A stretch of 64,000 nt of DNA from a virus, in IMG/VR virus record IMGVR_UViG_3300032307_000369, positions 94,875 to 158,874 of that record. One strand, given 5' to 3'. The notes beneath the pieces are model-generated. The model worked only from the letters and a program-made list of their open reading frames with translations, did not search any database and was not told the DNA's origin. How positions within the stretch are numbered: the first letter of the stretch is position 1; the number at the start of each line of letters is the position of its first letter. Of the stretch, positions 1-64,000 are shown in pieces. The position numbers and the translations under genes were made by a program.

Positions 1-261
1 ATTGATTTTGATGCATTACGTTTAGCGAACGAATTAGTACCAGCCATAGGAAACATGAAAGTCAATGCACGTGGCGATCAAATTGCACCAAATGGTACCA
101 TTGTTAGAACAAGAGATGACATTGTTCAAGAAAGAACTGTTAAAGAAAATGCGCAAATTGAGGAATTTACTGAAGATTTTGGTCCTGAGCCAGAAATCAC
201 TCCTGAAGAAGCACAAAAAATATTAGCCAAAAATAAGAAAATTAAACCACAGGAGAAGTAA
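1..261 (+). CDS. Unknown phage protein, 3' part only
   Basis: The frame is open from base 1 to the TAA at 259-261, so the start lies upstream of the window. The visible 86 residues are charged and end in a Glu/Lys-rich tail (residues from about 58 on). No domain is recognised. The stop codon directly abuts the ATG of the co-chaperonin gene, with GGAG a few bases upstream acting as that gene's ribosome site, so the two are probably co-transcribed. An internal ATG at 55 could only make a shorter product and the reading frame continues through it. Confidence 0.6.
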   Translation: MDFDALRLANELVPAIGNMKVNARGDQIAPNGTIVRTRDDIVQERTVKENAQIEEFTEDFGPEPEITPEEAQKILAKNKKIKPQEK

Positions 262-621
262 ATGACTGTCAAAGGCAAATTGCTCCCGCTACATGACAAG
301 GTAATGGTCACCAATATGAATTTTGGTGAAGGTAAAACTAAAACTGGCATAGTATTAACATCTGATGATGGCAAAAGCAGTGGTCTACATCCAAGATGGT
401 GCCAAGTCAAATTTGTAGGGAACGAACAAAAAGACATCAAAGTAGGGCAATGGCTGTTGATGCAACATGGTCGTTGGACACGTGGTATAAAATATGAAGA
501 AGATGGCACTGAAATAACTCTACATATGATAGACGTAGATGGTGTCTTGCTAGTAAGTAATGAAGAGCCTGAAACAGATGATTACCGAGTCAAAGTCGGT
601 GCAATGAATTTCCAAACATAA
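262..621 (+). CDS. GroES-like co-chaperonin (T4 gp31 type)
   Basis: A 119-residue protein with the start of a GroES fold (LLPLHDKVMV at residues 7-16), a mobile-loop-like Gly/Lys-rich segment (residues 22-40) and the WCQVKFVG and VGQWLLMQHGRW strands. T4-like phages use such proteins to replace host GroES on GroEL, usually for folding the major capsid protein. It acts in the host cytoplasm as a GroEL cofactor. It is about the length of T4 gp31 and longer than bacterial GroES. It follows the upstream gene without a gap (SD GGAGAAG) and is two bases ahead of the MazG-like gene. Family assignment is firm; the folding client is inferred. Confidence 0.8.
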   Translation: MTVKGKLLPLHDKVMVTNMNFGEGKTKTGIVLTSDDGKSSGLHPRWCQVKFVGNEQKDIKVGQWLLMQHGRWTRGIKYEEDGTEITLHMIDVDGVLLVSNEEPETDDYRVKVGAMNFQT

Positions 622-622
622 T

Positions 623-1030
623 ATGAATATTGATCTAAACAAATATAAGGACTTTGTCCAAGCAGTTACTAGCGAAGCAAGTAACGATACAGACGCATTG
701 ATTGCTCGTATGCGTGAATTACAAACGCAAGAAAACATTAACGTGGCTTTGCTAAACACAGCAAGTACTGGTTTAGGTAGCGAAGGTGGGGAATTCCAAG
801 AAATAGTCAAAAAGATGTTGTTTCAAGGTAAGCCATTCAACGAAGAAAATCGTTTCCACATGAAGCGTGAACTTGGTGATATTATTTGGTACTGGGTCAA
901 TGCATGTCGAGCATTGAATCTTGACCCAAACGAAGTTATTGCCGAAAACGTTCGTAAACTGGAATCACGCTATCCAGGTGGGTCTTTTGATGCGTATTAT
1001 TCTGAAAACCGAAAAGACGGCGACCTTTGA
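623..1030 (+). CDS. MazG-like nucleotide pyrophosphohydrolase
   Basis: A 135-residue protein with the all-alpha NTP-PPase signature: EGGEFQE near residues 54-60 and ELGDIIWYW near residues 88-96, giving the ExxE...ExxD metal-binding pattern. Family members hydrolyse (d)NTPs to monophosphates and pyrophosphate; marine phage MazG-like proteins have been linked to nucleotide pool control, and the older ppGpp-hydrolysis idea is not certain. The gene starts two bases after the co-chaperonin stop. It is about half the size of two-domain bacterial MazG, as usual for the phage form. The exact substrate cannot be read from sequence. Confidence 0.8.
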   Translation: MNIDLNKYKDFVQAVTSEASNDTDALIARMRELQTQENINVALLNTASTGLGSEGGEFQEIVKKMLFQGKPFNEENRFHMKRELGDIIWYWVNACRALNLDPNEVIAENVRKLESRYPGGSFDAYYSENRKDGDL

Positions 1031-1042
1031 TAAAAATGTGTG

Positions 1043-1071
1043 TTGACATAGCGTATAAAATCATTTAAAAT
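1043..1071 (+). promoter_or_regulatory. Sigma70-like promoter upstream of 1104
   Basis: TTGACA at 1043-1048 and TAAAAT at 1066-1071 are separated by 17 bp. The -35 is exact and the -10 matches TATAAT at five of six positions. It lies in the gap after the MazG-like gene and would drive 1104 onward, including the clamp loader. Judged by pattern only. Confidence 0.6.
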
Positions 1072-1103
1072 TATACTGTATATTTTTAATATGAAAGGTC
1101 GTT

Positions 1104-1514
1104 ATGTTAGCGCACATTTATCGTGGAATTTTGGACATACTCCATGCTCATCATGCTCAACTTCGTAAGAATGTAACTGAGCACATTCGAAAATTTGATG
1201 AGAAAAATTTAGAAGACAAATTAAGTGATATTAGCGTATACGGCTTTTGGCGTATGCTACTTGAACTAATCTTTAATACTTACATCCACATTTGTTTAGG
1301 TGTAGGAATCTTGTTAGCATTTACACTAGTGCTAGTATCTTGGCCAATTAGAGCCATATTTGGACTGTATTTTCAAACAGTCTCAATTAAAAATCAGATG
1401 ATGTATGATATGACTGAACCAGTTGATCAAAGTACTCAACAAGTAAATCTACCTAAATACAATGTTAATGAAGGGAAAAAACTAAATGCAAGTACAGCCA
1501 AAAGATCCAAGTAA
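1104..1514 (+). CDS. Membrane protein of unknown function
   Basis: A 136-residue protein with a His/Lys-rich amphipathic N-terminus (residues 1-45), one long hydrophobic stretch (about residues 53-88, possibly two membrane passes) and a polar C-terminal tail. AAAGG lies seven bases before the ATG. It opens the transcription unit driven by the promoter at 1043. I do not recognise a family and assign no function; inner-membrane location is inferred from hydrophobicity. Confidence 0.6.
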   Translation: MLAHIYRGILDILHAHHAQLRKNVTEHIRKFDEKNLEDKLSDISVYGFWRMLLELIFNTYIHICLGVGILLAFTLVLVSWPIRAIFGLYFQTVSIKNQMMYDMTEPVDQSTQQVNLPKYNVNEGKKLNASTAKRSK

Positions 1515-1653
1515 GGGACATTTTTATGTCAGCCTTGCTAAAAGTGCTATTCGCATTGTAGCGGGTGGCTGTTTGATTACAGGCAACTTGCTAATGGCAG
1601 GAGTTTGTCTTATAATGGCAGAAGTGTTAGGCATTGTTGAGGAATTAGTATGA
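1486..1653 (+). CDS. Small hydrophobic protein (55 aa)
   Basis: An ATG at 1486 with AAGGG upstream opens a 55-codon frame that overlaps the end of the previous gene and shares its TGA with the ATG of the next gene (ATGA at 1650-1653). Residues 19-50 are almost continuously hydrophobic with Gly and Ala, suggesting one membrane-spanning helix. The tight coupling on both sides supports a real gene despite the small size. No family is recognised. Confidence 0.5.
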   Translation: MQVQPKDPSKGHFYVSLAKSAIRIVAGGCLITGNLLMAGVCLIMAEVLGIVEELV

Positions 1654-1865
1654 GTGGAAAGTGGCATGGTGGTAAGGGTTCTAGACCACGACCTTTTAGT
1701 GTAAAAATTAATGAGTTTGAAGAAAGCATGAATCGTATCTTTGGCAACGAAGAACGTGACCAAGCAAAAGAAGATAAAAAGAAAGCTGACGCCGAGTATT
1801 GGGCCAAGATCAAAGAAGAAACTGATAAACGTATTGCAGAGTTTAATAACAAGGATAAAAAATGA
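1650..1865 (+). CDS. Small charged phage protein
   Basis: A 71-residue protein. A basic, Gly/Arg/Pro N-terminus (residues 1-16) is followed by a strongly charged alpha-helical segment rich in Glu, Lys and Asp (residues 20-71), probably a coiled coil. It overlaps both neighbours by ATGA-type junctions, so translation is likely coupled. No enzymatic motif is seen and I do not assign a function. Confidence 0.6.
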   Translation: MSGKWHGGKGSRPRPFSVKINEFEESMNRIFGNEERDQAKEDKKKADAEYWAKIKEETDKRIAEFNNKDKK

Positions 1866-2023
1866 CACCAGCAATAAAAGAAATGAAACAAGGAACATGC
1901 GGTTGCGGTCGTAGCCCAACTGGAGACTGTTGTGGTTGGCATGGTCTAACTGAAGAACAATATAAAGTTAAATTAGAAGAATATATGACCAATCGAGAGG
2001 ACATAAACGGCGATGATGCATAA
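1862..2023 (+). CDS. CDGSH-like mini iron-sulfur or zinc protein (53 aa)
   Basis: The 53-residue product has C13-G-C15, then C23-C24-G-W-H27. This resembles the three-Cys one-His cluster-binding pattern of CDGSH proteins (CxC...CDGSH), with Cys-Cys-Gly-Trp-His at the CDGSH position and seven rather than eight residues between the second and third ligand. The C-terminal half (28-53) is an acidic helix. It could instead be a small zinc knuckle. It sits in a run of overlapping small genes (ATGA junction with the gene before, 11-base overlap with the gene after). Metal identity and role are unknown. Confidence 0.5.
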   Translation: MTPAIKEMKQGTCGCGRSPTGDCCGWHGLTEEQYKVKLEEYMTNREDINGDDA

Positions 2024-2183
2024 ACAGTTAGCCAATGAACTTGTAATTCAACTGCACGACATTGCTAGAACTATAGAACAACAAATAGGCATTGGCCAAC
2101 TAAGCAACGATGTTCGAAATGTTGCTGATAGATTACACACAGTAACAACTGAAACAGGCACACAACAAAAGGTAAAAGAATGA
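2013..2183 (+). CDS. Small helical protein (56 aa)
   Basis: A 56-codon frame begins with tandem ATGs at 2013 and 2016, inside the end of the previous gene, and ends in a TGA overlapping the ATG of the clamp-loader gene (2180-2183). The sequence predicts two amphipathic helices with a heptad-like Ile/Leu/Val pattern (about residues 5-45). The coupling to gene 44 suggests co-translation, but nothing in the sequence gives a function. The second ATG may be the true start. Confidence 0.5.
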   Translation: MMHKQLANELVIQLHDIARTIEQQIGIGQLSNDVRNVADRLHTVTTETGTQQKVKE

Positions 2184-3103
2184 ATCAATTATGGGTAGAA
2201 AAGTATCGGCCTAAGAACGTAGATGGTTACGTGTTTAGAGATGAAAATCAACGTAAGCAAGTTGAAGCATGGATTAAACAAGGAAGTATTCCGCATCTAT
2301 TGTTAAGCGGTAGTCCTGGAATTGGAAAGACTACATTAGCCAAGTTACTGCTTAATGAACTAGAAATTCCTCAATATGATATCTTAGAAATTAACGCAAG
2401 TCGTGAACGAGGAATTGGTGAGGTTCGTGATAGAATTACTAACTTTATTCAAATGATGCCGTTTGGTCCATTTAAAGTAGTGTTACTTGACGAGGCTGAT
2501 TATCTAACTCCAGAAGCACAGGCAGCTATGCGTGGTGTTATGGAAGAATACTCCGGAACTAGTCGATTTATTTTGACCTGTAATCATCCTAATCAAATTA
2601 TTCCAGCTATTCATAGTCGTTGTCAGCAGTTTCACTTTGAAAAGATTGATCAAACAGAATTTACTGCTCGTGCGGCAACTATTTTGGTTGAAGAAGGAAT
2701 TGATTTTGATTTAGATAACTTAGACACATTTGTCAAAGCAACATATCCTGATTTGCGTAAATGTATCAACATGGTACAACAAAACTGTCAAGATGGAAAG
2801 TTGTTGGCTCCATCTAAATCTGATTCTGGAATGCAGGACTGGAAAGTTAAAATGGTTGAATTGTTTAAGGCTGGCAGAATTAGTGACGCAAGAAAAACTA
2901 TTTGTGCTAGTGCAAGACCAGAAGATCTTGATAGTGTATACAGATGGATGTATGACAACTTAGATGTGTTTAGTAAAGAAGAAGAACTGCAAGATCAAGC
3001 AGTGATTATAATTAAACAAGGATTAGTTGATCACACATTGATTGCTGATCCAGAAATTAATTTATCTGCAACTTTGATTAAGTTGGCAAAACTAGGAAAG
3101 TAA
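2180..3103 (+). CDS. 44: Sliding clamp loader ATPase subunit (gp44-like)
   Basis: A 307-residue AAA+ protein of the RFC/gp44 family. Walker A is GSPGIGKTT (about residues 44-52), Walker B is VVLLDEAD (98-105), and SRCQQF (about 146-151) carries the SRC arginine finger typical of clamp loaders. The C-terminal third is the helical collar. With its partner subunit it uses ATP to open and load the gp45 clamp at primer-template junctions. Length fits T4 gp44 (319 aa). The T4 partner gp62 is not recognisable in this window. It stops one base into the ATG of the next gene (TAATG). Confidence 0.9.
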   Translation: MNQLWVEKYRPKNVDGYVFRDENQRKQVEAWIKQGSIPHLLLSGSPGIGKTTLAKLLLNELEIPQYDILEINASRERGIGEVRDRITNFIQMMPFGPFKVVLLDEADYLTPEAQAAMRGVMEEYSGTSRFILTCNHPNQIIPAIHSRCQQFHFEKIDQTEFTARAATILVEEGIDFDLDNLDTFVKATYPDLRKCINMVQQNCQDGKLLAPSKSDSGMQDWKVKMVELFKAGRISDARKTICASARPEDLDSVYRWMYDNLDVFSKEEELQDQAVIIIKQGLVDHTLIADPEINLSATLIKLAKLGK

Positions 3104-3567
3104 TGCCTAGAAAAAACTCGGCCAAAGGACGTAATAGTTATGATGCTGAAATAGGGGACAGTGTTGTTCCCTTTTTTAATCGCAACGTAACTCCCTATCC
3201 CACTGAATCTGGCGGACCTAAGTTTGATTTAATACCAGTTACTAAACAAAAAGATATTATGATCAATCATGCTAGGATGTATGCCCAGCAGGAATATGAT
3301 CGTATTATGGAACTGGTTAAGGTATTGCAAAAACAAGCTGATGATATCAAACGTAGATTAGATGTTACTGATGCAGTACACGGAGCAGTATATCAGTTTC
3401 AACCAGTGATGGGTAATTGTTATTGGTTAGTGTGGGACAAGCGGAAGCAACATACATTATTAACCCAGAATGGACCTAACGATTGGTCTAGTAGTGCTCC
3501 AGAGGATTACGAATATCAGACACAGGTAAAATATATGGGTGACCATACCTGGATGGAAATAGAATAA
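3103..3567 (+). CDS. DUF2452-family protein
   Basis: A 154-residue protein matching my memory of the DUF2452 family: PYPTESGGPKFDL near residues 31-43, a helical segment with QEYDRIMELV (about 64-73), and a C-terminal beta-rich part with QFQP, YWLVWD and NGPNDWS. The family occurs in Bacteroidetes and Gammaproteobacteria and has no established biochemical role that I know. It starts in the stop codon of gene 44 and is the last gene before the terminator. In T4-like genomes gp62 often follows gp44; this protein does not look like gp62, but the position makes that worth testing. Confidence 0.7.
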   Translation: MPRKNSAKGRNSYDAEIGDSVVPFFNRNVTPYPTESGGPKFDLIPVTKQKDIMINHARMYAQQEYDRIMELVKVLQKQADDIKRRLDVTDAVHGAVYQFQPVMGNCYWLVWDKRKQHTLLTQNGPNDWSSSAPEDYEYQTQVKYMGDHTWMEIE

Positions 3568-3588
3568 AAGGGGCACAAGGCCCCTTTT

Positions 3589-3590
<2 letters not shown>
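3566..3590. terminator. Bidirectional rho-independent terminator
   Basis: GGGGC (3570-3574) pairs with GCCCC (3580-3584) around the loop ACAAG, with AAAA on the left and TTTTTT on the right. The A/U flanks make it work in both directions, which fits its place between the convergent DUF2452 gene (+) and phoH (-). It overlaps the last codons of phoH. Confidence 0.8.
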
Positions 3591-5675
<2,085 letters not shown>

Positions 5676-5685
5676 AGGATAAAAA

Positions 5686-6321
5686 ATGAGTTTTACGTTT
5701 AATTTTACAAAACAGCAATTAGGGGAAATGATCCCAGGTAATCCATACCTAACTCATTGGTACGAAGCACTATCTGCTATTTTGCCTGAATATGAAATTA
5801 ACACTCCACAACGAGTAGCGGCATTTATTGCACAGTGCGCTCACGAGTCAGGTGGCTTTAAAGCATTAAAAGAAAATTTAAATTATAAGGCAGCAACACT
5901 GCGTAAAATTTTCCCTAAGTATTTTCCTACAGACGAAATAGCCGCAAAATATGCCGCAATGCCTAACAAGCAAGAAGCAATTGCTAATTTAGTTTATGCT
6001 AATCGTATGGGCAACGGTGGTCCAGAAACAGGTGACGGCTATCGTTACTGTGGTCGTGGGCTAATTCAATTGACTGGTAAAGAAAACTATTCATGGTTTG
6101 CAGCCAGTTTAGAAATGCCTGTTGAAGAAGTTCCAGAGTATCTAGGAACTTTTGAAGGTGCTGTACAAAGTGCTTGCTGGTTCTGGGAAACAAACAACTT
6201 AAATCAGTGGGCAGACAAGGGTGATATTCTAACATTGACCAAACGAATTAACGGTGGAACAATTGGTTTAGAAGATCGTATTAAGCATTTTAATCACGCT
6301 GTTCATGTGCTAGGACACTAA
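5686..6321 (+). CDS. Endolysin, GH19 chitinase/lysozyme family
   Basis: A 211-residue protein with the GH19 muramidase/chitinase core: AAFIAQCAHESGGF (about residues 43-56) holds the catalytic Glu in HESGGF, ENLNYKA follows, and GDGYRYCGRGLIQLTGKENY (108-127) is the substrate-groove signature. Family members cleave the glycan backbone of peptidoglycan. There is no signal peptide or membrane anchor, so export should depend on the holin downstream. It heads the lysis cassette, one base before the i-spanin. A second GH19 domain is encoded at 21722, probably a virion enzyme. Confidence 0.85.
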   Translation: MSFTFNFTKQQLGEMIPGNPYLTHWYEALSAILPEYEINTPQRVAAFIAQCAHESGGFKALKENLNYKAATLRKIFPKYFPTDEIAAKYAAMPNKQEAIANLVYANRMGNGGPETGDGYRYCGRGLIQLTGKENYSWFAASLEMPVEEVPEYLGTFEGAVQSACWFWETNNLNQWADKGDILTLTKRINGGTIGLEDRIKHFNHAVHVLGH

Positions 6322-6322
6322 T

Positions 6323-6787
6323 ATGTGGCTATTGACATTCTTGCCTGATAGCTTGTTGATGTATATTATCAACGGCATATTGGTTGCAGGTGCAGTGAGT
6401 TTCTTTTTAAGTTTTTTTGTGTTACACAAAATTCTAAATAAATTCCCTGCCCTAGCACCGTACCATCTAATAATACAAATTATCAGCGTAGTATTACTGG
6501 TAGCAGGCATTTATTTCAAAGGCGGATACAGTACAGAAATGATGTGGCGTGAACGAGTTAAAGAAGCTGAAGCTAAGGTTGCAGTTGTTGAACAACAAAG
6601 TCAGTTACTTAACACTCAACTTGAAGAAGAGCGTAAGAAAAAACAAAAGGTTAAAGTAGAGTACTATAATACTGTAAAAACTGAAATCAAAGAAGTTGAA
6701 AAAGTTATCAATGCCAAATGTGAAGTGGATACTAAGGTAAACGAACTGCACAATAAAGCGGCAACTAATCCGGAGAAAACAAAATGA
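6323..6787 (+). CDS. Inner-membrane spanin-like protein (i-spanin)
   Basis: A 154-residue protein with two hydrophobic segments (about residues 12-35 and 48-65) and then a long charged coiled coil (about 74-135). Overlap with a downstream lipoprotein gene is the classic Rz/Rz1 arrangement. Spanins fuse the inner and outer membranes in the last step of lysis. Typical i-spanins have one membrane pass; the extra helix is unusual and would put the coiled coil in the periplasm only with both ends of the protein on that side. A holin function for the first helix is an alternative. Confidence 0.6.
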   Translation: MWLLTFLPDSLLMYIINGILVAGAVSFFLSFFVLHKILNKFPALAPYHLIIQIISVVLLVAGIYFKGGYSTEMMWRERVKEAEAKVAVVEQQSQLLNTQLEEERKKKQKVKVEYYNTVKTEIKEVEKVINAKCEVDTKVNELHNKAATNPEKTK

Positions 6788-7053
6788 AAAGATTAGTATT
6801 GCTACTTCCAACGGTTTTATTAACGGGTTGTTTGGCAACAGCGCCAGTTGTCCCAAAATGGCCAGATGTTCCTAAGGAATTATTAGTAGCTTGTCCTGAT
6901 TTAAAAACTGTAGATCCTGCAAATAATAAAATTAGCACACTGATAGAAACAGTGGCTGATAATTATAAAGAATACTACCAGTGCAAGGACAAAGTTGACG
7001 ATTGGATCACTTGGTACAACGGGCAACAAAAATTATGGGAAACACTTAAATAG
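6784..7053 (+). CDS. Outer-membrane lipoprotein, o-spanin-like
   Basis: An 89-residue protein with a lipoprotein signal: basic MKR, hydrophobic core, and lipobox LTGC with Cys16 as the acylation site. The mature part is short, has a Pro-rich start, then a helix with a WYNGQQKLWETL end that could bind the i-spanin coiled coil. The ATG overlaps the i-spanin stop (ATGA). Lipidation targets it to the outer membrane, which shows the host is Gram-negative. The spanin call rests on size, lipobox and position. Confidence 0.65.
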   Translation: MKRLVLLLPTVLLTGCLATAPVVPKWPDVPKELLVACPDLKTVDPANNKISTLIETVADNYKEYYQCKDKVDDWITWYNGQQKLWETLK

Positions 7054-7074
7054 TAGTATATTAAGGAGCGAGTA

Positions 7075-7368
7075 ATGGAAGATAAAAAATTACTCAAGTG
7101 GGTGTTTTTAATATTATTAGCACCCCTTGTGTTAGCATATTTTAGCAATGGTGGAGAAAGTTTTCGATACCCTTGCCAAAACCCAGACAACTGGGACAAA
7201 CCAATGTGTAAAATGCCAGCATGTGATGTAACTCGCACATGTCCAGAGCACATTTTTAAAGGGCAACGTGACCCAAGACTAGGACCCCCAAAAGATGAAC
7301 CGACTAAAACAACTACTACTCCAACTATCGGAGCGACTAACACGCAAGGAGCAAACTGTGGAAAATAA
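7075..7368 (+). CDS. Single-pass membrane protein with Cys-rich exterior part
   Basis: A 97-residue protein preceded by AAGGAG. Residues 8-23 form one hydrophobic helix, followed by a segment with CQNP, MCKMPAC and RTCPEH (four to five Cys, possibly disulfide-linked in the periplasm) and a Thr/Pro-rich tail. The position in the lysis cassette suggests an envelope-related role, for example an antiholin, but this is not shown. Its end overlaps the following gene by 11 bases. Confidence 0.55.
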   Translation: MEDKKLLKWVFLILLAPLVLAYFSNGGESFRYPCQNPDNWDKPMCKMPACDVTRTCPEHIFKGQRDPRLGPPKDEPTKTTTTPTIGATNTQGANCGK

Positions 7369-7879
7369 TCAAACCACTCATATCTATACAGAAGAGCAAT
7401 TAATGGCTCGACTAAAATTCTTTATCGGCATTTGTCTATCATTGACATTGTTTGGTATTGTATTTGTTGTATTGTACTCATTAATATTTGTAACACAACC
7501 ACTAAATGCAATTAGTCCAATTGATCAAAAGTTTTTTGAATTAATTATTCCTATTGCTACATTCTTAACAGGTACATTAAGTGGTATCATGTTAGCAGGT
7601 GGTGACAAAGATTTAAGAGCTAAAGCTCTTGAAGCAGCCAATAAGGCTCCAACAGTGAGTCCAGCACCAACAACACCAGCACCTAGCGGATTCAGTGCTA
7701 GTGCTAGTTTTGGCGGAGCAACTGCTAGTTTTAACAAACCAGCTTTTGGTGGAGCACCGTTAGGCGGGAATACAGCAAGTACTCCGTTTACTGCTGAACC
7801 AAGTTGGGGAGCAACTCCAATTGCAACTACAGCAAGCGGCAAGAAAATTGTTCCAGAAGAGCCACAGCCTGAGCTATAA
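7358..7879 (+). CDS. Two-helix membrane protein with Ala/Pro-rich tail
   Basis: I choose the GTG at 7358 because AAGGAG lies six bases upstream; an ATG-less extension would reach far into the previous gene. The 173-residue product has membrane helices at about 20-45 and 60-80 and then a long low-complexity Ala/Pro/Gly/Ser tail (95-173) ending in EPQPEL. The following holin-like protein ends in the similar PVQPEL. A holin or antiholin role is plausible from topology and place in the lysis cassette, but no family is recognised. Confidence 0.55.
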   Translation: MENNQTTHIYTEEQLMARLKFFIGICLSLTLFGIVFVVLYSLIFVTQPLNAISPIDQKFFELIIPIATFLTGTLSGIMLAGGDKDLRAKALEAANKAPTVSPAPTTPAPSGFSASASFGGATASFNKPAFGGAPLGGNTASTPFTAEPSWGATPIATTASGKKIVPEEPQPEL

Positions 7880-7885
7880 TATATC

Positions 7886-8293
7886 ATGACATCAGTGAGC
7901 GAGCAAAAGAAAGAAGATTGGATGAACACTAAGTGGCGTCCAATGATGGGATGGATGTACATGGTAGTGTGCATTACTGATTTTGTAATCTTTCCAGTAT
8001 TGTGGAGTTTAGTACAAGCACTACATGGTGGAAGAGTAGAAACACAGTGGAGTCCTATTACGCTCAATGGTGCAGGATTGTTTCATATGGCTATGGGTGC
8101 TATATTAGGCATTGCGGCTTATGGTCGTACACAGGAAAAGTTGAATGGTGCAAACAATGGTGGTTTACAAACTCCAGCACCTAACCCAATACCTAGTACA
8201 CCAACATCTTTCAGTGGTAGTTTTTCTCAACAACCTCTGACTTCTAGTACAGGAAAGCCAATGCCGGCACAGCCTGTTCAACCAGAACTTTAA
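7886..8293 (+). CDS. Holin, GTA/3TM-holin family (PF11351-like)
   Basis: A 135-residue protein with WRPMMGWMY (about 17-25) leading into a membrane helix (22-44), a polar loop, then SPITLNGAGLFHMAMGAILG with a second helix (63-80) and YGRTQEK. This layout is that of the 3TM holin family found in phages and gene-transfer agents. It would form holes in the inner membrane to release the endolysin. The tail (90-135) is Pro/Ser/Thr-rich and ends in VQPEL. No strong ribosome site precedes the ATG at 7886; Met13 is an alternative start. Confidence 0.75.
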   Translation: MTSVSEQKKEDWMNTKWRPMMGWMYMVVCITDFVIFPVLWSLVQALHGGRVETQWSPITLNGAGLFHMAMGAILGIAAYGRTQEKLNGANNGGLQTPAPNPIPSTPTSFSGSFSQQPLTSSTGKPMPAQPVQPEL

Positions 8294-8305
8294 AAGGAAA
8301 ATAAA

Positions 8306-8599
8306 ATGAAATTATTAGCAACAGCAATTTTCACAGGTATGTTAACATTTGGTACAGTAGCCTGTGCTAAAGAAGAACCAAAAAAGGCAGCACCAGCAGT
8401 TGCGGCGGCTCCAGCGTCTGACGCTAAGAAAGCCGACGAAGCTAAGAAAACTGACGCTCCAAAAACTAAAAAAGCATGTATTAAAACTACAGATCCTAAA
8501 ACTGGAAAAGAAGTTGAAAAATGCAAGACAGTAAAGATTCACGAAAAGCATGAAGGTACTAAAGTTGAAGGTGCAACTAAGGAGCCTGGTAAGAAATGA
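8306..8599 (+). CDS. Small exported Lys/Ala-rich protein
   Basis: A 97-residue protein with an N-terminal signal sequence (about 1-20, ending TVAC at Cys20, a poor lipobox) and a mature part that is almost all Lys, Ala, Thr, Glu and Pro. Two further Cys sit at KKACIKTTD and VEKCKT. AAAGGAAAA precedes the ATG. It resembles small periplasmic proteins of free-living proteobacteria more than known phage proteins, so it may have been acquired from a host. Function unknown. Confidence 0.5.
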   Translation: MKLLATAIFTGMLTFGTVACAKEEPKKAAPAVAAAPASDAKKADEAKKTDAPKTKKACIKTTDPKTGKEVEKCKTVKIHEKHEGTKVEGATKEPGKK

Positions 8600-8988
8600 G
8601 AAAATTCCTTTTTACTAGTATGGTGGTTATTTCTTTAACTGGCTGCGCTAGTATTAAGGAAATGGTTCCAAGTTTTTCTGATGTTAATCAATCAGCAAAA
8701 ATTATTGATGTTAGACAAAGTGTGGCGCAATTAAACTGCAAAGAAGCACATGCGCCACAAGTTAAACTTATTAAAGATAATCTACAATGGTTTGTTCTGT
8801 ATAGTGAGAGTAAGGGATGGCGTCAACAAGACGTTATTAAATTAGTCAAACCAATTCAAGATACAGTTGATGATTTTTATAAGCGTAGTATAGACAAGCA
8901 AGGCACTGAAAGTTATTGTGAAATTAAGAAAAAAATTATGACCACACAAACTGAAAAAGCTGCCAGTGCTATATTAGGGAGATTTTAA
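8596..8988 (+). CDS. Putative lipoprotein
   Basis: A 130-residue protein with a lipoprotein signal peptide (MRKFLFTSMVVISLTGC) and Cys17 in the lipobox LTGC. The mature protein is mostly helical with two Cys (NCKEA and YCEIK) that could pair. It overlaps the upstream exported protein (ATGA) and the next gene (TAATG). Outer-membrane or periplasmic attachment is inferred. A second o-spanin, superinfection exclusion or envelope role are options that sequence cannot separate. Confidence 0.6.
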   Translation: MRKFLFTSMVVISLTGCASIKEMVPSFSDVNQSAKIIDVRQSVAQLNCKEAHAPQVKLIKDNLQWFVLYSESKGWRQQDVIKLVKPIQDTVDDFYKRSIDKQGTESYCEIKKKIMTTQTEKAASAILGRF

Positions 8989-9218
8989 TGATTGATAACT
9001 TGTATAAATTGGCACAGGGCGGTGGTCCAATTGGTGAACGTGCCCAAATGGCACTAATGCTAACTGAACAACATAATAAAGGTGAAATCACTGACAGTGA
9101 ATTTCAAGAACTTATGTTAGACTTAACTCGTCTTGACGAGGTGACAGATAATGCCACTTCTATTGAATACAAAACTATGTTTGTAACCGCAGTGTACGCT
9201 GTCGCACAACTAGCATAA
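8988..9218 (+). CDS. Small phage protein, unknown
   Basis: A 76-residue, mostly helical, acidic protein starting in the stop of the lipoprotein gene (TAATG). A central EITDSEFQELMLDLTRLDE segment resembles a short helical hairpin. It is the last gene before the terminator at 9237. No family is recognised. Confidence 0.55.
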   Translation: MIDNLYKLAQGGGPIGERAQMALMLTEQHNKGEITDSEFQELMLDLTRLDEVTDNATSIEYKTMFVTAVYAVAQLA

Positions 9219-9236
9219 TAGGATAAACAACTTTCA

Positions 9237-9265
9237 AAAGGCAGCTTGACAGTTGCCTTTCTTTG
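9237..9265 (+). terminator. Terminator hairpin overlapping the dnaJ promoter
   Basis: Bases 9237-9246 pair with 9251-9260 (ten pairs including one G-T) around the loop TGAC, followed by CTTTC. It ends the lysis/lipoprotein unit. The -35 box of the dnaJ promoter (9246-9251) lies in the loop and upper stem. Confidence 0.6.
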
Positions 9266-9274
9266 TTATATAAT
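9246..9274 (+). promoter_or_regulatory. Consensus sigma70 promoter of dnaJ
   Basis: TTGACA at 9246-9251, a 17 bp spacer and TATAAT at 9269-9274: both hexamers match the consensus exactly. The ATG of dnaJ begins seven bases after the -10, so transcription should start at or next to the A of the start codon. Confidence 0.8.
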
Positions 9275-9280
9275 AGTGTT

Positions 9281-10123
9281 ATGAAAGATTATTATGGAAT
9301 CCTTGGTGTCCCAAAAACTGCATCAGCAGACGACATCAAAAAAGCATATAGAAAAGCGGCTATGAAGCACCATCCAGACAGAGGTGGTGATCAAGCACGT
9401 TTTAAAGAAATTAACGAAGCACATGATATATTATCCGACAAGGATAAACGTATGCAGTTGGATCAAGGTATTGATCCGCTAAATCCAAATCAAAGAACTT
9501 ATAGAAGTCAAAATTTTAATCAAGGCTTCAATAATATGGAAGATATCTTTCAAAACTTTGGATTTGATTTTGGCTTTACTCCTCGAGGCTTTAGACCACA
9601 AGCCCCTACAAAGAATAAATCATTTAATGTTCAAATGACGTTGACTCTAGAAGAAGCGTTTACGGGGATTAACAAAAACATTACAATTACTCATCCAGGC
9701 GGAGTTGGCAAAAACGTAGGAATTAATATTCCACCTGGCATCGATAATGGCATGGCCATACGCTATGCTGGAATGGGCGATGACAGCATTAATGGTCTGC
9801 CTGCTGGTGATCTAACAATTATAATTAATATCGCTCCGCATCCAGTGTATGCTAGAGAAGGACTAAATTTATTAACTGATGTTACAGTTGACTGCTTTGA
9901 TTCTATATTAGGAACAAATGCTGAAATTGATACACTAGATGGTAGAAGGTTGCAGGTAGTAGTTCCTGCTGGAACACAGCCTGGAACTACCTTAGGATTA
10001 AAAAATGAAGGAATGCGAGACCAACAAGGTAATGTTGGAAAACTATATGTAAGAGTAAATGTTAGCGTTCCTAAAATTACTGATCCTATTAAATTGTCCT
10101 TAATCAAACAACTTAAAAATTAA
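9281..10123 (+). CDS. dnaJ: DnaJ-type co-chaperone without zinc finger
   Basis: A 280-residue J-domain protein: DYYGILGVPKTAS at the N-terminus and the HPD motif at residues 31-33, then a Phe/Gly/Asn-rich linker (about 75-110) and the two beta-barrel substrate-binding domains (about 115-275). The CxxCxGxG zinc repeats of DnaJ are absent, so it is a type II/CbpA-like form. It would stimulate host DnaK ATPase and deliver clients. I start at the ATG at 9281, not the upstream TTG, because the promoter -10 box overlaps that region. Downstream lie def and clpA, making a proteostasis unit. Confidence 0.9.
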   Translation: MKDYYGILGVPKTASADDIKKAYRKAAMKHHPDRGGDQARFKEINEAHDILSDKDKRMQLDQGIDPLNPNQRTYRSQNFNQGFNNMEDIFQNFGFDFGFTPRGFRPQAPTKNKSFNVQMTLTLEEAFTGINKNITITHPGGVGKNVGINIPPGIDNGMAIRYAGMGDDSINGLPAGDLTIIINIAPHPVYAREGLNLLTDVTVDCFDSILGTNAEIDTLDGRRLQVVVPAGTQPGTTLGLKNEGMRDQQGNVGKLYVRVNVSVPKITDPIKLSLIKQLKN

Positions 10124-10126
10124 ATA
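10119..10126 (+). promoter_or_regulatory. Possible late promoter element before def
   Basis: ATTAAATA differs from the T4-like late consensus NATAAATA at one position and ends five bases before the def ATG, the same spacing seen at 17092 and 56828. It overlaps the end of dnaJ. Weak evidence on its own. Confidence 0.3.
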
Positions 10127-10131
10127 TCAAT

Positions 10132-10644
10132 ATGGAAAAACTTGTATTTCATCCAGATCCAATTTTAGAAGAACAAATGCCAGCATTTGATTTTGACAAT
10201 CCTATTATGGATCCTAAAGAATTAGAAAAAGAACTATTAGCAATTATGTTTGCCAACAATGGCATTGGTCTTGCAAGTCCACAGATTGGCATAAGAACTA
10301 GAGTATTTGCAATGGGGCATTCACTTATGCCAGAAGCAAGTCTTGCAATGTTTAACCCAACTGTAATTGATGCTAGCAATGAATTTCAAGATATAGAAGA
10401 AGGATGTTTGAGTTTTCCAAATATTTTTGCTAAAATTAAAAGACCTACTTGGATTGTAGTAAAATACAATACTAGTGATAATGAAGAACGAACAGAACGA
10501 ATGGAGGGTTACAACTGTAAATGTTTTTTACATGAATTGGACCACTTAGATGGTATTGTAATGAAAGATCGTTTAAGTCAACTTAAATGGGCACTAGCCG
10601 TTAAAAAATCAAAAAAGGTAAAAAATTATGTTAGAACCAAATGA
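10132..10644 (+). CDS. def: Peptide deformylase
   Basis: A 170-residue protein with all three deformylase motifs: GIGLASPQ (residues 44-51), EGCLS with metal ligand Cys92, and HELDH with His134, Glu135 and His138. It removes the N-formyl group from new proteins, allowing N-terminal maturation, in the cytoplasm. Phage deformylases are known in marine myophages. The last residue of motif 1 region and the C-terminal helix are intact; length is that of bacterial Def. It ends inside clpA (17-base overlap). Confidence 0.9.
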   Translation: MEKLVFHPDPILEEQMPAFDFDNPIMDPKELEKELLAIMFANNGIGLASPQIGIRTRVFAMGHSLMPEASLAMFNPTVIDASNEFQDIEEGCLSFPNIFAKIKRPTWIVVKYNTSDNEERTERMEGYNCKCFLHELDHLDGIVMKDRLSQLKWALAVKKSKKVKNYVRTK

Positions 10645-12910
10645 AGATCTAGAAAAGATCTTTGAACGTGCAATTCAATTATCTTTGGATAACCACCACC
10701 AATATATTACTTTAGAACATTTCTTATATTGCATGGTTACTGACGAGTCATTTAACAGTGTACTTGTGGGTTATGGCACTGATGTTGAAGATTTAACTGC
10801 TAAGTTAGAAAACTATATTAAAAACGAGCTTGTTAGTATTGTTGATCAAACTTCAAATTCTAGACCAAAGAAAACTAATAGTGTTGAACGTATGCTTAAT
10901 AGAGCATTTACGCACACACTGTTCTCTGGAAGAACAACCATTGAACCAATTGATTGCTTTTTAAGCATTTTAAATGAAAAGAAAAGTCATGCGGCATTTT
11001 ATCTTCGCAGTGCTAATATTGAGAAGGACAAATTTATTGAGTATGTCAATAAAGAAATTGGCACAAGTAATCAAGACGGCGAAGAAGCCACAGTTCCAGA
11101 AAATAAACTTGAAGCATATATTGGCAACTTCTGCACAAACCTAAATGCCAAGGTTAAAAATAAAGAGATTGATCCAGTTATTGGCAGGGACAAGGAACTG
11201 GAAGAAATGCAATTGGTACTTGCACGTAGACACAAGTCAAACGTAATGCTAATTGGTGATCCAGGTGTAGGTAAAACAGCTCTTGCTGAAGGTCTTGCAC
11301 GTAAAATTGTTGAAGGTAACGTTCCTAAATTTATTCAAGATCACACAGTTTACACTTTAGACATTGGTGCTTTGTTAGCTGGTTCTAAATATCGTGGAGA
11401 TTTTGAAGAGCGTCTTAAAAATGTTCTTACAGCTATCCAGAAAAAGAAAAAGTGCATTTTGTTTATTGACGAAGCACACATGATGAATGGTGCAGGAACA
11501 AGCAGTGGACAAAGTAATGACATGGCTAACATGTTAAAACCTGCACTTGCTAAAGGCGGACTAAAAGTTATCGCTAGCACTACATGGGAAGAATTCCGTA
11601 AGCACTTTGAAAAGGATCGTGCGCTAATGCGTCGATTCCAACGTGTTATGGTTGGTGAGCCCGATGAAGTAACAACGATTAAGATTATCAAAGGTCTTAA
11701 AAAGTATTACGAAAAACATCATGGATGCAAAATTACTAATCAAGCAATTATTGATTCTGTAAAATACAGTGTTAAGTACATGAGTGATAAAAAATTGCCT
11801 GATAAAGCAATTGATATTATTGACTGTGCTTGTGCTCGTTTCAAAGTACGTGATGAAGAAGGCGGCACAGTTGACCACGATGAAGTTGTATTCGAAGTCG
11901 CTAAAATGACTGGATTACCTTTAGAACAAGTGGCTGCTAAGGATACAACAGTATTGCATGATTTAGAAGGCGATATTAAATCTGAAGTATATGGTCAGGA
12001 CACTGCTGTAGATTCATTACTTGATAAAATTTATATTGCACAAGCAGGTCTTAAGAGCCATAATAAACCAATTGGTAGCTTCTTGTTTGTTGGTCCAACT
12101 GGATGTGGCAAGACTGAAACTGCTAAAGTATTGGCAAATAAGATGGGCATTAAGATGCTACGTTTTGACATGAGCGAGTTCCAAGAAAAACACTCAGTTG
12201 CTAAATTTATTGGTGCTCCTCCAGGCTACGTAGGTTTTGAAGACAATGCTGGACAATTGATTACACAGCTTCAAGAAAATCCTAACTGTATTCTATTGTT
12301 AGATGAAATTGAAAAAGCTCACCCAGATGTTAGCAATGTTATGTTGCAACTTATGGACAACGGGTTTGTAACTGGCAGTAATGGCAAAAAAGCAGATGCA
12401 CGTAATGTTATTATCATTATGACATCTAATTTAGGTGCTTCTGATAGTGAAAAATCTAATATAGGTTTTGGCAGTCAAGAAAAATTAGGAGAGATTAATA
12501 ACGCTGTTAATAGATTCTTTGCTCCTGAATTCCGTAATCGTCTAGACGGTATTATTACATTTAAGAAACTTGAACACAGTGTAATGACAAAGGTAGTTGA
12601 CAAGTTCATTAAAGAAATGAATTCGTTAATCACTGACAAGAATGTGTTTGTACAGCTAACTGAAACTGCTAAAAATCATCTTATTGACAAAGGGTTTGAT
12701 AGCAAAATGGGTGCTAGACCAATGCAACGTGTTATTGATGACGGTATTAAAAAGCCATTAAGCAGACAAATACTGTTTGGTAAGCTAGTAAATGGTGGCT
12801 TGGTCAAAGTTGACTTTGTTGATAACCAACTAGTTTTTGATTATTTTGACCCTCTGCCAATTGTAAAAGATGTTGAAGCAAGTGCGGAAGAGAATGCAAC
12901 ACAAGATTAA
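10628..12910 (+). CDS. clpA: ClpA-like AAA+ unfoldase
   Basis: A 760-residue two-ring Clp ATPase. The N-domain (1-145) has the ClpA repeat pattern. D1 carries GDPGVGKTALAEGLAR (about 206-221) and LFIDEAHMM; D2 carries GPTGCGKTETAKVLA and LLLDEIEKAHPD, then NIGFGSQ, which matches the hydrophobic IGF/IGL loop that docks on ClpP. No ClpB-type middle coiled coil is seen. It should unfold proteins and feed them to host ClpP. It overlaps def and the next gene, both by 17 bases. All Walker and sensor regions look intact. Confidence 0.9.
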   Translation: MLEPNEDLEKIFERAIQLSLDNHHQYITLEHFLYCMVTDESFNSVLVGYGTDVEDLTAKLENYIKNELVSIVDQTSNSRPKKTNSVERMLNRAFTHTLFSGRTTIEPIDCFLSILNEKKSHAAFYLRSANIEKDKFIEYVNKEIGTSNQDGEEATVPENKLEAYIGNFCTNLNAKVKNKEIDPVIGRDKELEEMQLVLARRHKSNVMLIGDPGVGKTALAEGLARKIVEGNVPKFIQDHTVYTLDIGALLAGSKYRGDFEERLKNVLTAIQKKKKCILFIDEAHMMNGAGTSSGQSNDMANMLKPALAKGGLKVIASTTWEEFRKHFEKDRALMRRFQRVMVGEPDEVTTIKIIKGLKKYYEKHHGCKITNQAIIDSVKYSVKYMSDKKLPDKAIDIIDCACARFKVRDEEGGTVDHDEVVFEVAKMTGLPLEQVAAKDTTVLHDLEGDIKSEVYGQDTAVDSLLDKIYIAQAGLKSHNKPIGSFLFVGPTGCGKTETAKVLANKMGIKMLRFDMSEFQEKHSVAKFIGAPPGYVGFEDNAGQLITQLQENPNCILLLDEIEKAHPDVSNVMLQLMDNGFVTGSNGKKADARNVIIIMTSNLGASDSEKSNIGFGSQEKLGEINNAVNRFFAPEFRNRLDGIITFKKLEHSVMTKVVDKFIKEMNSLITDKNVFVQLTETAKNHLIDKGFDSKMGARPMQRVIDDGIKKPLSRQILFGKLVNGGLVKVDFVDNQLVFDYFDPLPIVKDVEASAEENATQD

Positions 12911-13589
12911 ACATCTTTTTACTAAAAAGTTATTTTATAAAAAATGGCTTTATAAAGTCGTAATTAGTTGCCCAGGAATTGGGCAACTACGTCGACGAGG
13001 TTTATCATATATAACTGCTGTCGATCACAAAAGATCTAGCAACATTTACTTAAACTCAATTCTTGACGATATCACCAATCATAGAAAAGATTTGATATTA
13101 ATATCAGAAATTTTGGAGAAAGAGCTAGCTTCTGCTGATCACCAAGTCAGAGTTGAAGGAAGTACGTGTGCTATTTTTACTAATTCTAAATTATTAATAT
13201 CTAATATTGAAAAAGGACTAAAGGGATTTGTTACAGAAATCCATTTACCTGAATCGTTGGAGTCAGAACTATTTTTATCTGGCAACAAGAATAAAGTAAT
13301 ATGCACACAACTACCGCTAGAAGGATATAGGTACAAGATATATCTTAAAAATGGCGACATCCGTAGTTATGATAATTTACAAAAATTTGTATCTTGGGCT
13401 GATAAATTTAAAGACAGGATACATATCCCTATAGGCACTAGAAGAGTTTTAGTTGGACTCACACACCCATACATATATGGGCAGTATTTCTATGCTAAGG
13501 ATCAAAAAATGGCCAGTATGGCTCTAATGATCATGGGAGATCACCTAAATAAGACCGAAGAATATGTATTAAAATCTGAACTAATATAG
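12894..13589 (+). CDS. Unknown phage protein (231 aa)
   Basis: The start at 12894 is chosen for GGAAGAGA just upstream; it lies 17 bases inside clpA. The N-terminus is very basic (residues 1-45, many Lys/Arg), the rest a mixed alpha/beta fold with a possible coiled segment (65-90). The basic leader could bind nucleic acid or membrane. A TTG eight codons upstream is an alternative. No family is recognised. Confidence 0.55.
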   Translation: MQHKIKHLFTKKLFYKKWLYKVVISCPGIGQLRRRGLSYITAVDHKRSSNIYLNSILDDITNHRKDLILISEILEKELASADHQVRVEGSTCAIFTNSKLLISNIEKGLKGFVTEIHLPESLESELFLSGNKNKVICTQLPLEGYRYKIYLKNGDIRSYDNLQKFVSWADKFKDRIHIPIGTRRVLVGLTHPYIYGQYFYAKDQKMASMALMIMGDHLNKTEEYVLKSELI

Positions 13590-13596
13590 GTAAATA
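13589..13596 (+). promoter_or_regulatory. Possible late promoter element before 13604
   Basis: GGTAAATA differs from NATAAATA at one position and ends seven bases before the ATG at 13604. It precedes a gene that looks like a virion protein. Confidence 0.35.
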
Positions 13597-13603
13597 TAAG
13601 ACT

Positions 13604-14032
13604 ATGCCAGCACTAAGCGAAACACTACTTTTTACATCGGGTACGGATTCAAACGGAAACCCAAATAAAACATCTAGCATAACTTACCCTCCAGGTGTAA
13701 GTGGTGCTCAAACCTATTACAGTGACAAAATTAAAGGCGAGGGATACTACGGTGGTAACGGATTACACACTGGTGGGTATATTCCTTGGCCTGAATCAAC
13801 ATTAGTTAACCCTGGTGAAAATAATAACTTTAGAGGCACAATACAGCTTCAAGCAAGCCTAGTAACCAATCCAACAGATTCTGATTGGTTTGTTATCTCT
13901 GGAACAGATGCTACGTTTGATGGTACAGATCAATCCAACAGATTTCTTAATTTTGTAGGTAATTTTGTTTGGATTCGCGCAAAAGTCGTTATAACACAAG
14001 GTGTTTTAACGTCAATTCAAGTCAATCACTAA
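13604..14032 (+). CDS. Putative virion structural protein (beta-rich)
   Basis: A 142-residue protein rich in Gly, Ser, Thr, Asn and aromatic residues, with a C-terminal NFVWIRAKVVITQGVLTSI segment typical of small beta-sandwich proteins found beside phage neck, tail or fibre genes. No signal peptide or catalytic motif is present. It lies alone between the unknown gene at 12894 and the cargo operon, behind a late-like element. Structural role is inferred from composition and comparison by memory. Confidence 0.55.
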   Translation: MPALSETLLFTSGTDSNGNPNKTSSITYPPGVSGAQTYYSDKIKGEGYYGGNGLHTGGYIPWPESTLVNPGENNNFRGTIQLQASLVTNPTDSDWFVISGTDATFDGTDQSNRFLNFVGNFVWIRAKVVITQGVLTSIQVNH

Positions 14033-14053
14033 TATCAGTACTCGCTCAATTCA

Positions 14054-14061
14054 AATAAATA
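14054..14061 (+). promoter_or_regulatory. Late promoter element of the cargo operon
   Basis: AATAAATA fits the T4/cyanophage late consensus NATAAATA. It sits in an 83-base gap, 54 bases before the first gene of the 14116-25027 operon. Confidence 0.5.
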
Positions 14062-14076
14062 CATGATAATAGAAAT

Positions 14077-14094
14077 CATGGTACCTTTACCATG
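14077..14094 (+). promoter_or_regulatory. Leader stem-loop upstream of 14116
   Basis: CATGGTA (14077-14083) and TACCATG (14088-14094) form a perfect seven-pair stem with a CCTT loop, between the late element and the start codon. There is no T-run, so it is not a terminator; a 5' stabilising hairpin is more likely. Confidence 0.45.
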
Positions 14095-14115
14095 GGTGAG
14101 TAAGGCACATATATC

Positions 14116-14484
14116 ATGAAATTATTTGAATTTTTTAGTCAGAATACAACTGAGCCAGCAGAGAAGGAAAATGACGACCAAATGCGTAAGGACGTCATGG
14201 CATTCATACTCGATGATAATGACATCTATCGAGAGCATCTTCTCCCGCTAATACACAAGCACAACAAAAACATTAAAGATGAAGACTTGCGTAAAGATTA
14301 CGTAAAAGTTGTTAACGACTGCTGCCTTCAATTTTATAAAGAAAAAGAATTAAAAACAGATCCAAATGATCTTTTCCCAAAGGCAATGAGGAATGAGATG
14401 GTAAAACAACTTATCAAGATCAATAAAGAAAATATTATCACTAAAAAGAAGAAAAAAGATGAAGATACGAGATCTGTTATTTGA
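14116..14484 (+). CDS. Unknown protein, first gene of the cargo operon
   Basis: A 122-residue highly charged helical protein. It begins MKLFEFFSQ, close to the leaders of the following genes but without a Glu at the expected cleavage position. The C-terminus (about 100-116) is a Lys-rich run. The next gene starts 26 bases before its stop. A core, scaffold or DNA-binding internal role is possible; no family is recognised. Confidence 0.55.
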   Translation: MKLFEFFSQNTTEPAEKENDDQMRKDVMAFILDDNDIYREHLLPLIHKHNKNIKDEDLRKDYVKVVNDCCLQFYKEKELKTDPNDLFPKAMRNEMVKQLIKINKENIITKKKKKDEDTRSVI

Positions 14485-14845
14485 GGGCAGGATTGATCCT
14501 TCTCTTTTAAATCAATTCCTAAAACATTGCTCTGAAGAATTAGGTCTTGAATCGTTACCTAAAATTAATCTTATAGATAATAAAGAGTATTCAATTACAC
14601 ATAAGTCATTTGGCGGGTACAGCCCAGATGAAAAATCAATAATACTTGCTACTGAAGGTAGACACCCAGTTGATGTGTTTAGAACGCTTGCACATGAACT
14701 AACACATTACAAACAAGACTTAGATGGACAACTTGAAGGCGACGATGTGGGTGCCACTGGTAGTCCACAAGAAAATGAAGCTAACTCTGTTGCTGGTATA
14801 ATAATGCGAAATTTTGGTCAGAAGTTTCCAGAAGTATTTGAATAA
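14459..14845 (+). CDS. Packaged HExxH metallopeptidase (putative)
   Basis: A 128-residue protein. The leader MKIRDLLFE is followed by Gly10, which fits a T4 gp21-type LxE|G prohead cleavage site. The body has the zinc protease motif H79-E-L-T-H83 in a helix and a downstream ENEAN helix (105-109) that could supply the third ligand. The size is small for a secreted protease, fitting a minimal gluzincin-like domain. If packaged it would enter the cell with DNA or act in head maturation. Catalytic residues look intact; substrate unknown. It overlaps the first operon gene by 26 bases. Confidence 0.65.
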   Translation: MKIRDLLFEGRIDPSLLNQFLKHCSEELGLESLPKINLIDNKEYSITHKSFGGYSPDEKSIILATEGRHPVDVFRTLAHELTHYKQDLDGQLEGDDVGATGSPQENEANSVAGIIMRNFGQKFPEVFE

Positions 14846-14853
14846 GGACCAAT

Positions 14854-15870
14854 ATGCGTATTAGAGATCTATTTGAAGGCGGGTGGGACACTACCAAAAC
14901 ACAAAATACTGTTTTACATCCTAAAATTGTAAGTGTTGCTCTGTCTGTAGTAGATCAATTTGTTATTGACTTTAATAATTTTATTAAAAATAAAAACATT
15001 GGTCAAATTAAACGTGGCAGACCAACAGGCAGTAGTGCATATCACGAACAAGATGCTATCGAAAAGCCTGAAACAATTTACGGCGACATAGACTTGCAAA
15101 TGATTGCTCCACCAGTTGAAGGGTTAACTTACGGGCAGTTTAGTGGTTATTGGAATAAGTTAGCAGATGATTTTGTTAAAACAGCTAATCCAACTTATGT
15201 AGACACAGCAGACAGCAAGCCAGGTCATCCAATTTTTCAAGTTGGTAAACAAGACTATGTACAAGTTGATTTTATGTGGCATGAACAAAAAATGGCAGAC
15301 TGGGGAGCAACTCGTGTAACTCCAGAACGTGGTGTCAAAGGATTATTGTCAGGTAACATGTACAGTGTGTTTGGCGAAATACTTGATATGAGCATACAAC
15401 ATGCTGGCGTACAACTTAAAGTGATTGATGATCAGCGTGTACCATTTAGTAAACAAAAAGATACGCAGACTATTACAGTAACAACAAATCCAAAAACATT
15501 TATACTAGATGTTTTCATGTATTTGGCAAAACGTATGGGTGTAAACAATCCAAAGATTGATCCTATGCTTAAACAGTTTTCAGGTAATGACATTAATGAT
15601 GTTAAAATAAGCAAACTAGTTAATGGTATGAAAGGATTTGCCTCAAGTGCCGAAGCAAGCGGTATGTTTGGTAACGGGGATTTACAAAATTTCAACTCTG
15701 CTCAAGATTTTATGAATAAGTTTTGGCAACGTTACGAAGAAAAAGCACAAATTGACATTGCTGGCAAAAAGCGTGACAAAGCACAGACCCCAGACGCTAT
15801 TGCACGTGCCAATGCAGACAGAGAAAAGATCCAAAAAGGTCTAGATATGGTTAAGGGATATTTCCAATGA
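14854..15870 (+). CDS. Packaged nucleotidyltransferase-like protein
   Basis: A 338-residue protein. MRIRDLFE|GG is a capsid-leader-like N-terminus with an LFE|G site. Residues 55-80 show the polymerase-beta-type nucleotidyltransferase signature: Gly59-Ser60 and then D78-I-D80; D139 in QVDFMW fits the third metal Asp. Such folds transfer NMP to RNA, proteins or small molecules. The C-terminal half is helical (from about 215) with a charged end. The gene follows the protease after eight bases and overlaps the next by four. Target is unknown; a similar fold is found at 16257. Confidence 0.6.
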   Translation: MRIRDLFEGGWDTTKTQNTVLHPKIVSVALSVVDQFVIDFNNFIKNKNIGQIKRGRPTGSSAYHEQDAIEKPETIYGDIDLQMIAPPVEGLTYGQFSGYWNKLADDFVKTANPTYVDTADSKPGHPIFQVGKQDYVQVDFMWHEQKMADWGATRVTPERGVKGLLSGNMYSVFGEILDMSIQHAGVQLKVIDDQRVPFSKQKDTQTITVTTNPKTFILDVFMYLAKRMGVNNPKIDPMLKQFSGNDINDVKISKLVNGMKGFASSAEASGMFGNGDLQNFNSAQDFMNKFWQRYEEKAQIDIAGKKRDKAQTPDAIARANADREKIQKGLDMVKGYFQ

Positions 15871-16244
15871 GAGCAAAAGAATTTATTACTGAACTTAAAG
15901 CGCCAACAATAACCAACAGACAAGGTAAGTCAACCACTGCAATACATCTTTACACTGATGCTGAAAGACGCAATAGTGATTATGTGTCATATCGTTTAGG
16001 TATGGCTGTGGCGTGTACTGATGGAACGAACGATCCAGACATGGATGGCAAAAGTTGGGTAGACAAGAGTAAAACAACACATCCATATACTTCTCAAGAA
16101 CAAGAGATGTTAAAGAAAGCCTATAAGGTTGTAGGTGCAAAATATACAGATTTGACCAAAGGTGATATGAGAAGTCAAGAACTGAATACTACTAACGTTG
16201 TTAGTCCTGTTGCTAAACCCAAACGAAACAAATACGGCGTGTAA
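15867..16244 (+). CDS. Conserved leader-bearing phage protein
   Basis: A 125-residue protein starting MRAKEFITE|L, which resembles T4 internal-protein leaders (T4 IPIII starts MKTYQEFIAE|A). The body has VSYRLGMAVA, an Asp-rich loop (DPDMDGKSWVDK, about 54-65), a helical HPYTSQEQEMLKKAYKVVG segment and a basic Pro/Lys C-terminus. I recall similar proteins in other marine phages, all of unknown function. ATGA overlap with the gene before. Likely a small internal head protein, by inference. Confidence 0.6.
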   Translation: MRAKEFITELKAPTITNRQGKSTTAIHLYTDAERRNSDYVSYRLGMAVACTDGTNDPDMDGKSWVDKSKTTHPYTSQEQEMLKKAYKVVGAKYTDLTKGDMRSQELNTTNVVSPVAKPKRNKYGV

Positions 16245-16256
16245 CGAGAGTTAAAA

Positions 16257-17096
16257 ATGAAAATATTTGAACTGTTAATTGAAAGTGGTAAACGACTTGC
16301 TAGTCAAGGAGTTGAAGTCTCTAGAGTAAACAAAGAAGACTTCAATGCCGCTAAAAATGTTTTAAATCCTATTCTAATCAAAGCAGGAATTAAAGCAGGA
16401 TGGACTGCTGGCGGAGCTGGTAGTTTTGATCCAGAGCATGATTATGGTGGCGGTGGTAGAGAGGACAGTGGTGATATTGATATTATGATTGATCCAACTG
16501 ACTTGGTAAAACAATTTCCTCCTAATGTTGAAGCATATAACGCCGCAAGTAAAAAACCAATTGGTCCAAAAGCAATGGCATCAGCCATGGCGGATCCTGC
16601 TAAAAAAGCAAAAATTGAGATGAGTGCAAGTAAATGGGCACTTGCAACTTATATGTCAAAGAACGGATTTATAACTGACCCAGGAACGTTAACTGTTGAA
16701 TACACTGCTGGTGGACAAAGTTTCTCAGTTGATTTAATTATACGTCCACGTAATGCATGGCCGTTGCACACACATGATTTTGTAACTGACCCAAAAATGC
16801 GTGGTGGCGATTTATGGACACAGATGTATCCAGTACTTGCTAAACTTGCAAGCCAAAAAACATTTGTTGATCCAAAAACAGGCGAAGAAAAAGGCAACCT
16901 ACAATTCAGCCCAGACAGAGGATTGGTAGACAGAGATACTGATAAAGTCATTGCAATCAACAAAGATGACATTGCTAAAATATTGTTACACCCACAAGCA
17001 ACAGCTAGAGATTTAGCAAGTATGACAGGTATTAGAAATGCGTTGTCTAAACAGCCTGAAAAACTGTCAAAACTACCACAGCCACAAGAGCAATAA
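16257..17096 (+). CDS. Second packaged nucleotidyltransferase-like protein
   Basis: A 279-residue protein with the leader MKIFELLIE|S. The GS...DxD pattern is clear: Gly55-Ser56, a Gly-rich loop, then D73-I-D75, and D159 in FSVDLII as third metal ligand. It shares the order of motifs but little other sequence with the 14854 product, so they are distant relatives or independent recruits. RGGDLWTQMYPVLAKLA forms a helix after the catalytic domain; the end is Pro/Gln/Lys-rich. AGAG precedes the ATG. Function beyond nucleotidyl transfer is not known. Confidence 0.6.
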   Translation: MKIFELLIESGKRLASQGVEVSRVNKEDFNAAKNVLNPILIKAGIKAGWTAGGAGSFDPEHDYGGGGREDSGDIDIMIDPTDLVKQFPPNVEAYNAASKKPIGPKAMASAMADPAKKAKIEMSASKWALATYMSKNGFITDPGTLTVEYTAGGQSFSVDLIIRPRNAWPLHTHDFVTDPKMRGGDLWTQMYPVLAKLASQKTFVDPKTGEEKGNLQFSPDRGLVDRDTDKVIAINKDDIAKILLHPQATARDLASMTGIRNALSKQPEKLSKLPQPQEQ

Positions 17097-17099
17097 ATA
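17092..17099 (+). promoter_or_regulatory. Late promoter element before 17105
   Basis: AATAAATA matches NATAAATA and overlaps the stop codon of the preceding gene. It ends five bases before the ATG at 17105, so a transcript from it would have almost no leader. Confidence 0.5.
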
Positions 17100-17104
17100 C
17101 ACTT

Positions 17105-19507
17105 ATGAATTTATTTGAACTGTTCTCACCCAATAAACAAATTATTATGGAAGGCATTGACCATCCAGAAGATCTCATTATCTCGCAAGGTAGTGCAGGT
17201 GCTGACAGGGTATTAAAAGATTTAGCAAGTTTAGAAAAAGATCCAAGTACAGTTACAGTTAAATGGGACGGCTTTCCAGCAGTAGTATTTGGTAGAGACA
17301 AAGGCGGAAACTTAGTGTTTATGGATAAGCACATGTACGAAAAAGTATCTGCTGGCAAAATGGATTTTATGTCCATTAAAGATTATGATGAAAGTCGTGG
17401 AGCCAATCGTTCAAGTCTAATTGACCAAGAAAGTGTAATACGTCCGCTATTGAGCAAAATTGTTCCTAACGTTCGAGATCAATATTGGATGGGCGACTTA
17501 ATGTGGACTGGCACCCCGCCAGTTAGTAATGGTGCATTTGTCTTTAAACCAAATACGGTTGAATATCAAGTTGACATAGATCAAAGTCCTGGAGTTGGCG
17601 ATTCATTAAGCGACAAGATTGCTAGAAGCGGGGCAGGAATTGCAGTACATACTTTTATTCCAGGATTAGGACAACCTGATCAACCACTTGTTGGTCTTAA
17701 AGGATTACCAGAAGATGCTGGCATTACTTTCCTAGTAGGAGAGATGAAGGACAAACCACGTGTTGCAATTAATTCAGAATTATTAAATCAAACGCAACAA
17801 ATAATTAATGCAAATAGAAGTGCTGTGGATAAATTCTTTGTTGATCTAACTGCAATGAAAGGCAAGAGTGTTGTAACTGCCATGGGCCCTTTCATCACAC
17901 GCATGTTAGAAGACAATGATATTAAAGGCAACATTGTTCCTAGATTCTTAGAATTTTTAGGAGAGCGTTTAACTGACAGTGCTAAACAAAAAATGTTAGG
18001 CACTAACAAAGATGGTTGGCTTTATCAAGAACAAGGCGGTGCTCCAGGACTACTTGGCATTTGGACCATGTGGGCCGCTATTACTGAATTAAAATTAAAT
18101 ATTAAACAACAAATTGATACGCAACAGCAAGGTAGTAAGATACGTGCTGTTACTGATGGAATTAACGCACATGAAGGTTATGTGTTTGGTGCTGGTAAAG
18201 ACAAATTAAAACTAGTTGATAGATTAGGATTTAGCAGAGCAAACTTTGCTAAACATAAAGTTAGTGATGAAGAAGTGGCTGAAAAAAGTAAAATGCCGTT
18301 GGCAGTTTTTTGCTTTGGACGTATGAATCCGCCAACAATGGGACACGGTCTTGTTTTAAATAAAACAATTGAACTTGGCAAACAAAATGCATTTATATTT
18401 TTAAGTAATAGTGTTGACCCTACAGAAAATCCTTTACAGCCATCAATAAAAGCAAAATTTGTTGAACAAATTTATCCTAATACCAAAGGACACATTGTTA
18501 CAGAATTTGTCCAAAATCCAATATACGCTGCCAACTGGTTATATGCTAAAGGCTATCGAAATATGGCATTTGTTGCTGGCAGTGATAGATTGGGTAAAGA
18601 AAAGGGCAGTATTGAAAAAATACTTAACAGTTGGAATAGCGGTCCAGTTAGAAGTACCGATCCTGCTGGCGCTAGAGATTTCGTACAAATACAATACATA
18701 AGTGCAGGTGATAGGGATCCTGATAGTGAAGGAGTTTCAGGCTTCAGTGGATCTAAAGCACGTCAAGCAGTGACCGCAAATAACGAACAACAGTTTCAAC
18801 AATATACTGGAATTGGTAATGATATCGTTGTTAATGGTAAAACACTATATCAGTCAGTTAGAGAAGGTATGGGTATAAAAGATCAAAAACCAACTGCTCC
18901 AGCCGTGCCTGCTAAACAACCTACTATCAATGTACCAAATCAAAATGTCACTACTAAACAACCTGTTGAAAAGAAAGTTCCTGGACAAGCCCCAATGCAA
19001 AAAACAAATCAAGCAGACTTGGTTGAGAGTGTGCTAAGAGACAAAGAAGATTATTATGCCAAACGTAAGGCATTACAAGATATTCAATTGGATCCAAATA
19101 CTGCTAAAGATGAAGAATTAAGAAAAGAACTTATTAGACGTAAACACGCTTTAGAACGTGAAGCCAAAAAGAAAGGTGTTATTGCTGAATCAATTATTAG
19201 ATCAATTATTGATGAAGCACCAATCGAGATGGATCCACAAAATCCAAATGACCCAATGGTTATGCCACCTGGTCTTAATCCAGGAAAACTTAGCTATCGT
19301 AAACAACGTGCGGCTGCACAATTGGCAGATTTAGCTCGTATGGCTTCACAGGCAAATGAAAAGAATAGTGCTATAATGTGGGATAGCATTGTTAAACATT
19401 TTCCAGAGTTAGAAACAAACATTCGCAGTATACAACATGGCATGCAAGAATTAGAAAAAGTTAGACGTGCAGGCGGAAAACAAAGTAGAGGAATTGAAAA
19501 AATATGA
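17105..19507 (+). CDS. KxDG ligase-like / HxGH-type nucleotidylyltransferase fusion
   Basis: An 800-residue protein. The leader MNLFELF runs to QIIME|G16-17, a good IxE|G cleavage site. Residues 50-75 have K53-W-D-G, the adenylation motif of the DNA/RNA ligase and capping superfamily; this region matches a phage domain I recall as DUF6267. A second domain has GRMNPPTMGH (about 406-415) and FSGSKAR (about 545-551), the HxGH and SxxxxR motifs of NMNAT/cytidylyltransferases. A Pro/Gln linker and a charged helical C-terminus follow. It could ligate, cap or NAD-modify RNA or make cofactors; none is shown. ATGA with the next gene. Confidence 0.65.
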   Translation: MNLFELFSPNKQIIMEGIDHPEDLIISQGSAGADRVLKDLASLEKDPSTVTVKWDGFPAVVFGRDKGGNLVFMDKHMYEKVSAGKMDFMSIKDYDESRGANRSSLIDQESVIRPLLSKIVPNVRDQYWMGDLMWTGTPPVSNGAFVFKPNTVEYQVDIDQSPGVGDSLSDKIARSGAGIAVHTFIPGLGQPDQPLVGLKGLPEDAGITFLVGEMKDKPRVAINSELLNQTQQIINANRSAVDKFFVDLTAMKGKSVVTAMGPFITRMLEDNDIKGNIVPRFLEFLGERLTDSAKQKMLGTNKDGWLYQEQGGAPGLLGIWTMWAAITELKLNIKQQIDTQQQGSKIRAVTDGINAHEGYVFGAGKDKLKLVDRLGFSRANFAKHKVSDEEVAEKSKMPLAVFCFGRMNPPTMGHGLVLNKTIELGKQNAFIFLSNSVDPTENPLQPSIKAKFVEQIYPNTKGHIVTEFVQNPIYAANWLYAKGYRNMAFVAGSDRLGKEKGSIEKILNSWNSGPVRSTDPAGARDFVQIQYISAGDRDPDSEGVSGFSGSKARQAVTANNEQQFQQYTGIGNDIVVNGKTLYQSVREGMGIKDQKPTAPAVPAKQPTINVPNQNVTTKQPVEKKVPGQAPMQKTNQADLVESVLRDKEDYYAKRKALQDIQLDPNTAKDEELRKELIRRKHALEREAKKKGVIAESIIRSIIDEAPIEMDPQNPNDPMVMPPGLNPGKLSYRKQRAAAQLADLARMASQANEKNSAIMWDSIVKHFPELETNIRSIQHGMQELEKVRRAGGKQSRGIEKI

Positions 19508-20331
19508 AAATTAAACAACTTTTAGACGAAGCTAAAAAAGGTGTTAAAGCACCTAAGCATACAGTAAAGCCTAGAAACTTTGTTGCCAAAAATGCTATTG
19601 CTACTACTAGTGGAGCTGGCGCACACAAAGATAAAAAGAAAGCTGAAAAGCAAGGCGATGTCAAACACAAGAAACAAGCTGTTCCCGTAGATGAACAGAC
19701 TGTAGCAGAAGAGAAACAAAAAGGTGTTGATGGCAAAGCCTGCTGGAAAGGCTATAAGCGCATGGGCACTAAGAAGAAAGGTGGCAAGACTGTAGACAAT
19801 TGTGTGCCAATGAATGAAAGTTTTGATCCTGAATACGATGACGAAGCTGGAATGGCTGACAATAATCTTGAAACTCTAAAAAGAGCAGTAGAAGGCTTAG
19901 ACGACATGATCAATGAAGGCGATAACTTGCCTGAATGGTGTCAAGAAAAAATTGCAGTAGCAAAAAGCATGTTGATCTCAGTTTGGGACTACATGCAAAG
20001 TGAAGAAAACAGTATGTCTGAAAATCAAAGAAATCCTGATCTAATGAGTCAAAGTGATTATGACCGATATCAACAAGGTCAAATGGACCAACAAAAACGT
20101 GACTTTAAACGTGACGAAATGGAACATGAACTTGGTCACGAAGAAAGAGGAATGTATTATGTTGTGATTGCTAAAAATGGCAAATGGGAACATACTAAAG
20201 CACAGCCAAGGCAAGAAGGTATGAATGCCGCACAACGAATTATCAGTGCGTTACATGCAAAGTATCCAAGTATGCACTTGGGCATGGTAGGTCCTGATGG
20301 CAAAGTATATAATTATGGCAAGGGCAAATAA
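19504..20331 (+). CDS. Lys-rich internal head protein candidate
   Basis: A 275-residue hydrophilic protein with leader MKIKQLLDE|A (LxE|A site). Residues 10-75 are very Lys/Ala-rich and basic, then comes a conserved-looking GKACWKGYKRMGTKKKGGKTVDNCVP block (about 78-103), an acidic helix (110-160) and a C-terminal domain with MYYVVIAKNGKWEHTK and MHLGMVGPDGKVYNYG, which looks like a small beta-rich module. The basic region suits DNA contact inside the capsid. Overlaps neighbours by ATGA before and by one base gap after. Confidence 0.6.
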   Translation: MKIKQLLDEAKKGVKAPKHTVKPRNFVAKNAIATTSGAGAHKDKKKAEKQGDVKHKKQAVPVDEQTVAEEKQKGVDGKACWKGYKRMGTKKKGGKTVDNCVPMNESFDPEYDDEAGMADNNLETLKRAVEGLDDMINEGDNLPEWCQEKIAVAKSMLISVWDYMQSEENSMSENQRNPDLMSQSDYDRYQQGQMDQQKRDFKRDEMEHELGHEERGMYYVVIAKNGKWEHTKAQPRQEGMNAAQRIISALHAKYPSMHLGMVGPDGKVYNYGKGK

Positions 20332-20332
20332 A

Positions 20333-20767
20333 ATGGATAAGTTACAGTTAGCATTAAAAACAGCATTTGCAAGTGAATACTCGTTTGCATTAAAAGCACA
20401 AAATTTTCACTGGAATGTGGAAGGCATGTTCTTTACTCAATTTCATGATTTGTTTGGCGACATTTACAATGAAGTATATGGGAATATTGATGCGTTTGCA
20501 GAGAATATTAGAAAAGCAAAAGCATATACCCCTGCAAGTTTAACACGTTTCAGTATGTTGAGTGTAATTCAAGATGAGACTGAAATGTTAGAGGCACCAG
20601 AAATGTGTGCAGAACTTTTATCTGATTCTGATAAGATGGCAGAAATTCATAGATTAACTTTTCAATTATCTGAAGAAGCAGGTGAACATGGTCTTAGTGA
20701 CTTTTTAGCAGGAAGACAAGATGCCTTCCGTAAACACTCTTGGATGTTAAGAGCCACATTGAAATGA
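20333..20767 (+). CDS. Dps/ferritin-like protein
   Basis: A 144-residue protein with the Dps signature: QNFHWNVEG (His26), FHDLF (His38), NIDAFAENIR (Asp53, Glu57). The Asp/Glu normally four residues after the second His is Gly42, so the ferroxidase site may be altered. Dps proteins form 12-mers that oxidise iron and shield DNA. The gene lies in the cargo operon but lacks its leader sequence. I start at the ATG at 20333 (AAGGG upstream); the ATG at 20315 would add six residues. Overlaps the M15 peptidase by four bases. Confidence 0.75.
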   Translation: MDKLQLALKTAFASEYSFALKAQNFHWNVEGMFFTQFHDLFGDIYNEVYGNIDAFAENIRKAKAYTPASLTRFSMLSVIQDETEMLEAPEMCAELLSDSDKMAEIHRLTFQLSEEAGEHGLSDFLAGRQDAFRKHSWMLRATLK

Positions 20768-21435
20768 AAATCAAAGAGCTATTAGAACAGAAACAAACTT
20801 CCAATGAGGATATTGGTAAAATAGCCAGTACCGTTGCGGATAAAGTGAGTGATGTTGCTAAGCCAGTTATAGATAAAGTAAGTGACTTTACTAAACCAGT
20901 TATAGATAAAGTAAGTGACTTTGCTAAACCAGTAGTGGACAAAGTAAAAGACGTTGCACGTCCTTATGTAGACAAACTTTCAACTAGTGTTAAAGACGTG
21001 CTGCCTAAAGATGTTGGAGATAAGGTTGTACATTATGCAGGTGATGGACATGACCATCCACCAAATATGCAATTTGCCAGCGACAAGTATAGAGAAAGAA
21101 TGTCAAATTTAGATCCATCTTTTAAAGACGCACTCTATAGAGCGGCAAAAGATTCTGGTCTACCAATGCAGGTTACCAGTTCTCATAGATCTCAAGCAGA
21201 ACAAGACGACTTATATAGACGATGGTTAAAAGGCGAACCTGGTATTTTTAAACCAAGTAAAAATGTTGGAAGCCATGGCGGGTTTGCTGTGGATATGAAT
21301 GCAAAAGATGTTGCTAATTTACACGCATGGTTAAAAAAGAACGACCCAGATGGTACCAAGTATGGACTACAAACTGGAATTGAATTTGGTGACCCTGTAC
21401 ATGTCCAATTACGAAATTTTAATAAACGAGTATGA
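20764..21435 (+). CDS. Virion M15-like peptidoglycan peptidase with 11-residue repeats
   Basis: A 223-residue protein. The leader MKIKELLE|Q is followed by an amphipathic repeat region (25-75) built of 11-residue units such as DKVSDFAKPVI. The catalytic domain has SSHRSQAEQDDLY (Arg142), SHGGFAVD (His171, Asp177) and HVQL (His213), the ligand pattern of M15/VanY-type D,D-carboxypeptidases or L-Ala-D-Glu endopeptidases, one residue shorter in the central loop than VanY. It could open peptidoglycan during entry. Start at the ATG at 20764, coupled to Dps by ATGA. Confidence 0.65.
   Translation: MKIKELLEQKQTSNEDIGKIASTVADKVSDVAKPVIDKVSDFTKPVIDKVSDFAKPVVDKVKDVARPYVDKLSTSVKDVLPKDVGDKVVHYAGDGHDHPPNMQFASDKYRERMSNLDPSFKDALYRAAKDSGLPMQVTSSHRSQAEQDDLYRRWLKGEPGIFKPSKNVGSHGGFAVDMNAKDVANLHAWLKKNDPDGTKYGLQTGIEFGDPVHVQLRNFNKRV
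20839..20976 (+). repeat. 33-bp tandem repeat, about four copies
   Basis: Units begin at 20839, 20872, 20905, 20938 and (partial) 20971, each starting GATAAAGT or GACAAA. Copies two and three are nearly identical, copies one and four more diverged. They encode the 11-residue amphipathic repeats of the M15-like peptidase. Confidence 0.85.
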
Positions 21436-21725
21436 AACAGTATAAGATTACTACTGATAATATTGTCAATGACAGTCCAGACGATTGTTATATAGACCCT
21501 GCAGATCCTTTAAACGAAATAAAGGCTCTGCAATATCTTGGTGGTATCAATTCTCTAAATAGATTGCAAGAATATAAAGGCATGCAAGGTAGTAATATTA
21601 GCGCAACTGGTTCAGAAAAAGGAAGATTACAAAGAGAACATAATATTAAACCTGGTACTCCTGAATGGTTTAAACTATGGTTTAGCTTACCTTATATGAC
21701 TGGTGAGAGGCCTATTAAAAAATGA
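21432..21725 (+). CDS. Conserved small phage protein
   Basis: A 97-residue protein with DPADPLNEIKALQYLGG, a basic helix and a C-terminal IKPGTPEWFKLWFSLPYMTGERP motif that I recall from other marine phages without known role. It has no capsid-like leader. Overlaps both neighbours by ATGA junctions, inside the cargo operon. Confidence 0.6.
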   Translation: MKQYKITTDNIVNDSPDDCYIDPADPLNEIKALQYLGGINSLNRLQEYKGMQGSNISATGSEKGRLQREHNIKPGTPEWFKLWFSLPYMTGERPIKK

Positions 21726-22855
21726 AAATAAGAGATTTATTAGAGTTATCAAAAACTAGTCCACTAGGCAGAGCACTTGACCAATTTAGTGGTTCAATTG
21801 ACACTGAAAAAATTGGCAATCAAATATCCAATGTGTTCAAACCAGACACAGTTGCTGATACTAATCGTTCAACCAATATCACTTCTGCTCCTGGTACGTC
21901 ATCATCTAGTAAACCTGTTGCATCTGCGCCTAAGACAGACAACGTATTATCTGATGTAGAAAGTGAACTTGATAGACAAGGAATCACAGATCCATTTGTT
22001 AGAAAATCTATTCTAGCTAAAACTGGGCAAGAGTCAGGATCTAAATATAGAGTTACTGAAATTCCTTTCAAAAATACAAGTAATGATACTATTAGATTGC
22101 GATTACCACAACTACAAGGTATGAGTGATGAAGAACTCAATGCCTTAAAACAAGACAAAGTGGCGTTTTTTAACAGGGCATATGGATATAAAGGCAACAC
22201 GTTAAACAATAACGAACCAGGTGATGGTTGGAAATATCGAGGTCGTGGTCTAACTGGTATCACTGGAAAAGTAAATTATCAAAGAGTTGACGATGCACTA
22301 GGGCTTAAGGGCGAGTTGGTTAAAAATCCAGATCTATTGCTAGATCCTGAAATTGATAAAAAAGCATCTGTTTGGTACTACAAGGCAGCTGGTGCAAACA
22401 ATGTAAAATTTGACAATCAAGAAGATGCAAATAAATGGGCCATACACAAGGCTGGCGGGAACATGTATGCTCCTGGTACTAAATTAGGAAATATAGCACT
22501 AGATGACATGAACAAAAGGACTGCTGTAATTGCTACTACGGGAGCCGCAGTTTTAGCTGGTCCTACTTTATTAAATAAAGCAAAAGATATAATTGGAAAC
22601 TTAAAAGGTACTGCTGGCAATGTAGTTAACACTGCAAAAAATGTTGGTGTAAGAACTGCTGCCACTGCCGCACTAGCAGGTAGTTTAGGTGGAGGTGGTG
22701 GGAGTGGTGGAGGATACTATACCAGTAGAACTTCTGAAGAACCAGAAATTGTCGTTATAATTAACGGCAAACGTAAAAAATTTAAAACTAAAGCAGAAGC
22801 ATTGCAGGCAATTAAGTTAGCTAAACAACAAGGATTGGAAGTGTCAAATGGGTAA
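21722..22855 (+). CDS. Virion-associated GH19 lysozyme-like protein
   Basis: A 377-residue protein with leader MKIRDLLE|L, a Ser/Thr/Pro-rich spacer (55-85), and a GH19-like core: AKTGQESGSKYRVTE (about 99-113; catalytic Glu in QESG) and GDGWKYRGRGLTGITGKVNY (about 166-185), which parallel HESGGF and the groove motif of the endolysin at 5686. Then come an Ala/Gly hydrophobic stretch (260-330, a possible membrane-active segment with a poly-Gly run) and a basic C-terminus. It probably digests cell wall at infection rather than at lysis. ATGA junction upstream. Confidence 0.65.
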   Translation: MKIRDLLELSKTSPLGRALDQFSGSIDTEKIGNQISNVFKPDTVADTNRSTNITSAPGTSSSSKPVASAPKTDNVLSDVESELDRQGITDPFVRKSILAKTGQESGSKYRVTEIPFKNTSNDTIRLRLPQLQGMSDEELNALKQDKVAFFNRAYGYKGNTLNNNEPGDGWKYRGRGLTGITGKVNYQRVDDALGLKGELVKNPDLLLDPEIDKKASVWYYKAAGANNVKFDNQEDANKWAIHKAGGNMYAPGTKLGNIALDDMNKRTAVIATTGAAVLAGPTLLNKAKDIIGNLKGTAGNVVNTAKNVGVRTAATAALAGSLGGGGGSGGGYYTSRTSEEPEIVVIINGKRKKFKTKAEALQAIKLAKQQGLEVSNG

Positions 22856-23456
22856 GCCAGAAGTTTATTTAGATATGGACGGAGTTATTGCAGACTTTTT
22901 TACAGAGTATGCTAAACTTGCGGGTATTGAATCAGGAAACTATAGAGATATTCCCCCGGCTAAAACAGATCCTACATTAAACAAAATGATAGGTACTAAC
23001 TTTTTTGCACGATTACCAAAATGCAGAAATGCAGATGCACTAGTAGACTTAATAGTAAAAACGTTTGGTAGTTTTAATATCTGTTCAAGTCCTTTGCGTG
23101 GTGATCATGATAACAGTGAAAAACAGAAAAAGATTTGGCTTAACAATAATCTAAAATATCAACCTAAAGATGTTGTAATTACGCCAAACAAAGCCAAATG
23201 GGCCAAGCAAAAAGATGGTACTCCAAACATCCTAATTGATGACCGAGGGAGTAATATTAGTTCTTGGGAAGCCGCTGGAGGTATTGGTATCAAATATCAA
23301 GCAGACGAAGATAGCCTACAGGTGATAGTGCAAGGAATTAAAAGAGCGTTTTCTGTCATAAAAGGCGAACAAGAGCATAATCCGCAACAATTAAAAAGTT
23401 TAGATCGTAGCAGTGGTAACTTAATTGCTACCAGTGGTGATAAAGACTCCCATTAA
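22848..23456 (+). CDS. HAD-family phosphatase, 5'-nucleotidase-like
   Basis: A 202-residue protein with HAD motif I YLDMDGVIADFF (Asp9, Asp11), motif II CSSP (around residue 80), a Lys in KAKW near 124, and motif III LIDDRGSNI (about 129-137). This order fits 5'(3')-deoxyribonucleotidase-like HAD enzymes that dephosphorylate nucleotides. The Ser-rich C-terminus (170-202) looks unstructured. It overlaps the GH19 gene by eight bases. It lacks the capsid leader, so whether it is packaged is open. Confidence 0.7.
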   Translation: MGKPEVYLDMDGVIADFFTEYAKLAGIESGNYRDIPPAKTDPTLNKMIGTNFFARLPKCRNADALVDLIVKTFGSFNICSSPLRGDHDNSEKQKKIWLNNNLKYQPKDVVITPNKAKWAKQKDGTPNILIDDRGSNISSWEAAGGIGIKYQADEDSLQVIVQGIKRAFSVIKGEQEHNPQQLKSLDRSSGNLIATSGDKDSH

Positions 23457-23465
23457 GGACATATT

Positions 23466-23702
23466 ATGAAAATTCAAGAAATTATTACAGAAACTGCTAC
23501 AGCTGGTTCAACAAGTGCTAGTAATATTGCTAGTACTGGGAATAGTCCTCATGTTGCTGTTGGAAGTCCAGCAGTAATCAAACGTTGGGGTGGAAGTCCA
23601 GGAAAAATGGGCAAGAGCCCTAGTCCAACTAAAACAGAGCCACAGGATGCTGAAGATAACCCAGTGACCAATCCTAAAGTTGGCAACAACTTAATTTCTT
23701 AA
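23466..23702 (+). CDS. Small leader-bearing Ser/Gly/Pro protein
   Basis: A 78-residue protein with leader MKIQEIITE|T and an otherwise low-complexity body of Ser, Gly, Pro, Thr and Lys, including GGSPGKMGKSPSP. No fold is predicted. Similar short proteins occur in marine T4-like phages by memory. If the leader is cut, about 69 residues would remain in the head. AAGGA precedes the ATG. Confidence 0.55.
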   Translation: MKIQEIITETATAGSTSASNIASTGNSPHVAVGSPAVIKRWGGSPGKMGKSPSPTKTEPQDAEDNPVTNPKVGNNLIS

Positions 23703-23708
23703 TAAATA
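23701..23708 (+). promoter_or_regulatory. Late promoter element before 23726
   Basis: AATAAATA matches NATAAATA. It overlaps the stop of the previous gene and lies 17 bases before the ATG of the Lys-rich protein. Confidence 0.5.
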
Positions 23709-23725
23709 TAGTATTGGAGAACAAA

Positions 23726-25027
23726 ATGCCTTTTAAATCAGCTAAACAGAAAAAAACAATAGATGCGGCAGCACATAACCCTGCTTTTGCAAAGAAAGTG
23801 GGGATCAAAGTTAGCGATGCAAAGAAGATGTCAGCACACGGCAAAGGCCAAACTAAGTTTGATGAAGCAAAACTAGATGAATTATCTCCAAAAACATTAA
23901 CTTCTTATAAAGATAAGGCACGTAGCCAAGTGCGAGCAAGTGCTGGCGCTAATCCTAATAACTCACACGTAGCAACTGATCCTAAAATTGCAAATCGTGC
24001 TCGTGGCGCAGTCAAGGCAGATAATCGTTTAAATGGGTTTGGTCCTGCTAAGAAAGTTAAGGAAGCGACTGATACAGTAGAAAAAGATGAAAAGGGCAAT
24101 GTCAAATCATGGAAGCATGAGGGCGACTGGAAGAAAACAAATAATAAAGAAGGACGAGGAAAAGTGACTAATTTAAGCGACAAGGCTCGTAGACAAACAG
24201 CAAAAATGAGCAAAGCTGAAACTGAAATGGCTGAAGCATTTGAACAAGCATTAGAAGGTTCTGGATCTCCAACAGTTACACATGGTCCAAACAAAGGCAA
24301 AAAATGGAGTCCAGAAACTCCAGGCCCAACAAACCCAAGTTACAAGGGAATAGACAAAGGTATTCCTAGTCCACCAGATGGTGCAACTGCTCCACCTCCA
24401 GGATATAAACCTCCAAAGTCAATGAAAAAGGCAGAAGTGACTCCATCAGTAAGTACAGACGATTCTGCAATGGCAGAAGAACGTTCTTCAAAGAAGGTGA
24501 TGAAAAAATTACGTGCCAAACACATGATGGAATCAATTCGAGTATTAGGACAATTGATTGCTGAAGCTAAAAAGAGTGCAAAAAAGAAAAATAGCAAAGT
24601 TGAAGAAGACCCAAATGAAGGTAACGCATTTGGTAAAGCAGTAGCTGATGCTAAAAAAGATGGCATCCAAAAAGGTGAAAAAGTTAAAGTAGGTGGTAAA
24701 GAATACCCAGTTAAAGAAGCTGCCAACGATAAATGCAATCATACTCCAAAAGGTAAAAAGTGCCCAGTACACGGTTTAAAAGAATGTGGCTCAATGTATG
24801 AAGGCAATGATGGTAATTTAGCCAACAATGCTAAACCTTACGACAAAGTGACAAAGGGCGATGTAGTTGCTGGTAGATTAGGCAAAGACGAAATGGGTGG
24901 AAAATCCAAAAAGAAGAAAGTTAAAGAAGGATGGACCCATGATACACTAGCCGCTCAATTGTTTGAGAGTGGAGACGAGTATATGGTCGCACTACGAAAC
25001 AAATTGGATAAACAGCTAAAAGGTTAA
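23726..25027 (+). CDS. Large Lys-rich internal protein candidate
   Basis: A 433-residue very basic, low-complexity protein beginning MPFKSAKQKKTIDAAAHNP, a start I recall from other phage proteins. Helical Lys/Ala blocks alternate with Pro/Gly blocks (about 185-235). Near residues 336-351 a CNHTPKGKKCPVHGLKEC segment could bind zinc. Several internal LxE or IxE sites, such as LIAE|A and ALE|G, would suit prohead protease processing. I use the ATG at 23726 (GGAG seven bases upstream). It is the last gene of the operon before the terminator. Confidence 0.6.
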   Translation: MPFKSAKQKKTIDAAAHNPAFAKKVGIKVSDAKKMSAHGKGQTKFDEAKLDELSPKTLTSYKDKARSQVRASAGANPNNSHVATDPKIANRARGAVKADNRLNGFGPAKKVKEATDTVEKDEKGNVKSWKHEGDWKKTNNKEGRGKVTNLSDKARRQTAKMSKAETEMAEAFEQALEGSGSPTVTHGPNKGKKWSPETPGPTNPSYKGIDKGIPSPPDGATAPPPGYKPPKSMKKAEVTPSVSTDDSAMAEERSSKKVMKKLRAKHMMESIRVLGQLIAEAKKSAKKKNSKVEEDPNEGNAFGKAVADAKKDGIQKGEKVKVGGKEYPVKEAANDKCNHTPKGKKCPVHGLKECGSMYEGNDGNLANNAKPYDKVTKGDVVAGRLGKDEMGGKSKKKKVKEGWTHDTLAAQLFESGDEYMVALRNKLDKQLKG

Positions 25028-25039
25028 TCCACTAAAACT

Positions 25040-25065
25040 AACAGGGCACAAGTTGCCCTGTTCTT
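25040..25065 (+). terminator. Terminator of the cargo operon
   Basis: AACAGGGCA (25040-25048) pairs with TGCCCTGTT (25054-25062) around CAAGT; a short TTCTT follows. The T-run is weak but the stem is perfect and it separates the late operon from the dsbA promoter. Confidence 0.7.
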
Positions 25066-25076
25066 ACGACTAACAC

Positions 25077-25104
25077 TTGACTTCTTTATAAATGATAGTA
25101 TAAT
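25077..25104 (+). promoter_or_regulatory. Sigma70-like promoter of dsbA
   Basis: TTGACT (25077-25082), 16 bp, TATAAT (25099-25104). It follows the terminator by 12 bases and precedes TTAGGAG and the dsbA ATG at 25127. Confidence 0.7.
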
Positions 25105-25126
25105 TGTATATTATTTAGGAGATAAC

Positions 25127-25465
25127 ATGTCTAAAGTATTTGGAGCGCCAGAACAAGCTAAACTAAAACAACTAGTAAAAGATGGCTGGCAAGTAATGGA
25201 CGAAATTAAAAGTCTGCAAGAAGGATTGAATGACACAATCAAAGCTGTAGCCGAAGAGCTTGACGTTAAGCCAAGTGTAATTAAAAAAGCTATTCGTACA
25301 GCAATGAAGGACGACTGGGAACAAACTGCTAAAGACTTTAGTGATTTGGAAGATATTGTTCATACAACAGGTCATGCTGGTCCATGGAATCAAAACACAA
25401 CAGCAACAACAGCACAACCAAAACCACAAGTAACAGATGATACAGACGATTCTGCACCATTCTAA
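25127..25465 (+). CDS. dsbA: DsbA-like double-stranded DNA-binding protein
   Basis: A 112-residue protein with helical segments DEIKSLQEGLNDTIKAVAEEL and VKPSVIKKAIRTAMKD (about 22-63), the region shared with T4 DsbA, a small dsDNA-binding protein that binds near late promoters. The tail (80-112) is Thr/Gln/Asp-rich and ends SAPF, similar in style to acidic ends that contact other replication proteins. It is read from its own promoter. The call is by resemblance; DNA binding is not visible as a named motif. Confidence 0.6.
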   Translation: MSKVFGAPEQAKLKQLVKDGWQVMDEIKSLQEGLNDTIKAVAEELDVKPSVIKKAIRTAMKDDWEQTAKDFSDLEDIVHTTGHAGPWNQNTTATTAQPKPQVTDDTDDSAPF

Positions 25466-25739
25466 AAACGCTAAAGAATGGATCAAAGCTGACTGGGACG
25501 CAAATCCTTGGCGGTTAACTGCGGAAACATATAATGCCTTTACAGCGTTAGCCACTGCTATCATTTTTGCCTTTATGGCTCCTAATGTGCCATACGGATT
25601 AACATATCCGTTATGGCTAAGTGGAACATTTATAATGATATTTTGTGGCATAAGCCGAGGAAGTTTTGGCATGGTAGTAATGAGTGTTGTTATGACAATC
25701 ATAGATACTTTTGGTTACATTAGATTTTTGCTACAATAA
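25437..25739 (+). CDS. Small multi-pass membrane protein
   Basis: A 100-residue protein starting 29 bases inside dsbA. After EWIKADWDANPWRLTAETYN it has two or three hydrophobic helices (about 35-52, 58-75, 78-97). The ending DTFGYIRFLLQ resembles PnuC-type or small phage membrane proteins. No function can be assigned; inner-membrane location is inferred. Confidence 0.6.
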   Translation: MIQTILHHSKNAKEWIKADWDANPWRLTAETYNAFTALATAIIFAFMAPNVPYGLTYPLWLSGTFIMIFCGISRGSFGMVVMSVVMTIIDTFGYIRFLLQ

Positions 25740-25742
25740 ATA
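25735..25742 (+). promoter_or_regulatory. Late-like element upstream of gene 43
   Basis: AATAAATA matches NATAAATA and overlaps the end of the membrane-protein gene, 72 bases before the polymerase ATG. A late element before a replication gene is unexpected, so this may be chance in AT-rich DNA. Confidence 0.3.
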
Positions 25743-25814
25743 TATGTAAGATGGTTGATCCAGCCACAATTGGATATATTGGTTTGCAAGCCGTAAGTTG
25801 CAGAGGAGAAAAAT

Positions 25815-28490
25815 ATGAGTTATGTAGATGCCTTCTGGGATAGAGAGAAGGACGTTATTCACGTAGTTGAACGTGATAACAAAGGTCAAAGACGTTTCGT
25901 CGACTATCCAGCGAAATACACATTTTATTACCCTGATAATAAAGGCAAGTTCCACAGCATATTTGGTGAGTCATTATCCAAAGTCACTGCTAGAAACTTT
26001 AAAGAATTTGCAAAAGAACAAAAAATACACAGCAATCATACCTTGTATGAAAGCGACATCAATCCAGTATTCCGTGTTTTAGAAGAACAATACTTAGGTC
26101 AAGAACCTCCAAAGCTACATGTAGCATTTTTTGACATTGAGGTGGACTTTGATCCAGAACGTGGCTACGCTAGTCCAGACGATGCGTTCATGCCAATTAC
26201 TGCGATTGCTGTTCACCTACAATGGTTAGATACTCTAGTGTGTTTAGCTATTCCGCCAAAGACATTAACAATGGAACAGGCGAAAGAACAAATTAAAGAC
26301 TTTCCAAATACAATATTATTTGAAACTGAAGCTGAATTACTAGATACCTTTTTAACATTAATTGAAGATGCTGATGTTATTACTGGATGGAACAGCGAAG
26401 GTTTTGACGTACCTTACACAGTAAATCGTGTAGTAAAAGTATTGAGTAAAGAAGATACTAAACGTTTTTGTCTGTTTGATCAGTATCCTAAAAAGCGTGA
26501 GTATGAAAAATTTGGCAGGACTTCAATTACGTATGACTTTGTAGGTCGTGTACACTTGGATAGTTTAGAAGTATATAGAAAATACAAATATGAAGAAATG
26601 CACAGTTACCGATTAGATGTAATTGGTGAGCTTGAACTAGGCGAAAAGAAAACGCAATATGAGGGAACCCTAGATCAACTGTACAATCAAGACTTTAAAA
26701 CATTTATTGAATACAACAGACAAGATACGTCGCTGTTAGATAAAATGGATAAGAAGTTAAAGTTTTTAGATTTAGCCAACGTATTAGCACATGGTAATAC
26801 TGTGTTGTTACAAACAACAATGGGTGCTGTGGCTATGACTGAACAAGCTATTATTAACGAAGCACATCAACAAGGACTAATTGTTCCAAGTAGAGCAAGA
26901 AAGTCTGAACAAGGCGACACTGCGGCAGCAGGTGCTTATGTTGCGTATCCTAAAAAAGGATTACACGAATGGATTGGTGCTATCGACATTAACTCACTGT
27001 ACCCGTCAGCTATTCGAGCATTAAACATGGCTCCAGAAACTATTGTGGGCCAATTGCGTCAAACAAAAACACAAGAGTTTATTGAAACACAAATGGCATT
27101 GCATAAAAAGTCCTTTGCTGGAAGTTGGGAAGATAAATTTGGTAGTTTAGAATACGAGTCAGTTATCAATCAAGATAAAGCAGAAGAAATTACAATTGAT
27201 TGGGAAAATGGCGAAGTGTCAGTTCACAGTGGTGCTGAGATTTATGATATGATTTTTAACAGTCATAAGCCTTGGATCTTGTCAGCTAACGGAACAATCT
27301 TCACATATGAAAAAGAAGGCATTATTCCAGGTCTGTTGAAAAAATGGTATGCTGAACGTAAAGAAATGCAAAAGAAGTCTAAGGATGCAGAATCAGCTGG
27401 AAATAAAATTGAAGCTGAATACTGGGACAAGCGACAACTTGTGCGTAAAATTAATCTTAACAGTTTGTATGGCGCACTATTAAATCCAGGTTGTAGGTTT
27501 TTTGACAAACGCATTGGACAGTCAACTACACTAGTTGGCAGATGTGTTGCTAGACATATGGCAGGTAAGATCAATGAAATCATTTGCGGTACATATGACT
27601 ACAAAGGTAAAAGTATTATATATGGCGACACTGACTCATGTTATTTTAGTGCTTACTCAACATTAAAAACTGACATTGATAAAGGCAACATTGCATGGAA
27701 TAAAGATACTGTGGTCACTTTATATGATCAAATTGCAGATGAAGTAAACGACAGTTTTCCACAATTCATGCTTGATTATTTCCATGTACCTAAATCCCGC
27801 GGGGAAGTAATTAAGGGTGGTAGAGAGCTAGTTGCAATCAGTGGTCTGTTTATTACTAAAAAGCGTTATGGTGTTTTAATTTATGACAAAGAAGGCAAGC
27901 GTTTAGATGTTAACGACAAGCCTGGAAAAATTAAAGCCATGGGATTGGATCTTAAAAGATCTGATACTCCAGAATATATGCAAAATTTCTTAGAAGAAAT
28001 TCTAACCAATGTGTTAGAAGGAAAACAAGAAAAAGAAATTCTTGATAAAATTATTGAGTTTAGAAATGAATGGAAGACTCGTCCAGGATGGGAGAAAGGA
28101 AGTCCAAGACGTGCTAATAATATTTCTCAATATCAAGAAGAAGAACGTAAAAAAGGCAAGGCCAATATGCCAGGTCACGTTCGTGCCGCAATTAATTATA
28201 ATAGAATGCGTGAAATGAATGGTGACAAGTATTCTGTACAAATTGTTGATGGTATGAAAGTTTACGTATGTAAATTGAAAAACAACGCTATTGGGTATAC
28301 AAGTATTGCATACCCTGTTGACGAACTTAAAATTCCCAAGTGGTTTCAAGAACTTCCGTTTGATGATGCCGCAATGGAACAAACCATTATTGACAATAAA
28401 ATTGACAATTTGATTGGTGTACTTGAATGGGATATTGAAAGTACAACTGGTGCAGGAAACACGTTTAACAAACTTTTTGATTTTGAGTAA
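25815..28490 (+). CDS. 43: DNA polymerase, family B (gp43-like)
   Basis: An 891-residue replicative polymerase. The exonuclease domain has AFFDIEVDFD (about 107-116), ITGWNSEGFDVPY and a YNRQDTSLLDK Exo III. The polymerase domain has GAIDINSLYPSAIR (motif A), KINLNSLYGALLN (motif B) and IYGDTDSCYF (motif C). Both proofreading and synthesis residues look intact. It is close to T4 gp43 in length (898 aa). GAGGAGAAAA precedes the ATG. It works with gp45 and gp44 encoded here. Confidence 0.95.
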   Translation: MSYVDAFWDREKDVIHVVERDNKGQRRFVDYPAKYTFYYPDNKGKFHSIFGESLSKVTARNFKEFAKEQKIHSNHTLYESDINPVFRVLEEQYLGQEPPKLHVAFFDIEVDFDPERGYASPDDAFMPITAIAVHLQWLDTLVCLAIPPKTLTMEQAKEQIKDFPNTILFETEAELLDTFLTLIEDADVITGWNSEGFDVPYTVNRVVKVLSKEDTKRFCLFDQYPKKREYEKFGRTSITYDFVGRVHLDSLEVYRKYKYEEMHSYRLDVIGELELGEKKTQYEGTLDQLYNQDFKTFIEYNRQDTSLLDKMDKKLKFLDLANVLAHGNTVLLQTTMGAVAMTEQAIINEAHQQGLIVPSRARKSEQGDTAAAGAYVAYPKKGLHEWIGAIDINSLYPSAIRALNMAPETIVGQLRQTKTQEFIETQMALHKKSFAGSWEDKFGSLEYESVINQDKAEEITIDWENGEVSVHSGAEIYDMIFNSHKPWILSANGTIFTYEKEGIIPGLLKKWYAERKEMQKKSKDAESAGNKIEAEYWDKRQLVRKINLNSLYGALLNPGCRFFDKRIGQSTTLVGRCVARHMAGKINEIICGTYDYKGKSIIYGDTDSCYFSAYSTLKTDIDKGNIAWNKDTVVTLYDQIADEVNDSFPQFMLDYFHVPKSRGEVIKGGRELVAISGLFITKKRYGVLIYDKEGKRLDVNDKPGKIKAMGLDLKRSDTPEYMQNFLEEILTNVLEGKQEKEILDKIIEFRNEWKTRPGWEKGSPRRANNISQYQEEERKKGKANMPGHVRAAINYNRMREMNGDKYSVQIVDGMKVYVCKLKNNAIGYTSIAYPVDELKIPKWFQELPFDDAAMEQTIIDNKIDNLIGVLEWDIESTTGAGNTFNKLFDFE

Positions 28491-28497
28491 AAACTAC

Positions 28498-28526
28498 TTG
28501 ACTTTGAATCTAAATAATAATACAAT
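28498..28526 (+). promoter_or_regulatory. Sigma70-like promoter of gene 45
   Basis: TTGACT (28498-28503), 17 bp, TACAAT (28521-28526), between the polymerase stop and the clamp ATG at 28547, which has AGGAG upstream. It would let the clamp be made in excess of the polymerase. Confidence 0.65.
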
Positions 28527-28546
28527 TAAAAACAGGAGATTATAAT

Positions 28547-29284
28547 ATGAAAGATATACTACAAGACATCGTGGGGCATACACACAACTTAGGCTTTTTG
28601 AACATTGTAAAAATTACAGGTGACAATGAAGCTACTAAAATTGACAGCATGGCGGATGACCGTAGCGTTATTATGCTAGGCGAAACAAATGCACCAGTTC
28701 CAGAATTAGGTGGGGTTTTTGGAATGCCGCAACTTAACAAGTTGAAATTCTTGTTAGATGGTTCAGAATACAAAGATGAAGCCAAAATTGAACTGCAATA
28801 TGCAGACAGAAATGGTGCTAATATTCCAGTAGGCATTCACTTTGAAAATAAAGCAGGTGATTTTAAGAACGATTATCGTTTTATGAACACTGAAATTATT
28901 AACGAGAAATTAAAATCAGTTAAGTTCAAAGTTCCTAAATGGGACGTAGAGTTGGAGCCTAGTGTTTCTTCTGTACAAAGGTTTAATTTCCAAGCTGGCG
29001 CTAATACAGAACACACAACATTCGTTGCAAAAACTGATGGCGACAAGTTAAAGTTTGTATTTGGTGATGCTAGTACACACGGCGGTGAGTTTGTATTTGC
29101 AACAGGAATTAGTGGTACACTAAACAAAGGATGGACATGGCCCGTTGCTCCAATCCTAGCAATTTTAAAAATTGCTGATGTAAACAATACTAAGATGAGT
29201 TTTAGTAACGAAGTTGGTGCTGTTATGATTACTCTTGATAGTGGTATTGCAACTTACAAATATATTGTTCCAGCGCAAGCCTAA
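28547..29284 (+). CDS. 45: DNA polymerase sliding clamp (gp45-like)
   Basis: A 245-residue protein whose size and beta/alpha layout match T4 gp45 (228 aa), a trimeric ring. It lies between gene 43 and later genes, and starts with a short helix then NIVKITGDNEATKIDSMADDRSVIM. The C-terminal half includes VFGDASTHGGEFVFATGISGT. The clamp tethers the polymerase and in T4 also activates late transcription. Identification rests on synteny and overall resemblance. Own promoter upstream, AGGAG ribosome site. Confidence 0.8.
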   Translation: MKDILQDIVGHTHNLGFLNIVKITGDNEATKIDSMADDRSVIMLGETNAPVPELGGVFGMPQLNKLKFLLDGSEYKDEAKIELQYADRNGANIPVGIHFENKAGDFKNDYRFMNTEIINEKLKSVKFKVPKWDVELEPSVSSVQRFNFQAGANTEHTTFVAKTDGDKLKFVFGDASTHGGEFVFATGISGTLNKGWTWPVAPILAILKIADVNNTKMSFSNEVGAVMITLDSGIATYKYIVPAQA

Positions 29285-29288
29285 ATAA

Positions 29289-29648
29289 ATGATTAAAAAC
29301 ATCACTCCTTCTGGTAGATATATACAGGTAACTGGTGGCAACGCCAGTACCTATATAAATGGTTATCCTGGAGCACAAGGTGTTGGCAATATGCGTTTTA
29401 ATACTTCTAATCAAAACATGGAAGTATTTGATGGCAGTAATTGGATTATGCTCAACATGGATTATGTTAGTGTAGGTTTAAATGGAGAAGCAGAATCATT
29501 GTTAGACTGGGCACGTAAAAAGCGTGATGAAGAGATGGAAATACAAGCTCTTGCCCAAACTAATCCTGCTGTTAAAAATGCATTAGAAGCTGTTGAACGA
29601 GCAAAAGAACAATTAAAAATAATAAAGGAATTATCAATTGAGCACTAA
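29289..29648 (+). CDS. Putative structural protein with coiled-coil end
   Basis: A 119-residue protein. The N-terminal 55 residues look like the small beta-module found at the start of phage fibre-like proteins (GYPGAQGVGNMRFNTSNQNMEVFDGSNW), followed by a charged helix (about 67-118). It ends 11 bases inside the dpdA gene. Sitting between the clamp and dpdA is odd for a virion gene; the fold similarity is from memory. Confidence 0.5.
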   Translation: MIKNITPSGRYIQVTGGNASTYINGYPGAQGVGNMRFNTSNQNMEVFDGSNWIMLNMDYVSVGLNGEAESLLDWARKKRDEEMEIQALAQTNPAVKNALEAVERAKEQLKIIKELSIEH

Positions 29649-31167
29649 TCGTATCAATTATACAGAAACACAAAGAGACTATGCTGTGTACTTGCCAGCT
29701 ATTAGTAGCTTCTATACTAAAATGGTTAGTGACACACGTCATAATCACAAAAGTGGTGTAGAGCCAGCAAGGATGCCTAAAGGGTTTGAGCATGGTATTG
29801 AATCTATGAACTTTTTAGATGCTGAACGTGGAGCATTTACATACAAATATGGATTGTATTCAGCAGGTCATGCGCAACTTGATTTAGATAAAACTATGCT
29901 TCGAGATGCTATGGTGCAAGAGCGTGACCGAGACAACACAATTATTTTAGGTGACTCAGGCGGTTTCCAAATTGGTAAAGGTGTATTAAAGTTTGATTGG
30001 CAAGATTTTAAAGGCAAAGGTGCTAATAAAACTCGTGATCAAATTTTAAATTGGTTAGAGCTTACTGCTAACTGGAGTATGGTACTCGACGTGCCCACAT
30101 GGGCAAGTAATGATTTACATCGTGAAAAAACTGGTTTGAATAATTTTCAAGATTGCTTAGATGCAACTATTTGGAATAATAATTATTTCGCACAGAATCG
30201 TCTAGGTAATACAAAATTTTTAAACGTGTTACAAGGTAACAGTTTAGAAGAAGCTGACATTTGGTATGATGCTGTTAAACATTTGCCATTTGAAGGTTGG
30301 GCAATGGGCTCACAGAACATGTGTAATATGCCAATTATTTTGCATAGACTAATAACAATGCGTGATGAAGGCATGCTAGAAGGCAAAGATTGGATACACT
30401 TCTTAGGTACTGCTCCATTAGACTGGGCTTGCTACTTAACAAGTATACAACGTCAATTGCGTAAGCATTGCAATCCTAACATCACTGTTAGTTTTGACTG
30501 TGCAAGTCCTTACATTGCAGTAGCATATGGTCTTTCATATACAGACCCAAGTTTCCGTAGAGATAAATGGTCAATTTTGATGGAAAAAGCTCCAGATAAT
30601 AAAATTTGGGCAGGTGATACCATACCATTCCCATGGCGCAGTGCTATTGGCAATCGTTTGACTATGGGAGATGTTTGTTATTATAAACCTGGCGACTTAA
30701 ACAAAGTTGGCAAAGAAGGTAAAACTAGTTGGGATAGTTTTAGTTATGGCTTGTACATGGCACATAATACTGAAGTACACATCCAAGCTGTGCAACGTGC
30801 TAATCAACTGATGGATATGGAAGTGGCACGTTATAAACCAGATTGGAGATACTGGCGTAAACTTAACGAACGAGAAGAAAAAAGTGATAGCCCAAGTGAA
30901 TGGGTTCCTCGAAATATTCTATACTTTGATCGTTTTGTTCAAGAATTATTTGAAAGCGACGATCCACGCACAATGTTAAAACATGCACACAATTTCTTAA
31001 CCGAATTGCAAGGCGGATTACAGCGTGGCAAAACTGGCAACGATGTTAAAAATCGTGTTATTAATGCAGTGTTTGATTTTGGTGAAGACACAATCCCATC
31101 AAATGAAGAATTAACTGACATGAACGATGAAAAAATTGTTGCTCTTGAATCTACTTTGGATGATTGA
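29638..31167 (+). CDS. dpdA: TGT-like DNA 7-deazaguanine transglycosylase (DpdA-like)
   Basis: A 509-residue protein of the tRNA-guanine transglycosylase superfamily: LGDSGGFQIG with D106 and Q111 (TGT base-recognition motif), MVLDVPTW (D151), VLQGNSLEEAD (199-207) and SFDCASP with D287, which aligns with the TGT nucleophile in FDCVLP. The CxCxxC zinc site of TGT is not seen. DpdA exchanges guanine in phage DNA for preQ0-type bases. The start is TTG with AAAGGA upstream; no ATG fits. QueD-like, FolE and QueE genes follow within 9 kb. Confidence 0.8.
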   Translation: MSTNRINYTETQRDYAVYLPAISSFYTKMVSDTRHNHKSGVEPARMPKGFEHGIESMNFLDAERGAFTYKYGLYSAGHAQLDLDKTMLRDAMVQERDRDNTIILGDSGGFQIGKGVLKFDWQDFKGKGANKTRDQILNWLELTANWSMVLDVPTWASNDLHREKTGLNNFQDCLDATIWNNNYFAQNRLGNTKFLNVLQGNSLEEADIWYDAVKHLPFEGWAMGSQNMCNMPIILHRLITMRDEGMLEGKDWIHFLGTAPLDWACYLTSIQRQLRKHCNPNITVSFDCASPYIAVAYGLSYTDPSFRRDKWSILMEKAPDNKIWAGDTIPFPWRSAIGNRLTMGDVCYYKPGDLNKVGKEGKTSWDSFSYGLYMAHNTEVHIQAVQRANQLMDMEVARYKPDWRYWRKLNEREEKSDSPSEWVPRNILYFDRFVQELFESDDPRTMLKHAHNFLTELQGGLQRGKTGNDVKNRVINAVFDFGEDTIPSNEELTDMNDEKIVALESTLDD

Positions 31168-31182
31168 TTTATCCAATTTCCA

Positions 31183-31211
31183 TTGACTTTATCAAAGGTA
31201 TAGTTTATACT
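31183..31211 (+). promoter_or_regulatory. Sigma70-like promoter of the modification region
   Basis: TTGACT (31183-31188), 17 bp, TATACT (31206-31211). The ATG at 31218 starts seven bases after the -10, the same geometry as at dnaJ. Confidence 0.7.
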
Positions 31212-31217
31212 AGTTTT

Positions 31218-31730
31218 ATGCTTAACACACAAGAACGTCAAGAAGTAACATATTTTACTGGGTACGAAGTTGAACATACCATTTGTCATGGTATGAAAAC
31301 TTTGTTTGTGGTAGGAACTCCGCCACTTGAAGATATCCTGTACAAAGCAATTCAAACTGATTGCAAACATATCTATTTTGGTACTAGTCAGAGTTTTAAT
31401 CCAAAAGCTATCAGTCATGAAGAATACAAAGCATGGGATGATGTTATTGTGGGCTGTTTGAAAGCAGACTACTGGGTTACATTAGACTTTGGTGTTGAAC
31501 ACATTGAAGGTGTATTGGAATCCTGTTACAGTGAATATCCTCGCTTTGTTCCTATGATTAGTGTTAAGTTACCTTACATTAATCAACTCAACTACAATGC
31601 CACACTTAAATTGGATGATAGAACTTGGGGTGCTACTAATCCAGGTGTGTGGACACATCAACTACATGACCTAATGAGTAAAGACAAGTATACTTATTGG
31701 GATCAATACACTCAAGATACACCAACATGA
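31218..31730 (+). CDS. Conserved protein of the modification cluster
   Basis: A 170-residue protein. I start at the ATG at 31218 because the promoter -10 box ends at 31211 and an upstream ATT/ATA region precedes it. Features: HIYFGTSQSFNP, WDDVIVGCLKADYWVTLDF, FVPMISVKLPYI and DDRTWGATNPGVWTHQLH, recurring in my memory next to phage QueD-like genes. The fold and role are unknown. No ribosome site fits, as expected if the mRNA is leaderless. ATGA with the next gene. Confidence 0.6.
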   Translation: MLNTQERQEVTYFTGYEVEHTICHGMKTLFVVGTPPLEDILYKAIQTDCKHIYFGTSQSFNPKAISHEEYKAWDDVIVGCLKADYWVTLDFGVEHIEGVLESCYSEYPRFVPMISVKLPYINQLNYNATLKLDDRTWGATNPGVWTHQLHDLMSKDKYTYWDQYTQDTPT

Positions 31731-32116
31731 AAATTAAACATGACATCCGTCCTAATAAAATGATTTGGGTTACTTTTCGCAAAGAAGGTATTCACAAATA
31801 TCCTGCCGCACTTACAGATCCATCACTTGCAACAGGTGATGAATATGATGTAAGTTTCCTAGGCTATCCGCATCGTCACATCTTCCACTTTAAAGTATGG
31901 ATTGGTGTTACACACGATGATCGCGATATTGAATTTATCCAGTTTAAACGCTGGTTGGAAAAACTGTATGCAGAAGGTACACTCCAACTAGACTACAAGA
32001 GTTGCGAAATGATGTCAGGTGATTTATATGACGTCATTAGCAAGAAGTATCCTAATCGTGAGATTTGGATTGAGGTCTCCGAAGATGGAGAAAATGGTTC
32101 TTTTATCAAGTATTAA
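31727..32116 (+). CDS. QueD-like T-fold protein (6-carboxytetrahydropterin synthase family)
   Basis: A 129-residue protein. His23, His49 and His51 (HRH in place of HGH) resemble the zinc ligands of QueD/PTPS, followed by a strand FHFKVWIGV, FIQFKRWLEKLY (compare the FGDLK helix of QueD), CEMMSGDLYDVI and WIEVSEDGENGSF. The catalytic Cys expected just before the HxH pair is missing, so it may be a divergent or altered enzyme. QueD makes the pterin used by QueE on the way to preQ0. Length matches QueD (121 aa in E. coli). Confidence 0.6.
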   Translation: MKIKHDIRPNKMIWVTFRKEGIHKYPAALTDPSLATGDEYDVSFLGYPHRHIFHFKVWIGVTHDDRDIEFIQFKRWLEKLYAEGTLQLDYKSCEMMSGDLYDVISKKYPNREIWIEVSEDGENGSFIKY

Positions 32117-32136
32117 CATTTTAAGGAAATTATAAA

Positions 32137-32376
32137 ATGGCGCAACCTGCATGGCTTAACAAATATCTAACTATGAAGCCTGAAGTAACTAAGATCTTTG
32201 ATGATCTTGAAGCCTGGCACGATCATTGCCGATTGGAGCTAATCAATTTTAACCCAGCAGACATGTATAAGTCTGATGTTTATCGCGACTGGAATCGTCG
32301 TAAAAATAGCAAACCACGTCATTTTAAAAATGACTTTAATCGTAACAACAATTATAAAAAGCCATATCGTCAATGA
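32137..32376 (+). CDS. Small conserved phage protein
   Basis: A 79-residue protein with KPEVTKIFDDLEAWHDHCR (helical) and a very basic Asn/Arg/Lys-rich C-terminus (50-79) that could bind nucleic acid. AAGGAAATT precedes the ATG and the next gene starts in its stop codon. Function unknown. Confidence 0.6.
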   Translation: MAQPAWLNKYLTMKPEVTKIFDDLEAWHDHCRLELINFNPADMYKSDVYRDWNRRKNSKPRHFKNDFNRNNNYKKPYRQ

Positions 32377-33458
32377 TATACATTGTTGATTTAGAAGCAG
32401 TTGAAACAAGGTACACGGGGCAATGGAAGCACCATGTACCTGAACTCTTACGAAAGGCAGGACACAATGTTCAAATTATATCTGGCCCTACGGATATCCC
32501 TTCTGCAACCACTCCTGGCGCTTTTCTTAATTTTGGTGGTACCAATATATACAAAGCTAGTCAAGTGGAGCAATTGGGCCGTTTATTTTGTAGCGGAGCC
32601 ATTCATCCCGGTGATCACTTTATTTTTACTGATGCTTGGCATCCGGGCATTATAAACTTAAAGTACATGAGTGAGTTACTGGGTATTCCAGTAACAACAC
32701 ATGGCTTGTGGCATGCAGGTAGTTATGATCCGCAAGACTTCTTAGGTCGTCTTGTCGGTGACAAGCCTTGGGTCAGACATGCTGAGAAAAGTTTTTTCCA
32801 TTCGTTTGATCACAATTACTTTGCTACAGACTTTCACATTGACTTGTTTATTAAAAATCTGTTTGAGATTAAACGTGAAGTATTTGTCAAACATCAAATT
32901 GATGAATATGTAGCAAGTGGAAAGATAGTACGCTCAGGATGGCCCATGGAATATATGGACGGAACATTAACAATGTATAAGAATATGCCCAAGCGTGATC
33001 TTATCCTGTTCCCTCATCGAATTGCTCCAGAGAAGCAGGTTGAAATCTTTAGAGATCTAAAAGAACACTTGCCACAATATGAATTTGTAGTATGCCAAGA
33101 TCAGCAATTAACAAAAAATGAATATCATAATTTGTTAGGCGAAGCAAAGATGGTATTCAGTGCTAACCTACAAGAAACACTGGGTATTAGTTGTTACGAA
33201 GGCGCAGTAGTAGACGCTATTCCCATGGTGCCTGATAGACTAAGCTATAGTGAAATGTACTATGACATTTTCAAATATCCAAGTATATGGACTGAAAGTT
33301 TTGAATCTTATCAAGCACATCGTCCAAATTTGTGTTTTGCAATTATGCAACACATGGATCATTATGAAACTAGATTGCCAAAACTAAAAAGTCAAACTAT
33401 TGATTTAACTAACAACTTCTTCAGTGCAGGTAAATTAATTGAGCAACTCAAACAATAG
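32373..33458 (+). CDS. GT-B glycosyltransferase-like protein
   Basis: A 361-residue protein with the two-domain GT-B layout: an N-terminal Rossmann region with YTGQWKHHVPELLRKAGHNVQII (split here by wording only at residues 14-36), a central DLILFPHRIAPEKQVEIF (about 209-226) that fits the phosphate-binding part, and ETLGISCYEGAV (about 269-280), the E...E nucleotide-sugar motif of GT4-like enzymes. In this neighbourhood it might glycosylate a modified base. The alternative is sugar transfer to an envelope or virion component. Donor and acceptor are unknown. Confidence 0.6.
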   Translation: MIYIVDLEAVETRYTGQWKHHVPELLRKAGHNVQIISGPTDIPSATTPGAFLNFGGTNIYKASQVEQLGRLFCSGAIHPGDHFIFTDAWHPGIINLKYMSELLGIPVTTHGLWHAGSYDPQDFLGRLVGDKPWVRHAEKSFFHSFDHNYFATDFHIDLFIKNLFEIKREVFVKHQIDEYVASGKIVRSGWPMEYMDGTLTMYKNMPKRDLILFPHRIAPEKQVEIFRDLKEHLPQYEFVVCQDQQLTKNEYHNLLGEAKMVFSANLQETLGISCYEGAVVDAIPMVPDRLSYSEMYYDIFKYPSIWTESFESYQAHRPNLCFAIMQHMDHYETRLPKLKSQTIDLTNNFFSAGKLIEQLKQ

Positions 33459-34017
33459 AACGATTGTAGAAGAAAATGACGTATTTAAAAAATATAATTT
33501 TTCTTCTATAATATCTCCGCAAGATGAATCACTTGCAAAACAAGACATCAAAAATATAATTGAAAGTGGAAACTATTTTAAAAATAGTCCAAAGTTTCAA
33601 ACCTCTGAAAATGTGTTTGCTAGAACTGAACAACATTGGCTTAAACTTCGAATGAGTTTTATTTTTAGTTGTTTTATGTATTTGGGCAAAGAAGTTCAAA
33701 TTAAAAATATGCAAGCATGGAGTTTCATGACCAATAATGACATTGTTGAAGATCGTGATGATCTTTGGCACACCCATCATTTGACCAAAGAAAATAATTC
33801 TTTATCTGCAATTTATTATTTGCATATACCAAATGATGCTGTATATATGCTAAGTGGTACTGAGTTTGCTCCTAACGGAGTTAAAGAGCAGGAACGTTTG
33901 GTAGTAACCCCCGCTAGTCAAAGTTGGCTAGTTTATCCCAGTGACCAATGGCACAGACCGATGCCACCTCAATCAAAAGAGTATCGGTTTATTGTTGCCG
34001 CAGATATGGAGTATTAA
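33439..34017 (+). CDS. 2OG-Fe(II) oxygenase-like protein
   Basis: A 192-residue protein. WHTHH near 110-114, SAIYYLHIPNDA, a PSDQWHRPMP motif with a second His (about 174) and a terminal YRFIV with Arg fit the H...H...R arrangement of a putative 2-oxoglutarate-Fe(II) oxygenase fold of phages (PF13759-like). The start is a TTG at 33439, 20 bases inside the glycosyltransferase gene, since no ATG is available near the N-terminus. Hydroxylation substrate unknown; a role on DNA bases, given the neighbours, is a guess. Confidence 0.5.
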   Translation: MSNSNNRTIVEENDVFKKYNFSSIISPQDESLAKQDIKNIIESGNYFKNSPKFQTSENVFARTEQHWLKLRMSFIFSCFMYLGKEVQIKNMQAWSFMTNNDIVEDRDDLWHTHHLTKENNSLSAIYYLHIPNDAVYMLSGTEFAPNGVKEQERLVVTPASQSWLVYPSDQWHRPMPPQSKEYRFIVAADMEY

Positions 34018-34018
34018 T

Positions 34019-34333
34019 ATGAAATGGTTTGATAAATGGATTATGAAAAAAGCAGAGAACATTATGCGAAAGGACAGGGAAGTTGATAGTGGGCTTGTAC
34101 CATATAACCTAGCTTCTACTAAACAAATTAGACCTATAGAAGTTTCTGATTCATTGGACACTAGGGCTGTAAAATTCAAAATGTACAAAGCCAGTGGCGG
34201 TACCATTATTGAAACAGCTATGTACGATGATAGAAAAGACAGACACAATATTAGTTTATATGTTATTACCAATGACAAGGATTTAGGCAGTGAAATTGGT
34301 AAAATCATAACTATGGAAAGTTTAAAAGTTTGA
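34019..34333 (+). CDS. Conserved small phage protein
   Basis: A 104-residue protein with an amphipathic basic N-terminus (1-20) and a domain with FKMYKASGGTIIETAMYDD and LGSEIGKIITMESLKV. I recall relatives in marine myophages of unknown function. ATG at 34019 chosen over an upstream frame extension lying inside the previous gene. The last codons overlap the next promoter. Confidence 0.6.
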   Translation: MKWFDKWIMKKAENIMRKDREVDSGLVPYNLASTKQIRPIEVSDSLDTRAVKFKMYKASGGTIIETAMYDDRKDRHNISLYVITNDKDLGSEIGKIITMESLKV

Positions 34334-34359
34334 CATATGATCCTAAATAATGTTATAAT
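34330..34359 (+). promoter_or_regulatory. Sigma70 promoter of folE
   Basis: TTGACA (34330-34335), 18 bp, TATAAT (34354-34359), both consensus. It overlaps the stop of the previous gene; folE starts at 34386 after ATAGGAAT. Confidence 0.75.
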
Positions 34360-34385
34360 TAACTTGTTTAGTATAGGAATCAATA

Positions 34386-35135
34386 ATGACATCAAAAAAT
34401 AATGAAACAGGCTTAGACGCAATGGCAGGCGATGGCGGATATAAAGAAGCATATCTAGCAGATGTAATTCGCTTTAAAATGAAACGTGATCAAAAACGTT
34501 TTTGGGCAGGTGACAATGTATCAGATTATGTCACTGAAGAAATGAAACACAAGCTCATTGACGAAGCAACTGAAGCATTTGAACTAGTACTAGATCGATT
34601 GCTTATTGATCGAGAAAATGATCCTAACTCGCATGGTACAGCCCGCCGACTGGCTAAAATGTACTTTAATGAAATAATGGCAGGAAGATATGAACCAGCA
34701 CCAGATTGTACAGCATTTCCAAATGACTCGGCGGACCGTTATGAGGGTATGTTGGTTGTTCGTAGTGAGCTTCGCAGTATGTGTAGCCATCATCACCAAC
34801 CCGTTGCTGGCGTTGCTTATATTGGCATTATTGCTGCCGAGAAACTCATTGGACTCAGCAAATACACACGCATCGCACAGTGGTGTGCAAGACGAGGTAC
34901 TCTCCAGGAGGAACTTTGTAATGACATTGCTAGGGAGATCCAAAAAGCAACAAACTCCCAAAACGTAGCAGTCTACATTCAAGCCACACATGGTTGCTGT
35001 GAGAATCGCGGCATTATGGCTCACAGTTCATTAACACAAACAACTGTACTAACTGGTACGTTTAAAACTGATCCAGGAGCGAAAAAAGAATTTTTTGATA
35101 ACATTAAATTACAACAAGAGTTTGCTCCTAGATGA
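34386..35135 (+). CDS. folE: GTP cyclohydrolase I (FolE)
   Basis: A 249-residue protein. RSELRSMCSHHHQPV carries the zinc-site Cys133 and His136, KLIGLSKYTRI (153-163) and QATHGCCENRG with Cys204/205 complete the family signature. It converts GTP to dihydroneopterin triphosphate, the first step of both folate and preQ0 synthesis. With QueD-like, QueE and DpdA here, the second is the likelier use; DHFR and thymidylate synthase at 45792-47164 leave folate supply open. The N-terminal 50 residues are an extension compared with E. coli FolE (222 aa). Confidence 0.9.
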   Translation: MTSKNNETGLDAMAGDGGYKEAYLADVIRFKMKRDQKRFWAGDNVSDYVTEEMKHKLIDEATEAFELVLDRLLIDRENDPNSHGTARRLAKMYFNEIMAGRYEPAPDCTAFPNDSADRYEGMLVVRSELRSMCSHHHQPVAGVAYIGIIAAEKLIGLSKYTRIAQWCARRGTLQEELCNDIAREIQKATNSQNVAVYIQATHGCCENRGIMAHSSLTQTTVLTGTFKTDPGAKKEFFDNIKLQQEFAPR

Positions 35136-35308
35136 ATTTAGACTTTGAAACACAAAACAAATACTATTTAGAATACAACATCAAAGCAGTAGAGTTAGGT
35201 GTAATGTGTAATCAGTATCCTGCGCTTCAAAAAGCGTGGGATCAATTTAAAACCGTTTACGAACTTTGTAAGGAAGAAAGCGATGAAGATTACCAGTCAT
35301 TTCCTTAA
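35132..35308 (+). CDS. Small phage protein (58 aa)
   Basis: A 58-codon frame whose ATG overlaps the folE stop (ATGA) and whose end overlaps the next gene by 26 bases. It is a helical, slightly acidic peptide with YPALQKAWDQFKTVYELC (30-47). Its tight placement and plausible composition support it. Function unknown. Confidence 0.55.
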   Translation: MNLDFETQNKYYLEYNIKAVELGVMCNQYPALQKAWDQFKTVYELCKEESDEDYQSFP

Positions 35309-35768
35309 TTGGTTAGATAAGAGAGGAAGAAAGCGTATTGTTATGGATCGTCAAAGTGATGACCCGTATTTAGAACGCTATTATTTGTTTTTAAAAGACA
35401 GAGATAATTTTCCTTTTAACGTATTCTTACACAAGTTTTTAAAAGGTGATCCTGACGATGTTCATGATCATCCATGGCCTTATGCTACACTGATACTCAA
35501 AGGTGGATACTACGAATGGATTCCACAATTTAACTCAGATGGTACTAAAAGTTGTGAAGTACGCAAATGGCGTGGTCCTGGGCATTTCCGCATTTGTAGT
35601 CCAAACAGTTATCATCGCATCGAGCTAAAAGAAGGTGTAACAGCATGGACACTGTTTATGCCTGGACCTAAAAAACGTGATTGGGGATTTTTAGTTAATA
35701 ACAAATGGATCCAACACGAACAATACCTTAAGGAAAGATATGAGCAAGCGCATAATAACATACACTGA
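35283..35768 (+). CDS. Cupin-like protein
   Basis: A 161-residue protein with a double-stranded beta-helix pattern: VFLHKFLKGDPDDVHDHPWPYATLILKGGYYEW (residues about 47-79; His59, His61-type metal ligands in VHDHP) and a second half with GHFRICSPNSYHRIEL (about 101-116). This fits small phage cupins that bind a metal. Enzymatic role is unknown; sugar-nucleotide epimerase-like or dioxygenase-like activity are possible. AAGGAAGAAAG precedes the ATG. Confidence 0.6.
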   Translation: MKITSHFLNWLDKRGRKRIVMDRQSDDPYLERYYLFLKDRDNFPFNVFLHKFLKGDPDDVHDHPWPYATLILKGGYYEWIPQFNSDGTKSCEVRKWRGPGHFRICSPNSYHRIELKEGVTAWTLFMPGPKKRDWGFLVNNKWIQHEQYLKERYEQAHNNIH

Positions 35769-36294
35769 ATTTAAAAATTTAGTTAGTAGTCTGTGCAGAC
35801 AAATAACTCTTAGCGAGTGGAAACCAGACTACATTGTTGGCATTAGTAGAGGTGGCCTACTACCAGCAGTTATGATCAGTCATTATCTAAATGTTCCAAT
35901 GCGACCATTGCAAGTAAGTTTACGAGATGGTGGCGAATGCGTTAGCGATTTAGGTATGGCTGAAGATGCTTATGGGTATGTTAATATAGAAGACAGAGAA
36001 TTCAATGATGGCGAATCTAGTAACGTATTGTCTAGAAAAAACATACTAATAGTAGACGACATTAATGACCAGGGTAACACAGTCAATTGGATTTTAAATG
36101 ATTGGCCTAGTGGTTGTATGCCTAACGACAAGTCCTGGGAAACTGTTTGGAACAACAATGTAAAATTTGCAGTCTTATTTGATAACTTGGCAAGTAAAGC
36201 ATCTATTAAAATGGACTTTGCAGGAGAAGAAATTAATAAATCTGTAAACGATGTATGGATTGAATTTCCTTACGAAGAATGGTGGACAAAATGA
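35740..36294 (+). CDS. Phosphoribosyltransferase-like protein
   Basis: A 184-residue protein with IVGISRGGLLPAVMISHYL (about 28-46), which resembles purine phosphoribosyltransferases, and the PRPP-binding motif ILIVDDINDQGNT (about 102-114). It would join PRPP and a base to make a nucleotide. In this region it might recycle a base released by DpdA, but that is only suggestive. It overlaps neighbours on both sides (29 and 4 bases). Confidence 0.75.
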   Translation: MSKRIITYTEFKNLVSSLCRQITLSEWKPDYIVGISRGGLLPAVMISHYLNVPMRPLQVSLRDGGECVSDLGMAEDAYGYVNIEDREFNDGESSNVLSRKNILIVDDINDQGNTVNWILNDWPSGCMPNDKSWETVWNNNVKFAVLFDNLASKASIKMDFAGEEINKSVNDVWIEFPYEEWWTK

Positions 36295-36689
36295 CCGACT
36301 TATATAAAGTAGTTCTAACTGAACCAGCATTTATAGAAGATTCAAAAAATGCACCGTGGGATAATTTGATTGAGGAAGACTTTCACGTTAAAGTATTTGC
36401 AGACAAATATCCAGTTACAGAAGGACACTTGTTGTTTATACCAAAGTATAATACTACACATGTTTTAGCAGACGCTATGAACGATGCTGTTCAACTAGGA
36501 ATAAAAAAAGTACAGGCAGGTGAATGGGATGGATTTAATGTAGGGCTCAATATAGGGTTGGCTGCAGGACAAACTGTAGATTGGCCACACGTACATTTAA
36601 TCCCAAGACGTAAGGGTGACATGGAAGATCCAACAGGCGGAGTACGTCACGTCATTCCAGAAAAAGGTAATTATAGGAAAACAAAATGA
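36291..36689 (+). CDS. HIT-family nucleotide hydrolase
   Basis: A 132-residue histidine-triad protein. The active-site segment reads QTVDWPHVHLIPRR (about 101-114): two of the three His (H-V-H) are present and the first is Trp. VTEGHLLFIPK and GGVRHVIPEKGNY are also family-like. Such enzymes cut dinucleoside polyphosphates or AMP-linked compounds. The ATG at 36291 overlaps the previous stop (ATGA). Confidence 0.75.
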   Translation: MTDLYKVVLTEPAFIEDSKNAPWDNLIEEDFHVKVFADKYPVTEGHLLFIPKYNTTHVLADAMNDAVQLGIKKVQAGEWDGFNVGLNIGLAAGQTVDWPHVHLIPRRKGDMEDPTGGVRHVIPEKGNYRKTK

Positions 36690-36889
36690 AAAATCAAATC
36701 GTTGAAACACTAGAACAACACTTTGAAGCACACATTCGTAAGCACAAAATGAATGTAGATATTATGTTAGCAAACCCAATGGCTATTCATGATCACACCG
36801 ATCTAATGGATGCTATTGAAAAAGAAGTTGCGCAAATTGCAGAGTACATGGATAAACTAGAAGTAATGGAAAAATACTTTAAGGATTAA
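36686..36889 (+). CDS. Small helical protein (67 aa)
   Basis: A 67-residue two-helix protein (HFEAHIRKHKMNVDIML and DLMDAIEKEVAQIAEYMDKLEVMEKYF). ATGA junction upstream, two-base gap downstream. Relatives in other phages are of unknown function. Confidence 0.6.
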   Translation: MKNQIVETLEQHFEAHIRKHKMNVDIMLANPMAIHDHTDLMDAIEKEVAQIAEYMDKLEVMEKYFKD

Positions 36890-36891
36890 TT

Positions 36892-37080
36892 ATGAAGTGT
36901 CAAACTTGTGGTAACGAATATAGTACAACGTGTGATTATAGGCAAGGAAGATGTCCACATCATGCCTCAATGTCTTCGCAAATATTGGCTAGCCCTTATT
37001 ACACAAGATACATAAACTTGTTTAAATCTATCAAAAACTTTTTTACAAAAGGTGACTGCGATTGCGGTCATAAACACTGA
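36892..37080 (+). CDS. Small Cys/His zinc-binding protein
   Basis: A 62-residue protein with CQTCGNEYSTTCDYRQGRCPHH (residues 3-24) and CDCGHKH (56-62); the CxxC plus C...CxHH set could bind one or two zinc ions. The middle is hydrophobic (30-48). Function unknown; small zinc ribbons of this type are frequent in T4-like genomes. Confidence 0.6.
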   Translation: MKCQTCGNEYSTTCDYRQGRCPHHASMSSQILASPYYTRYINLFKSIKNFFTKGDCDCGHKH

Positions 37081-37081
37081 C

Positions 37082-37600
37082 ATGGCTCAATTATTTCGAA
37101 TAACTCCTTTAGAAAAGAAAAACATTGAATTTTACGTTGATGTTTATGAAACATTACCTAATGGCGATATTAGAGGATTTATTGTTAGTGAGTGGTATCG
37201 TTGGGGTCAAGGTTTTCGTGAGCTAGATGATCCTGTATTAGACTACGGTAACGGAGTAAATTCTATATATTGTAGCACTAATATTGGTTGGGGTTGTGAG
37301 CTTGACGATTTGTGTTCTGTATATGTTGAATTTCAAGGCGAGTTTACCGACGATGAAAAAGAAGAAATTGAAAAACGATGTCGTGGTGACTTAGAAGATG
37401 ATGATGGACGTTGGGGTACTTCTTGGATATTTGACGGTGATCATAATTGGCAAGTTGAAGATGACGGGGTTTTAATTTATGGTCCAGTAAAAATTGACCT
37501 TGTTGATGAAGATGCTTATAACGAAGTCATTAAAGAAGACATAGGTATGGAAAAATATCAACCTACTGCTTGGCCATTTAGTGACAAAAAAGATGAGTGA
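37082..37600 (+). CDS. Acidic phage protein, unknown
   Basis: A 172-residue strongly acidic protein with many Trp, Asp, Glu and Gly: EWYRWGQGFREL and an acidic stretch EEIEKRCRGDLEDDDGRWGTSW. The pattern suggests a DNA-mimic-like surface, but no anti-restriction family is recognised. I use the ATG at 37082; a GTG at 37052 would add ten residues and overlap the previous gene. Confidence 0.5.
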   Translation: MAQLFRITPLEKKNIEFYVDVYETLPNGDIRGFIVSEWYRWGQGFRELDDPVLDYGNGVNSIYCSTNIGWGCELDDLCSVYVEFQGEFTDDEKEEIEKRCRGDLEDDDGRWGTSWIFDGDHNWQVEDDGVLIYGPVKIDLVDEDAYNEVIKEDIGMEKYQPTAWPFSDKKDE

Positions 37601-37793
37601 TGCTACCGTAAAAATTGATTGGGACAATCAAAATGGCTTTTGGTGGAATGAAACCTGTGCTATGGTATTAGAAGTGTTTGGGTTACCTGGAGATCGATAT
37701 ACAAGTCACCCTAAAGAAGATGCCATGTTTTTCATTTTTAATAATGTAAAGGATGCAGACCTATGTCGGATATTACTAAGCGAGAGATTGTAA
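37593..37793 (+). CDS. Small conserved protein (66 aa)
   Basis: A 66-residue protein starting in an ATGA junction with the previous gene. WDNQNGFWWNETCAMVLEVFGLPG and DADLCRILLSERL recall small proteins shared by marine myophages. Its end overlaps the next gene by 31 bases. Function unknown. Confidence 0.6.
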   Translation: MSDATVKIDWDNQNGFWWNETCAMVLEVFGLPGDRYTSHPKEDAMFFIFNNVKDADLCRILLSERL

Positions 37794-37981
37794 AAATATC
37801 ATTATTTGCCTTTATTGCTATTATTGCGATGTTTGCATCAATATATTACAGTATTCCAAAAAAAGGCGATGTAATCAAAATTGATTGTAGACTATCAGAA
37901 ATAAGTCCAGATATTCCAATTTGGGCAAAACAAGAATGTCGTAAAAAACAGTTAGAATTGTTTGACAAACAACCTAAATAA
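37763..37981 (+). CDS. Small membrane protein (72 aa)
   Basis: A 72-residue protein with one membrane helix (about 12-31) and a soluble tail with two Cys (CRLSEISPDIP and ECRKKQL). The start overlaps the previous gene and its last codons overlap the next promoter. Function unknown. Confidence 0.6.
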   Translation: MSDITKREIVKISLFAFIAIIAMFASIYYSIPKKGDVIKIDCRLSEISPDIPIWAKQECRKKQLELFDKQPK

Positions 37982-37990
37982 TAGTATAAT
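37962..37990 (+). promoter_or_regulatory. Consensus sigma70 promoter of queE
   Basis: TTGACA (37962-37967), 17 bp, TATAAT (37985-37990): exact consensus. It lies in the end of the small membrane protein gene. The queE ATG at 38013 is 22 bases after the -10. Confidence 0.8.
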
Positions 37991-38012
37991 GAAGTATAAA
38001 TTGGAATCACAT

Positions 38013-38918
38013 ATGGAAAAAATTAGATACAGTGAAATGTTTTATAGCGTACAAGGCGAAGGTCGCTTTGTAGGAGTGCCCAGTGTTTTCTTTAGAACGT
38101 TTGGTTGCAACTTTGAATGTCGCGGTTTTGGACAAGAAAGAGGTAACTTTATACCTATTGAACAAATGCCACACAACAATGATCCTAGAGCCAATCCTGA
38201 TCATCCAGAAGCATATAAGAGTTTTGAAGAACTGCCAGTTAGTAATATTGGGTGCGATACTAGTGCCAGCTGGAGTGCAAAATATAAACACTTGGCTACT
38301 TGGGATACCGTAGATGTTATTGCTGACAAGCTAACTGCAATGACTCCAGAAGGAAAATGGACATGTGATAACGGTCAGGATGTACATCTTGTTATTACTG
38401 GCGGTGAGCCTTTAATGTGGCAAAAGCAATTGGCGGCTTTATTAAAACAACCGCAATTTAAAGACATTAAAAATGTAACATTTGAAACAAATACAACACA
38501 TGAACTAAAACAAGAATTTATCCAAATGATGCTGGATCTTGGTTTTGGTCCTACTCGAGATCCAAATTACTTTGTTAAGTTTACTTGGAGTTGCAGTCCT
38601 AAATTGACTAGTTCTGGAGAGGCATGGGACGAAGCAATTAAGCCAGAAGTAGCGGCTCAATACTATGGATTACCTGGTAGGAACTTTTATTTTAAATTTG
38701 TTGTAACTGATGAACAAGATGTTTTAGAAGTTGAAAAGGCCATTGAACTGTATAAAGAAAAAGAAATTTTTTGTGATGTTTATTTGATGCCTTGTGGTGC
38801 TACGCAAGAAGGACAAGCTAAAACTGCACGTCAAGTTGCAGAACTATGTTTACAAAAAGGTTTTAGATTTAGTCCAAGATTGCACGTAGACTTGTTTGGT
38901 AATGCATGGGGGACTTAA
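38013..38918 (+). CDS. queE: 7-carboxy-7-deazaguanine synthase (QueE)
   Basis: A 301-residue radical-SAM protein. The start is the ATG at 38013. FYSVQGEGRFVGVPSVF (10-27) and GCNFEC (31-36) match QueE; Cys32 and Cys36 form the first part of the cluster motif, and GCDT (Cys81) supplies the third after 44 residues instead of two. VHLVITGGEPLMWQ is the GGEP motif of radical SAM enzymes and FKFVVTDE sits further on. The enzyme converts carboxytetrahydropterin to CDG, the preQ0 precursor. The insertion is a noteworthy variant. Confidence 0.85.
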   Translation: MEKIRYSEMFYSVQGEGRFVGVPSVFFRTFGCNFECRGFGQERGNFIPIEQMPHNNDPRANPDHPEAYKSFEELPVSNIGCDTSASWSAKYKHLATWDTVDVIADKLTAMTPEGKWTCDNGQDVHLVITGGEPLMWQKQLAALLKQPQFKDIKNVTFETNTTHELKQEFIQMMLDLGFGPTRDPNYFVKFTWSCSPKLTSSGEAWDEAIKPEVAAQYYGLPGRNFYFKFVVTDEQDVLEVEKAIELYKEKEIFCDVYLMPCGATQEGQAKTARQVAELCLQKGFRFSPRLHVDLFGNAWGT

Positions 38919-38919
38919 T

Positions 38920-39369
38920 ATGGTAACTAGAAAAACAACAGTAAAAAAGGAAGAGCCAGTTAAAAAAACTGTGCCTAGAAAAAGAACAGCGGCGGCTGAA
39001 GATAAAGATATTGCTAAATCTTACAAAGAAAAGCCTGCGGCAAAACCAAGAGCTAAAAAAGAAACTAAGCAATATACTTCCAAAGCAGAAGCTACTAAAA
39101 GAAAAGAACCTTGGGTAGCTGTATTAGAAACACACGTTAATCCTGATAATCCATCTAACGGATTTTTTGAGCTTGACTGGAACGAGTACTTTATAGTACA
39201 ATTAAAGGGTCATGGTTATGATGGCCCAACTGAGGAAAGTATTGTTGATGTTTGGTTCCAAAATTTGTGTAGGAACATTGGCAGTGAAGAAGGTGTGAAC
39301 ATGGAACGTCGGGGAAGTGGTTACATCAATATAAACAATTTAGGCAACGGCAAATCGGAAGTAAGTTAA
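38920..39369 (+). CDS. Basic-tailed conserved phage protein
   Basis: A 149-residue protein in two parts: a Lys/Arg/Ala/Pro-rich, probably disordered tail (1-65) and a conserved domain with EPWVAVLETHVNPDNP, GFFELDWNEYFIV and EESIVDVWFQNLCRNI. The basic tail suits DNA binding. It follows queE after one base and its stop abuts the RNase H ATG. Function unknown. Confidence 0.55.
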   Translation: MVTRKTTVKKEEPVKKTVPRKRTAAAEDKDIAKSYKEKPAAKPRAKKETKQYTSKAEATKRKEPWVAVLETHVNPDNPSNGFFELDWNEYFIVQLKGHGYDGPTEESIVDVWFQNLCRNIGSEEGVNMERRGSGYININNLGNGKSEVS

Positions 39370-40353
39370 ATGTCATATATACTCGTAGATACTGCAAACA
39401 CGTTTTTTCGTGCAAGGCATGCAATTAAAGGTGATCTTGAAACTAAGATTGGAATGAGTCTTCATGTTACTTTTAATAGCGTTAGAAAGGCATGGAACGA
39501 CTTTAACGGCAGTCATGTTATCTTCTGCCTCGAGGGTCGCTCGTGGCGTAAAGATCACTACGGTCCATACAAACGAAATAGGTCTGATGCTAGAGCCGCA
39601 CATAACGAAAAAGAAGCAGAAGAAGAAAGAGTCTTTTGGGAGACCTTTGATCAGTTTAAACAATTTGTTACTGAAAAAACAAACTGTACAGTTTTGCAAA
39701 ATTCTCAACTAGAAGCTGATGATTTAATTGCAGGCTTTATTCAAGCACATCCAAATGATAATCATGTTATCATTTCAACAGATGGCGATTTTGCACAATT
39801 AATTGCCCCTAATGTAAAACAGTATAATGGTGTGAGTGAAGTAACAACTACACACGAAGGCTATTTTGATTCAAAAGGCAAAAGAGTAAAAGATAAAAAA
39901 ACTGGGGAAGAAAAACCTGCTCCTAATCCAGAATGGTTGTTGTTTGAAAAATGTATGCGTGGCGATACAAGTGATAATATCTTTTCAGCATATCCTGGTG
40001 TGCGAACTAAAGGAACAAAAAGCAAAGTAGGACTTATTGAAGCATTTGAAGATCGTACTACTAAAGGGTATGCTTGGAACAATCTGATGCTCCAAAAGTG
40101 GGTGGATCATGAAGGCGTAGAACACAGGGTATTAGACGATTATCAACGTAATAGACTACTTTGTGATTTGTCTGCACAACCTGAAGCTATTAGACAAATA
40201 ATTGATGAAACAATTAAAACTAATGCTGTTTCAAAAGAAGTAGGTCAAGTAGGAGTAAAAATGTTAAAATTTTGTGCTAGTTATGAACTTACCAAAATTA
40301 GTGAAAACATTCAAACTTATGCTGACGCTTTTAATGCTAGATACCAAAAATAA
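39370..40353 (+). CDS. rnh: RNase H / 5'-3' flap exonuclease (T4 rnh-like)
   Basis: A 327-residue FEN-superfamily nuclease: N-terminal Asp7 in YILVDTANTF, EADDLIAGF (about 115-123), STDGDFAQL (about 137-145) and GDTSDNI (about 198-204) supply the metal-binding acidic residues. In T4 the homologue (305 aa) removes RNA primers from Okazaki fragments. A short Lys-rich insertion (about 163-185) precedes the helical region. It is co-read with queE. No missing catalytic residue is seen. Confidence 0.85.
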   Translation: MSYILVDTANTFFRARHAIKGDLETKIGMSLHVTFNSVRKAWNDFNGSHVIFCLEGRSWRKDHYGPYKRNRSDARAAHNEKEAEEERVFWETFDQFKQFVTEKTNCTVLQNSQLEADDLIAGFIQAHPNDNHVIISTDGDFAQLIAPNVKQYNGVSEVTTTHEGYFDSKGKRVKDKKTGEEKPAPNPEWLLFEKCMRGDTSDNIFSAYPGVRTKGTKSKVGLIEAFEDRTTKGYAWNNLMLQKWVDHEGVEHRVLDDYQRNRLLCDLSAQPEAIRQIIDETIKTNAVSKEVGQVGVKMLKFCASYELTKISENIQTYADAFNARYQK

Positions 40354-40367
40354 AAGAAAGGGATTAT

Positions 40368-40841
40368 ATGACATTACCATGTGCTAAACCTTTAATTCCA
40401 AATAAAGAATGGATAGTAGAAACTAATGGAGTAAAATTAGGAACTTTGAGCAAAGAAAAATCAGGCTATGTATTTTTTGCTAATGGTACTAAAATTGAAT
40501 TCCATGACTTAAAAGAAGTTGAAGCGGCAATGGACTTAATTATTGAAACTCCATACTCTGTTAAGGCAAGCAAAACAAAAGATGTTTATGGTTATGAAAC
40601 TAAAACATTTCCGCATAACCCTTTGTATGATGTACAACGCAAACTTCCAATTTATACAAAGAGTGCAAAAAGCATTAGTAAGCACTGTGCCGGACATTAC
40701 TTGATTAAGTTTCCAAAGGGATGGGTTAAAAGTCATTGCCCTAAATTAATCACTTTGGAAAGATATCCTTATCGTGGTCCTTTTCATACAGATGCAGAAG
40801 TAAGACTTGAACTTTCAAAGGCACATCGTGAACGAAATTAA
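40368..40841 (+). CDS. Unknown phage protein (157 aa)
   Basis: A 157-residue basic protein. N-terminal half beta-rich (EWIVETNGVKLGTLSKEKSGYVFFANGTKIEF within 13-44), C-terminal half with CAGHYLIKFPKGWVKSHCPKL and YPYRGPFHTDAEVR, which recalls a conserved ending in marine phage proteins. AAAGGGAT precedes the ATG. The next gene starts 14 bases before its stop. Function unknown. Confidence 0.55.
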   Translation: MTLPCAKPLIPNKEWIVETNGVKLGTLSKEKSGYVFFANGTKIEFHDLKEVEAAMDLIIETPYSVKASKTKDVYGYETKTFPHNPLYDVQRKLPIYTKSAKSISKHCAGHYLIKFPKGWVKSHCPKLITLERYPYRGPFHTDAEVRLELSKAHRERN

Positions 40842-41049
40842 TAATTATATAATTGAAGATTTTGCTAATAAGGTATTTGCCGCTAAAAAGACAAATCAAA
40901 AACAAATTGTTCTAGATATTAAAGAAGCGCAGATATTAGTAGAAAATCTTACATTGGTACTAGCAAGAGCAGTTGGTAACCTCGATAAAGCAGTCAAAAC
41001 AAGCGATGACGGGGTAATTTCAGTGTCTATGGATGGTGGTACTTTTTAA
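40828..41049 (+). CDS. Small helical protein with GTG start
   Basis: A 73-residue protein. The GTG at 40828 with AAAGG just upstream is the best start; a TTG seven codons earlier is weaker. Helical IIEDFANKVFAAKK and QIVLDIKEAQILVENLTLVLARAVGNL segments suggest a coiled-coil dimer. Function unknown. Confidence 0.5.
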   Translation: MNEINNYIIEDFANKVFAAKKTNQKQIVLDIKEAQILVENLTLVLARAVGNLDKAVKTSDDGVISVSMDGGTF

Positions 41050-41055
41050 TAAATA
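41048..41055 (+). promoter_or_regulatory. Late-like element before 41087
   Basis: AATAAATA matches NATAAATA and overlaps the stop of the previous gene. It directly precedes the hairpin at 41055. Confidence 0.4.
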
Positions 41056-41086
41056 AACTACGTATATAAACGAGGATACGTAGTTT
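41055..41086 (+). promoter_or_regulatory. 11-bp leader hairpin with the ribosome site in its loop
   Basis: Bases 41055-41065 are fully complementary to 41076-41086; the ten-base loop (41066-41075) ends in CGAGG, the only good Shine-Dalgarno match. The ATG at 41087 touches the stem. No T-run follows, so it is a leader structure, not a terminator. Confidence 0.7.
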
Positions 41087-41380
41087 ATGAGTAGACCAAA
41101 GCCAAAAATACTGTTGGAAAGTACTAACAAAAAGAACTATAAAACTGAGCAAGTTTTAGAGAGTGATGCCATTTGGGCAGTTTTTTATAAGGGTCAACCA
41201 GTCAACTTAAAAACCACTAGTTTGGTTAGTAGTTATCCTGGACCTAAATATAAAAAAGTAAGTTTTAGTAATCCTGGTCATGCACACAATCTTTCTAACA
41301 AATTGAATAAGATGTTTGAATGCAAAGATTTTTGTGTGTATAAATTAACAACTGGTGAACCAGTTAATGAACAAGACTAA
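41087..41380 (+). CDS. Conserved small phage protein
   Basis: A 97-residue basic protein with SRPKPKILLE, VLESDAIWAVFYKGQPVNLKT and KYKKVSFSNPGHAHNLSNKLNK, a pattern I recall in T4-like marine phages without known role. Translation is probably controlled by the hairpin next to its start. Its end overlaps the next gene by 14 bases. Confidence 0.6.
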   Translation: MSRPKPKILLESTNKKNYKTEQVLESDAIWAVFYKGQPVNLKTTSLVSSYPGPKYKKVSFSNPGHAHNLSNKLNKMFECKDFCVYKLTTGEPVNEQD

Positions 41381-41759
41381 CATTACCAAAGCATTAATTT
41401 CAAACGACGAAAAATATAGTAGTGACCCAAAAAGTTTTAACATGCTATACAGGGCATGGTGGGTAAACTGGCGTTCTGCTGAAGATAGAAGATTTCGTTT
41501 ATCAGACAGTGGTTACAAATACTTTAATACCAACGCTGAAATAAAATTTTACCAAATTAGATTTCCAATTGGGTTAGTGATTACTAACAAAATGATTATT
41601 GATTTGGATAGATTTATTGATTGCCCATACTATCTAACCAACGAAGAAATTTTGGTAACCCATGAAAAAACTGCACTACAATTGGTGCTGTTTGATGGTG
41701 ATCTTACCAAATTTGGAAGAGCAAAACGAGCAACACGACAAAGAAACTTGCAGAAGTAG
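41367..41759 (+). CDS. Unknown phage protein (130 aa)
   Basis: A 130-residue protein with YRAWWVNWRSAEDRRFRLS, an aromatic/basic N-terminal part, then IKFYQIRFPIGLVITNKMIIDLDRFIDCPYYLTNEEILV and a basic C-terminus (KFGRAKRATRQR). ATG at 41367; a GTG 12 bases upstream is possible. Function unknown; a nucleic-acid contact is suggested only by charge. Confidence 0.55.
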   Translation: MNKTNITKALISNDEKYSSDPKSFNMLYRAWWVNWRSAEDRRFRLSDSGYKYFNTNAEIKFYQIRFPIGLVITNKMIIDLDRFIDCPYYLTNEEILVTHEKTALQLVLFDGDLTKFGRAKRATRQRNLQK

Positions 41760-41788
41760 TTGACTTTTTGTCCTAATGGCATTACAAT
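41760..41788 (+). promoter_or_regulatory. Sigma70-like promoter of the MoxR gene
   Basis: TTGACT (41760-41765), 17 bp, TACAAT (41783-41788). It starts one base after the previous stop and lies 45 bases before the ATG at 41833. Confidence 0.65.
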
Positions 41789-41832
41789 ATAAAGACAGTA
41801 AACATTTAATTCTGTTTTTAGAAAGGTAACAA

Positions 41833-42918
41833 ATGGCAAAGAGCGAAATTAGTGCAAATCGTACAGTCACCCCTAACGAGGCTAAAAAGTCACTACGCAA
41901 GTGTGTGTCTAAAAAGCGTCCAATTTTTATGTGGGGAGCGCCTGGTATTGGCAAATCCGACATTGTTCGACAAATTGCAGCCGAAGATGGTCGTGAGGTG
42001 ATTGACGTTCGACTTCCTCTTTGGGAGCCTACTGATATCAAAGGTATCCCTTATTACAATGCTACAGAAAACACAATGAGCTGGGCTCCTCCCGCAGAGT
42101 TGCCTAGTGATAAAAATAGCACTGCTATTTTGTTTTTGGACGAGCTTAATGCGGCTCCGCCAAGCGTACAGGCTGCGGCTTATCAGTTGATTTTGAATCG
42201 CCGTGTAGGTACTTATGTACTTCCAGAAGGTGTTAGCATTGTTGCCGCAGGTAACCGTGAAACTGATAAAGGTGTTACATATCGTATGCCAGCCCCGTTG
42301 GCAAATCGTTTTGTTCACTTGGAATTGCGTGTAGACTTTGATGACTGGAATCAGTGGGCTACTTCAAATAAAGTACACAAAGACGTTGCTGGTTATCTAA
42401 ACTATGCAAAACAAGACTTGTATGACTTTGATCCTAAATCCGCAAGTCGTGCATTTGCTACACCACGTAGCTGGTCTTTTGTTAGTGAGCTTCTTGAAGA
42501 CGAAGACACTGATGACGGTACTATTACTGACTTGGTTGCAGGTGCTGTTGGTGAAGGTCTTGCTGTTAAGTTTATGGCACACCGTAAAATTTCTGGTCAG
42601 TTGCCTAATCCATCAGAAATCCTTGATGGTAAAGTAAAAGAGTTGAAAATTAAAGAAATTTCAGCAATGTATTCTTTGACCATTGGCATGTGCTATGAGC
42701 TTGACGAGCGTCATAACAAGAAAGCTAAAGATTGGGATGGCATGGCAGACAATTTCTTCCGTTTTATGATGGACAATTTCCCAACAGAAATTGTTGTTAT
42801 GGGCGCAAAGACTGCTCTTACCAACTTCCAACTGCCTTTTGATCCTGCTGAAATGAAGAACTTTGATGAGTTCCATGATCGATTTGGCAAGTACGTTATT
42901 ACTGCCCTTGAAAAATAA
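41833..42918 (+). CDS. MoxR-type AAA+ ATPase
   Basis: A 361-residue protein. Walker A is GAPGIGKS (about 35-42), Walker B is AILFLDELN (about 96-104), and the MoxR pattern continues with VAAGNRETDKGVTYRMPAPLANRF (about 138-161), which holds sensor and arginine-finger residues. MoxR ATPases work with VWA-domain partners as metal-insertion or remodelling chaperones. The partner is the next gene, 102 bases away, under its own promoter. AAAGGTAACAA precedes the ATG. Confidence 0.85.
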   Translation: MAKSEISANRTVTPNEAKKSLRKCVSKKRPIFMWGAPGIGKSDIVRQIAAEDGREVIDVRLPLWEPTDIKGIPYYNATENTMSWAPPAELPSDKNSTAILFLDELNAAPPSVQAAAYQLILNRRVGTYVLPEGVSIVAAGNRETDKGVTYRMPAPLANRFVHLELRVDFDDWNQWATSNKVHKDVAGYLNYAKQDLYDFDPKSASRAFATPRSWSFVSELLEDEDTDDGTITDLVAGAVGEGLAVKFMAHRKISGQLPNPSEILDGKVKELKIKEISAMYSLTIGMCYELDERHNKKAKDWDGMADNFFRFMMDNFPTEIVVMGAKTALTNFQLPFDPAEMKNFDEFHDRFGKYVITALEK

Positions 42919-42932
42919 GTGCAAAAAATAAC

Positions 42933-42962
42933 AAAGAAGGGGCTTAAATGCCCTTTCTTTTA
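42933..42962 (+). terminator. Terminator of the MoxR gene
   Basis: Bases 42933-42943 pair with 42950-42960 (eleven pairs, one G-T) around TTAAAT, and the 3' arm is rich in T. It is followed at once by the next promoter. Confidence 0.75.
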
Positions 42963-42991
42963 TAGACTTTTAACAAGATTCGTGCTATAAT
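42963..42991 (+). promoter_or_regulatory. Sigma70-like promoter of the VWA gene
   Basis: TAGACT (42963-42968, four of six), 17 bp, TATAAT (42986-42991). A second TATAAT at 42998-43003 lacks a -35. The ATG is at 43021 with AAAGG upstream. Confidence 0.5.
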
Positions 42992-43020
42992 ATGCTATAT
43001 AATTGAAAGAAAGGTTGTAT

Positions 43021-44295
43021 ATGTCCTCAACTATTATGAAAGACGAAAACAATAAAAAAGTTTTCGAAAAGCGAGAACACAGCACAAAAGAGAAAAATGA
43101 TGCTGTAGAAAAACTTATTACCGCTAGAGTTGGACTTTTACTACGACAACCATTTTTTGGTAATTTAGCAACACGCCTGCAACTAATTGATGCTAGCGAT
43201 TGGTGTCCTACTGCCGCAACTGATGGTCGTAATTTTTATTACAATATTGACTTTATTAAATCACTGAGTGCAAAACAATGTGAATTCCTTTTTGGTCACG
43301 AAACACTACATAATGTGTTTGACCACCTAACACGTCGTTTAGATAGAGATCCAAAGTTTTTTAACTATGCTTGTGACTTTGCTGTTAATCAAATTTTGAT
43401 TGACGAACGCATTGGTGAGAAAATTGATCAAGTAAAAATTTGTTATGACTCAAAATATCGAGGTAAGAGCTCTGAAGAAATTTATGACGACTTGATGAAG
43501 AATGTCAAATTTATGAGTGCTGAAGAACTCCTTAAGCAGTTGGGCGAGTTACTTGACGAACATATGGATTGGGACGAAGACGGTGATCCTAGAGATGGCG
43601 AAAGTAATGGCGATAAGGATGGAAAAGGTGCTCCTAAATATAGCAAAGAAGAACTGAAAAAAATTCGAGATGAATTAAAAGAAGCAATGGTTGCCGCCGC
43701 ACAGGCAGCTGGCGCTGGTCGAGTCCCAGTGGGTGTCCAGAGACTCCTTAAAGACCTTACAGAGCCAAAAATGGATTGGCGTCAATTGTTGCGTATGAAT
43801 ATTCAAAGTATTCTTCGTAGCAATTATAGCTTTATGCGTCCAAGTCGAAAAGGATGGCATACTGGGGCGGTTTTGCCAGGTATGCTTAATGATGAAACTA
43901 TTGATATCTGTATTGGTATTGATATGTCTGGTTCAATTGGTGATGCACAAGCCAAAGACTTCTTAAGTGAAGTTAAAGGAATTATGGACGAATATGTAGA
44001 CTATAATATCCAACTTTGGTGCTTTGATACAGAAGTATATAACTATGCCAAATTTAGTGCCGATAACGGCCAAGATTTAGACTCTTATGAAATTAAGGGC
44101 GGTGGCGGTACTGACTTTGACTGCAATTATAACTTCATGAAAGATCAAGGAATTGAACCTAAGAAATTTGTAATGTTTACTGACGGATATCCCTGCGGAA
44201 GCTGGGGAGATGAAGACTACTGTGATACATTGTTCATTATTCACGGTTCGGAAGATATAAAATCTCCATTCGGTCAGTACGCACATTATAAATAA
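43021..44295 (+). CDS. VWA-domain protein with metallopeptidase-like N-terminus (DUF2201-like)
   Basis: A 424-residue protein. The N-terminal part has FLFGHETLHNVFDH (about 90-103) with HExxH at 93-97, the peptidase-like half of DUF2201 proteins. A Lys/Glu/Gly linker with many Asp follows (about 175-225). The C-terminal VWA domain has the MIDAS DMSGS (about 301-305), GGGGTDF and FTDGYPCGSW. With the MoxR ATPase it forms a probable chaperone pair. The ATG at 43021 is preferred to an upstream TTG for its SD. The substrate is unknown. Confidence 0.75.
   Translation: MSSTIMKDENNKKVFEKREHSTKEKNDAVEKLITARVGLLLRQPFFGNLATRLQLIDASDWCPTAATDGRNFYYNIDFIKSLSAKQCEFLFGHETLHNVFDHLTRRLDRDPKFFNYACDFAVNQILIDERIGEKIDQVKICYDSKYRGKSSEEIYDDLMKNVKFMSAEELLKQLGELLDEHMDWDEDGDPRDGESNGDKDGKGAPKYSKEELKKIRDELKEAMVAAAQAAGAGRVPVGVQRLLKDLTEPKMDWRQLLRMNIQSILRSNYSFMRPSRKGWHTGAVLPGMLNDETIDICIGIDMSGSIGDAQAKDFLSEVKGIMDEYVDYNIQLWCFDTEVYNYAKFSADNGQDLDSYEIKGGGGTDFDCNYNFMKDQGIEPKKFVMFTDGYPCGSWGDEDYCDTLFIIHGSEDIKSPFGQYAHYK
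44287..44294 (+). promoter_or_regulatory. Late promoter element, exact T4 TATAAATA
   Basis: TATAAATA is the T4 late consensus. It overlaps the stop of the VWA gene and is 16 bases before the ATG at 44311. The following AAACTGCGTA closely resembles the AAACTACGTA after the element at 41048. Confidence 0.45.
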
Positions 44296-44310
44296 ACTGC
44301 GTAGATTATT

Positions 44311-44601
44311 ATGCCACTGAAAAATGGTACACTGAATCCTTTAAATGTTTTGGACTATCGAGTAGTACATCGTATTCCAAAACACTTTGAAAGCGTCTAT
44401 GTTGATGTAGATTGTGATAAACCTACATTGACAAGATGGATTTATACAAACCTAAATAGTAGGTTTTGTGTGCAATCAGAGCTTAATATATCTAATGGAA
44501 ATTTTATGACAGAGTCAACTAAAATTGGATTTGAAGATCCAAGAGAATTGACAATGTTCATGCTTACATGCCCATATTTAGAAAATAGGAGAAATAAATG
44601 A
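44311..44601 (+). CDS. Small protein, unknown
   Basis: A 96-residue protein with DYRVVHRIPKHFESVYVDVDC and CPYLENRRNK; mixed alpha/beta. Its end overlaps the next gene by four bases (ATGA). No family is recognised. Confidence 0.55.
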   Translation: MPLKNGTLNPLNVLDYRVVHRIPKHFESVYVDVDCDKPTLTRWIYTNLNSRFCVQSELNISNGNFMTESTKIGFEDPRELTMFMLTCPYLENRRNK

Positions 44602-44858
44602 GTGAGCAAACTGAAGTACAAGCAACAGAAACTGTAGCAACAGCCGCTGAGGCAACACCTGCACAAGCACCAGCACCTGACCTAACTGTCAATGATCTAC
44701 AAGCATTACGCACAATTATTGACGTTGCAAGTCAACGCGGTACATTTAAAGCAGGTGAATTAGCTAGTGTTGGCCAAGTGTATAATCGTTTAGAAGCATT
44801 TCTAAATCACATTGCACCAGCTAAAACTGAAGGTGCCGCAGAAGCACCAAAACAATAA
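44598..44858 (+). CDS. Conserved small acidic protein
   Basis: An 86-residue protein with an Ala/Thr/Glu/Pro-rich, probably disordered N-terminus (1-28) and a helical domain LTVNDLQALRTIIDVASQRG followed by ELASVGQVYNRLEAFL. This domain is common in T4-like marine phages; its role is unknown. AGGAG precedes the ATG. Confidence 0.6.
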   Translation: MSEQTEVQATETVATAAEATPAQAPAPDLTVNDLQALRTIIDVASQRGTFKAGELASVGQVYNRLEAFLNHIAPAKTEGAAEAPKQ

Positions 44859-44867
44859 GGAAAAAAA

Positions 44868-45452
44868 ATGAAACACGTCGGAAAAATGAAAAATAATGAT
44901 GCCCCAGTTGTCATTGTTTTTCGAACAATTCCGGGTGATCCACACAGTTGTCTTGTGGTGGGTACCCAAGGGCTGGGGCCCACTCACCACGATGCACTGA
45001 TGACTGAGTTGCAAACTCCTGAATCACAAGGTGCATTTGAGTTAGCTACAATCCTTGCAACTCGCAGATTCCCAGATAACAGTGAAATGTTAGCTTGGTT
45101 ACATTACAATAAAAAACTTAGAAAGATTTCAACTAAGGATGTTATTGTAACACCAACACCAAGTCAGTCAATTTCTTTAGATGAGTTGAATAAACTTATT
45201 GCGGAACAAAAAGGAATATCTTTAGAGGAGCTAGCTGGTGGCAAGAAAGGTGAGGTTACTGAAATTGCACAAATTACAGAAACTCCAGTTGCCGATATTG
45301 CTAGTATAAATGAAGTATTAGATGATACTAAGTTAGCCAAGAGTCTACGTAGTCAAGCAGATGCATTGTTTAAAGAAGCACAAACTCTGCGTAAACAGGC
45401 AGACGACTTAGATCCTCCAAAAAAGAAAACTGCTAAAGCTGTAGAAGCTTAA
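44868..45452 (+). CDS. Conserved phage protein with coiled-coil tail
   Basis: A 194-residue protein with VIVFRTIPGDPHSCLVVGT (14-32), a helical region with EMLAWLHYNKKL, a segment SISLDELNKLIAEQKGISLEEL and a C-terminal coiled coil ending in Lys/Pro/Ala. I recall relatives in marine myophages; function unknown. AAGGAAAAAAA precedes the ATG. Confidence 0.6.
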   Translation: MKHVGKMKNNDAPVVIVFRTIPGDPHSCLVVGTQGLGPTHHDALMTELQTPESQGAFELATILATRRFPDNSEMLAWLHYNKKLRKISTKDVIVTPTPSQSISLDELNKLIAEQKGISLEELAGGKKGEVTEIAQITETPVADIASINEVLDDTKLAKSLRSQADALFKEAQTLRKQADDLDPPKKKTAKAVEA

Positions 45453-45463
45453 AGGGGGCAGTT

Positions 45464-45817
45464 ATTTCTAGTACTTTTCCTAGGAGAGTTAGGATAGTAT
45501 CTGGCTTGGATGCAAATTGGCGGGAGATTTTGGAAGACGTATCTTTACGTGCTATCCCGATTAAATACATTGCAAGCGTAGAACTTGAACTCAAAAACCA
45601 AGACACTTGTTCTATAGATGTGGCATCTAAGTTACGTGACGATTGGGCAAGCAACTTAGAAACCGCCTCACTAGAATTAGAAAAACTAATTGGCGATGTC
45701 CATGAACTACACGGCGTTAGCATGGTCGAATACCTGCTAGATTTTGACATGATAAGGAGTGAGGTAAGTTTTACCTCAGCAAAATTAGGAAATGACAACA
45801 ACAGCAATCGTAATTAG
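45464..45817 (+). CDS. Conserved phage protein with non-standard start
   Basis: The frame encodes ISSTFPRRVRIVSGLDANW, then a domain with AIPIKYIASVELELKNQDTCSIDVASKLR. The part before the first usual start (TTG 45506) looks conserved with other phage proteins as I recall them, and AAAGGGGG at 45451-45458 sits five bases before an ATT at 45464. I therefore propose ATT initiation, giving 117 residues. A TTG start at 45506 would give 103. Overlaps DHFR by 26 bases. Function unknown. Confidence 0.5.
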   Translation: MSSTFPRRVRIVSGLDANWREILEDVSLRAIPIKYIASVELELKNQDTCSIDVASKLRDDWASNLETASLELEKLIGDVHELHGVSMVEYLLDFDMIRSEVSFTSAKLGNDNNSNRN

Positions 45818-46292
45818 TACAGAAGTAGGCGGTATTGGTATCAATGGCCGTATGCCTTGGCTTGAATTATATTCAGCTAAGGATGCCTATCAAGAACTTG
45901 CCAAAAATAATATAGTTTTAGTTGGTCGAAAATCTTTTGACTCGCACCACCATTTGCGTGGAGAAGTAACCTATGTCTACTCTAATAATGTAGATTTAGA
46001 AGAAAGCGACAGTGTAAAAAGAGTTTCAGGATCTGCTGATGACATCATTAGTATGATTAAAGAAACACACCCAGATAAAAACATTATTATTGCAGGTGGT
46101 GTAAATGTGTTCAAAGCATTTTGGGACCATATTGATGAATGGCGTGTGACCATTATTAAAGAGTTTGTAGTGTACGAAGAAGATATTGATTTAACTTCTA
46201 TCCAATACCATTGGAACGACAGACGTCTACTTGGTGAAGGTGTAGATAATAATCAAAATTTTGAAATTTGGCATTACCGTAAGAAGGTCTAA
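45792..46292 (+). CDS. folA: Dihydrofolate reductase
   Basis: A 166-residue protein with TAIVISTEVGGIGINGRMPW (4-23), LVGRKSFDS (about 43-51), VYSNN and IIIAGGVNVFKAF (about 97-109), the DHFR core motifs for NADPH and substrate. It would regenerate tetrahydrofolate after thymidylate synthesis. The acidic active-site residue is not obvious in the loop after PW and should be checked. It overlaps the gene before by 26 bases and thyA by one base (TAATG). Confidence 0.8.
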   Translation: MTTTAIVISTEVGGIGINGRMPWLELYSAKDAYQELAKNNIVLVGRKSFDSHHHLRGEVTYVYSNNVDLEESDSVKRVSGSADDIISMIKETHPDKNIIIAGGVNVFKAFWDHIDEWRVTIIKEFVVYEEDIDLTSIQYHWNDRRLLGEGVDNNQNFEIWHYRKKV

Positions 46293-47164
46293 TGGATAAT
46301 TATCACAATCTCATATCAAAAATAATTAACGAAGGTTCATTAAAAGAAGATCGAACTGGAGTAGGCACAATTAGTTTATTTGGGGAGCAACTTAGATTTG
46401 ATTTAAGCAAAGGCTTCCCCGCAATCACAACCAAAAAGTTAGCATGGAAAGCTGTAGTTAGTGAACTGCTTTGGTTTATTTTAGGCAGTGGCGACGAACG
46501 CAAACTTAAAGAAATTTTGCACGGTGATGCGAACAGTGATAAAAAGACCATATGGTCTGAAAATGCCAATGCAGATTATTGGGTCAATAAGCATCAGAAA
46601 AAACATAAAGATGACTTAGGTCGAATTTATGGAGTTCAGTGGCGTACTTGGAGAGCTCCAGTATTTGGTGTCAACAAGATGGGTGTGCGCCATGTGGACC
46701 AACTGCAACAATTACTCAAGGGCATTAAAGAAGACCCTAACGGTCGCAGACATATTATTACAGCGTGGAATCCAGGAGAGCTTGATTCTATGGCGTTGCC
46801 ACCATGTCATTGTTTTGCACAATTTTATGTAAACAACGGCAAACTAAGTTGTCAAATGTATCAACGTAGTGCAGACATATTTTTGGGAGTGCCTTTTAAT
46901 ATTGCTTCTTATGCATTATTCACACATATGATTGCACAATGCTGTGATTTAGATGTGGGTGAACTAATCATTACTTTTGGCGATGTTCATCTGTATAACA
47001 ACCATTTGGAACAAGCTCAAGAGCAATTAGAAAGAGAAGCATTTGATTGCCCCAAGTTGGTATTAAACCCAGAAATAAAGGACATTACAAAATTTGCAAT
47101 GTCCGATATTAGTTTAGAAAATTATCAAAGTCACGGTGCAATTTCAGCACCTATGGCAGTTTAA
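46292..47164 (+). CDS. thyA: Thymidylate synthase
   Basis: A 290-residue enzyme with EDRTGVGTISLFG, FPAITTKKL, WFILGSGD, LGRIYGVQWRTW, DPNGRRHII, the active site ALPPCHC (Cys172) and YQRSADIFLGVPFNIASYAL. It methylates dUMP to dTMP using methylene-tetrahydrofolate; DHFR next door recycles the folate. All key residues look intact. The length is that of the classical form with a small insertion. Its stop overlaps the stop of the convergent tail-fibre gene by four bases. Confidence 0.92.
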   Translation: MDNYHNLISKIINEGSLKEDRTGVGTISLFGEQLRFDLSKGFPAITTKKLAWKAVVSELLWFILGSGDERKLKEILHGDANSDKKTIWSENANADYWVNKHQKKHKDDLGRIYGVQWRTWRAPVFGVNKMGVRHVDQLQQLLKGIKEDPNGRRHIITAWNPGELDSMALPPCHCFAQFYVNNGKLSCQMYQRSADIFLGVPFNIASYALFTHMIAQCCDLDVGELIITFGDVHLYNNHLEQAQEQLEREAFDCPKLVLNPEIKDITKFAMSDISLENYQSHGAISAPMAV

Positions 47165-49215
47165 AGAATTAATGCTTCAATTACTTTAGGACCTTCATCA
47201 TCGGAGGTTTCTAAAGCCACTGCAAATACTCTACTAGCATGAGGCACTGCCATTACAGCATATCCGTTGTCTGATGCAATTAAGTCTTCGCCCTTCTTAA
47301 TACGTCCAATGACCTTAACTGGTACACGACCTTTTAATGCAATGTATGTTCCACCTTCTAATCCACTGTTCATCATGTAAGCAGGATTAGCAGACACTAC
47401 ACCAATTGCACGACAGCCCCAAGTACTTGCTGTAACTTCTTTTTCACCACCAATTTTAACAACTGTGCCAACATCGTATTCAGCATCTGTAAGATACTTT
47501 TCAGCCAAGTCAGCATAGTTAGCACTAGTCGCAGTTCCATGTACAATATTGACAAATATATCTGCGGCTGCATCACGTGCAACAATTGTACTTGGTGTGT
47601 TTAAAACAGAAGGAACTAGACCGCCAAGTCTGTCTGAGTTAGTAGCAGTACCTGCAATGTTTCCAACTTGAATAGAACCGTTGGAATCTCTAACTACAAT
47701 TGTAAAAGGCGTATTGCTTATTGAAGCGACTCTAGGAACTTGGTTTTGATCTAAAATGGAAATAGACTGTTGTGCAGTTCCTAAAAATTGAACTGCTGAC
47801 AAGTTGCCATCTGCATCACGAACTGCTACAGTATTTCTATATGGAGTTGGATTGACACTAGATACCAAACCTGCATAGTCAGTGTTACCAATTCTTATCT
47901 TAGAAGCAGTCTCTGATACTCCAGAAAAAGCACCTCTAAACACAGTACTTGTGCCACTAACGTCAACTGCTATTTGTTGATCAACTGGAGCATTTAAATT
48001 AACTACGTTACCATAGTGACTACCATTAGTTCTTCCATTAAATACTGGAGTTAATCCACTGATAGTCAATACTTCAGTATTGTCATTTTTTACAATATTA
48101 CCATTGACATTCCCCACTAGTCTACCAACAAATCCAGCACTGGCAGATACAGTTGTTCCTTCTACCTTTCCTCTAAATGCCGCATTACCAACTGGCAGAC
48201 TAGGATCATCAACTGCAACAAAATTACTTGCAATAACATTTTTAATTTTTCTAGTGTTTGTGCCAAGACTAAATGTACTATCTGTTTCTGGAATTATGCC
48301 AGTGTTATCAATTGCAATAACTTTTCTAAGTGTTCCAGAAACAGTTACGCCTAAACTAAAATTAGACCCAGTTATATTATTAAGATATGCTGTTCCAGCA
48401 TTGTAACCTAAAAAGAAATTATCCGAGCTTCCTAAGAATAAACCCTTAACATTTGAAAATGTTCCATTATTATTAAGAGACGGTTCTACTCTAATAGATA
48501 AACTGGTATTCATAATTTGATTACCAGTTCCTGTATTTTGTACAAAATTTGCCGCAGGAATTTCTACATTGTTCACTAGCAACGATTCTGAAGTTTTAGC
48601 CATGCCCCCAAATTTAATATTTGGGTAATTTGTTCTTGAAGGTAATGTAACACCTTTAAAAATTTTACCAAATCCTGTTATAGGAGTTTGTGTTGAATCA
48701 ATATCAAACTCGTCTTTAGAAAATATAGTAGTAATAGTGTCTTCAAACTGTGAAGCTAACACTGTATGGCGATTTCCGCCAGTATCAATCAATATCTTAG
48801 ACACTAATTGTGCCGCATTTGGATTAACCAACAACGGTCCAATTAATTTATGTTCAGTACCATTATAAGCAAACAGTTGGCTTGTTGTAGTGTTAAACCA
48901 CAAATCCCCTGCTAGTTGACCTGTTGGAGCTGTTGCGCTATGTTCAATAGTGCCCAACGGCTTAAATTCAACTCCGTTATAAATTTTAATTTTTTTAACA
49001 CTGGTATCAAACCAAAGTTGTCCAGTAATTTTATTTGTTGGTTCTACAGAATTAGCAAAATTTTCTAATAGATATACTAAACTCTCGTTTAATGATTTTC
49101 CGTATCCAGAATAGTTTTTTCCAGGCAAATTGAGATCTGTAGAAATGTTATCTACAGAACCATCCTGTATTATAGCTATTGTTTGACCGTTAAATTTCTT
49201 TATTGTATATGGCAT
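47161..49215 (-). CDS. Tail-fibre paralogue 1 with C-terminal YADLAEKY domain
   Basis: A 684-residue fibre-like protein. The N-terminal module (1-120) has MPYTIKKFNGQTI, LPGKNYSGYGKSLNES, VYLLENFAN and ITGQLWFD/GDLWFNT repeats shared with the next three paralogues. The middle is Ser/Thr/Asn/Gly-rich with VTISGT-like beta repeats. From about 560 comes YADLAEKYLTDAEYDVGTVV, a domain common at the end of marine phage fibres. It probably forms part of the receptor-binding apparatus. GAGAG precedes the ATG. The gene closes the minus-strand block and overlaps thyA tail to tail. Confidence 0.75.
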   Translation of the reverse strand: MPYTIKKFNGQTIAIIQDGSVDNISTDLNLPGKNYSGYGKSLNESLVYLLENFANSVEPTNKITGQLWFDTSVKKIKIYNGVEFKPLGTIEHSATAPTGQLAGDLWFNTTTSQLFAYNGTEHKLIGPLLVNPNAAQLVSKILIDTGGNRHTVLASQFEDTITTIFSKDEFDIDSTQTPITGFGKIFKGVTLPSRTNYPNIKFGGMAKTSESLLVNNVEIPAANFVQNTGTGNQIMNTSLSIRVEPSLNNNGTFSNVKGLFLGSSDNFFLGYNAGTAYLNNITGSNFSLGVTVSGTLRKVIAIDNTGIIPETDSTFSLGTNTRKIKNVIASNFVAVDDPSLPVGNAAFRGKVEGTTVSASAGFVGRLVGNVNGNIVKNDNTEVLTISGLTPVFNGRTNGSHYGNVVNLNAPVDQQIAVDVSGTSTVFRGAFSGVSETASKIRIGNTDYAGLVSSVNPTPYRNTVAVRDADGNLSAVQFLGTAQQSISILDQNQVPRVASISNTPFTIVVRDSNGSIQVGNIAGTATNSDRLGGLVPSVLNTPSTIVARDAAADIFVNIVHGTATSANYADLAEKYLTDAEYDVGTVVKIGGEKEVTASTWGCRAIGVVSANPAYMMNSGLEGGTYIALKGRVPVKVIGRIKKGEDLIASDNGYAVMAVPHASRVFAVALETSDDEGPKVIEALIL

Positions 49216-49237
49216 GTCAACTCTCAGTTATTTCTAA

Positions 49238-49245
49238 TATTTACC
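49238..49245 (-). promoter_or_regulatory. Possible late promoter of tail-fibre 1
   Basis: On the minus strand GGTAAATA lies 22 bases before the ATG at 49215, one mismatch from NATAAATA and the same variant as at 13589. Confidence 0.35.
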
Positions 49246-49246
49246 A

Positions 49247-49711
49247 TTAAACTACTTTCTTAGAAAGCATGGCATTTTCTTGTTCTTTTGATACCCAAGT
49301 GTATGCTTCTGAATTACTTGAGTATGCTTGTACCTTTTGTAAATGTTCTTGTCTAACTGCTTTCAAAAAGTCCCTCATAGCCACAAATTCTGGTGTCTTT
49401 TCAGTGGCATTTTTATCCAGCATGTCCACTAAAATATTCAGTTGCTTGTGTATTGAATAGGTCTCTAAAACTTTTAAATTGGTAGCGTAATTTAACGTAG
49501 ATTCAGTAACAACTGGTTTATCAAGTCTAGACATTACTCGTCCAGTTGCATAGTCACCACTCCAGTATTCTTGATTCGCAGTGTCAATACTTACGTCTCT
49601 AACGTAAAATTTAGACAGGTCCAACACTGATTCGTCAGTGTCAGCAGTAACCTCACCAATAAGAATTCCTGTAGATTTTAAAAACAATAATTTTCTATTT
49701 TCTTTTGCCAT
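49247..49711 (-). CDS. Unknown protein of the tail-fibre block
   Basis: A 154-residue protein starting at the ATG at 49711, which shares bases with the stop of the upstream gene (TAATG) and has GGGGA six bases before. It has LLFLKSTGILIGEV, an acidic ESVLDLSKFYVRDVSID part and a helical C-terminal half. It may be a fibre chaperone or small virion protein, judged only by place. Confidence 0.5.
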   Translation of the reverse strand: MAKENRKLLFLKSTGILIGEVTADTDESVLDLSKFYVRDVSIDTANQEYWSGDYATGRVMSRLDKPVVTESTLNYATNLKVLETYSIHKQLNILVDMLDKNATEKTPEFVAMRDFLKAVRQEHLQKVQAYSSNSEAYTWVSKEQENAMLSKKVV

Positions 49712-50202
49712 TATATTCCCCAACTTAATACAAGACTATATTTTGGTTGTTCGTCCTGTCCAATCTCTGTTACTTCGTGTTCAATATGAATAGGCATTTC
49801 TAAATACGCTCCAGGTTCTTCTTCAACAAAGTTCCTGTTGCCTTCTTTATCATACCAAACAAAATGAGGCTTATCACTTCTTAAAAATATCAACTTAAAC
49901 TTCCAATATGCTCCTTGAGAATCTTTGTGTCTTTTTAAAAAATCTCCTGAATCATATCTGTTAATCACAAAACCTGTAGCAGTTTTATCTTCATCACTTA
50001 ACGTTTTAAAAATAGCTGCCTTTAATTCTTCACTCATATTAAAATAAAAAAGAGATTTCATTTGACTATCTCCATATGTTGTAGAAAAATTATATTTTTC
50101 ATTTGGCTGTCTTAAAGAAAAATTATGTTTTTCTTTTTCTGCCAATTCTATAATTTCGCTAGCATTAGTCAAATAATTCTTAATTAAATTAACCTGATAC
50201 AT
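49711..50202 (-). CDS. 2OG-Fe(II) oxygenase (prolyl-hydroxylase-like)
   Basis: A 163-residue protein with GFVINRYDSGDFLKRHKD (HxD near 99-101), PHFVWYDKEG, HIEHEVTEI with the distal His and KYSLVLSWGI with the 2OG-binding basic residue. This is the Fe(II)/2-oxoglutarate dioxygenase pattern. Similar enzymes often sit among fibre genes in marine phages and may hydroxylate Pro/Lys in fibre or host proteins. I use the ATG at 50202; one at 50226 is also possible but overlaps the upstream gene more. Confidence 0.7.
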   Translation of the reverse strand: MYQVNLIKNYLTNASEIIELAEKEKHNFSLRQPNEKYNFSTTYGDSQMKSLFYFNMSEELKAAIFKTLSDEDKTATGFVINRYDSGDFLKRHKDSQGAYWKFKLIFLRSDKPHFVWYDKEGNRNFVEEEPGAYLEMPIHIEHEVTEIGQDEQPKYSLVLSWGI

Positions 50203-52105
50203 ATTCCCAACTTGTTCTTCCTGCATTGACTCTGTAGACTAAATCGTTATTTCTTGTAGGATTGTTAACTGTTGTGACTACGTTTACACTACTCACATAG
50301 TGTATACTAATAAAACTTCCATATGACGCACTTGTTGTAGTAGAAATGTTTTGTATTGTTGAAGCAACTCTGCACACTGTTAGTGGAATCAAATTTGTAA
50401 CTGGTGCTAGTGAATTCAAAAGTTCAACAACTGAACCTGCTCCTGACCCTGTCTCATTTAATCCTCTAGTATCTAAACTAAAAAATAAAGGTTTACTTTG
50501 TACCAAAGTATCAACATATTCTTTTGTAACAGCATGTCTTGAATCAATTGGATCAGCTGCCAATGTCAATGGTCCAGCAAGTGTTCCGCCTAGCAATGAC
50601 AATCTAGTAGAATCTGTTATCACAATACTTTCACTACCATCAAATGACACACCGTTTATGGTTCTTGGAACTGATAGTGTTGATGCTGAACTTGCATTTC
50701 CAGTTAATGTACCAATAAACTCTCTGGTAACATTATTAATTACTACTTGCCCATTTGATGCAAGTACATTTCCAGTTATATTACCGGTTACGTTGCCTGT
50801 AACATTGCCAGTTACGTTGCCCGTAACGTTGCCAGTTACGTTTCCTGTAACATCGCCAGTCACATCACCAGTCAAGTTACCAATTACGTTTCCTGTAACA
50901 TCACCAGTTGTATTACCTTGCAGACTACCAACAAGTTTACCGTAAAATTCAGTAGTAGACTTTGTTAAATCAACTACTGTTGTAAGACCGTCTCTAGTAT
51001 AAACTTTGTCTAGTTTAGCATTATCACCATTTATATTGCCAATAACGTTTCCTGTCACTGTACCAGTTAAGTTACCGTTTAAACTAGTAGAATATACTGC
51101 GTTAAAAGGCCCTGCTGCCGAACCAATATCAACAGTGCTCAATGGTTTAACAACTGTTTTGTTAGTTAATCCACTGTCAAAAGATATTACATCTCTAATT
51201 GGTTCAAAAGGTTCTGCGCAAGTAATTACTAACCGTGTGCCAGTATAAACAATATGGCCATCTAAATCTTCGTCAGCATTTGATCCTGTGTAATTTCCAA
51301 TCTTAACTAGATATTGTGCATTATCGTTGTCTCTAATACCTGCATGTACGTGTTCCTTAGTCCAAATGCTAGATTGCATTTCCTGTACTAACGAACTATC
51401 AGTTCTAACAAAACTTTCTGATGTAAGTGGACCATCTGTTGGATCTATTAATGCATAAGTTTGATCTACCTTACCATTAATTAAAGATGATCCAACCAAA
51501 TTTAAACCTGGTAGTACACTGCCAGGATTATCAATATTATCATGTAAGTCTACAATTGGTGTTGTGGGGACAAATGCATATTTTGATACTATCCCAATTA
51601 ACAAATCATCAACAAATAATTTTAAAACTGGATTATTTGATTCAATTGATTCACCATCTTTGATCCCTGGAATGATACTTCCTTCTAATCTACTAGTGCC
51701 AAAACCTGGAATACTAGTAGTGACTAAATCATAATCTGTTCCATCAAACACTTTTAATTCGTTTGAAGTGGTGTTGTACCAAAAGTCGCCCTTCTTAGAT
51801 GACAGTAATGCAGGTTTAGTTGATGCTAGTTCAATTCTACCAACCCCTTGCCAAATTTCTGAAGAACTATAAAGTTTTAATTGATTTGTTAAGGTATCAT
51901 ACCATAATTGTCCAACTAAAGGACTGTCAGGAGGAGTATTTTTAGAAAAGTTTTCTAATAAATGTACAAAATTTTCATTTTGATAAAACCCATAACCAGC
52001 AACGTTTCTTCCAACCAAGTTTAAAGATACGGTTGAACTGTCTATTGCACCGTCTGGTACATCGACTAATACGCTGTTGTTTGAAAGTTTAATTGAATAT
52101 GTCAT
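50189..52105 (-). CDS. Tail-fibre paralogue 2 with GNVT repeats
   Basis: A 638-residue fibre-like protein. It has the shared N-terminal module (LVGRNVAGYGFYQNENFVHL, then GQLWYDT and GDFWYNT) over about 1-125, a middle domain, and a run of GNVTGNVTGNVT-type units at about 395-450. A TGNASSASTLS stretch and TKEYVDTLV follow, leading to a C-terminal domain. Repeats like these form beta-helical fibre shafts. It follows paralogue 3 after 12 bases. GGAG precedes the ATG at 52105. Confidence 0.75.
   Translation of the reverse strand: MTYSIKLSNNSVLVDVPDGAIDSSTVSLNLVGRNVAGYGFYQNENFVHLLENFSKNTPPDSPLVGQLWYDTLTNQLKLYSSSEIWQGVGRIELASTKPALLSSKKGDFWYNTTSNELKVFDGTDYDLVTTSIPGFGTSRLEGSIIPGIKDGESIESNNPVLKLFVDDLLIGIVSKYAFVPTTPIVDLHDNIDNPGSVLPGLNLVGSSLINGKVDQTYALIDPTDGPLTSESFVRTDSSLVQEMQSSIWTKEHVHAGIRDNDNAQYLVKIGNYTGSNADEDLDGHIVYTGTRLVITCAEPFEPIRDVISFDSGLTNKTVVKPLSTVDIGSAAGPFNAVYSTSLNGNLTGTVTGNVIGNINGDNAKLDKVYTRDGLTTVVDLTKSTTEFYGKLVGSLQGNTTGDVTGNVIGNLTGDVTGDVTGNVTGNVTGNVTGNVTGNVTGNITGNVLASNGQVVINNVTREFIGTLTGNASSASTLSVPRTINGVSFDGSESIVITDSTRLSLLGGTLAGPLTLAADPIDSRHAVTKEYVDTLVQSKPLFFSLDTRGLNETGSGAGSVVELLNSLAPVTNLIPLTVCRVASTIQNISTTTSASYGSFISIHYVSSVNVVTTVNNPTRNNDLVYRVNAGRTSWEYVSG
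50770..50920 (-). repeat. 12-bp degenerate tandem repeat encoding GNVT/GDVT
   Basis: A repeated unit of 12 bases (four residues, Gly-Asn/Asp-Val-Thr) runs about a dozen times in the fibre gene. Copies differ mostly at third codon positions, so they are old rather than freshly expanded. Confidence 0.8.
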
Positions 52106-52117
52106 CTAATCGCTCCG

Positions 52118-53887
52118 TTATACTGCAATGTCTTGTCCAGTTTGGTATACCCATGTTCTTGTTCCTATAACAAGATCACACTGATAAATTCTTACTACTC
52201 GTGTTACAGTTGGTGTTGTTGATCCGTTTGTATAAGATAGACATAATGCTCTAACAACATCGCCAACATTGACCGATAGTGCAGGTATTAGTGCGTCAAT
52301 TTGTGCAATGGCATCAGTTGCAGGAGTTGCAAGACCTGTTGTATCAACTGTTACGTAATTTAGAGACGTTTTAACATCATCAACATATTCCTTGTTCGCC
52401 GCATCAAACTGTAACGACGGGGCATCTACGTTTGCAATTCTAGCTCTAGTAGTAAGTTCAATTATTCTACCAGTTCCTAAAGTAATAACAAGATTAGAAG
52501 CTGGATCTACTGTTATTTCATTATCAGTAAATGTAAATTCGGCTGCTTGTAGGTCTGATAAATGTCCAACATTTGTTAAACTACTGTTTACTACATTACT
52601 GCCTAATGTTGTGGAACTTAAAACTTGATTATTTCCAATATACAAACTGTTTGTTGAAGGAATTTTAAAATTGTCATTGACTTCCCATGCTGGTAAAGTT
52701 ACTAAAGGTGATACTGTAACTGTAATTCCAGACTTCATCCATCTTAATAATTTAGTTGTAGCTCCGTAGACAGTTAATCCTGCGCCATCTGCTGTAGTAT
52801 CTGAAGGTGTTGAAACTACTGCAAGCTCAATATTTTTATCAGTAATCTGTAATGTAGTAGAATTAGTAAACTGTGTTTCACCTACTACAAGTAAATTGCC
52901 TTCAATAGTAACATCTCCATTGACATTTAACTGTGGAGTATCTCCTGGAAGAGTATTCCAAGTGTCGTTAGGATAAATGTTGATTGACTTGTTTATTGGG
53001 TCAATCATTAATGAATTTTGAAATCCATTAGATGTTCGAGTTTGGATTGTTAACTTGTTGTTAACCCCGTTATTTGTCAAATAGGTGTGATAATTGCCGC
53101 TTTCTGGCTCTATATATAGTGCTACACCAGTGTCTGTTGCTGAAATTATTAATCCATCAAGACTTGTTAGCGTTAAACTTCCATCAATACTAGAATTTTT
53201 ATCACTTCTAACAAACTTAGTAGATATCAAGTTCCCATCAACTGGGTCGATTAAAGCTGTTGCTGACTGTGAAGGTGCATTTATGTTGTTATCTACAACA
53301 CTAGTACTGAAAGATAATCCTGCTTTGAGTTCCTCAATGCCTGTCGTAAAACCTGAAATTGCAATTAGGGGCACAAAAGCACTAGGGTTTAGTATAGCCA
53401 TTTTTACATTTGACACATACATGACTGCTACTACTCTAGAATTTCCCCTAGTATCAATAATTTCTTCTACTATCCAACCTGTTTTACCTTGACTTGATGT
53501 ATAAATTGGTCCAGCAGTTACTAAATTAGATCCATCAAAAAACTTTAACTGTTGGCTAGCATTGTCAATCCATAGATCGCCTTCAACCAAGTTAGCTGGT
53601 CTACTTGTACCAACAAATGGACTACCAACAGGTCTCCAATTTGTTCCATCAAAAACATTTAATTTACTTGTGTTAGAATTAAACCACAACTGCCCTTTAA
53701 TTTGATTATTTGGTGGACTTGAATTTGAAAAATTTTCTAATAAGTGTACCAAGTTGGAATTATAAATTTCTCCAATACCTTTGAAATTTTTACCAATCAG
53801 TTTTAAAGAGGTGCTAGAACTATCAACTGTACCATCTGTTACAGTTGCTACTATATTACCGTCTGTTTTTTTTATTACGTATGGCAT
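52118..53887 (-). CDS. Tail-fibre paralogue 3
   Basis: A 589-residue fibre-like protein with the shared N-terminal module (MPYVIKKTDGNIV, LIGKNFKGIGEIYNSN, GQLWFNSNTSKLNVFDG, GDLWIDN) at about 1-120. The middle is beta-rich (PSASAFVP-like and SVSSTN regions); ANKEYVDDVKTSL near 500 and a compact C-terminal domain follow. AAGGA precedes the ATG. Receptor binding or fibre assembly is inferred from its place. Confidence 0.7.
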   Translation of the reverse strand: MPYVIKKTDGNIVATVTDGTVDSSSTSLKLIGKNFKGIGEIYNSNLVHLLENFSNSSPPNNQIKGQLWFNSNTSKLNVFDGTNWRPVGSPFVGTSRPANLVEGDLWIDNASQQLKFFDGSNLVTAGPIYTSSQGKTGWIVEEIIDTRGNSRVVAVMYVSNVKMAILNPSAFVPLIAISGFTTGIEELKAGLSFSTSVVDNNINAPSQSATALIDPVDGNLISTKFVRSDKNSSIDGSLTLTSLDGLIISATDTGVALYIEPESGNYHTYLTNNGVNNKLTIQTRTSNGFQNSLMIDPINKSINIYPNDTWNTLPGDTPQLNVNGDVTIEGNLLVVGETQFTNSTTLQITDKNIELAVVSTPSDTTADGAGLTVYGATTKLLRWMKSGITVTVSPLVTLPAWEVNDNFKIPSTNSLYIGNNQVLSSTTLGSNVVNSSLTNVGHLSDLQAAEFTFTDNEITVDPASNLVITLGTGRIIELTTRARIANVDAPSLQFDAANKEYVDDVKTSLNYVTVDTTGLATPATDAIAQIDALIPALSVNVGDVVRALCLSYTNGSTTPTVTRVVRIYQCDLVIGTRTWVYQTGQDIAV

Positions 53888-53896
53888 CGTCTATCC

Positions 53897-56146
53897 TTAA
53901 CCTATTTGAGATGAACCAACACCCGCCCTAATAATATAGTTAATTGTTAAGTATGGGTTAGTGATAGGAATGTTAAAGTTCCTGTTTAAAGTTTGTCCTG
54001 AACCTGGTGAAAATTGAATTTGATCAGATCCGCTAGAGAATGTATTAAGAGTATGCTGACTTGCACCACCTTCACCACCATTTGTAGATGCTGTAAAGTT
54101 TCCAGTTCTGTTTGAAATTCTATCTGTAGAATTTAATGGAACACTTTCTCTTAGAACAACTAGTGTAAATGTCAGTGTTGCATTGGCTCCAGCAGTAAGT
54201 TGATTGTTCAAAACTACTGTGTTTGAATTTGGTATACTTGTAACAATTGTTCCTGCTGGAACAGTTGCTTCAGTACTAGTAACTTGCATACCAATAGAAA
54301 TATTATCAGTATTGGAAACTGTAACAGATGTTTGACTAGTTTGTCCAACAACAACAGTTTTCTGTACCACAGGATTAGCAAACGAATTTGCCATACCAGC
54401 ATTACCAAGAGGGAATCTGCCACGTAAATCAGGAAGTCTAAAATATGTGCCGCCGGCGCCGCTACCGTAAGTAGTTCCAATAGTTTGATAAAGAATAGGA
54501 TATTCTGTTCTGCTAATTAGAGAACCATCACACAGTAAGTATCCTAAAGGAACATTTGAAGCCGCAAATGGGAAAATACTACCAATTGGAACAAATGCCT
54601 CTCCTAATAAGAAACTTGTACGGGTCACTCTACGTAAACCTACGTTGGATCTATGTATTAAAATAGTATCGTCTGTTCTATTGTCTAGTACTTCTGGTTT
54701 TCCTCGTATTGCAGAATCTGCAAGTGTAGCCCCAATAGTCAATGTCCCGCCTGTTCCATTGAAACTTACTGGAGCAGGACTAGTTAAGTCGCCACCAAGT
54801 TGGAAATTAGTTGATACTGCTAGAGAACTGGCTGCACCAATTACTGTACCAGTAACTGTTCCAGTGAATGCTCCGCTAAATGCTCCGCTAAATGTATCTG
54901 CGTACACTGTTTTAAATCTATTAGTTGGTGTTCCAATATCATAAAGAGCATTTACTTGTGGTATAATTGCTGGCCCTGCAATTGATCCGCCAAATTCATC
55001 TAATTCACCTACACGCAAGTGACCGCTGGAAGTAATGTTTTTCCCAACATATAAATTCTTTGCAATACCTGCGCCGCCTCTTATTTGCAATGATCCGCTA
55101 GTAGCACTTGTGCTATCTAGTATACCAGTTGTAATTAGATGCCCACTAATAAATGCATCACCATTAACATCTAATTCTGCATTAGGCAATGGATGATTAA
55201 TACCAACTCGTTTATTTTTTCCGTCAATTTTTAAAATAACGTTGTTAGCTCCTTGATATGCAATTACCATATCAATTGAGCCGCCATCTGACGTGTTTTT
55301 AATTACTCCAGATCCTTGAACAACTGCTAGACTTAAATTGTTTGCAGTTCCAATTGTAAGACCTGCGTCATTTAATATAGACTGTTGTCCATAAAATAAG
55401 TTCAAAGTGTCTCTTCGAGCAAAATTATCAGCTGATACAGTTTCAACACTTGGTGTTAGAACGTTTAAAGCATCTGCTGATGTTGATGATCCGTGAATTT
55501 TTGCGCTTGTTGTAGGAACTATAGTGTCGCCAGGTCCTATAAATTTTTTGCTAGTAATATTAATACCTGGATTTAATTGATTAAATCCTTCAATTGTTTT
55601 TTGAGGAATGAAACTTTCTGTTGCAATAATTTTTATTGCGCTGTCATTATTGTATTCAATAGTTACAAAATGTTCAATTCCTGAGCTATCTAAAATAGCT
55701 TCAACGTATACACCAGACTTTTTACCAGACAATGCTGATGGACCGACTAATACCCAGTCTGTGCCGTTATATAAATTTAATTGCTGAGTTAATGTATCAA
55801 CCCAAAGGTCACCTAGCAATGCATTTGTTGGTCTACCTAATGTAGGAGCAACGTGAGTGCCACCTGCTGGTCTCCAATTATTCGTTCCGCCAGTAGAATC
55901 ATTAATATACAATCTCTTAGTGCTGTTATTGTACCATAACTGTCCTTCAATACTGTTGTTTGGGGACAATGGACTAGCAAAATTTTCTAAAAGATGTACA
56001 AAACTTTTTGCAACAGCAACACCGTAATTAGAATAATTTCTACCAACAAGACTTAGACTGGTACTGGTATTATTTTCAGTTAAATCATTAACGGTTATAG
56101 GGTTAGAACTTTTCCCTGGATCACTAAAAGAAATTGAATACGGCAT
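53897..56146 (-). CDS. Tail-fibre paralogue 4 with tail-collar domain
   Basis: A 749-residue fibre-like protein. It shares the N-terminal module (NYSNYGVAVAKSFVHLLENFA, GQLWYNN, GDLWVDT) and has VNGDAFISGHL and SGSLQIRGGAGIAKN beta modules in the middle. At about 525-580 lies a phage tail-collar domain: GYLLCDGSLISRTEYPILY, then TYFRLPDLRGRFPLG. This domain occurs in short tail-fibre tips of T4-like phages (gp12-like). The last part has TGNFTASTNGGEGG. Confidence 0.8.
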   Translation of the reverse strand: MPYSISFSDPGKSSNPITVNDLTENNTSTSLSLVGRNYSNYGVAVAKSFVHLLENFASPLSPNNSIEGQLWYNNSTKRLYINDSTGGTNNWRPAGGTHVAPTLGRPTNALLGDLWVDTLTQQLNLYNGTDWVLVGPSALSGKKSGVYVEAILDSSGIEHFVTIEYNNDSAIKIIATESFIPQKTIEGFNQLNPGINITSKKFIGPGDTIVPTTSAKIHGSSTSADALNVLTPSVETVSADNFARRDTLNLFYGQQSILNDAGLTIGTANNLSLAVVQGSGVIKNTSDGGSIDMVIAYQGANNVILKIDGKNKRVGINHPLPNAELDVNGDAFISGHLITTGILDSTSATSGSLQIRGGAGIAKNLYVGKNITSSGHLRVGELDEFGGSIAGPAIIPQVNALYDIGTPTNRFKTVYADTFSGAFSGAFTGTVTGTVIGAASSLAVSTNFQLGGDLTSPAPVSFNGTGGTLTIGATLADSAIRGKPEVLDNRTDDTILIHRSNVGLRRVTRTSFLLGEAFVPIGSIFPFAASNVPLGYLLCDGSLISRTEYPILYQTIGTTYGSGAGGTYFRLPDLRGRFPLGNAGMANSFANPVVQKTVVVGQTSQTSVTVSNTDNISIGMQVTSTEATVPAGTIVTSIPNSNTVVLNNQLTAGANATLTFTLVVLRESVPLNSTDRISNRTGNFTASTNGGEGGASQHTLNTFSSGSDQIQFSPGSGQTLNRNFNIPITNPYLTINYIIRAGVGSSQIG

Positions 56147-56147
56147 C

Positions 56148-56822
56148 TTAAGTCTCGCTAAATGTTGTTAGTGTCTGGATCCTAACTGTATAATCAATTT
56201 GGATCAATCTATTCAGACTCTTTTGAACTGGGTGAAAAATAACATGAGTTAGTAATCTACCGTTTCCTGCGATCCCGTCTTCGCTACTGGCTCTAAGACC
56301 AATTTCATCAAACACAAAATCACTATTCATATCTTGTGCATTATCATAGGCAGCTTGACCATTTGGTTCGCCGTAATCTAATAATACACTACAAAAAATA
56401 TCAGTATAAACTGTACCGCGCACATGGCGTATTTCTAAGAAATTTCTAGTAGGATCAATGTTTGACAAGTTCTTTGGGTCAATAATCTTATAATATGTTT
56501 GACTATAAAGTCCTGAATTTACCCCAATATTATTAGGAGTAAGATATGTTATAAGTCCATTAGGATCTACAGTACTTCCGCCGTTACCAAAGCTCATGCC
56601 TTCAATAATTCCATAGCCTTGATTTGCTAGGCTAGCGGCAAGAGCAACACTCATATTTTCATAATGAATGGCGTTTCTTCTGTCCTCAAATACTTCGTTT
56701 GTTTCAGGATCAAAAATTTTAATATGACCTTCAATATGGAAGCCTGCATTTTCTTTTATGCCTGATTCTTGAGCATTTTCTTGGGTATTTTCGTTCATTT
56801 CCTCAACCTTATTATTTTCCAT
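56148..56822 (-). CDS. Putative tail or baseplate structural protein
   Basis: A 224-residue protein with a Glu/Asn-rich N-terminus (1-25), HIEGHIKIFDPETNEVFEDRRNAIHYEN (about 28-55), an Ala-rich SVALAASLANQGYGIIEGMSFGNGG helix-turn and a beta-rich rest. I recall similar virion proteins beside tail-fibre genes in marine myophages. It lies between the giant gene and paralogue 4. Function inferred only from position and composition. Confidence 0.55.
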   Translation of the reverse strand: MENNKVEEMNENTQENAQESGIKENAGFHIEGHIKIFDPETNEVFEDRRNAIHYENMSVALAASLANQGYGIIEGMSFGNGGSTVDPNGLITYLTPNNIGVNSGLYSQTYYKIIDPKNLSNIDPTRNFLEIRHVRGTVYTDIFCSVLLDYGEPNGQAAYDNAQDMNSDFVFDEIGLRASSEDGIAGNGRLLTHVIFHPVQKSLNRLIQIDYTVRIQTLTTFSET

Positions 56823-56827
56823 AGTAA

Positions 56828-56835
56828 TATTTATC
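56828..56835 (-). promoter_or_regulatory. Late promoter element before 56822
   Basis: On the minus strand GATAAATA matches NATAAATA and ends five bases before the ATG at 56822. No other ribosome site is obvious, so the message may be leaderless. Confidence 0.5.
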
Positions 56836-56845
56836 CAGTGCTTAA

Positions 56846-59800
56846 TTAAGACAGTTTGCCATAGTAATACTTATCGGGCAATTCTGAAGTGAACTCTTGT
56901 AAGAATCTAGCTTGTGGAGTTGACTCCTGCTGTATAGTAGTTGTTCCACCAAGGGTATACCAAATCTTACCAATTTTTTGTACTACTTTGATATCAACAT
57001 TTGATATCACTGTAGAATCGCTGTTTAAAGACAATACACTAGGGTTAACTGTCAACACGTAGTTATTCCCAACTTTTTCAATAACAAAGTCTGGTGCCGC
57101 TGTTAAATCACCTGATTGCCCTTGACTGTTAACTTCGTCTGAGTTATGGGTTATGCTAAAATCGTGTTTGATTAACTGGTTACTTCCCCTAACTGGTTTA
57201 GTTAGTACCTTGCCAGCCATGTACACTGTAACTTGATCTTCAAGACCAATCGTATCATTGAATGTAAAATCAGTCAAGGTATAAGAAGCCACAGTGGTTA
57301 CATTTACCCAGTTACCGTTTACATACTGTTGATACCTGTTGGTAGTTTGATTAAATTTGTAATTTTCAGGAGTTTTATACGTTTTTATAGTATATCCTTC
57401 TCTGTACGGAATAGTTTCATTGTTTCCAACGTTAAACACTTTGGTACCAACAGGATAGCTATCAGCTACGCCAGTTCCAAGTGTTCCTCGAGTTAAGTTT
57501 GTTAGCTTATTGCCAACAATAGACCTAAATTCAATTCTTTCTCCAGCAATAAAAATTGAGCTTGGTTTTGGATTATTGACATTAACTACTCCAAATATAC
57601 TTGTGTCACTAACTTCAATCTCTCTGTCAGTTGACATCAGTGCCTTTGTCAAAGTCACAGTGCTGTTCTTTGATAATCTCTTGAACTGCACAGCATTTGT
57701 CATATCTTTAAACATTCTATAAGAAACTGCTTCGCTTGATACAATATCGCTAATACTTGTTACAACTACTCTGTCGTTGTTACCTAGATTAAATCTATTT
57801 GATATTTGAATATAATCTTTGTCAACCACTTGATAATCATAGTTTGGAATTAATGGACGACCATTTACGTCAACCCAAACATTGTTGATATTATAAACAG
57901 GTCTGCTAAGTTTATACTCGTTTCTATTAGGATTAGTTTTGAATACTTCTCTTCTAATTAGATTTTCATCATGATTTGTATAGGTGACCACTGATACTCG
58001 TTGACCTACTTGTATTTTAGCTGGACTTCTAAATGTTATTTGATTGCCAAAAATTACGTAGTCTGAATCACGTAGTACACATACTGCAACTACATCGCCA
58101 ACTTGTGCTACTCCTGAACTCATAGTAATTGTATTATTGACCGTGTTAAATTCATAGTCTCTGCCTACTACTATAATTTTTCCATTTTTGTACACTTCAA
58201 TATCAGATATTGACAAAGTACGTGTTAAGTAAGGAATGTTTTCACCTAATCTAAATGTTTGAGAGTTTTGTGTAACTTCATAATATTCAGTTTCAGGTGG
58301 CATCATTCTTTGCGTTGGAGTAAGACCCCAATAAATTCTAGAAGTATCTTCGTCAGGACGATTAGTAATATGCACTCCCCAATATATTATATTATCAGGT
58401 GTCAAAGTAGTTGTATTTGAAGTGTGTGCAACTTTACAAATATGATATTGTCCACTGAAAGAAACAATATCATTAACATCATAAGAAACTGTACTTGCCC
58501 AAGCAGGGAATACCAATTCAGAATTGGTCTGTGTGCTAGTGTGTCCAATTTTACAAATATATGAAACATTGTTGTATAGAACAGTGTCATTTATTGTGTA
58601 ATAAACATTTTCTAGCCATGGGCCCTTCCAATCTTCTGTAGAAGATGTTAATCTAGTTACTGCTGCCATAACGTGCAACGGTGCAATATTTCCAGGCGGT
58701 TTAGTTAATGTATAAGTTGTATTATTATCAATTACAATTTCTTGATTATAAATTTCACTATAAGTTTTAACTGTTGACCCAAATAGCAATATATTAATAA
58801 CTGTGCCTGCTGTCAAAGTAGGAGTGTTAGTAATAATAATTTTAGCACGTTTAGATCTGCCTGCTGCCTTGGTTATAGAACTAGTATTTGAAATTGAAAT
58901 ATAGTAACTACCAATATCTTGATAATTAATATCTGACAAAATTTCAAAAGAAGTTGCACTAGCATTGGCACTAGTCACAGTATAACTAAATCTACTTAAA
59001 ATATTACTTCCACCAATTGTTGTCTTTTGTACAGTAAGTGCAAGTGTATTTGTAGCTGACAGCTGATCAATTCCATATTCATTTGTAATAATGGTAACAG
59101 TTGTTGTTCCATTTACATTTGATGTTAGTGTATAATCAGTATTTTCTTTAGCAACAAAATTACCAATCAATACAAATATTTCTTGTCCACTGCCAATTGT
59201 GTCTTGGATCACAAATTGCATTGTTGATCCATCCATTATAAATTGTTTAGTAGAAATTAAATTACTTCCTGCACCTGGGCTGTTGAACACAGTCATTGAT
59301 AGTGTGTCAAATATCTCACCCTTGACTAGTTCTTCTGTTGAAGGACTATGTTCAACTGATAAAAATTCACCACCATCTAAACTTATGTCAGTGGCACTTA
59401 ATCCAGTAGCAGTTCTAAATCTTATTTCGCCAGCGTCCAAAATTGTTGAAAAATCTCCGCCAGTAATATTTGTATCAAGAACAATATCATCAGTTGGTAA
59501 ATTTACGCCATCACTTAATTCTTGACGAATCTCAATCTTTATACCTGATGATGGAACCTGTGGAAGTGTCAATGTACTTGTAGAACCACTAGTTGTAATT
59601 GTTTTAAACAATGCATCACTATTTGTTTGATCCACTGTGCCATAATTTTCATCATCAACTCTAACACCATCAAAGTAAACGTTGATTTTTGTACCTAATA
59701 AAGGTGTATATCCTAAATCATATGTAGTAGTAGTTCCGTCTGAAATTACCAACAAGTCCTTGTAGCTGTTGACAAATGTGTCCCAGCCCTGTGTAAACCA

Positions 59801-62800
59801 AGGCAATCCATCCCAGCCTGAACTAACTGTAAAATTAAGACCCTGTATCTCTACTCCGCCAAATTCTACACCTTTTATTAATTGAGTAACGTCCTTACCT
59901 GGCATGTTTGCAGTTGGGTAATAACTTGTAATAATTCTGTCAACCGCATTTTGAATATTAATATTCTTAGCATACTGAACTGTAATAGTTGATCCTGGAT
60001 TTGGAATATTTTTAAATTTAATATACCCAACATACTTTGTGAATCCATTTTCAATAATTTGTTTTAATTGAATCAAATAGTCACTAGTTATAATCTCTGA
60101 TCCAGTATTGGTGCTTGCATTTAATTCACGCACAATAATTTTATCAGTATCTAAATCTGGTGGGAATGTTAGTTTAAATGTGTCAGTGTAACTTTCTCCA
60201 GAAGATTGTGTAAACGTATCAACGGTGTACAGTGTATTTTTAATATACTGTATTCTTAAATTTTGTCTTGCAGGTAAAGCAAGATTAAATGTAATCACTG
60301 TTGACAAATCGTTTCTAAAAGTTATTCTATAGTTGTCAGCACTAATCTCTGCATCGTTTAAAAACAACTTAATAGTTGATTCGTCTTGTAATGCAGGGTA
60401 ATTTGTGTCTGTATTAGTAGATGGATATGTTAATACATAATTTAATGTTACTCCATCAGTATCAACGTTTCTATTAAGAATTTCTCCAGTATATAGACCT
60501 GTGTCAGAAGTTCTATCAAATTTCATCTGTATTTGATTACTTCGAACTTTGCTATTTGATAATACCGCATACGCAGACCCATTTACAAAATCTGCTAGAT
60601 AATTTGACCCTCCAGTTAAAATAACTTTAGGAGTCGTCAAATATCCTCTACCTGGATTTGTAACAATAATACTTGACAATTTACCATTACTAATTTTAGC
60701 AATAGCTGTTGCGCCAGTGCCTGGATCTCCGCCAACTGGAACTATTGTTACTATTGGTGGGGTAATATAATTTTGACCTGTTAGACCAATTCTAATATCT
60801 GACACCGTGAAACCGTAGTTTTCACCCCAATGCTTATAAGGGTAAACATTATTAATCATCGACGTAGTTGGTAATTTAATCGCACCAGTAATACTGTCAA
60901 CATACGCAGGCAAGTCAAAATCAGTTACACCAACACCTATTTTTTCAATAGTATTATAACCAACTGTTGATTCTCTAAATTTAGATTTGTATGGTTTAAT
61001 TTCTTTGATAAAATCTTCAACATAACTAAAGTCATTGAATCGATAAACATCATCTTGGTCTAGTGTTCCAGCATCTACAAACGGTGTAATAAAACTAGTC
61101 TTATATACCCAGTCCACAAATAGTTGTTCACTTAGCACGTGTCTTATGGCAACAAATACAAACTTTTTCCAATAGGATGCTAAATCGCCTACAAAAATAT
61201 TGTCTTTAATTGCATTTAAAATAATACGTAGTTCAGTAGTATTTGTTTCATCAAACCCACCTTGGTCGTATCTAGTTACGTTGTCAAATCCAAGACCGGC
61301 AGCAATTTTATCATATAACTTATTATTGAACTGTACTGTTCCGTTTTCTCTAAAAACTAGATCGTAATCATCAAGATAGTTGCCTGTACCAGCAGTTGTT
61401 TTACGCACAATAATTCTTCTACCGTCTCCTGGTGTTCTAATTTCAACTGTTGATCCTGTTTCAAAGATAAAGGATTCTAAATCAGAAATGAAATTAGTTG
61501 CGTATGTGGCTGGCACATCAACTGCGTATGAAGGATCGACCCAATCAACATAACTCCAATATTTAGGCACGTTAATTGTTTGCGTAGATTCTCTAACAAA
61601 CGATTTATTTTTATACTGATAAATTGCCCACTTATCAATTTCTGTATCAAGTACAGTAAGCACTGAGTATGGTCTAGCAATTAGCTTTGGTGTTTCAGTA
61701 TATCCATAACCTTGATTTACAATTCTAACTGATACAACACGGCCATTTAAATCAATAGCAGTTTGTATGTTGGCTCCTTGACCAGTACCATAAATTTGAA
61801 CTGTTGGAGCAACTTTGTATCCATTACCAGGATCATCAATGTTCACTCTAACAATTTTACCGTTAACTACAGTAGCACTTAATTTAGTTTGTACTTTTCC
61901 GTTAGTTCCTATTGAAGAGATTTCATCACTTAATTCAATAACTTCATCATAATGACCTAAACTAATGGATGGATAATCTTCGACCTTTTCTAGTTCGGCT
62001 AAGTTAGCCTTACCAACAATATCGTGTTTAAGTAATATTTCATTAACATATTCGATCATTATTTTTAATGCCAAATCTCTGTCTTTGAACCACGACTGTC
62101 TTGGTCTGTAAGATGTTCCATAACGCAACTTTGGAGATACCTCAGGATCAGGTACAGGATTGCCAGCAACATCTTGTCCAACAAGACTGTCAATGAGCTT
62201 GTTCTCAATACTAGGATCTAGATTCAAATAGGTAACATTTTCATTGACTAACTGCCAATGACTATGACGATTAATTTCTTTGTCAGAGGTTTGATAGTAT
62301 ACATCAATATTAATTTTATTACCATTCAAAGACTTTTTGGCATTAGTCAAACTTAAAGAGTTCGTTGCTAAAAAGCTAGCAAATTTAATACCTTGACCTT
62401 TAGGATCTTCAATTATTCTTGCACAATCAAAAGAAGTCATATTTCTAAATTCTAAGTCTGGAAGAGTAATTTTATTTCTAACCCAGAAATAATAAACGTT
62501 AACAAAATCATTGACTACTGGGTCAAAGTATTGATTAATTGATAGTACTGTATTGTCTGGGTTTAATGGTTGTCCGCTAACTCCCAGTGCTAGTCCGTCA
62601 GTTGTATCAGCTAGTTGCGCCCACTCACTTGGTCTAAAATCACTCTTAACCCACTCATAAACATCAACTGTTGATCCTGGGAATAATTTACCCCAGTTGT
62701 TCGCTCTAAACTCATTGTCGCCTTGCTCATACCAAACAAATCTTAAGGTGCTTGTGTCTAGCCAAACTTCACCAACGTGATCATCTAACCAAGTTGTTTT

Positions 62801-64000
62801 GTTATCAACTCTTACTTTGGCTGATGTTTCTAATGCAACTGTGTAAATTGCTGGATCAAAAGGTTGAATATATTTGATTTCATTTAATACTTTAGAAGGC
62901 AATTTACCCTTTACTGGGTCATAAATTTCATAGTAGTCAACGATCTCTAATGTATTATTATCATAGCTAATAACTTTTTTAATTTTATCAGTATCGATTA
63001 TTGGCTCTTGTACTCTAACCTTTGACCAAGACCAAGAAGACCCACATCCGCATGCTTGTTCTATATCTCGTTTTTTATCAAAAATTACAACAGTTCCAGA
63101 GTCTGTATATGTTGTTAATTGATTAGAATCCTCTAAGGTTCCTATTACTTTTAAATCATATCTTGGAGCACCAACAAGAATAAATTCTCCATCAGTTGCA
63201 ATTCCAGTTCCATATCCATCAAAGGATGCGCTGTCTCCGCTAATTAATGACTCGCCAAATACATATTTGGTTCCTAATCTTTGATACAAATAAACTGCAC
63301 CGCTGGCAACTGCCTTGCTTACAAATCTAGTACTGCCACTATCAAAAGTTGTTCTTAGAGCGGCTGCTGTAGAAGTTGGATTAAGCGTATACTCTGAGCC
63401 ATATCGTTCTTCTGAATCTACATATCTTTCAGTATACGTGTCAAATGCAACAGGTGTTGCTTGACCTCCGCCAATCGCAGTAACTAATAAAGTATTACCG
63501 TCTTCGCTTAATGCTAAATTACTTCCAAACAGCTCGCCTGTTTCAGTTGCAGGTGACGTAATTTTTTGATCTAGAGCGTATGAAGAGTTTAGTTGTAATT
63601 TTAATACATATACCAAACCTGCATCTAATTTTTCTGTAGAAGAATGATCACTAGATATTAGTAATGTTGTGCCGTCTGCTGACATTGATAGTTTGTCACC
63701 AAATCTATCATTTCTAATGGTTCCTTGACCAGTGATAGTAATAGTTGTTGTAGCAGTTTCATCATTAAGCAAACGTAAAGGTTTGAACGCCATACGCAAG
63801 ACACTTAACTCACTAATTACAAATTCACCATTATTGCTAGCATTAGTTGATCCGTTAATAATCACTGCTTGACCAATTCTAAAACCATCTGCAATAAAAC
63901 TACCAGTATTTCTAACTAAAGAATTGTCTGAAGCTTGGAATGAAATAATTTGTGCAACAGTATTGTATGACTTGATCACTCCCTTTAATAACAAGTCGTC
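56846..64000 (-). CDS. Giant virion structural protein, 5' end outside the window
   Basis: The frame is open from base 64000 to the stop at 56846-56848 (2384 visible residues); a TTG near the edge is not a convincing start. The visible beginning has FG-GAP-like units (GDKLSMSADGTTLLISSD; SNLALSEDGNTLLVTA) over about 55-290. Further on are GNGYKVAPTV/GYGYTETPKL pairs (about 720-770 and 1080-1125) and, near 1790-1870, two copies of an aromatic-rich module (YNNVSYICKIGHTS and SGQYHICKVAHTS) like CBM5/12 carbohydrate-binding domains. A baseplate- or fibre-associated, host-binding role is likely but not shown. Confidence 0.7.
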   Translation of the reverse strand, partial: DDLLLKGVIKSYNTVAQIISFQASDNSLVRNTGSFIADGFRIGQAVIINGSTNASNNGEFVISELSVLRMAFKPLRLLNDETATTTITITGQGTIRNDRFGDKLSMSADGTTLLISSDHSSTEKLDAGLVYVLKLQLNSSYALDQKITSPATETGELFGSNLALSEDGNTLLVTAIGGGQATPVAFDTYTERYVDSEERYGSEYTLNPTSTAAALRTTFDSGSTRFVSKAVASGAVYLYQRLGTKYVFGESLISGDSASFDGYGTGIATDGEFILVGAPRYDLKVIGTLEDSNQLTTYTDSGTVVIFDKKRDIEQACGCGSSWSWSKVRVQEPIIDTDKIKKVISYDNNTLEIVDYYEIYDPVKGKLPSKVLNEIKYIQPFDPAIYTVALETSAKVRVDNKTTWLDDHVGEVWLDTSTLRFVWYEQGDNEFRANNWGKLFPGSTVDVYEWVKSDFRPSEWAQLADTTDGLALGVSGQPLNPDNTVLSINQYFDPVVNDFVNVYYFWVRNKITLPDLEFRNMTSFDCARIIEDPKGQGIKFASFLATNSLSLTNAKKSLNGNKINIDVYYQTSDKEINRHSHWQLVNENVTYLNLDPSIENKLIDSLVGQDVAGNPVPDPEVSPKLRYGTSYRPRQSWFKDRDLALKIMIEYVNEILLKHDIVGKANLAELEKVEDYPSISLGHYDEVIELSDEISSIGTNGKVQTKLSATVVNGKIVRVNIDDPGNGYKVAPTVQIYGTGQGANIQTAIDLNGRVVSVRIVNQGYGYTETPKLIARPYSVLTVLDTEIDKWAIYQYKNKSFVRESTQTINVPKYWSYVDWVDPSYAVDVPATYATNFISDLESFIFETGSTVEIRTPGDGRRIIVRKTTAGTGNYLDDYDLVFRENGTVQFNNKLYDKIAAGLGFDNVTRYDQGGFDETNTTELRIILNAIKDNIFVGDLASYWKKFVFVAIRHVLSEQLFVDWVYKTSFITPFVDAGTLDQDDVYRFNDFSYVEDFIKEIKPYKSKFRESTVGYNTIEKIGVGVTDFDLPAYVDSITGAIKLPTTSMINNVYPYKHWGENYGFTVSDIRIGLTGQNYITPPIVTIVPVGGDPGTGATAIAKISNGKLSSIIVTNPGRGYLTTPKVILTGGSNYLADFVNGSAYAVLSNSKVRSNQIQMKFDRTSDTGLYTGEILNRNVDTDGVTLNYVLTYPSTNTDTNYPALQDESTIKLFLNDAEISADNYRITFRNDLSTVITFNLALPARQNLRIQYIKNTLYTVDTFTQSSGESYTDTFKLTFPPDLDTDKIIVRELNASTNTGSEIITSDYLIQLKQIIENGFTKYVGYIKFKNIPNPGSTITVQYAKNINIQNAVDRIITSYYPTANMPGKDVTQLIKGVEFGGVEIQGLNFTVSSGWDGLPWFTQGWDTFVNSYKDLLVISDGTTTTYDLGYTPLLGTKINVYFDGVRVDDENYGTVDQTNSDALFKTITTSGSTSTLTLPQVPSSGIKIEIRQELSDGVNLPTDDIVLDTNITGGDFSTILDAGEIRFRTATGLSATDISLDGGEFLSVEHSPSTEELVKGEIFDTLSMTVFNSPGAGSNLISTKQFIMDGSTMQFVIQDTIGSGQEIFVLIGNFVAKENTDYTLTSNVNGTTTVTIITNEYGIDQLSATNTLALTVQKTTIGGSNILSRFSYTVTSANASATSFEILSDINYQDIGSYYISISNTSSITKAAGRSKRAKIIITNTPTLTAGTVINILLFGSTVKTYSEIYNQEIVIDNNTTYTLTKPPGNIAPLHVMAAVTRLTSSTEDWKGPWLENVYYTINDTVLYNNVSYICKIGHTSTQTNSELVFPAWASTVSYDVNDIVSFSGQYHICKVAHTSNTTTLTPDNIIYWGVHITNRPDEDTSRIYWGLTPTQRMMPPETEYYEVTQNSQTFRLGENIPYLTRTLSISDIEVYKNGKIIVVGRDYEFNTVNNTITMSSGVAQVGDVVAVCVLRDSDYVIFGNQITFRSPAKIQVGQRVSVVTYTNHDENLIRREVFKTNPNRNEYKLSRPVYNINNVWVDVNGRPLIPNYDYQVVDKDYIQISNRFNLGNNDRVVVTSISDIVSSEAVSYRMFKDMTNAVQFKRLSKNSTVTLTKALMSTDREIEVSDTSIFGVVNVNNPKPSSIFIAGERIEFRSIVGNKLTNLTRGTLGTGVADSYPVGTKVFNVGNNETIPYREGYTIKTYKTPENYKFNQTTNRYQQYVNGNWVNVTTVASYTLTDFTFNDTIGLEDQVTVYMAGKVLTKPVRGSNQLIKHDFSITHNSDEVNSQGQSGDLTAAPDFVIEKVGNNYVLTVNPSVLSLNSDSTVISNVDIKVVQKIGKIWYTLGGTTTIQQESTPQARFLQEFTSELPDKYYYGKLS

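Follow-up and report, generated by a model that had tools for sequence, protein, structure and literature searches.

Organisation of the operon

The genome of this large virus of bacteria comprises 245,550 bases, and the window analysed here (the whole stretch of 64,000 nucleotides) contains an operon of 13 called genes. These are listed below in window coordinates, together with a candidate upstream element; an arrow marks the proposed cleavage point.

14058–14067, +: AAATAAATAC, candidate late-promoter-like element, ~45 bases upstream of 14116
14116–14484, +: first operon gene; N-terminus MKLFEFFSQ, leader-like without the Glu cleavage point; MxLxEFFx kept in relatives
14459–14845, +: leader MKIRDLLFE↓G and HELTH putative metallopeptidase (phrog_87 metallo-protease, E 4e-4)
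14854–15870, +: leader MRIRDLFE↓G and nucleotidyltransferase-like protein (motif GSSxYH...GDIDLQ...QVDFM; alignment)
15867–16244, +: leader MRAKEFITE↓L and small protein, no fold assigned; relatives have MRAKEFxxE, MKISELLE or similar
16257–17096, +: leader MKIFELLIE↓S and Pol-beta/X-like nucleotidyltransferase; E↓(S/A)GKRL junction under several leader classes
17105–19507, +: bipartite leader MNLFELFSPNKQIIME↓G, DUF6267 and NMNAT/cytidylyltransferase domain; ligase-type motifs KxDG, GDL, EGYV, KLK
19504–20331, +: leader MKIKQLLDE↓A and Lys-rich protein; 29-residue patch matches S-CREM2 virion protein ORF160 (E 4e-4)
20297–20767, +: Dps/ferritin-like protein without leader, assigned by sequence appearance
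20764–21435, +: leader MKIKELLE↓Q and VanY/endolysin-type peptidase; present in just one related locus
21722–22855, +: leader MKIRDLLE↓L and GH19-like endolysin domain (phrog_181, E 2e-27)
22848–23456, +: putative 5'-nucleotidase (DxDGV motif) without leader; homologue of HTVC008M gp134
23466–23702, +: leader MKIQEIITE↓T, then near copy of the gp23 arm (TATAGSTSASNIAS)
23714–25027, +: Lys-rich protein (MPFKSAKQKK...); LIAE↓A and LFE↓S as internal sites of LxE/IxE type

The genes are tightly packed, several of them carry no leader, and related loci differ in cargo. A family search with 14116–14484 returned no match. The leader of 17105 is in two parts, MNLFELF followed by IIME↓G, and the start of 20764 is an internal ATG of a TTG-started ORF (20740). 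Judged by sequence, the 23714 protein is a possible further head substrate. The description of this region as a late operon, made in the earlier note, draws weak support from the candidate element and from a bias of ATAAATA upstream of genes (16 versus 5 on the reverse strand), but not from the exact T4 late octamer TATAAATA, whose single copy in the window is fewer than chance would give; late expression of the operon is plausible.

Predicted enzymes

The earlier note proposed that the operon encodes a protease, two nucleotidyltransferase-like proteins, a ligase/NMNAT fusion and two wall hydrolases, and these assignments are reasonable on the grounds of motifs, profiles and fold. For 14459, the putative protease, they comprise the HELTH motif and weak profile matches. 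Within the nucleotidyltransferase-like pair, 14854 is placed by motif only, and 16257 also has fold support, its best PDB matches being Pol lambda, mu and beta (E 0.01–0.04, probability about 0.9). SGDIDIMID is invariant in aligned homologues of 16257, for which tblastn against named phages gave no match. The N-terminal domain of 17105 (DUF6267) carries DNA/RNA ligase-type motifs I (KxDG), III (GDL), IV (EGxV) and V (KxK-like), with K53, D55, G56, D131, E357, G358, V360 and K369 invariant across 15 sequences; Foldseek listed many ligases for this domain, none significant (best E 0.1). The 21722 protein also matches S-CREM2 virion ORF208, a match left unused as evidence because ORF208 is likely a tail enzyme. 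Two of the operon products are endolysin-like and could act in lysis, a point against their packaging.

A leader peptide concentrated in one operon

The nine N-termini with a short leader ending in Glu, reported in the earlier note for 14459–25027, were all found at those positions, and BLAST confirmed that the bodies behind them are mutually unrelated. An N-terminal leader of ~8–10 residues on unrelated bodies is characteristic of the T4-type internal protein or capsid-targeting sequence (CTS) system. Eight of the nine proteins fit a strict pattern, M[KRNQ]xx[EDQHNSK][LFIMVY][LFIVMT]x(0-2)E, which matched 8 of the 13 called operon genes versus 1 of ~223 genes elsewhere in the genome. The sole outside match, at 46767 (genome coordinates), starts MRAKEFILE↓A and encodes a protein with an HEAYH motif. 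On shuffled N-termini, the pattern arose 1.0 times on average genome-wide (maximum 6) and 0.04 times in the operon (maximum 1); since the pattern was derived from the operon leaders themselves, the informative part of these counts is that matches cluster in the operon and are nearly absent from the rest of the genome. A recount using DNA only gave 8 occurrences in the operon, 0 in the remaining window and 1 in the 192 kb outside it. With a single bearer outside the operon, the leader is not equally frequent on cytoplasmic proteins, an outcome that the earlier note had named as contrary to its reading. Comparison with a close relative revealed no significantly faster evolution of the tagged genes (median identities 89% and 95%, p 0.07).

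The leader codons vary synonymously (ATA/ATT/ATC, CTG/TTA/CTA/CTT, GAG/GAA), so it is the peptide that is conserved and not its DNA. This bears on whether the shared start might be a translation or recombination cassette, in which conserved 5' coding DNA aids expression or shuffling and the peptide has no role. Such a cassette would suit the tight gene packing and the variable cargo of related loci, but many codons differ synonymously with the peptide unchanged, and leaders of other sequence substitute with Glu kept. We consider this explanation extremely improbable, its translational form being disfavoured by the codon differences.

Two of the proteins were modelled with AlphaFold, and in both models the leader residues form a low-confidence (low pLDDT) tail preceding the folded body. 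Modelled in this way, with amphipathic positions ahead of the fold, the leader could instead be an uncleaved peptide that tethers the proteins to a common partner in the cell (a scaffold, a membrane or a phage-made complex) with no packaging, and 14116 retains MxLxEFF without the Glu cleavage point, as such a tether would allow.

Conservation of the Glu junction under exchanged leaders

Comparison with related environmental loci (n = 35) demonstrated that the junction between Glu and body is kept, with the leader class swapped or its length changed, in line with the proposed cleavage point. The 16257-type junction occurs under different leaders, as MKIFELLIE↓SGKRL, MRAREFVRE↓SGRRL, MRIRDLFE↓AGKRL and MTIQE↓AGKRL, and in one locus (L038) the 16257 homologue has the body start only, with the leader absent. 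Glu8 of 14854 is invariant in 15 of 15 aligned sequences. Of 68 leader families, 61 have L or I at P3, and the residue after Glu is A, G, S or T in 33 versus a 27% background (p 9e-5), as expected for gp21-type sites. The proposed site, (L/I)xE followed by a small residue, holds across leader families but not in 15867, 20764 and 21722, which have L or Q after Glu.

An uncleaved tether sits poorly with these observations: Glu and the residues following it are the best kept positions, the leader varies in length up to Glu, the bias after Glu fits a protease site, and relatives of these proteins occur in virions. We judge the tether improbable.

Among the 80 loci listed in a scan of viral contigs, 36 carry at least two tagged genes, and their cargo spans dozens of unrelated families. 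The strict leader pattern had no match in HTVC008M. The N-termini MKTFRQFVNDITE (S-CAM9) and MKTFTDF (HTVC008M) are similar and were left out of the counts.

A prohead protease and leader-bearing virion proteins

The genome contains the gp21-like protease that the earlier note had predicted, a Peptidase_S77 of T4 gp21 type (E 7e-27, over the family cut-off). Its gene sits in a portal-gp21-gp22-gp23 head cluster, and gp23 carries a matching site, YLAE↓S. Locus L139 has a leader-bearing gene upstream of portal.

Homologous NMNAT/cytidylyltransferases have been detected by virion mass spectrometry in isolated relatives (PMC10665884, PMC9602691), with 17105 homologues in virions of S-SCSM1, S-CREM2 and S-SZBM1. 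Their virion presence is the result of others; we show here that those of S-SCSM1 (MKSFLQFLKE↓A) and S-CREM2 (MKNFSSFLTE↓A) carry leaders, and the two papers make no mention of targeting, propeptides or cleavage for the enzymes. The S-SCSM1 and S-CREM2 domains are homologous to that of 17105 (E 5e-20 and 6e-11, respectively); the remaining operon members differ from the cyanophage virion-associated enzymes. CTS-like leaders are present on those enzymes too (S-SCSM1 NMNAT; S-CREM2 cytidylyltransferase, SAM hydrolase, kinase and Cas9), and the leader-bearing virion proteins are S-CREM2 ORFs 6, 13, 14, 136 and 154 and S-SCSM1 ORF91. A general leader pattern, written after viewing the N-termini, matched 5 of 28 non-core virion proteins of S-CREM2 versus 4 of 166 undetected proteins (p 0.004), bearing in mind that virion protein lists can include contaminants.

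Comparison with known head-loading systems

In T4, ~10 residues suffice, with targeting mainly at positions 4 and 7 and processing at 8 and 10, and the CTS has been suggested before as a general protein-loading route (PMC9026906). IPI, IPII, IPIII and Alt of T4 resemble the proteins described here in their ~10-residue leader, hydrophobic targeting positions and unrelated bodies, as well as in (L/I)xE sites suited to an S77 prohead protease, whose gene is present here. T4 has three small internal proteins and Alt, whereas here there are about nine, mostly larger and enzyme-like, in a single operon, and the consensus MKIxELLxE or MRAxEFxxE is unlike the T4 leader MKTYQEFIAE↓A. PMC9026906 and PMC10052503 describe how a gp21 relative cleaves many head proteins of phiKZ and SPN3US behind a Glu, some of these proteins being ejected; these phages, likened by published description, differ in head proteins and processing patterns. 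PMC12810830 describes the phage P1 Dar/Hdf proteins, likened by description only, as head-associated with a counter-defence role.

The protease gene, leader exchange with a kept Glu and the leader-bearing cyanophage virion proteins support the earlier reading of the leaders as T4-like. The analysis itself establishes the leader, the protease gene, the conserved junction, leader exchange and the concentration in one operon. Very probably, the leaders serve for capsid targeting in the manner of T4 internal proteins and are cut by the S77 protease, with the cargo staying in the head and entering the host. We infer that the nine are docked, cleaved, packaged and injected, and that they act in the host, as follows: the hydrophobic leader positions would bring each protein into the prohead core during its assembly, the gp21-type protease would cut after Glu with loss of the leader, and the freed proteins would remain in the head beside the DNA and pass with it into the next host. 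Formerly known from few proteins, the T4 capsid-targeting sequence thereby becomes a genomic signature, with about nine tagged proteins in one operon, that allows head-delivered proteins to be predicted from sequence in uncultivated phages. It also offers a reason why cyanophage virions contain NMNAT-like enzymes and a SAM hydrolase, and perhaps why they contain Cas9.

A near copy of the capsid arm in 23466

After its Glu, 23466 (ITE↓TATAGSTSASNIAS) carries a near copy of the gp23 arm located behind gp23's own site (LAE↓SATAGSTSAGNVAT). Gp23 is its top match, with a score of 58 that lies above all gp23-specific shuffles (maximum 48); against a whole-proteome shuffle, the window match taken by itself falls short of significance (58 versus mean 53, maximum 72). 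The weight of this match comes from S-CREM2, S-SCSM1 and recurrence in relatives: arm copies are found in the relatives and in S-CREM2 and S-SCSM1 virion proteins, each matching its own gp23 (95 versus a shuffle maximum of 56 in S-CREM2; score 83 in S-SCSM1), and the copy tracks its own phage's gp23 across lineages.

A capsid-arm copy would also suit proteins that bear a real, cleaved leader yet serve as prohead core or maturation components (scaffold helpers, DNA condensers, lysis wall enzymes) and not as injected effectors. The L139 gene upstream of portal and the Lys-rich, not enzyme-like 19504 and 23714 favour such roles; several other bodies are plausible enzymes without an obvious assembly role (nucleotidyltransferases, NMNAT-like), and both kinds of protein coexist in T4 (PMC9026906). 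We consider this unlikely as an account of the set, noting that it shares the packaging part of the capsid-targeting explanation, with which its probability overlaps.

Under the capsid-targeting explanation, the exchangeable cleavable leader and the copy of the gp23 N-terminal arm might be two tags of one head-loading system, a proposal that we hold tentatively, with somewhat more doubt than confidence. Cleaved 23466 protein and its kin would show nearly gp23's new N-terminus, and could fill arm sites of the inner shell, where they might anchor or time head maturation or hold fused cargo. The arm copies are new here, as we found no earlier description of them in the literature, and form a testable addition.

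Leader-bearing proteins

All nine leader-bearing N-termini claimed in the earlier note were found as written, each ending in the Glu after which cleavage is proposed (marked by a slash below). A strict leader pattern matches 9 of the 236 called genes, eight in the operon (14116–25027) and one outside, against means of 1.0 genome-wide and 0.04 in the operon for shuffled N-termini; the ninth tagged protein, 17105 (genes are named by window start), has a bipartite leader. Two tagged proteins lie outside the operon (full-record coordinates):

46767–47372 (L004): MRAKEFILE/A, HEAYH motif in the body; strict pattern
244205–244786 (L011): near tail genes, MKTLKDYITE/S, resembling the T4 leader; looser pattern only

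The leader finding is real. Leader codons differ synonymously between genes, and selection thus acts on the leader peptide. The bodies, described as unrelated, show no BLAST similarity among themselves. The 14459 protein, with a HELTH motif and a phrog_87 match (E 4e-4), looks like a zinc peptidase in its sequence. Nucleotidyltransferase motifs are present in 14854 and 16257, the best solved-structure matches of the latter including DNA polymerases lambda, mu and beta (E 0.01–0.04). In the DUF6267 domain of 17105, the ligase-type motifs KxDG, GDL, EGYV and KLK are invariant, and ligases are frequent among its Foldseek matches, none of which is significant. Both 20764 and 21722 are wall hydrolase-like. 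Candidate host roles of the cargo are NAD and nucleotide metabolism, RNA modification and wall passage. A leaderless protein inside the operon (20297–20767) has a Dps/ferritin-like look.

The leader DNA pattern was run over viral contigs; among the 80 matching loci listed, at least 36 carry two or more tagged genes and one carries nine. Across all loci collected, the tagged genes form at least 68 body clusters, with profile matches (some single ones possibly chance) including DUF6267, cytidylyltransferase, transglycosylases, GH19, GP88, ATP-grasp and GNAT. In other environmental viruses (L067–L146, e.g. L080, L132, L141) as many as nine tagged proteins stand in an array, with GP88, transglycosylase, GH19, GNAT and other bodies, and the cargo of L120 and L040 includes possible ADP-ribosyltransferases, judged by eye.

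Head genes and cleavage sites

The virus is a T4-type large phage, with a record of 245,550 bases of which the window covers 94875–158874. Its head genes (portal-like, prohead core-like, S77 protease, gp22-like, gp23-like) cluster at 184.8–190.7 kb, away from the tagged operon, which has a ClpB-like chaperone region on one side and DNA polymerase on the other. The gp21-like prohead protease to be sought elsewhere in the genome is present, as a Peptidase_S77 gene. Proteases of this type cleave C-terminal to (L/I)xE, and the T4 leader acts in targeting mainly via residues 4 and 7 and in processing via residues 8 and 10 (PMC9026906). The phage's own gp21 and gp22 start with LLRE/S and LFE/S, respectively. 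Its gp23 has YLAE/S upstream of a conserved RRVMP stretch, at the place where T4 gp23 is cleaved.

Leaders on published virion proteins

Published virion proteomes serve here as an independent check. Mass spectrometry of S-CREM2 virions detected, among other non-structural proteins, five (PMC10665884) that start as follows:

ORF6, SAM hydrolase: MKDFDSFLEE/
ORF13: MKDLHSFLTE/
ORF14, kinase: MKRFDAFLTE/
ORF136: MQTFSMFFSE/
ORF154, cytidylyltransferase: MKNFSSFLTE/A

A general leader pattern matches 5 of 28 non-core virion proteins of S-CREM2 but only 4 of the 166 proteins that were not detected (p 0.004), an enrichment that is support and not proof because the pattern was written after the S-CREM2 N-termini had been seen. 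The S-SCSM1 NMNAT (ORF91) begins MKSFLQFLKE/A; in this region, genes 89–93, 95 and 97 carry virion-protein annotations (PMC9602691), and a cytidylyltransferase also occurs in S-SZBM1 virions (PMC9146016). The cytidylyltransferase domain of 17105 is homologous to S-SCSM1 ORF91 (E 5e-20) and S-CREM2 ORF154 (E 6e-11). Neither the S-CREM2 nor the S-SCSM1 paper mentions targeting or propeptides (PMC10665884, PMC9602691). The reading of the tags as head-targeting leaders is very probably correct as far as packaging and cleavage, and injection of the tagged proteins into the host is likely.

The Cas9 of cyanophage S-CREM2 (ORF12, L054:7704–10313) is among the proteins reported from the virion. Its possible cleavage site, FMAE/AA, lies about 25 residues from its start and suggests that a Cas9 may be delivered by the head.

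Leader exchange among relatives

The proposed comparison with related phages, run on 35 related loci that were found by searching viral contigs with 16257, showed that the Glu and following body residues are kept while the leader changes. Homologues of 16257 carry MKIFELLIE, MRIQDLLFE, MRIRDLFE, MRAQEFISE, MRAREFVRE, MLLCELFQRPIKNE or merely MTIQE, with (S/A)G(K/R)RL directly after each type; one relative (L038) has no leader. Leaders of 14854 homologues are 8 or 9 residues long and always end in E/GGWD, the Glu being invariant. In AlphaFold models, pLDDT is below 50 for residues 1–12 of 16257 and 1–16 of 17105 (first 400 residues modelled), with confident folds beginning beyond. A kept junction, changing leader and low-pLDDT N-termini are what is predicted of an exchangeable, removable leader. 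The residue after Glu is A/G/S/T in 33 of 68 leader families versus 27% in bodies (p 9e-5).

Copies of the capsid arm

The 23466 protein has 78 residues (23466–23702), and its post-Glu segment, TATAGSTSASNIAS, copies the N-terminal arm of the same phage's major capsid protein gp23 (189544 of the full record), which reads SATAGSTSAGNVAT after its own site. In relatives, the copy lies within a longer leader-bearing protein after a second Glu (L019, L031, L047; PEPMFEE/ASAGATSAGNIAS, PEPLDE/SATAGATSAGNIAT) or is fused to a 19504-like body (L034, L035, L039), with further copies in L101, L119, L131, L132, L135 and L146. The S-CREM2 virion protein ORF160 (AAGATGFTGAAAPEGPVAGYDPLM) matches its own gp23 (AVGADGFTGAAAPGGPNAGFDPVM) with a score of 95 (no shuffle above 56), and ORF97 of the S-SCSM1 virion matches S-SCSM1 gp23 (score 83); each copy resembles the gp23 of its own phage. 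We read the arm copy as a putative second way for a protein to become part of the head. Compared with the T4 internal-protein system, the operon is a large, enzyme-rich version with this copy as an added feature, of which no description was found in the papers searched.

Other genes of the record

Elsewhere in the record are a cluster of several radical-SAM-like proteins with CxxxCxxC motifs (about 4800–16000) and, by eye, a chaperone/protease set (ClpX-, GroES-, DnaK- and ClpS-like; 25185–37785) with a heme-oxygenase-like protein, and an Fe-S cluster assembly set (SufC-, cysteine desulfurase-, IscU- and IscA-like; 73431–76817).

Follow-up and report, generated by a model that had tools for sequence, protein, structure and literature searches.

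The window, a stretch of 64,000 nucleotides, corresponds to positions 94875-158874 of a 245,550-base virus record, from a large aquatic phage, that carries T4-like head genes (head maturation protease, major head protein and portal protein). At 17105-19507 of the window, on the plus strand like the domains, motifs and leader genes located below, an ATG-initiated gene (P0001) encodes a protein of 800 residues. A preliminary description of the sequence had noted in this protein the motifs K53-W-D-G (residues 53-56), GRMNPPTMGH (405-414) and FSGSKAR (547-553). All three lie where it placed them and belong to domains that exceed chance resemblance, as residues 18-385 match Pfam DUF6267 (E 1.4e-29) and residues 372-617 match PHROG cytidyltransferase families (E 3e-39). 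A Pfam scan of the whole protein adds a weak CTP_transf_like match at residues 403-494. Taken with the models, these matches predict two nucleotidyltransferase folds in one chain, a covalent-type fold in the N-terminal DUF6267 domain and a (T/H)xGH adenylyltransferase in the C-terminal half. The chain ends in a helical tail (19010-19504), of mixed confidence in the full-length model and missing from many relatives.

Residues 397-593 (18293-18883) clearly adopt, in the model, a (T/H)xGH adenylyltransferase fold of the PPAT/NMNAT type, an assignment that draws on PHROG matches, the model, structure alignment and HMMs. The domain has pLDDT above 90 across most of its length in the full-length model, and the Rossmann-type HxGH site anticipated in the preliminary description is found in the predicted structure, which VIA-align matches at Z 12-13 over ~155 residues to PPAT and archaeal NMNAT (12.2 for NadM). 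Among 81 homologues, G-R-x-N-P-P-x-x-G-H and S548...R553 are near-invariant. In the first signature, GRMNPPTMGH (18317-18346), H414 is present in 81 of 81 and position 411 is Thr in 65 and His in 14; in SGSKAR (residues 548-553; 18746-18763), the second signature of the superfamily, S548 and R553 are both present in 81 of 81. The other invariant residues are S434, P443, K449, G492, D494 and G535. The domain thus shares (T/H)xGH, S-x-S-x-x-R and the fold with NMNATs (archaeal NMNAT, NadR, NadM) and with PPAT/CoaD; unlike them, it falls under every curated cut-off and is joined to an extra ligase-like domain and a capsid leader. NMNAT HMMs match more members of the family than CoaD does, and the best member reaches E 7e-8 against nadR_NMN_Atrans. 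The window protein itself stays short of the curated NMNAT cut-off, with 13.9 bits where TIGR00482 asks for 112.

The N-terminal half belongs to DUF6267 (PF19782), a family to which Pfam assigns no function, and Pfam, structure and motifs together predict that residues 18-385 (17156-18259) form a covalent nucleotidyltransferase of the ligase superfamily. Across 84 divergent homologues, most of which share ~20-30% identity with the window protein, no variation is seen at G32, K53, D55, G56, G63, D131, N150, Y154, G178, H182, K330, E357, G358, V360 and K369, which in sequence order give a motif I KxDG, an acidic motif III, a motif IV EGxV and the Lys of motif V. Motif I is K53-W-D-G (17261-17272), with Lys53 as the predicted nucleophile. 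The motif III equivalent is G130-D131 (17492-17497), its acid being Asp in place of the usual Glu, motif IV reads E357-G-Y-V360 (18173-18184), and motif V is K367-L-K369 (18203-18211). The AlphaFold model of the domain (pLDDT 86.6, pTM 0.81) places these motifs on or beside strands, as expected, with an insertion of ~120 residues between motifs III and IV. This insertion is helical (model helices 224-341; 17774-18127) and, by motif spacing, has no direct counterpart in canonical ligases.

Structural comparison of the DUF6267 model points to ligases. Foldseek alone gives no significant match in the PDB, with ligases among its top rows. When the best 1000 chains are re-aligned with VIA-align 2, the best 50 rows are all RNA or DNA ligases, at Z 5.7-7.7, although a Z below 8 can by itself reflect merely a common arrangement and is insufficient to convince. 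The top row is Naegleria RNA ligase (Z 7.7, 4.1 Å over 184 residues); T4 Rnl1 scores 6.8, T4 Rnl2 6.6 and fungal Trl1 6.1, and DNA ligases, at about Z 6, rank below the RNA ligases. Annotated RNA ligases also recur in a BFVD search, at weak E and ranked after members of DUF6267 itself. No such link emerges from sequence methods: hmmsearch of DUF6267 against the PDB gives no match, a Pfam scan of the 84 members gives a single match to a ligase family (one member, E 0.017; PF09511 and PF09414 are the Rnl1 and Rnl2 profiles), and hhalign against the T4 Rnl2 clade gives E 0.15 with the motifs not aligned. For this reason DUF6267 is placed in the covalent nucleotidyltransferase superfamily as a probable member, and not in Rnl1 or Rnl2; the placement is likely because exclusive matches to ligases, motif order and invariance combine. 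A probable ligase-type nucleotidyltransferase domain, as foreseen in the preliminary description, is present in the predicted structure with all core motifs and moderate Z (at most 7.7), and its kinship to ligases is seen, in the model, at the level of fold and motif, not of sequence.

ATP-dependent RNA ligases (T4 Rnl1 and Rnl2, Naegleria Rnl, fungal Trl1) and DUF6267 have in common the order of KxDG, acidic motif III, EGxV and Lys and, probably, the nucleotidyltransferase fold seen in the model. DUF6267 differs from them in its lack of detectable sequence or profile similarity, the Asp for Glu in motif III, the long stretch of helices inserted between motifs III and IV, the fused or linked HxGH domain and, in the window protein, the capsid leader. 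An NAD-dependent ligase whose NMN is recycled by the NMNAT half was considered and dropped, as there is no domain Ia and PF01653, the LigA adenylation domain, has no match anywhere in the genome.

Both halves are widespread, and they are usually separate neighbouring genes, which the preliminary description overlooked, as it did the standing of DUF6267 as a known uncharacterised family. By tblastn, 507 phage records match at least one half, mostly from Synechococcus and Prochlorococcus phages, and none covers 80% of the query. The halves are separate genes in P-TIM40, HTVC008M and P-HM2, and directly adjacent in P-TIM40 and P-HM2. Their cyanophage homologues are T4-GC71 (DUF6267) and T4-GC190 ('cytitidyltransferase'), which adjoin each other in P-HM2, P-TIM40 and S-SM1 and remain separate genes there, whereas they are fused in the window. 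Among 144 metagenomic or genomic loci with the ligase-like half or both halves, fusion is seen in 30; the HxGH gene is the immediate neighbour in 36 and lies within 1.5 kb in 28. In about 17 loci no HxGH gene lies near although 3 kb or more of downstream sequence is available, and the partnership is therefore strong but not obligatory.

The fusion is real rather than an assembly artefact, since ~18 contigs of the window's own clade, from different metagenomes, show it, as do two or more further clades. On a tree built from 122 DUF6267 domains, the fused state has to change five times, and good branch support makes four of these changes unavoidable. Fused proteins stand in the freshwater clade of the window, in the L062 group and in the L020/L022 group, and the tree suggests that fusion arose about three times. 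These distributions mark the fusion as one form of a widely distributed two-gene module and no unique oddity. Fused forms already stand unremarked in public databases (A0A6J5L7B8 and, from S-PM2, A0A0M6VVW4). In a near-identical relative (95%; L017, 5956-8351), a frame change splits the fused gene between the two domains, which may be a sequencing error or a real split.

The HxGH domain has other partners as well. At 13 marine loci it is fused to a Pol-beta nucleotidyltransferase (NTase), with NTP_transf_2 (PF01909) above the cut-off in two, and at L078 (6171-8909) one leader-bearing chain, directly after the DUF6267 gene, combines an AAA_33 kinase (E 2.8e-12), a Pol-beta NTase and the HxGH domain. 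This chain is the richest version of the module seen. Elsewhere, HxGH proteins adjoining DUF6267 carry a RimK-like ATP-grasp and a zinc protease (L083, 5531-8671), DUF192 and HNH (L049, 3242-6040) or PAP2 (L101, 1840-4833), and these multi-domain proteins look like polyvalent packaged proteins.

Residues 1-16 of the fused protein (17105-17152) form a leader of the capsid-targeting type, MNLFELFSPNKQIIME, with a predicted prohead-protease cut after E16 (IME↓G). In T4, the N-terminal ten residues of IPIII suffice for head targeting, and L/I-x-E precedes the point of cleavage by gp21 (PMC9026906); a gp21-like protease is encoded in the same genome as the window protein. The packaging leader proposed in the preliminary description gains weight from its surroundings, as similar leaders accompany MNLFELFSPNKQIIME↓G, ten in all among 13 genes in a row. 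The pattern M[KRN]xx[DEQK][LFIY][LFI] occurs on these ten of the 13 (14116-23702) but on just 4 of the 235 remaining genes (Fisher p 1e-12); among 1079 internal methionines, it occurs at 3. Within the window's clade, an (I/L/V)xE↓G site stands at the same place in 12 of 12 distinct N-termini, the remainder of the leader being variable. A laxer regular expression proved unspecific, matching 30% of control ORFs (14% in a second version), and the leader evidence is restricted to the stricter pattern and the conservation of the cleavage site. An internal prohead-protease site between the domains (EEVAE↓K) was likewise dropped, being unconserved in A1. On these sequence grounds, a capsid-packaging leader on the fused protein is credible.

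Virion proteomics bears on the HxGH half. The cytidylyltransferase T4-GC190 was detected in S-SM1 virions by mass spectrometry (PMC3037559); it is 33% identical to the window's HxGH domain, begins MKKFSAFLNEAE, and its gene adjoins a shortened DUF6267 without a leader. Some other cyanophage DUF6267 proteins also lack a leader. NMNAT-like proteins were independently detected in virions of S-CREM2 (three unique peptides) and S-SCSM1, where the authors did not exclude contamination by an abundant protein (PMC10665884, PMC9602691). The fused protein resembles T4 internal proteins and Alt in its short N-terminal leader with hydrophobic residues, the L/I-x-E cut site and the gp21-like protease of its genome. 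The cargo differs, being a predicted ligase-adenylyltransferase here and an ADP-ribosyltransferase or small basic protein in T4.

The neighbouring leader genes include two that the preliminary description had passed over, both with Pol-beta-type nucleotidyltransferase motifs. One, of 338 residues (14854-15870), has GSS...YGDIDL...VQVD, kept in 9 homologues, and the other, of 279 residues (16257-17096), has GGAGS...SGDIDI...SVDL, kept in 12. Despite these conserved motifs, neither has a Pfam or PDB match; a PDB search with the marine fused Pol-beta domain also gives none, and profile comparison reveals no link between that domain and the two window genes. Upstream of the fused gene, the leader pattern is also found on MKLFEFF... 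(14116-14484), MKIRDLL... (14459-14845; HExxH metallopeptidase-like) and MRAKEFI... (15867-16244), and downstream on MKIKQLL... (19504-20331), MKIKELL... (20764-21435; VanY/M15-like peptidase domain), MKIRDLL... (21722-22855; GH19 chitinase/endolysin-like) and MKIQEII... (23466-23702). The leader genes of the region include low-complexity proteins. The two peptidoglycan enzymes (VanY/M15-like and GH19-type) bear the same capsid-type leader and may be head-packaged too. A Ferritin/Dps-like protein (20297-20767; PF00210, E 3e-16) lies inside the cluster and is itself without a leader.

Elsewhere in the record, a polynucleotide-kinase-like gene (57082-57546) is followed by an Rnl1-type RNA ligase (57877-58863; PF09511, E 1.5e-12), a conventional tRNA-repair pair (57082-58863; L151, L152), and there are 19 tRNAs, 16 of them in a block at 376-3414 and three near 50.8-54 kb. 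Because the genome has the Rnl1-type ligase, the kinase-like gene and these tRNAs, RNA repair appears to be part of the phage's programme. Jumbo-phage RNA-repair sets comprise an RNA ligase, the Pol-beta NTase RlaP and a polynucleotide kinase (PMC7824862). The module resembles such cassettes in that a ligase-fold protein is linked to Pol-beta-type NTases and, at L078, to an AAA_33 kinase. It departs from them in that the window's Pol-beta genes match no known family, leaders would package the set into the head, and an HxGH domain is added.

The reading that we favour, with middling confidence and from sequence and models, is that of a head-packaged bifunctional nucleotidyltransferase for early RNA-end repair by pre-made enzyme, with NAD-type adenylyl transfer as its second activity. 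The leader would direct the fused protein into the prohead, the gp21-like protease would remove residues 1-16, and the packaged protein would be ejected with the phage DNA into the cell. There, Lys53 would be adenylylated, with ATP as the likeliest donor, and the AMP would be passed to a 5'-phosphate end for sealing, most likely of cleaved RNA such as tRNA. The product of the (T/H)xGH domain would carry a pyrophosphate-linked adenylyl group and would most likely be NAD(+), formed from NMN and ATP. Acting jointly, the two domains could undo, ahead of phage gene expression, the effects of early host defences that cleave RNA or deplete NAD, so that the injected enzyme would protect or repair the cell's molecules in the opening minutes of infection. 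Once made, the distinct Rnl1-type ligase of the phage and its polynucleotide-kinase-like neighbour could take over. Several observations count against this reading: the absence of a sequence or profile link to ligases, VIA Z values below 8, the Asp in motif III, a helical insertion (~224-341) without a recognised role, leaderless cyanophage DUF6267 proteins, the ~17 unpartnered loci and the lack of a nicotinamide phosphoribosyltransferase (NAMPT). The interpretation in the preliminary description is partly supported, by both predicted structures and by the leader; an action on host RNA, tRNA or NAD at infection is a putative function, and the kinship of the ligase-like half to ligases is not visible by sequence. 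More tentatively, DUF6267 may add a third major family to the covalent nucleotidyltransferases of phages, spread among T4-like aquatic phages and carried in the virion with HxGH and Pol-beta NTases as a machine for RNA-end repair or capping that acts before phage transcription.

Restoration of NAD(+) may instead be the main job, with an injected NMNAT rebuilding NAD after NAD-depleting defences and DUF6267 serving as an accessory nucleotide-handling domain. NMNAT models do match many HxGH members, the leading structural matches include archaeal NMNAT and NadM, NMNAT-like proteins have repeatedly been reported in cyanophage virions (PMC9602691) and phage pathways of NAD reconstitution are known (PMC12774641). 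However, no match reaches the curated NMNAT cut-off, PPAT scores equally by structure, and a search of the genome gave no NAMPT that could serve NAD salvage; nor would this reading account for the strictly conserved ligase motifs or for the Pol-beta and kinase fusions. We consider this reading unlikely, and favour RNA-end repair over pure NAD synthesis because the HxGH half is elsewhere fused to a Pol-beta NTase, in one case together with a kinase.

Capping enzymes belong to the ligase superfamily, and the two domains might act in series, the HxGH domain making an adenylylated compound and the ligase-like domain attaching a nucleotide to a host RNA 5' end or a protein (cap-like modification or AMPylation), a take-over comparable in purpose to that by T4 Alt. 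Such an early modifying role would suit head packaging, and a relay would be in keeping with the roughly three origins of the fusion and the tight gene linkage. Direct evidence for any target is lacking, however, and in most phages the domains are separate genes, which suggests cooperation over a single relay; the proposal is rather improbable. More doubtful still is a role at DNA ends, in which a packaged ligase-like protein would seal or protect nicks and ends of the injected genome. DNA ligases do figure at Z ~6 among the structural matches, and the searches of the genome gave no DNA ligase family of either the ATP or the NAD type, but RNA ligases outrank them, no OB domain typical of DNA ligases is recognised in the chain, and the partners are Pol-beta NTases and an adenylyltransferase. 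The least probable account is that both domains are degenerate and serve as filler or structure of the head core, as abundant internal virion proteins can (PMC9026906) and as the low-complexity leader proteins and the shortened DUF6267 of S-SM1 might suggest, since the catalytic residues of both domains are invariant down to ~20% identity.

Literature searches for DUF6267 and 'cytitidyltransferase' returned nothing. Each part of the module belongs to a known kind. The literature searched yielded no account of the combination, of the leader or of DUF6267 as a ligase-superfamily enzyme, and a ligase relationship of GC71/DUF6267 was found stated neither there nor in Pfam. Between them, DUF6267 and its (T/H)xGH partner turn up in more than 500 phage records, mostly of marine cyanophages, and the HxGH partner, detected in virions, is one of the core genes of cyanophages. 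The assignment of DUF6267 as a probable ligase-superfamily enzyme, and of the pair as head cargo, provides a testable hypothesis for two unexplained genes of very abundant sea viruses. It would also widen the principle known from T4 Alt, by which ready-made enzymes enter the cell along with the genome, so that it covers nucleic-acid repair or NAD metabolism as well as ADP-ribosylation.

Other genes of the phage include a 509-residue ORF at window position 29638 with no Pfam match, a DnaJ (window 9263-10123; PF00226, PF01556), an Hsp70-like ORF that starts MSKIIGIDLGTTNSCVAVIE (genome 34490-36379) and a Clp-type ATPase (window 10628-12910; PHROG 4871). The window also encodes a GTP cyclohydrolase I (34386-35135; PF01227, E 2e-39), possibly part of a deazaguanine pathway of DNA or tRNA modification.
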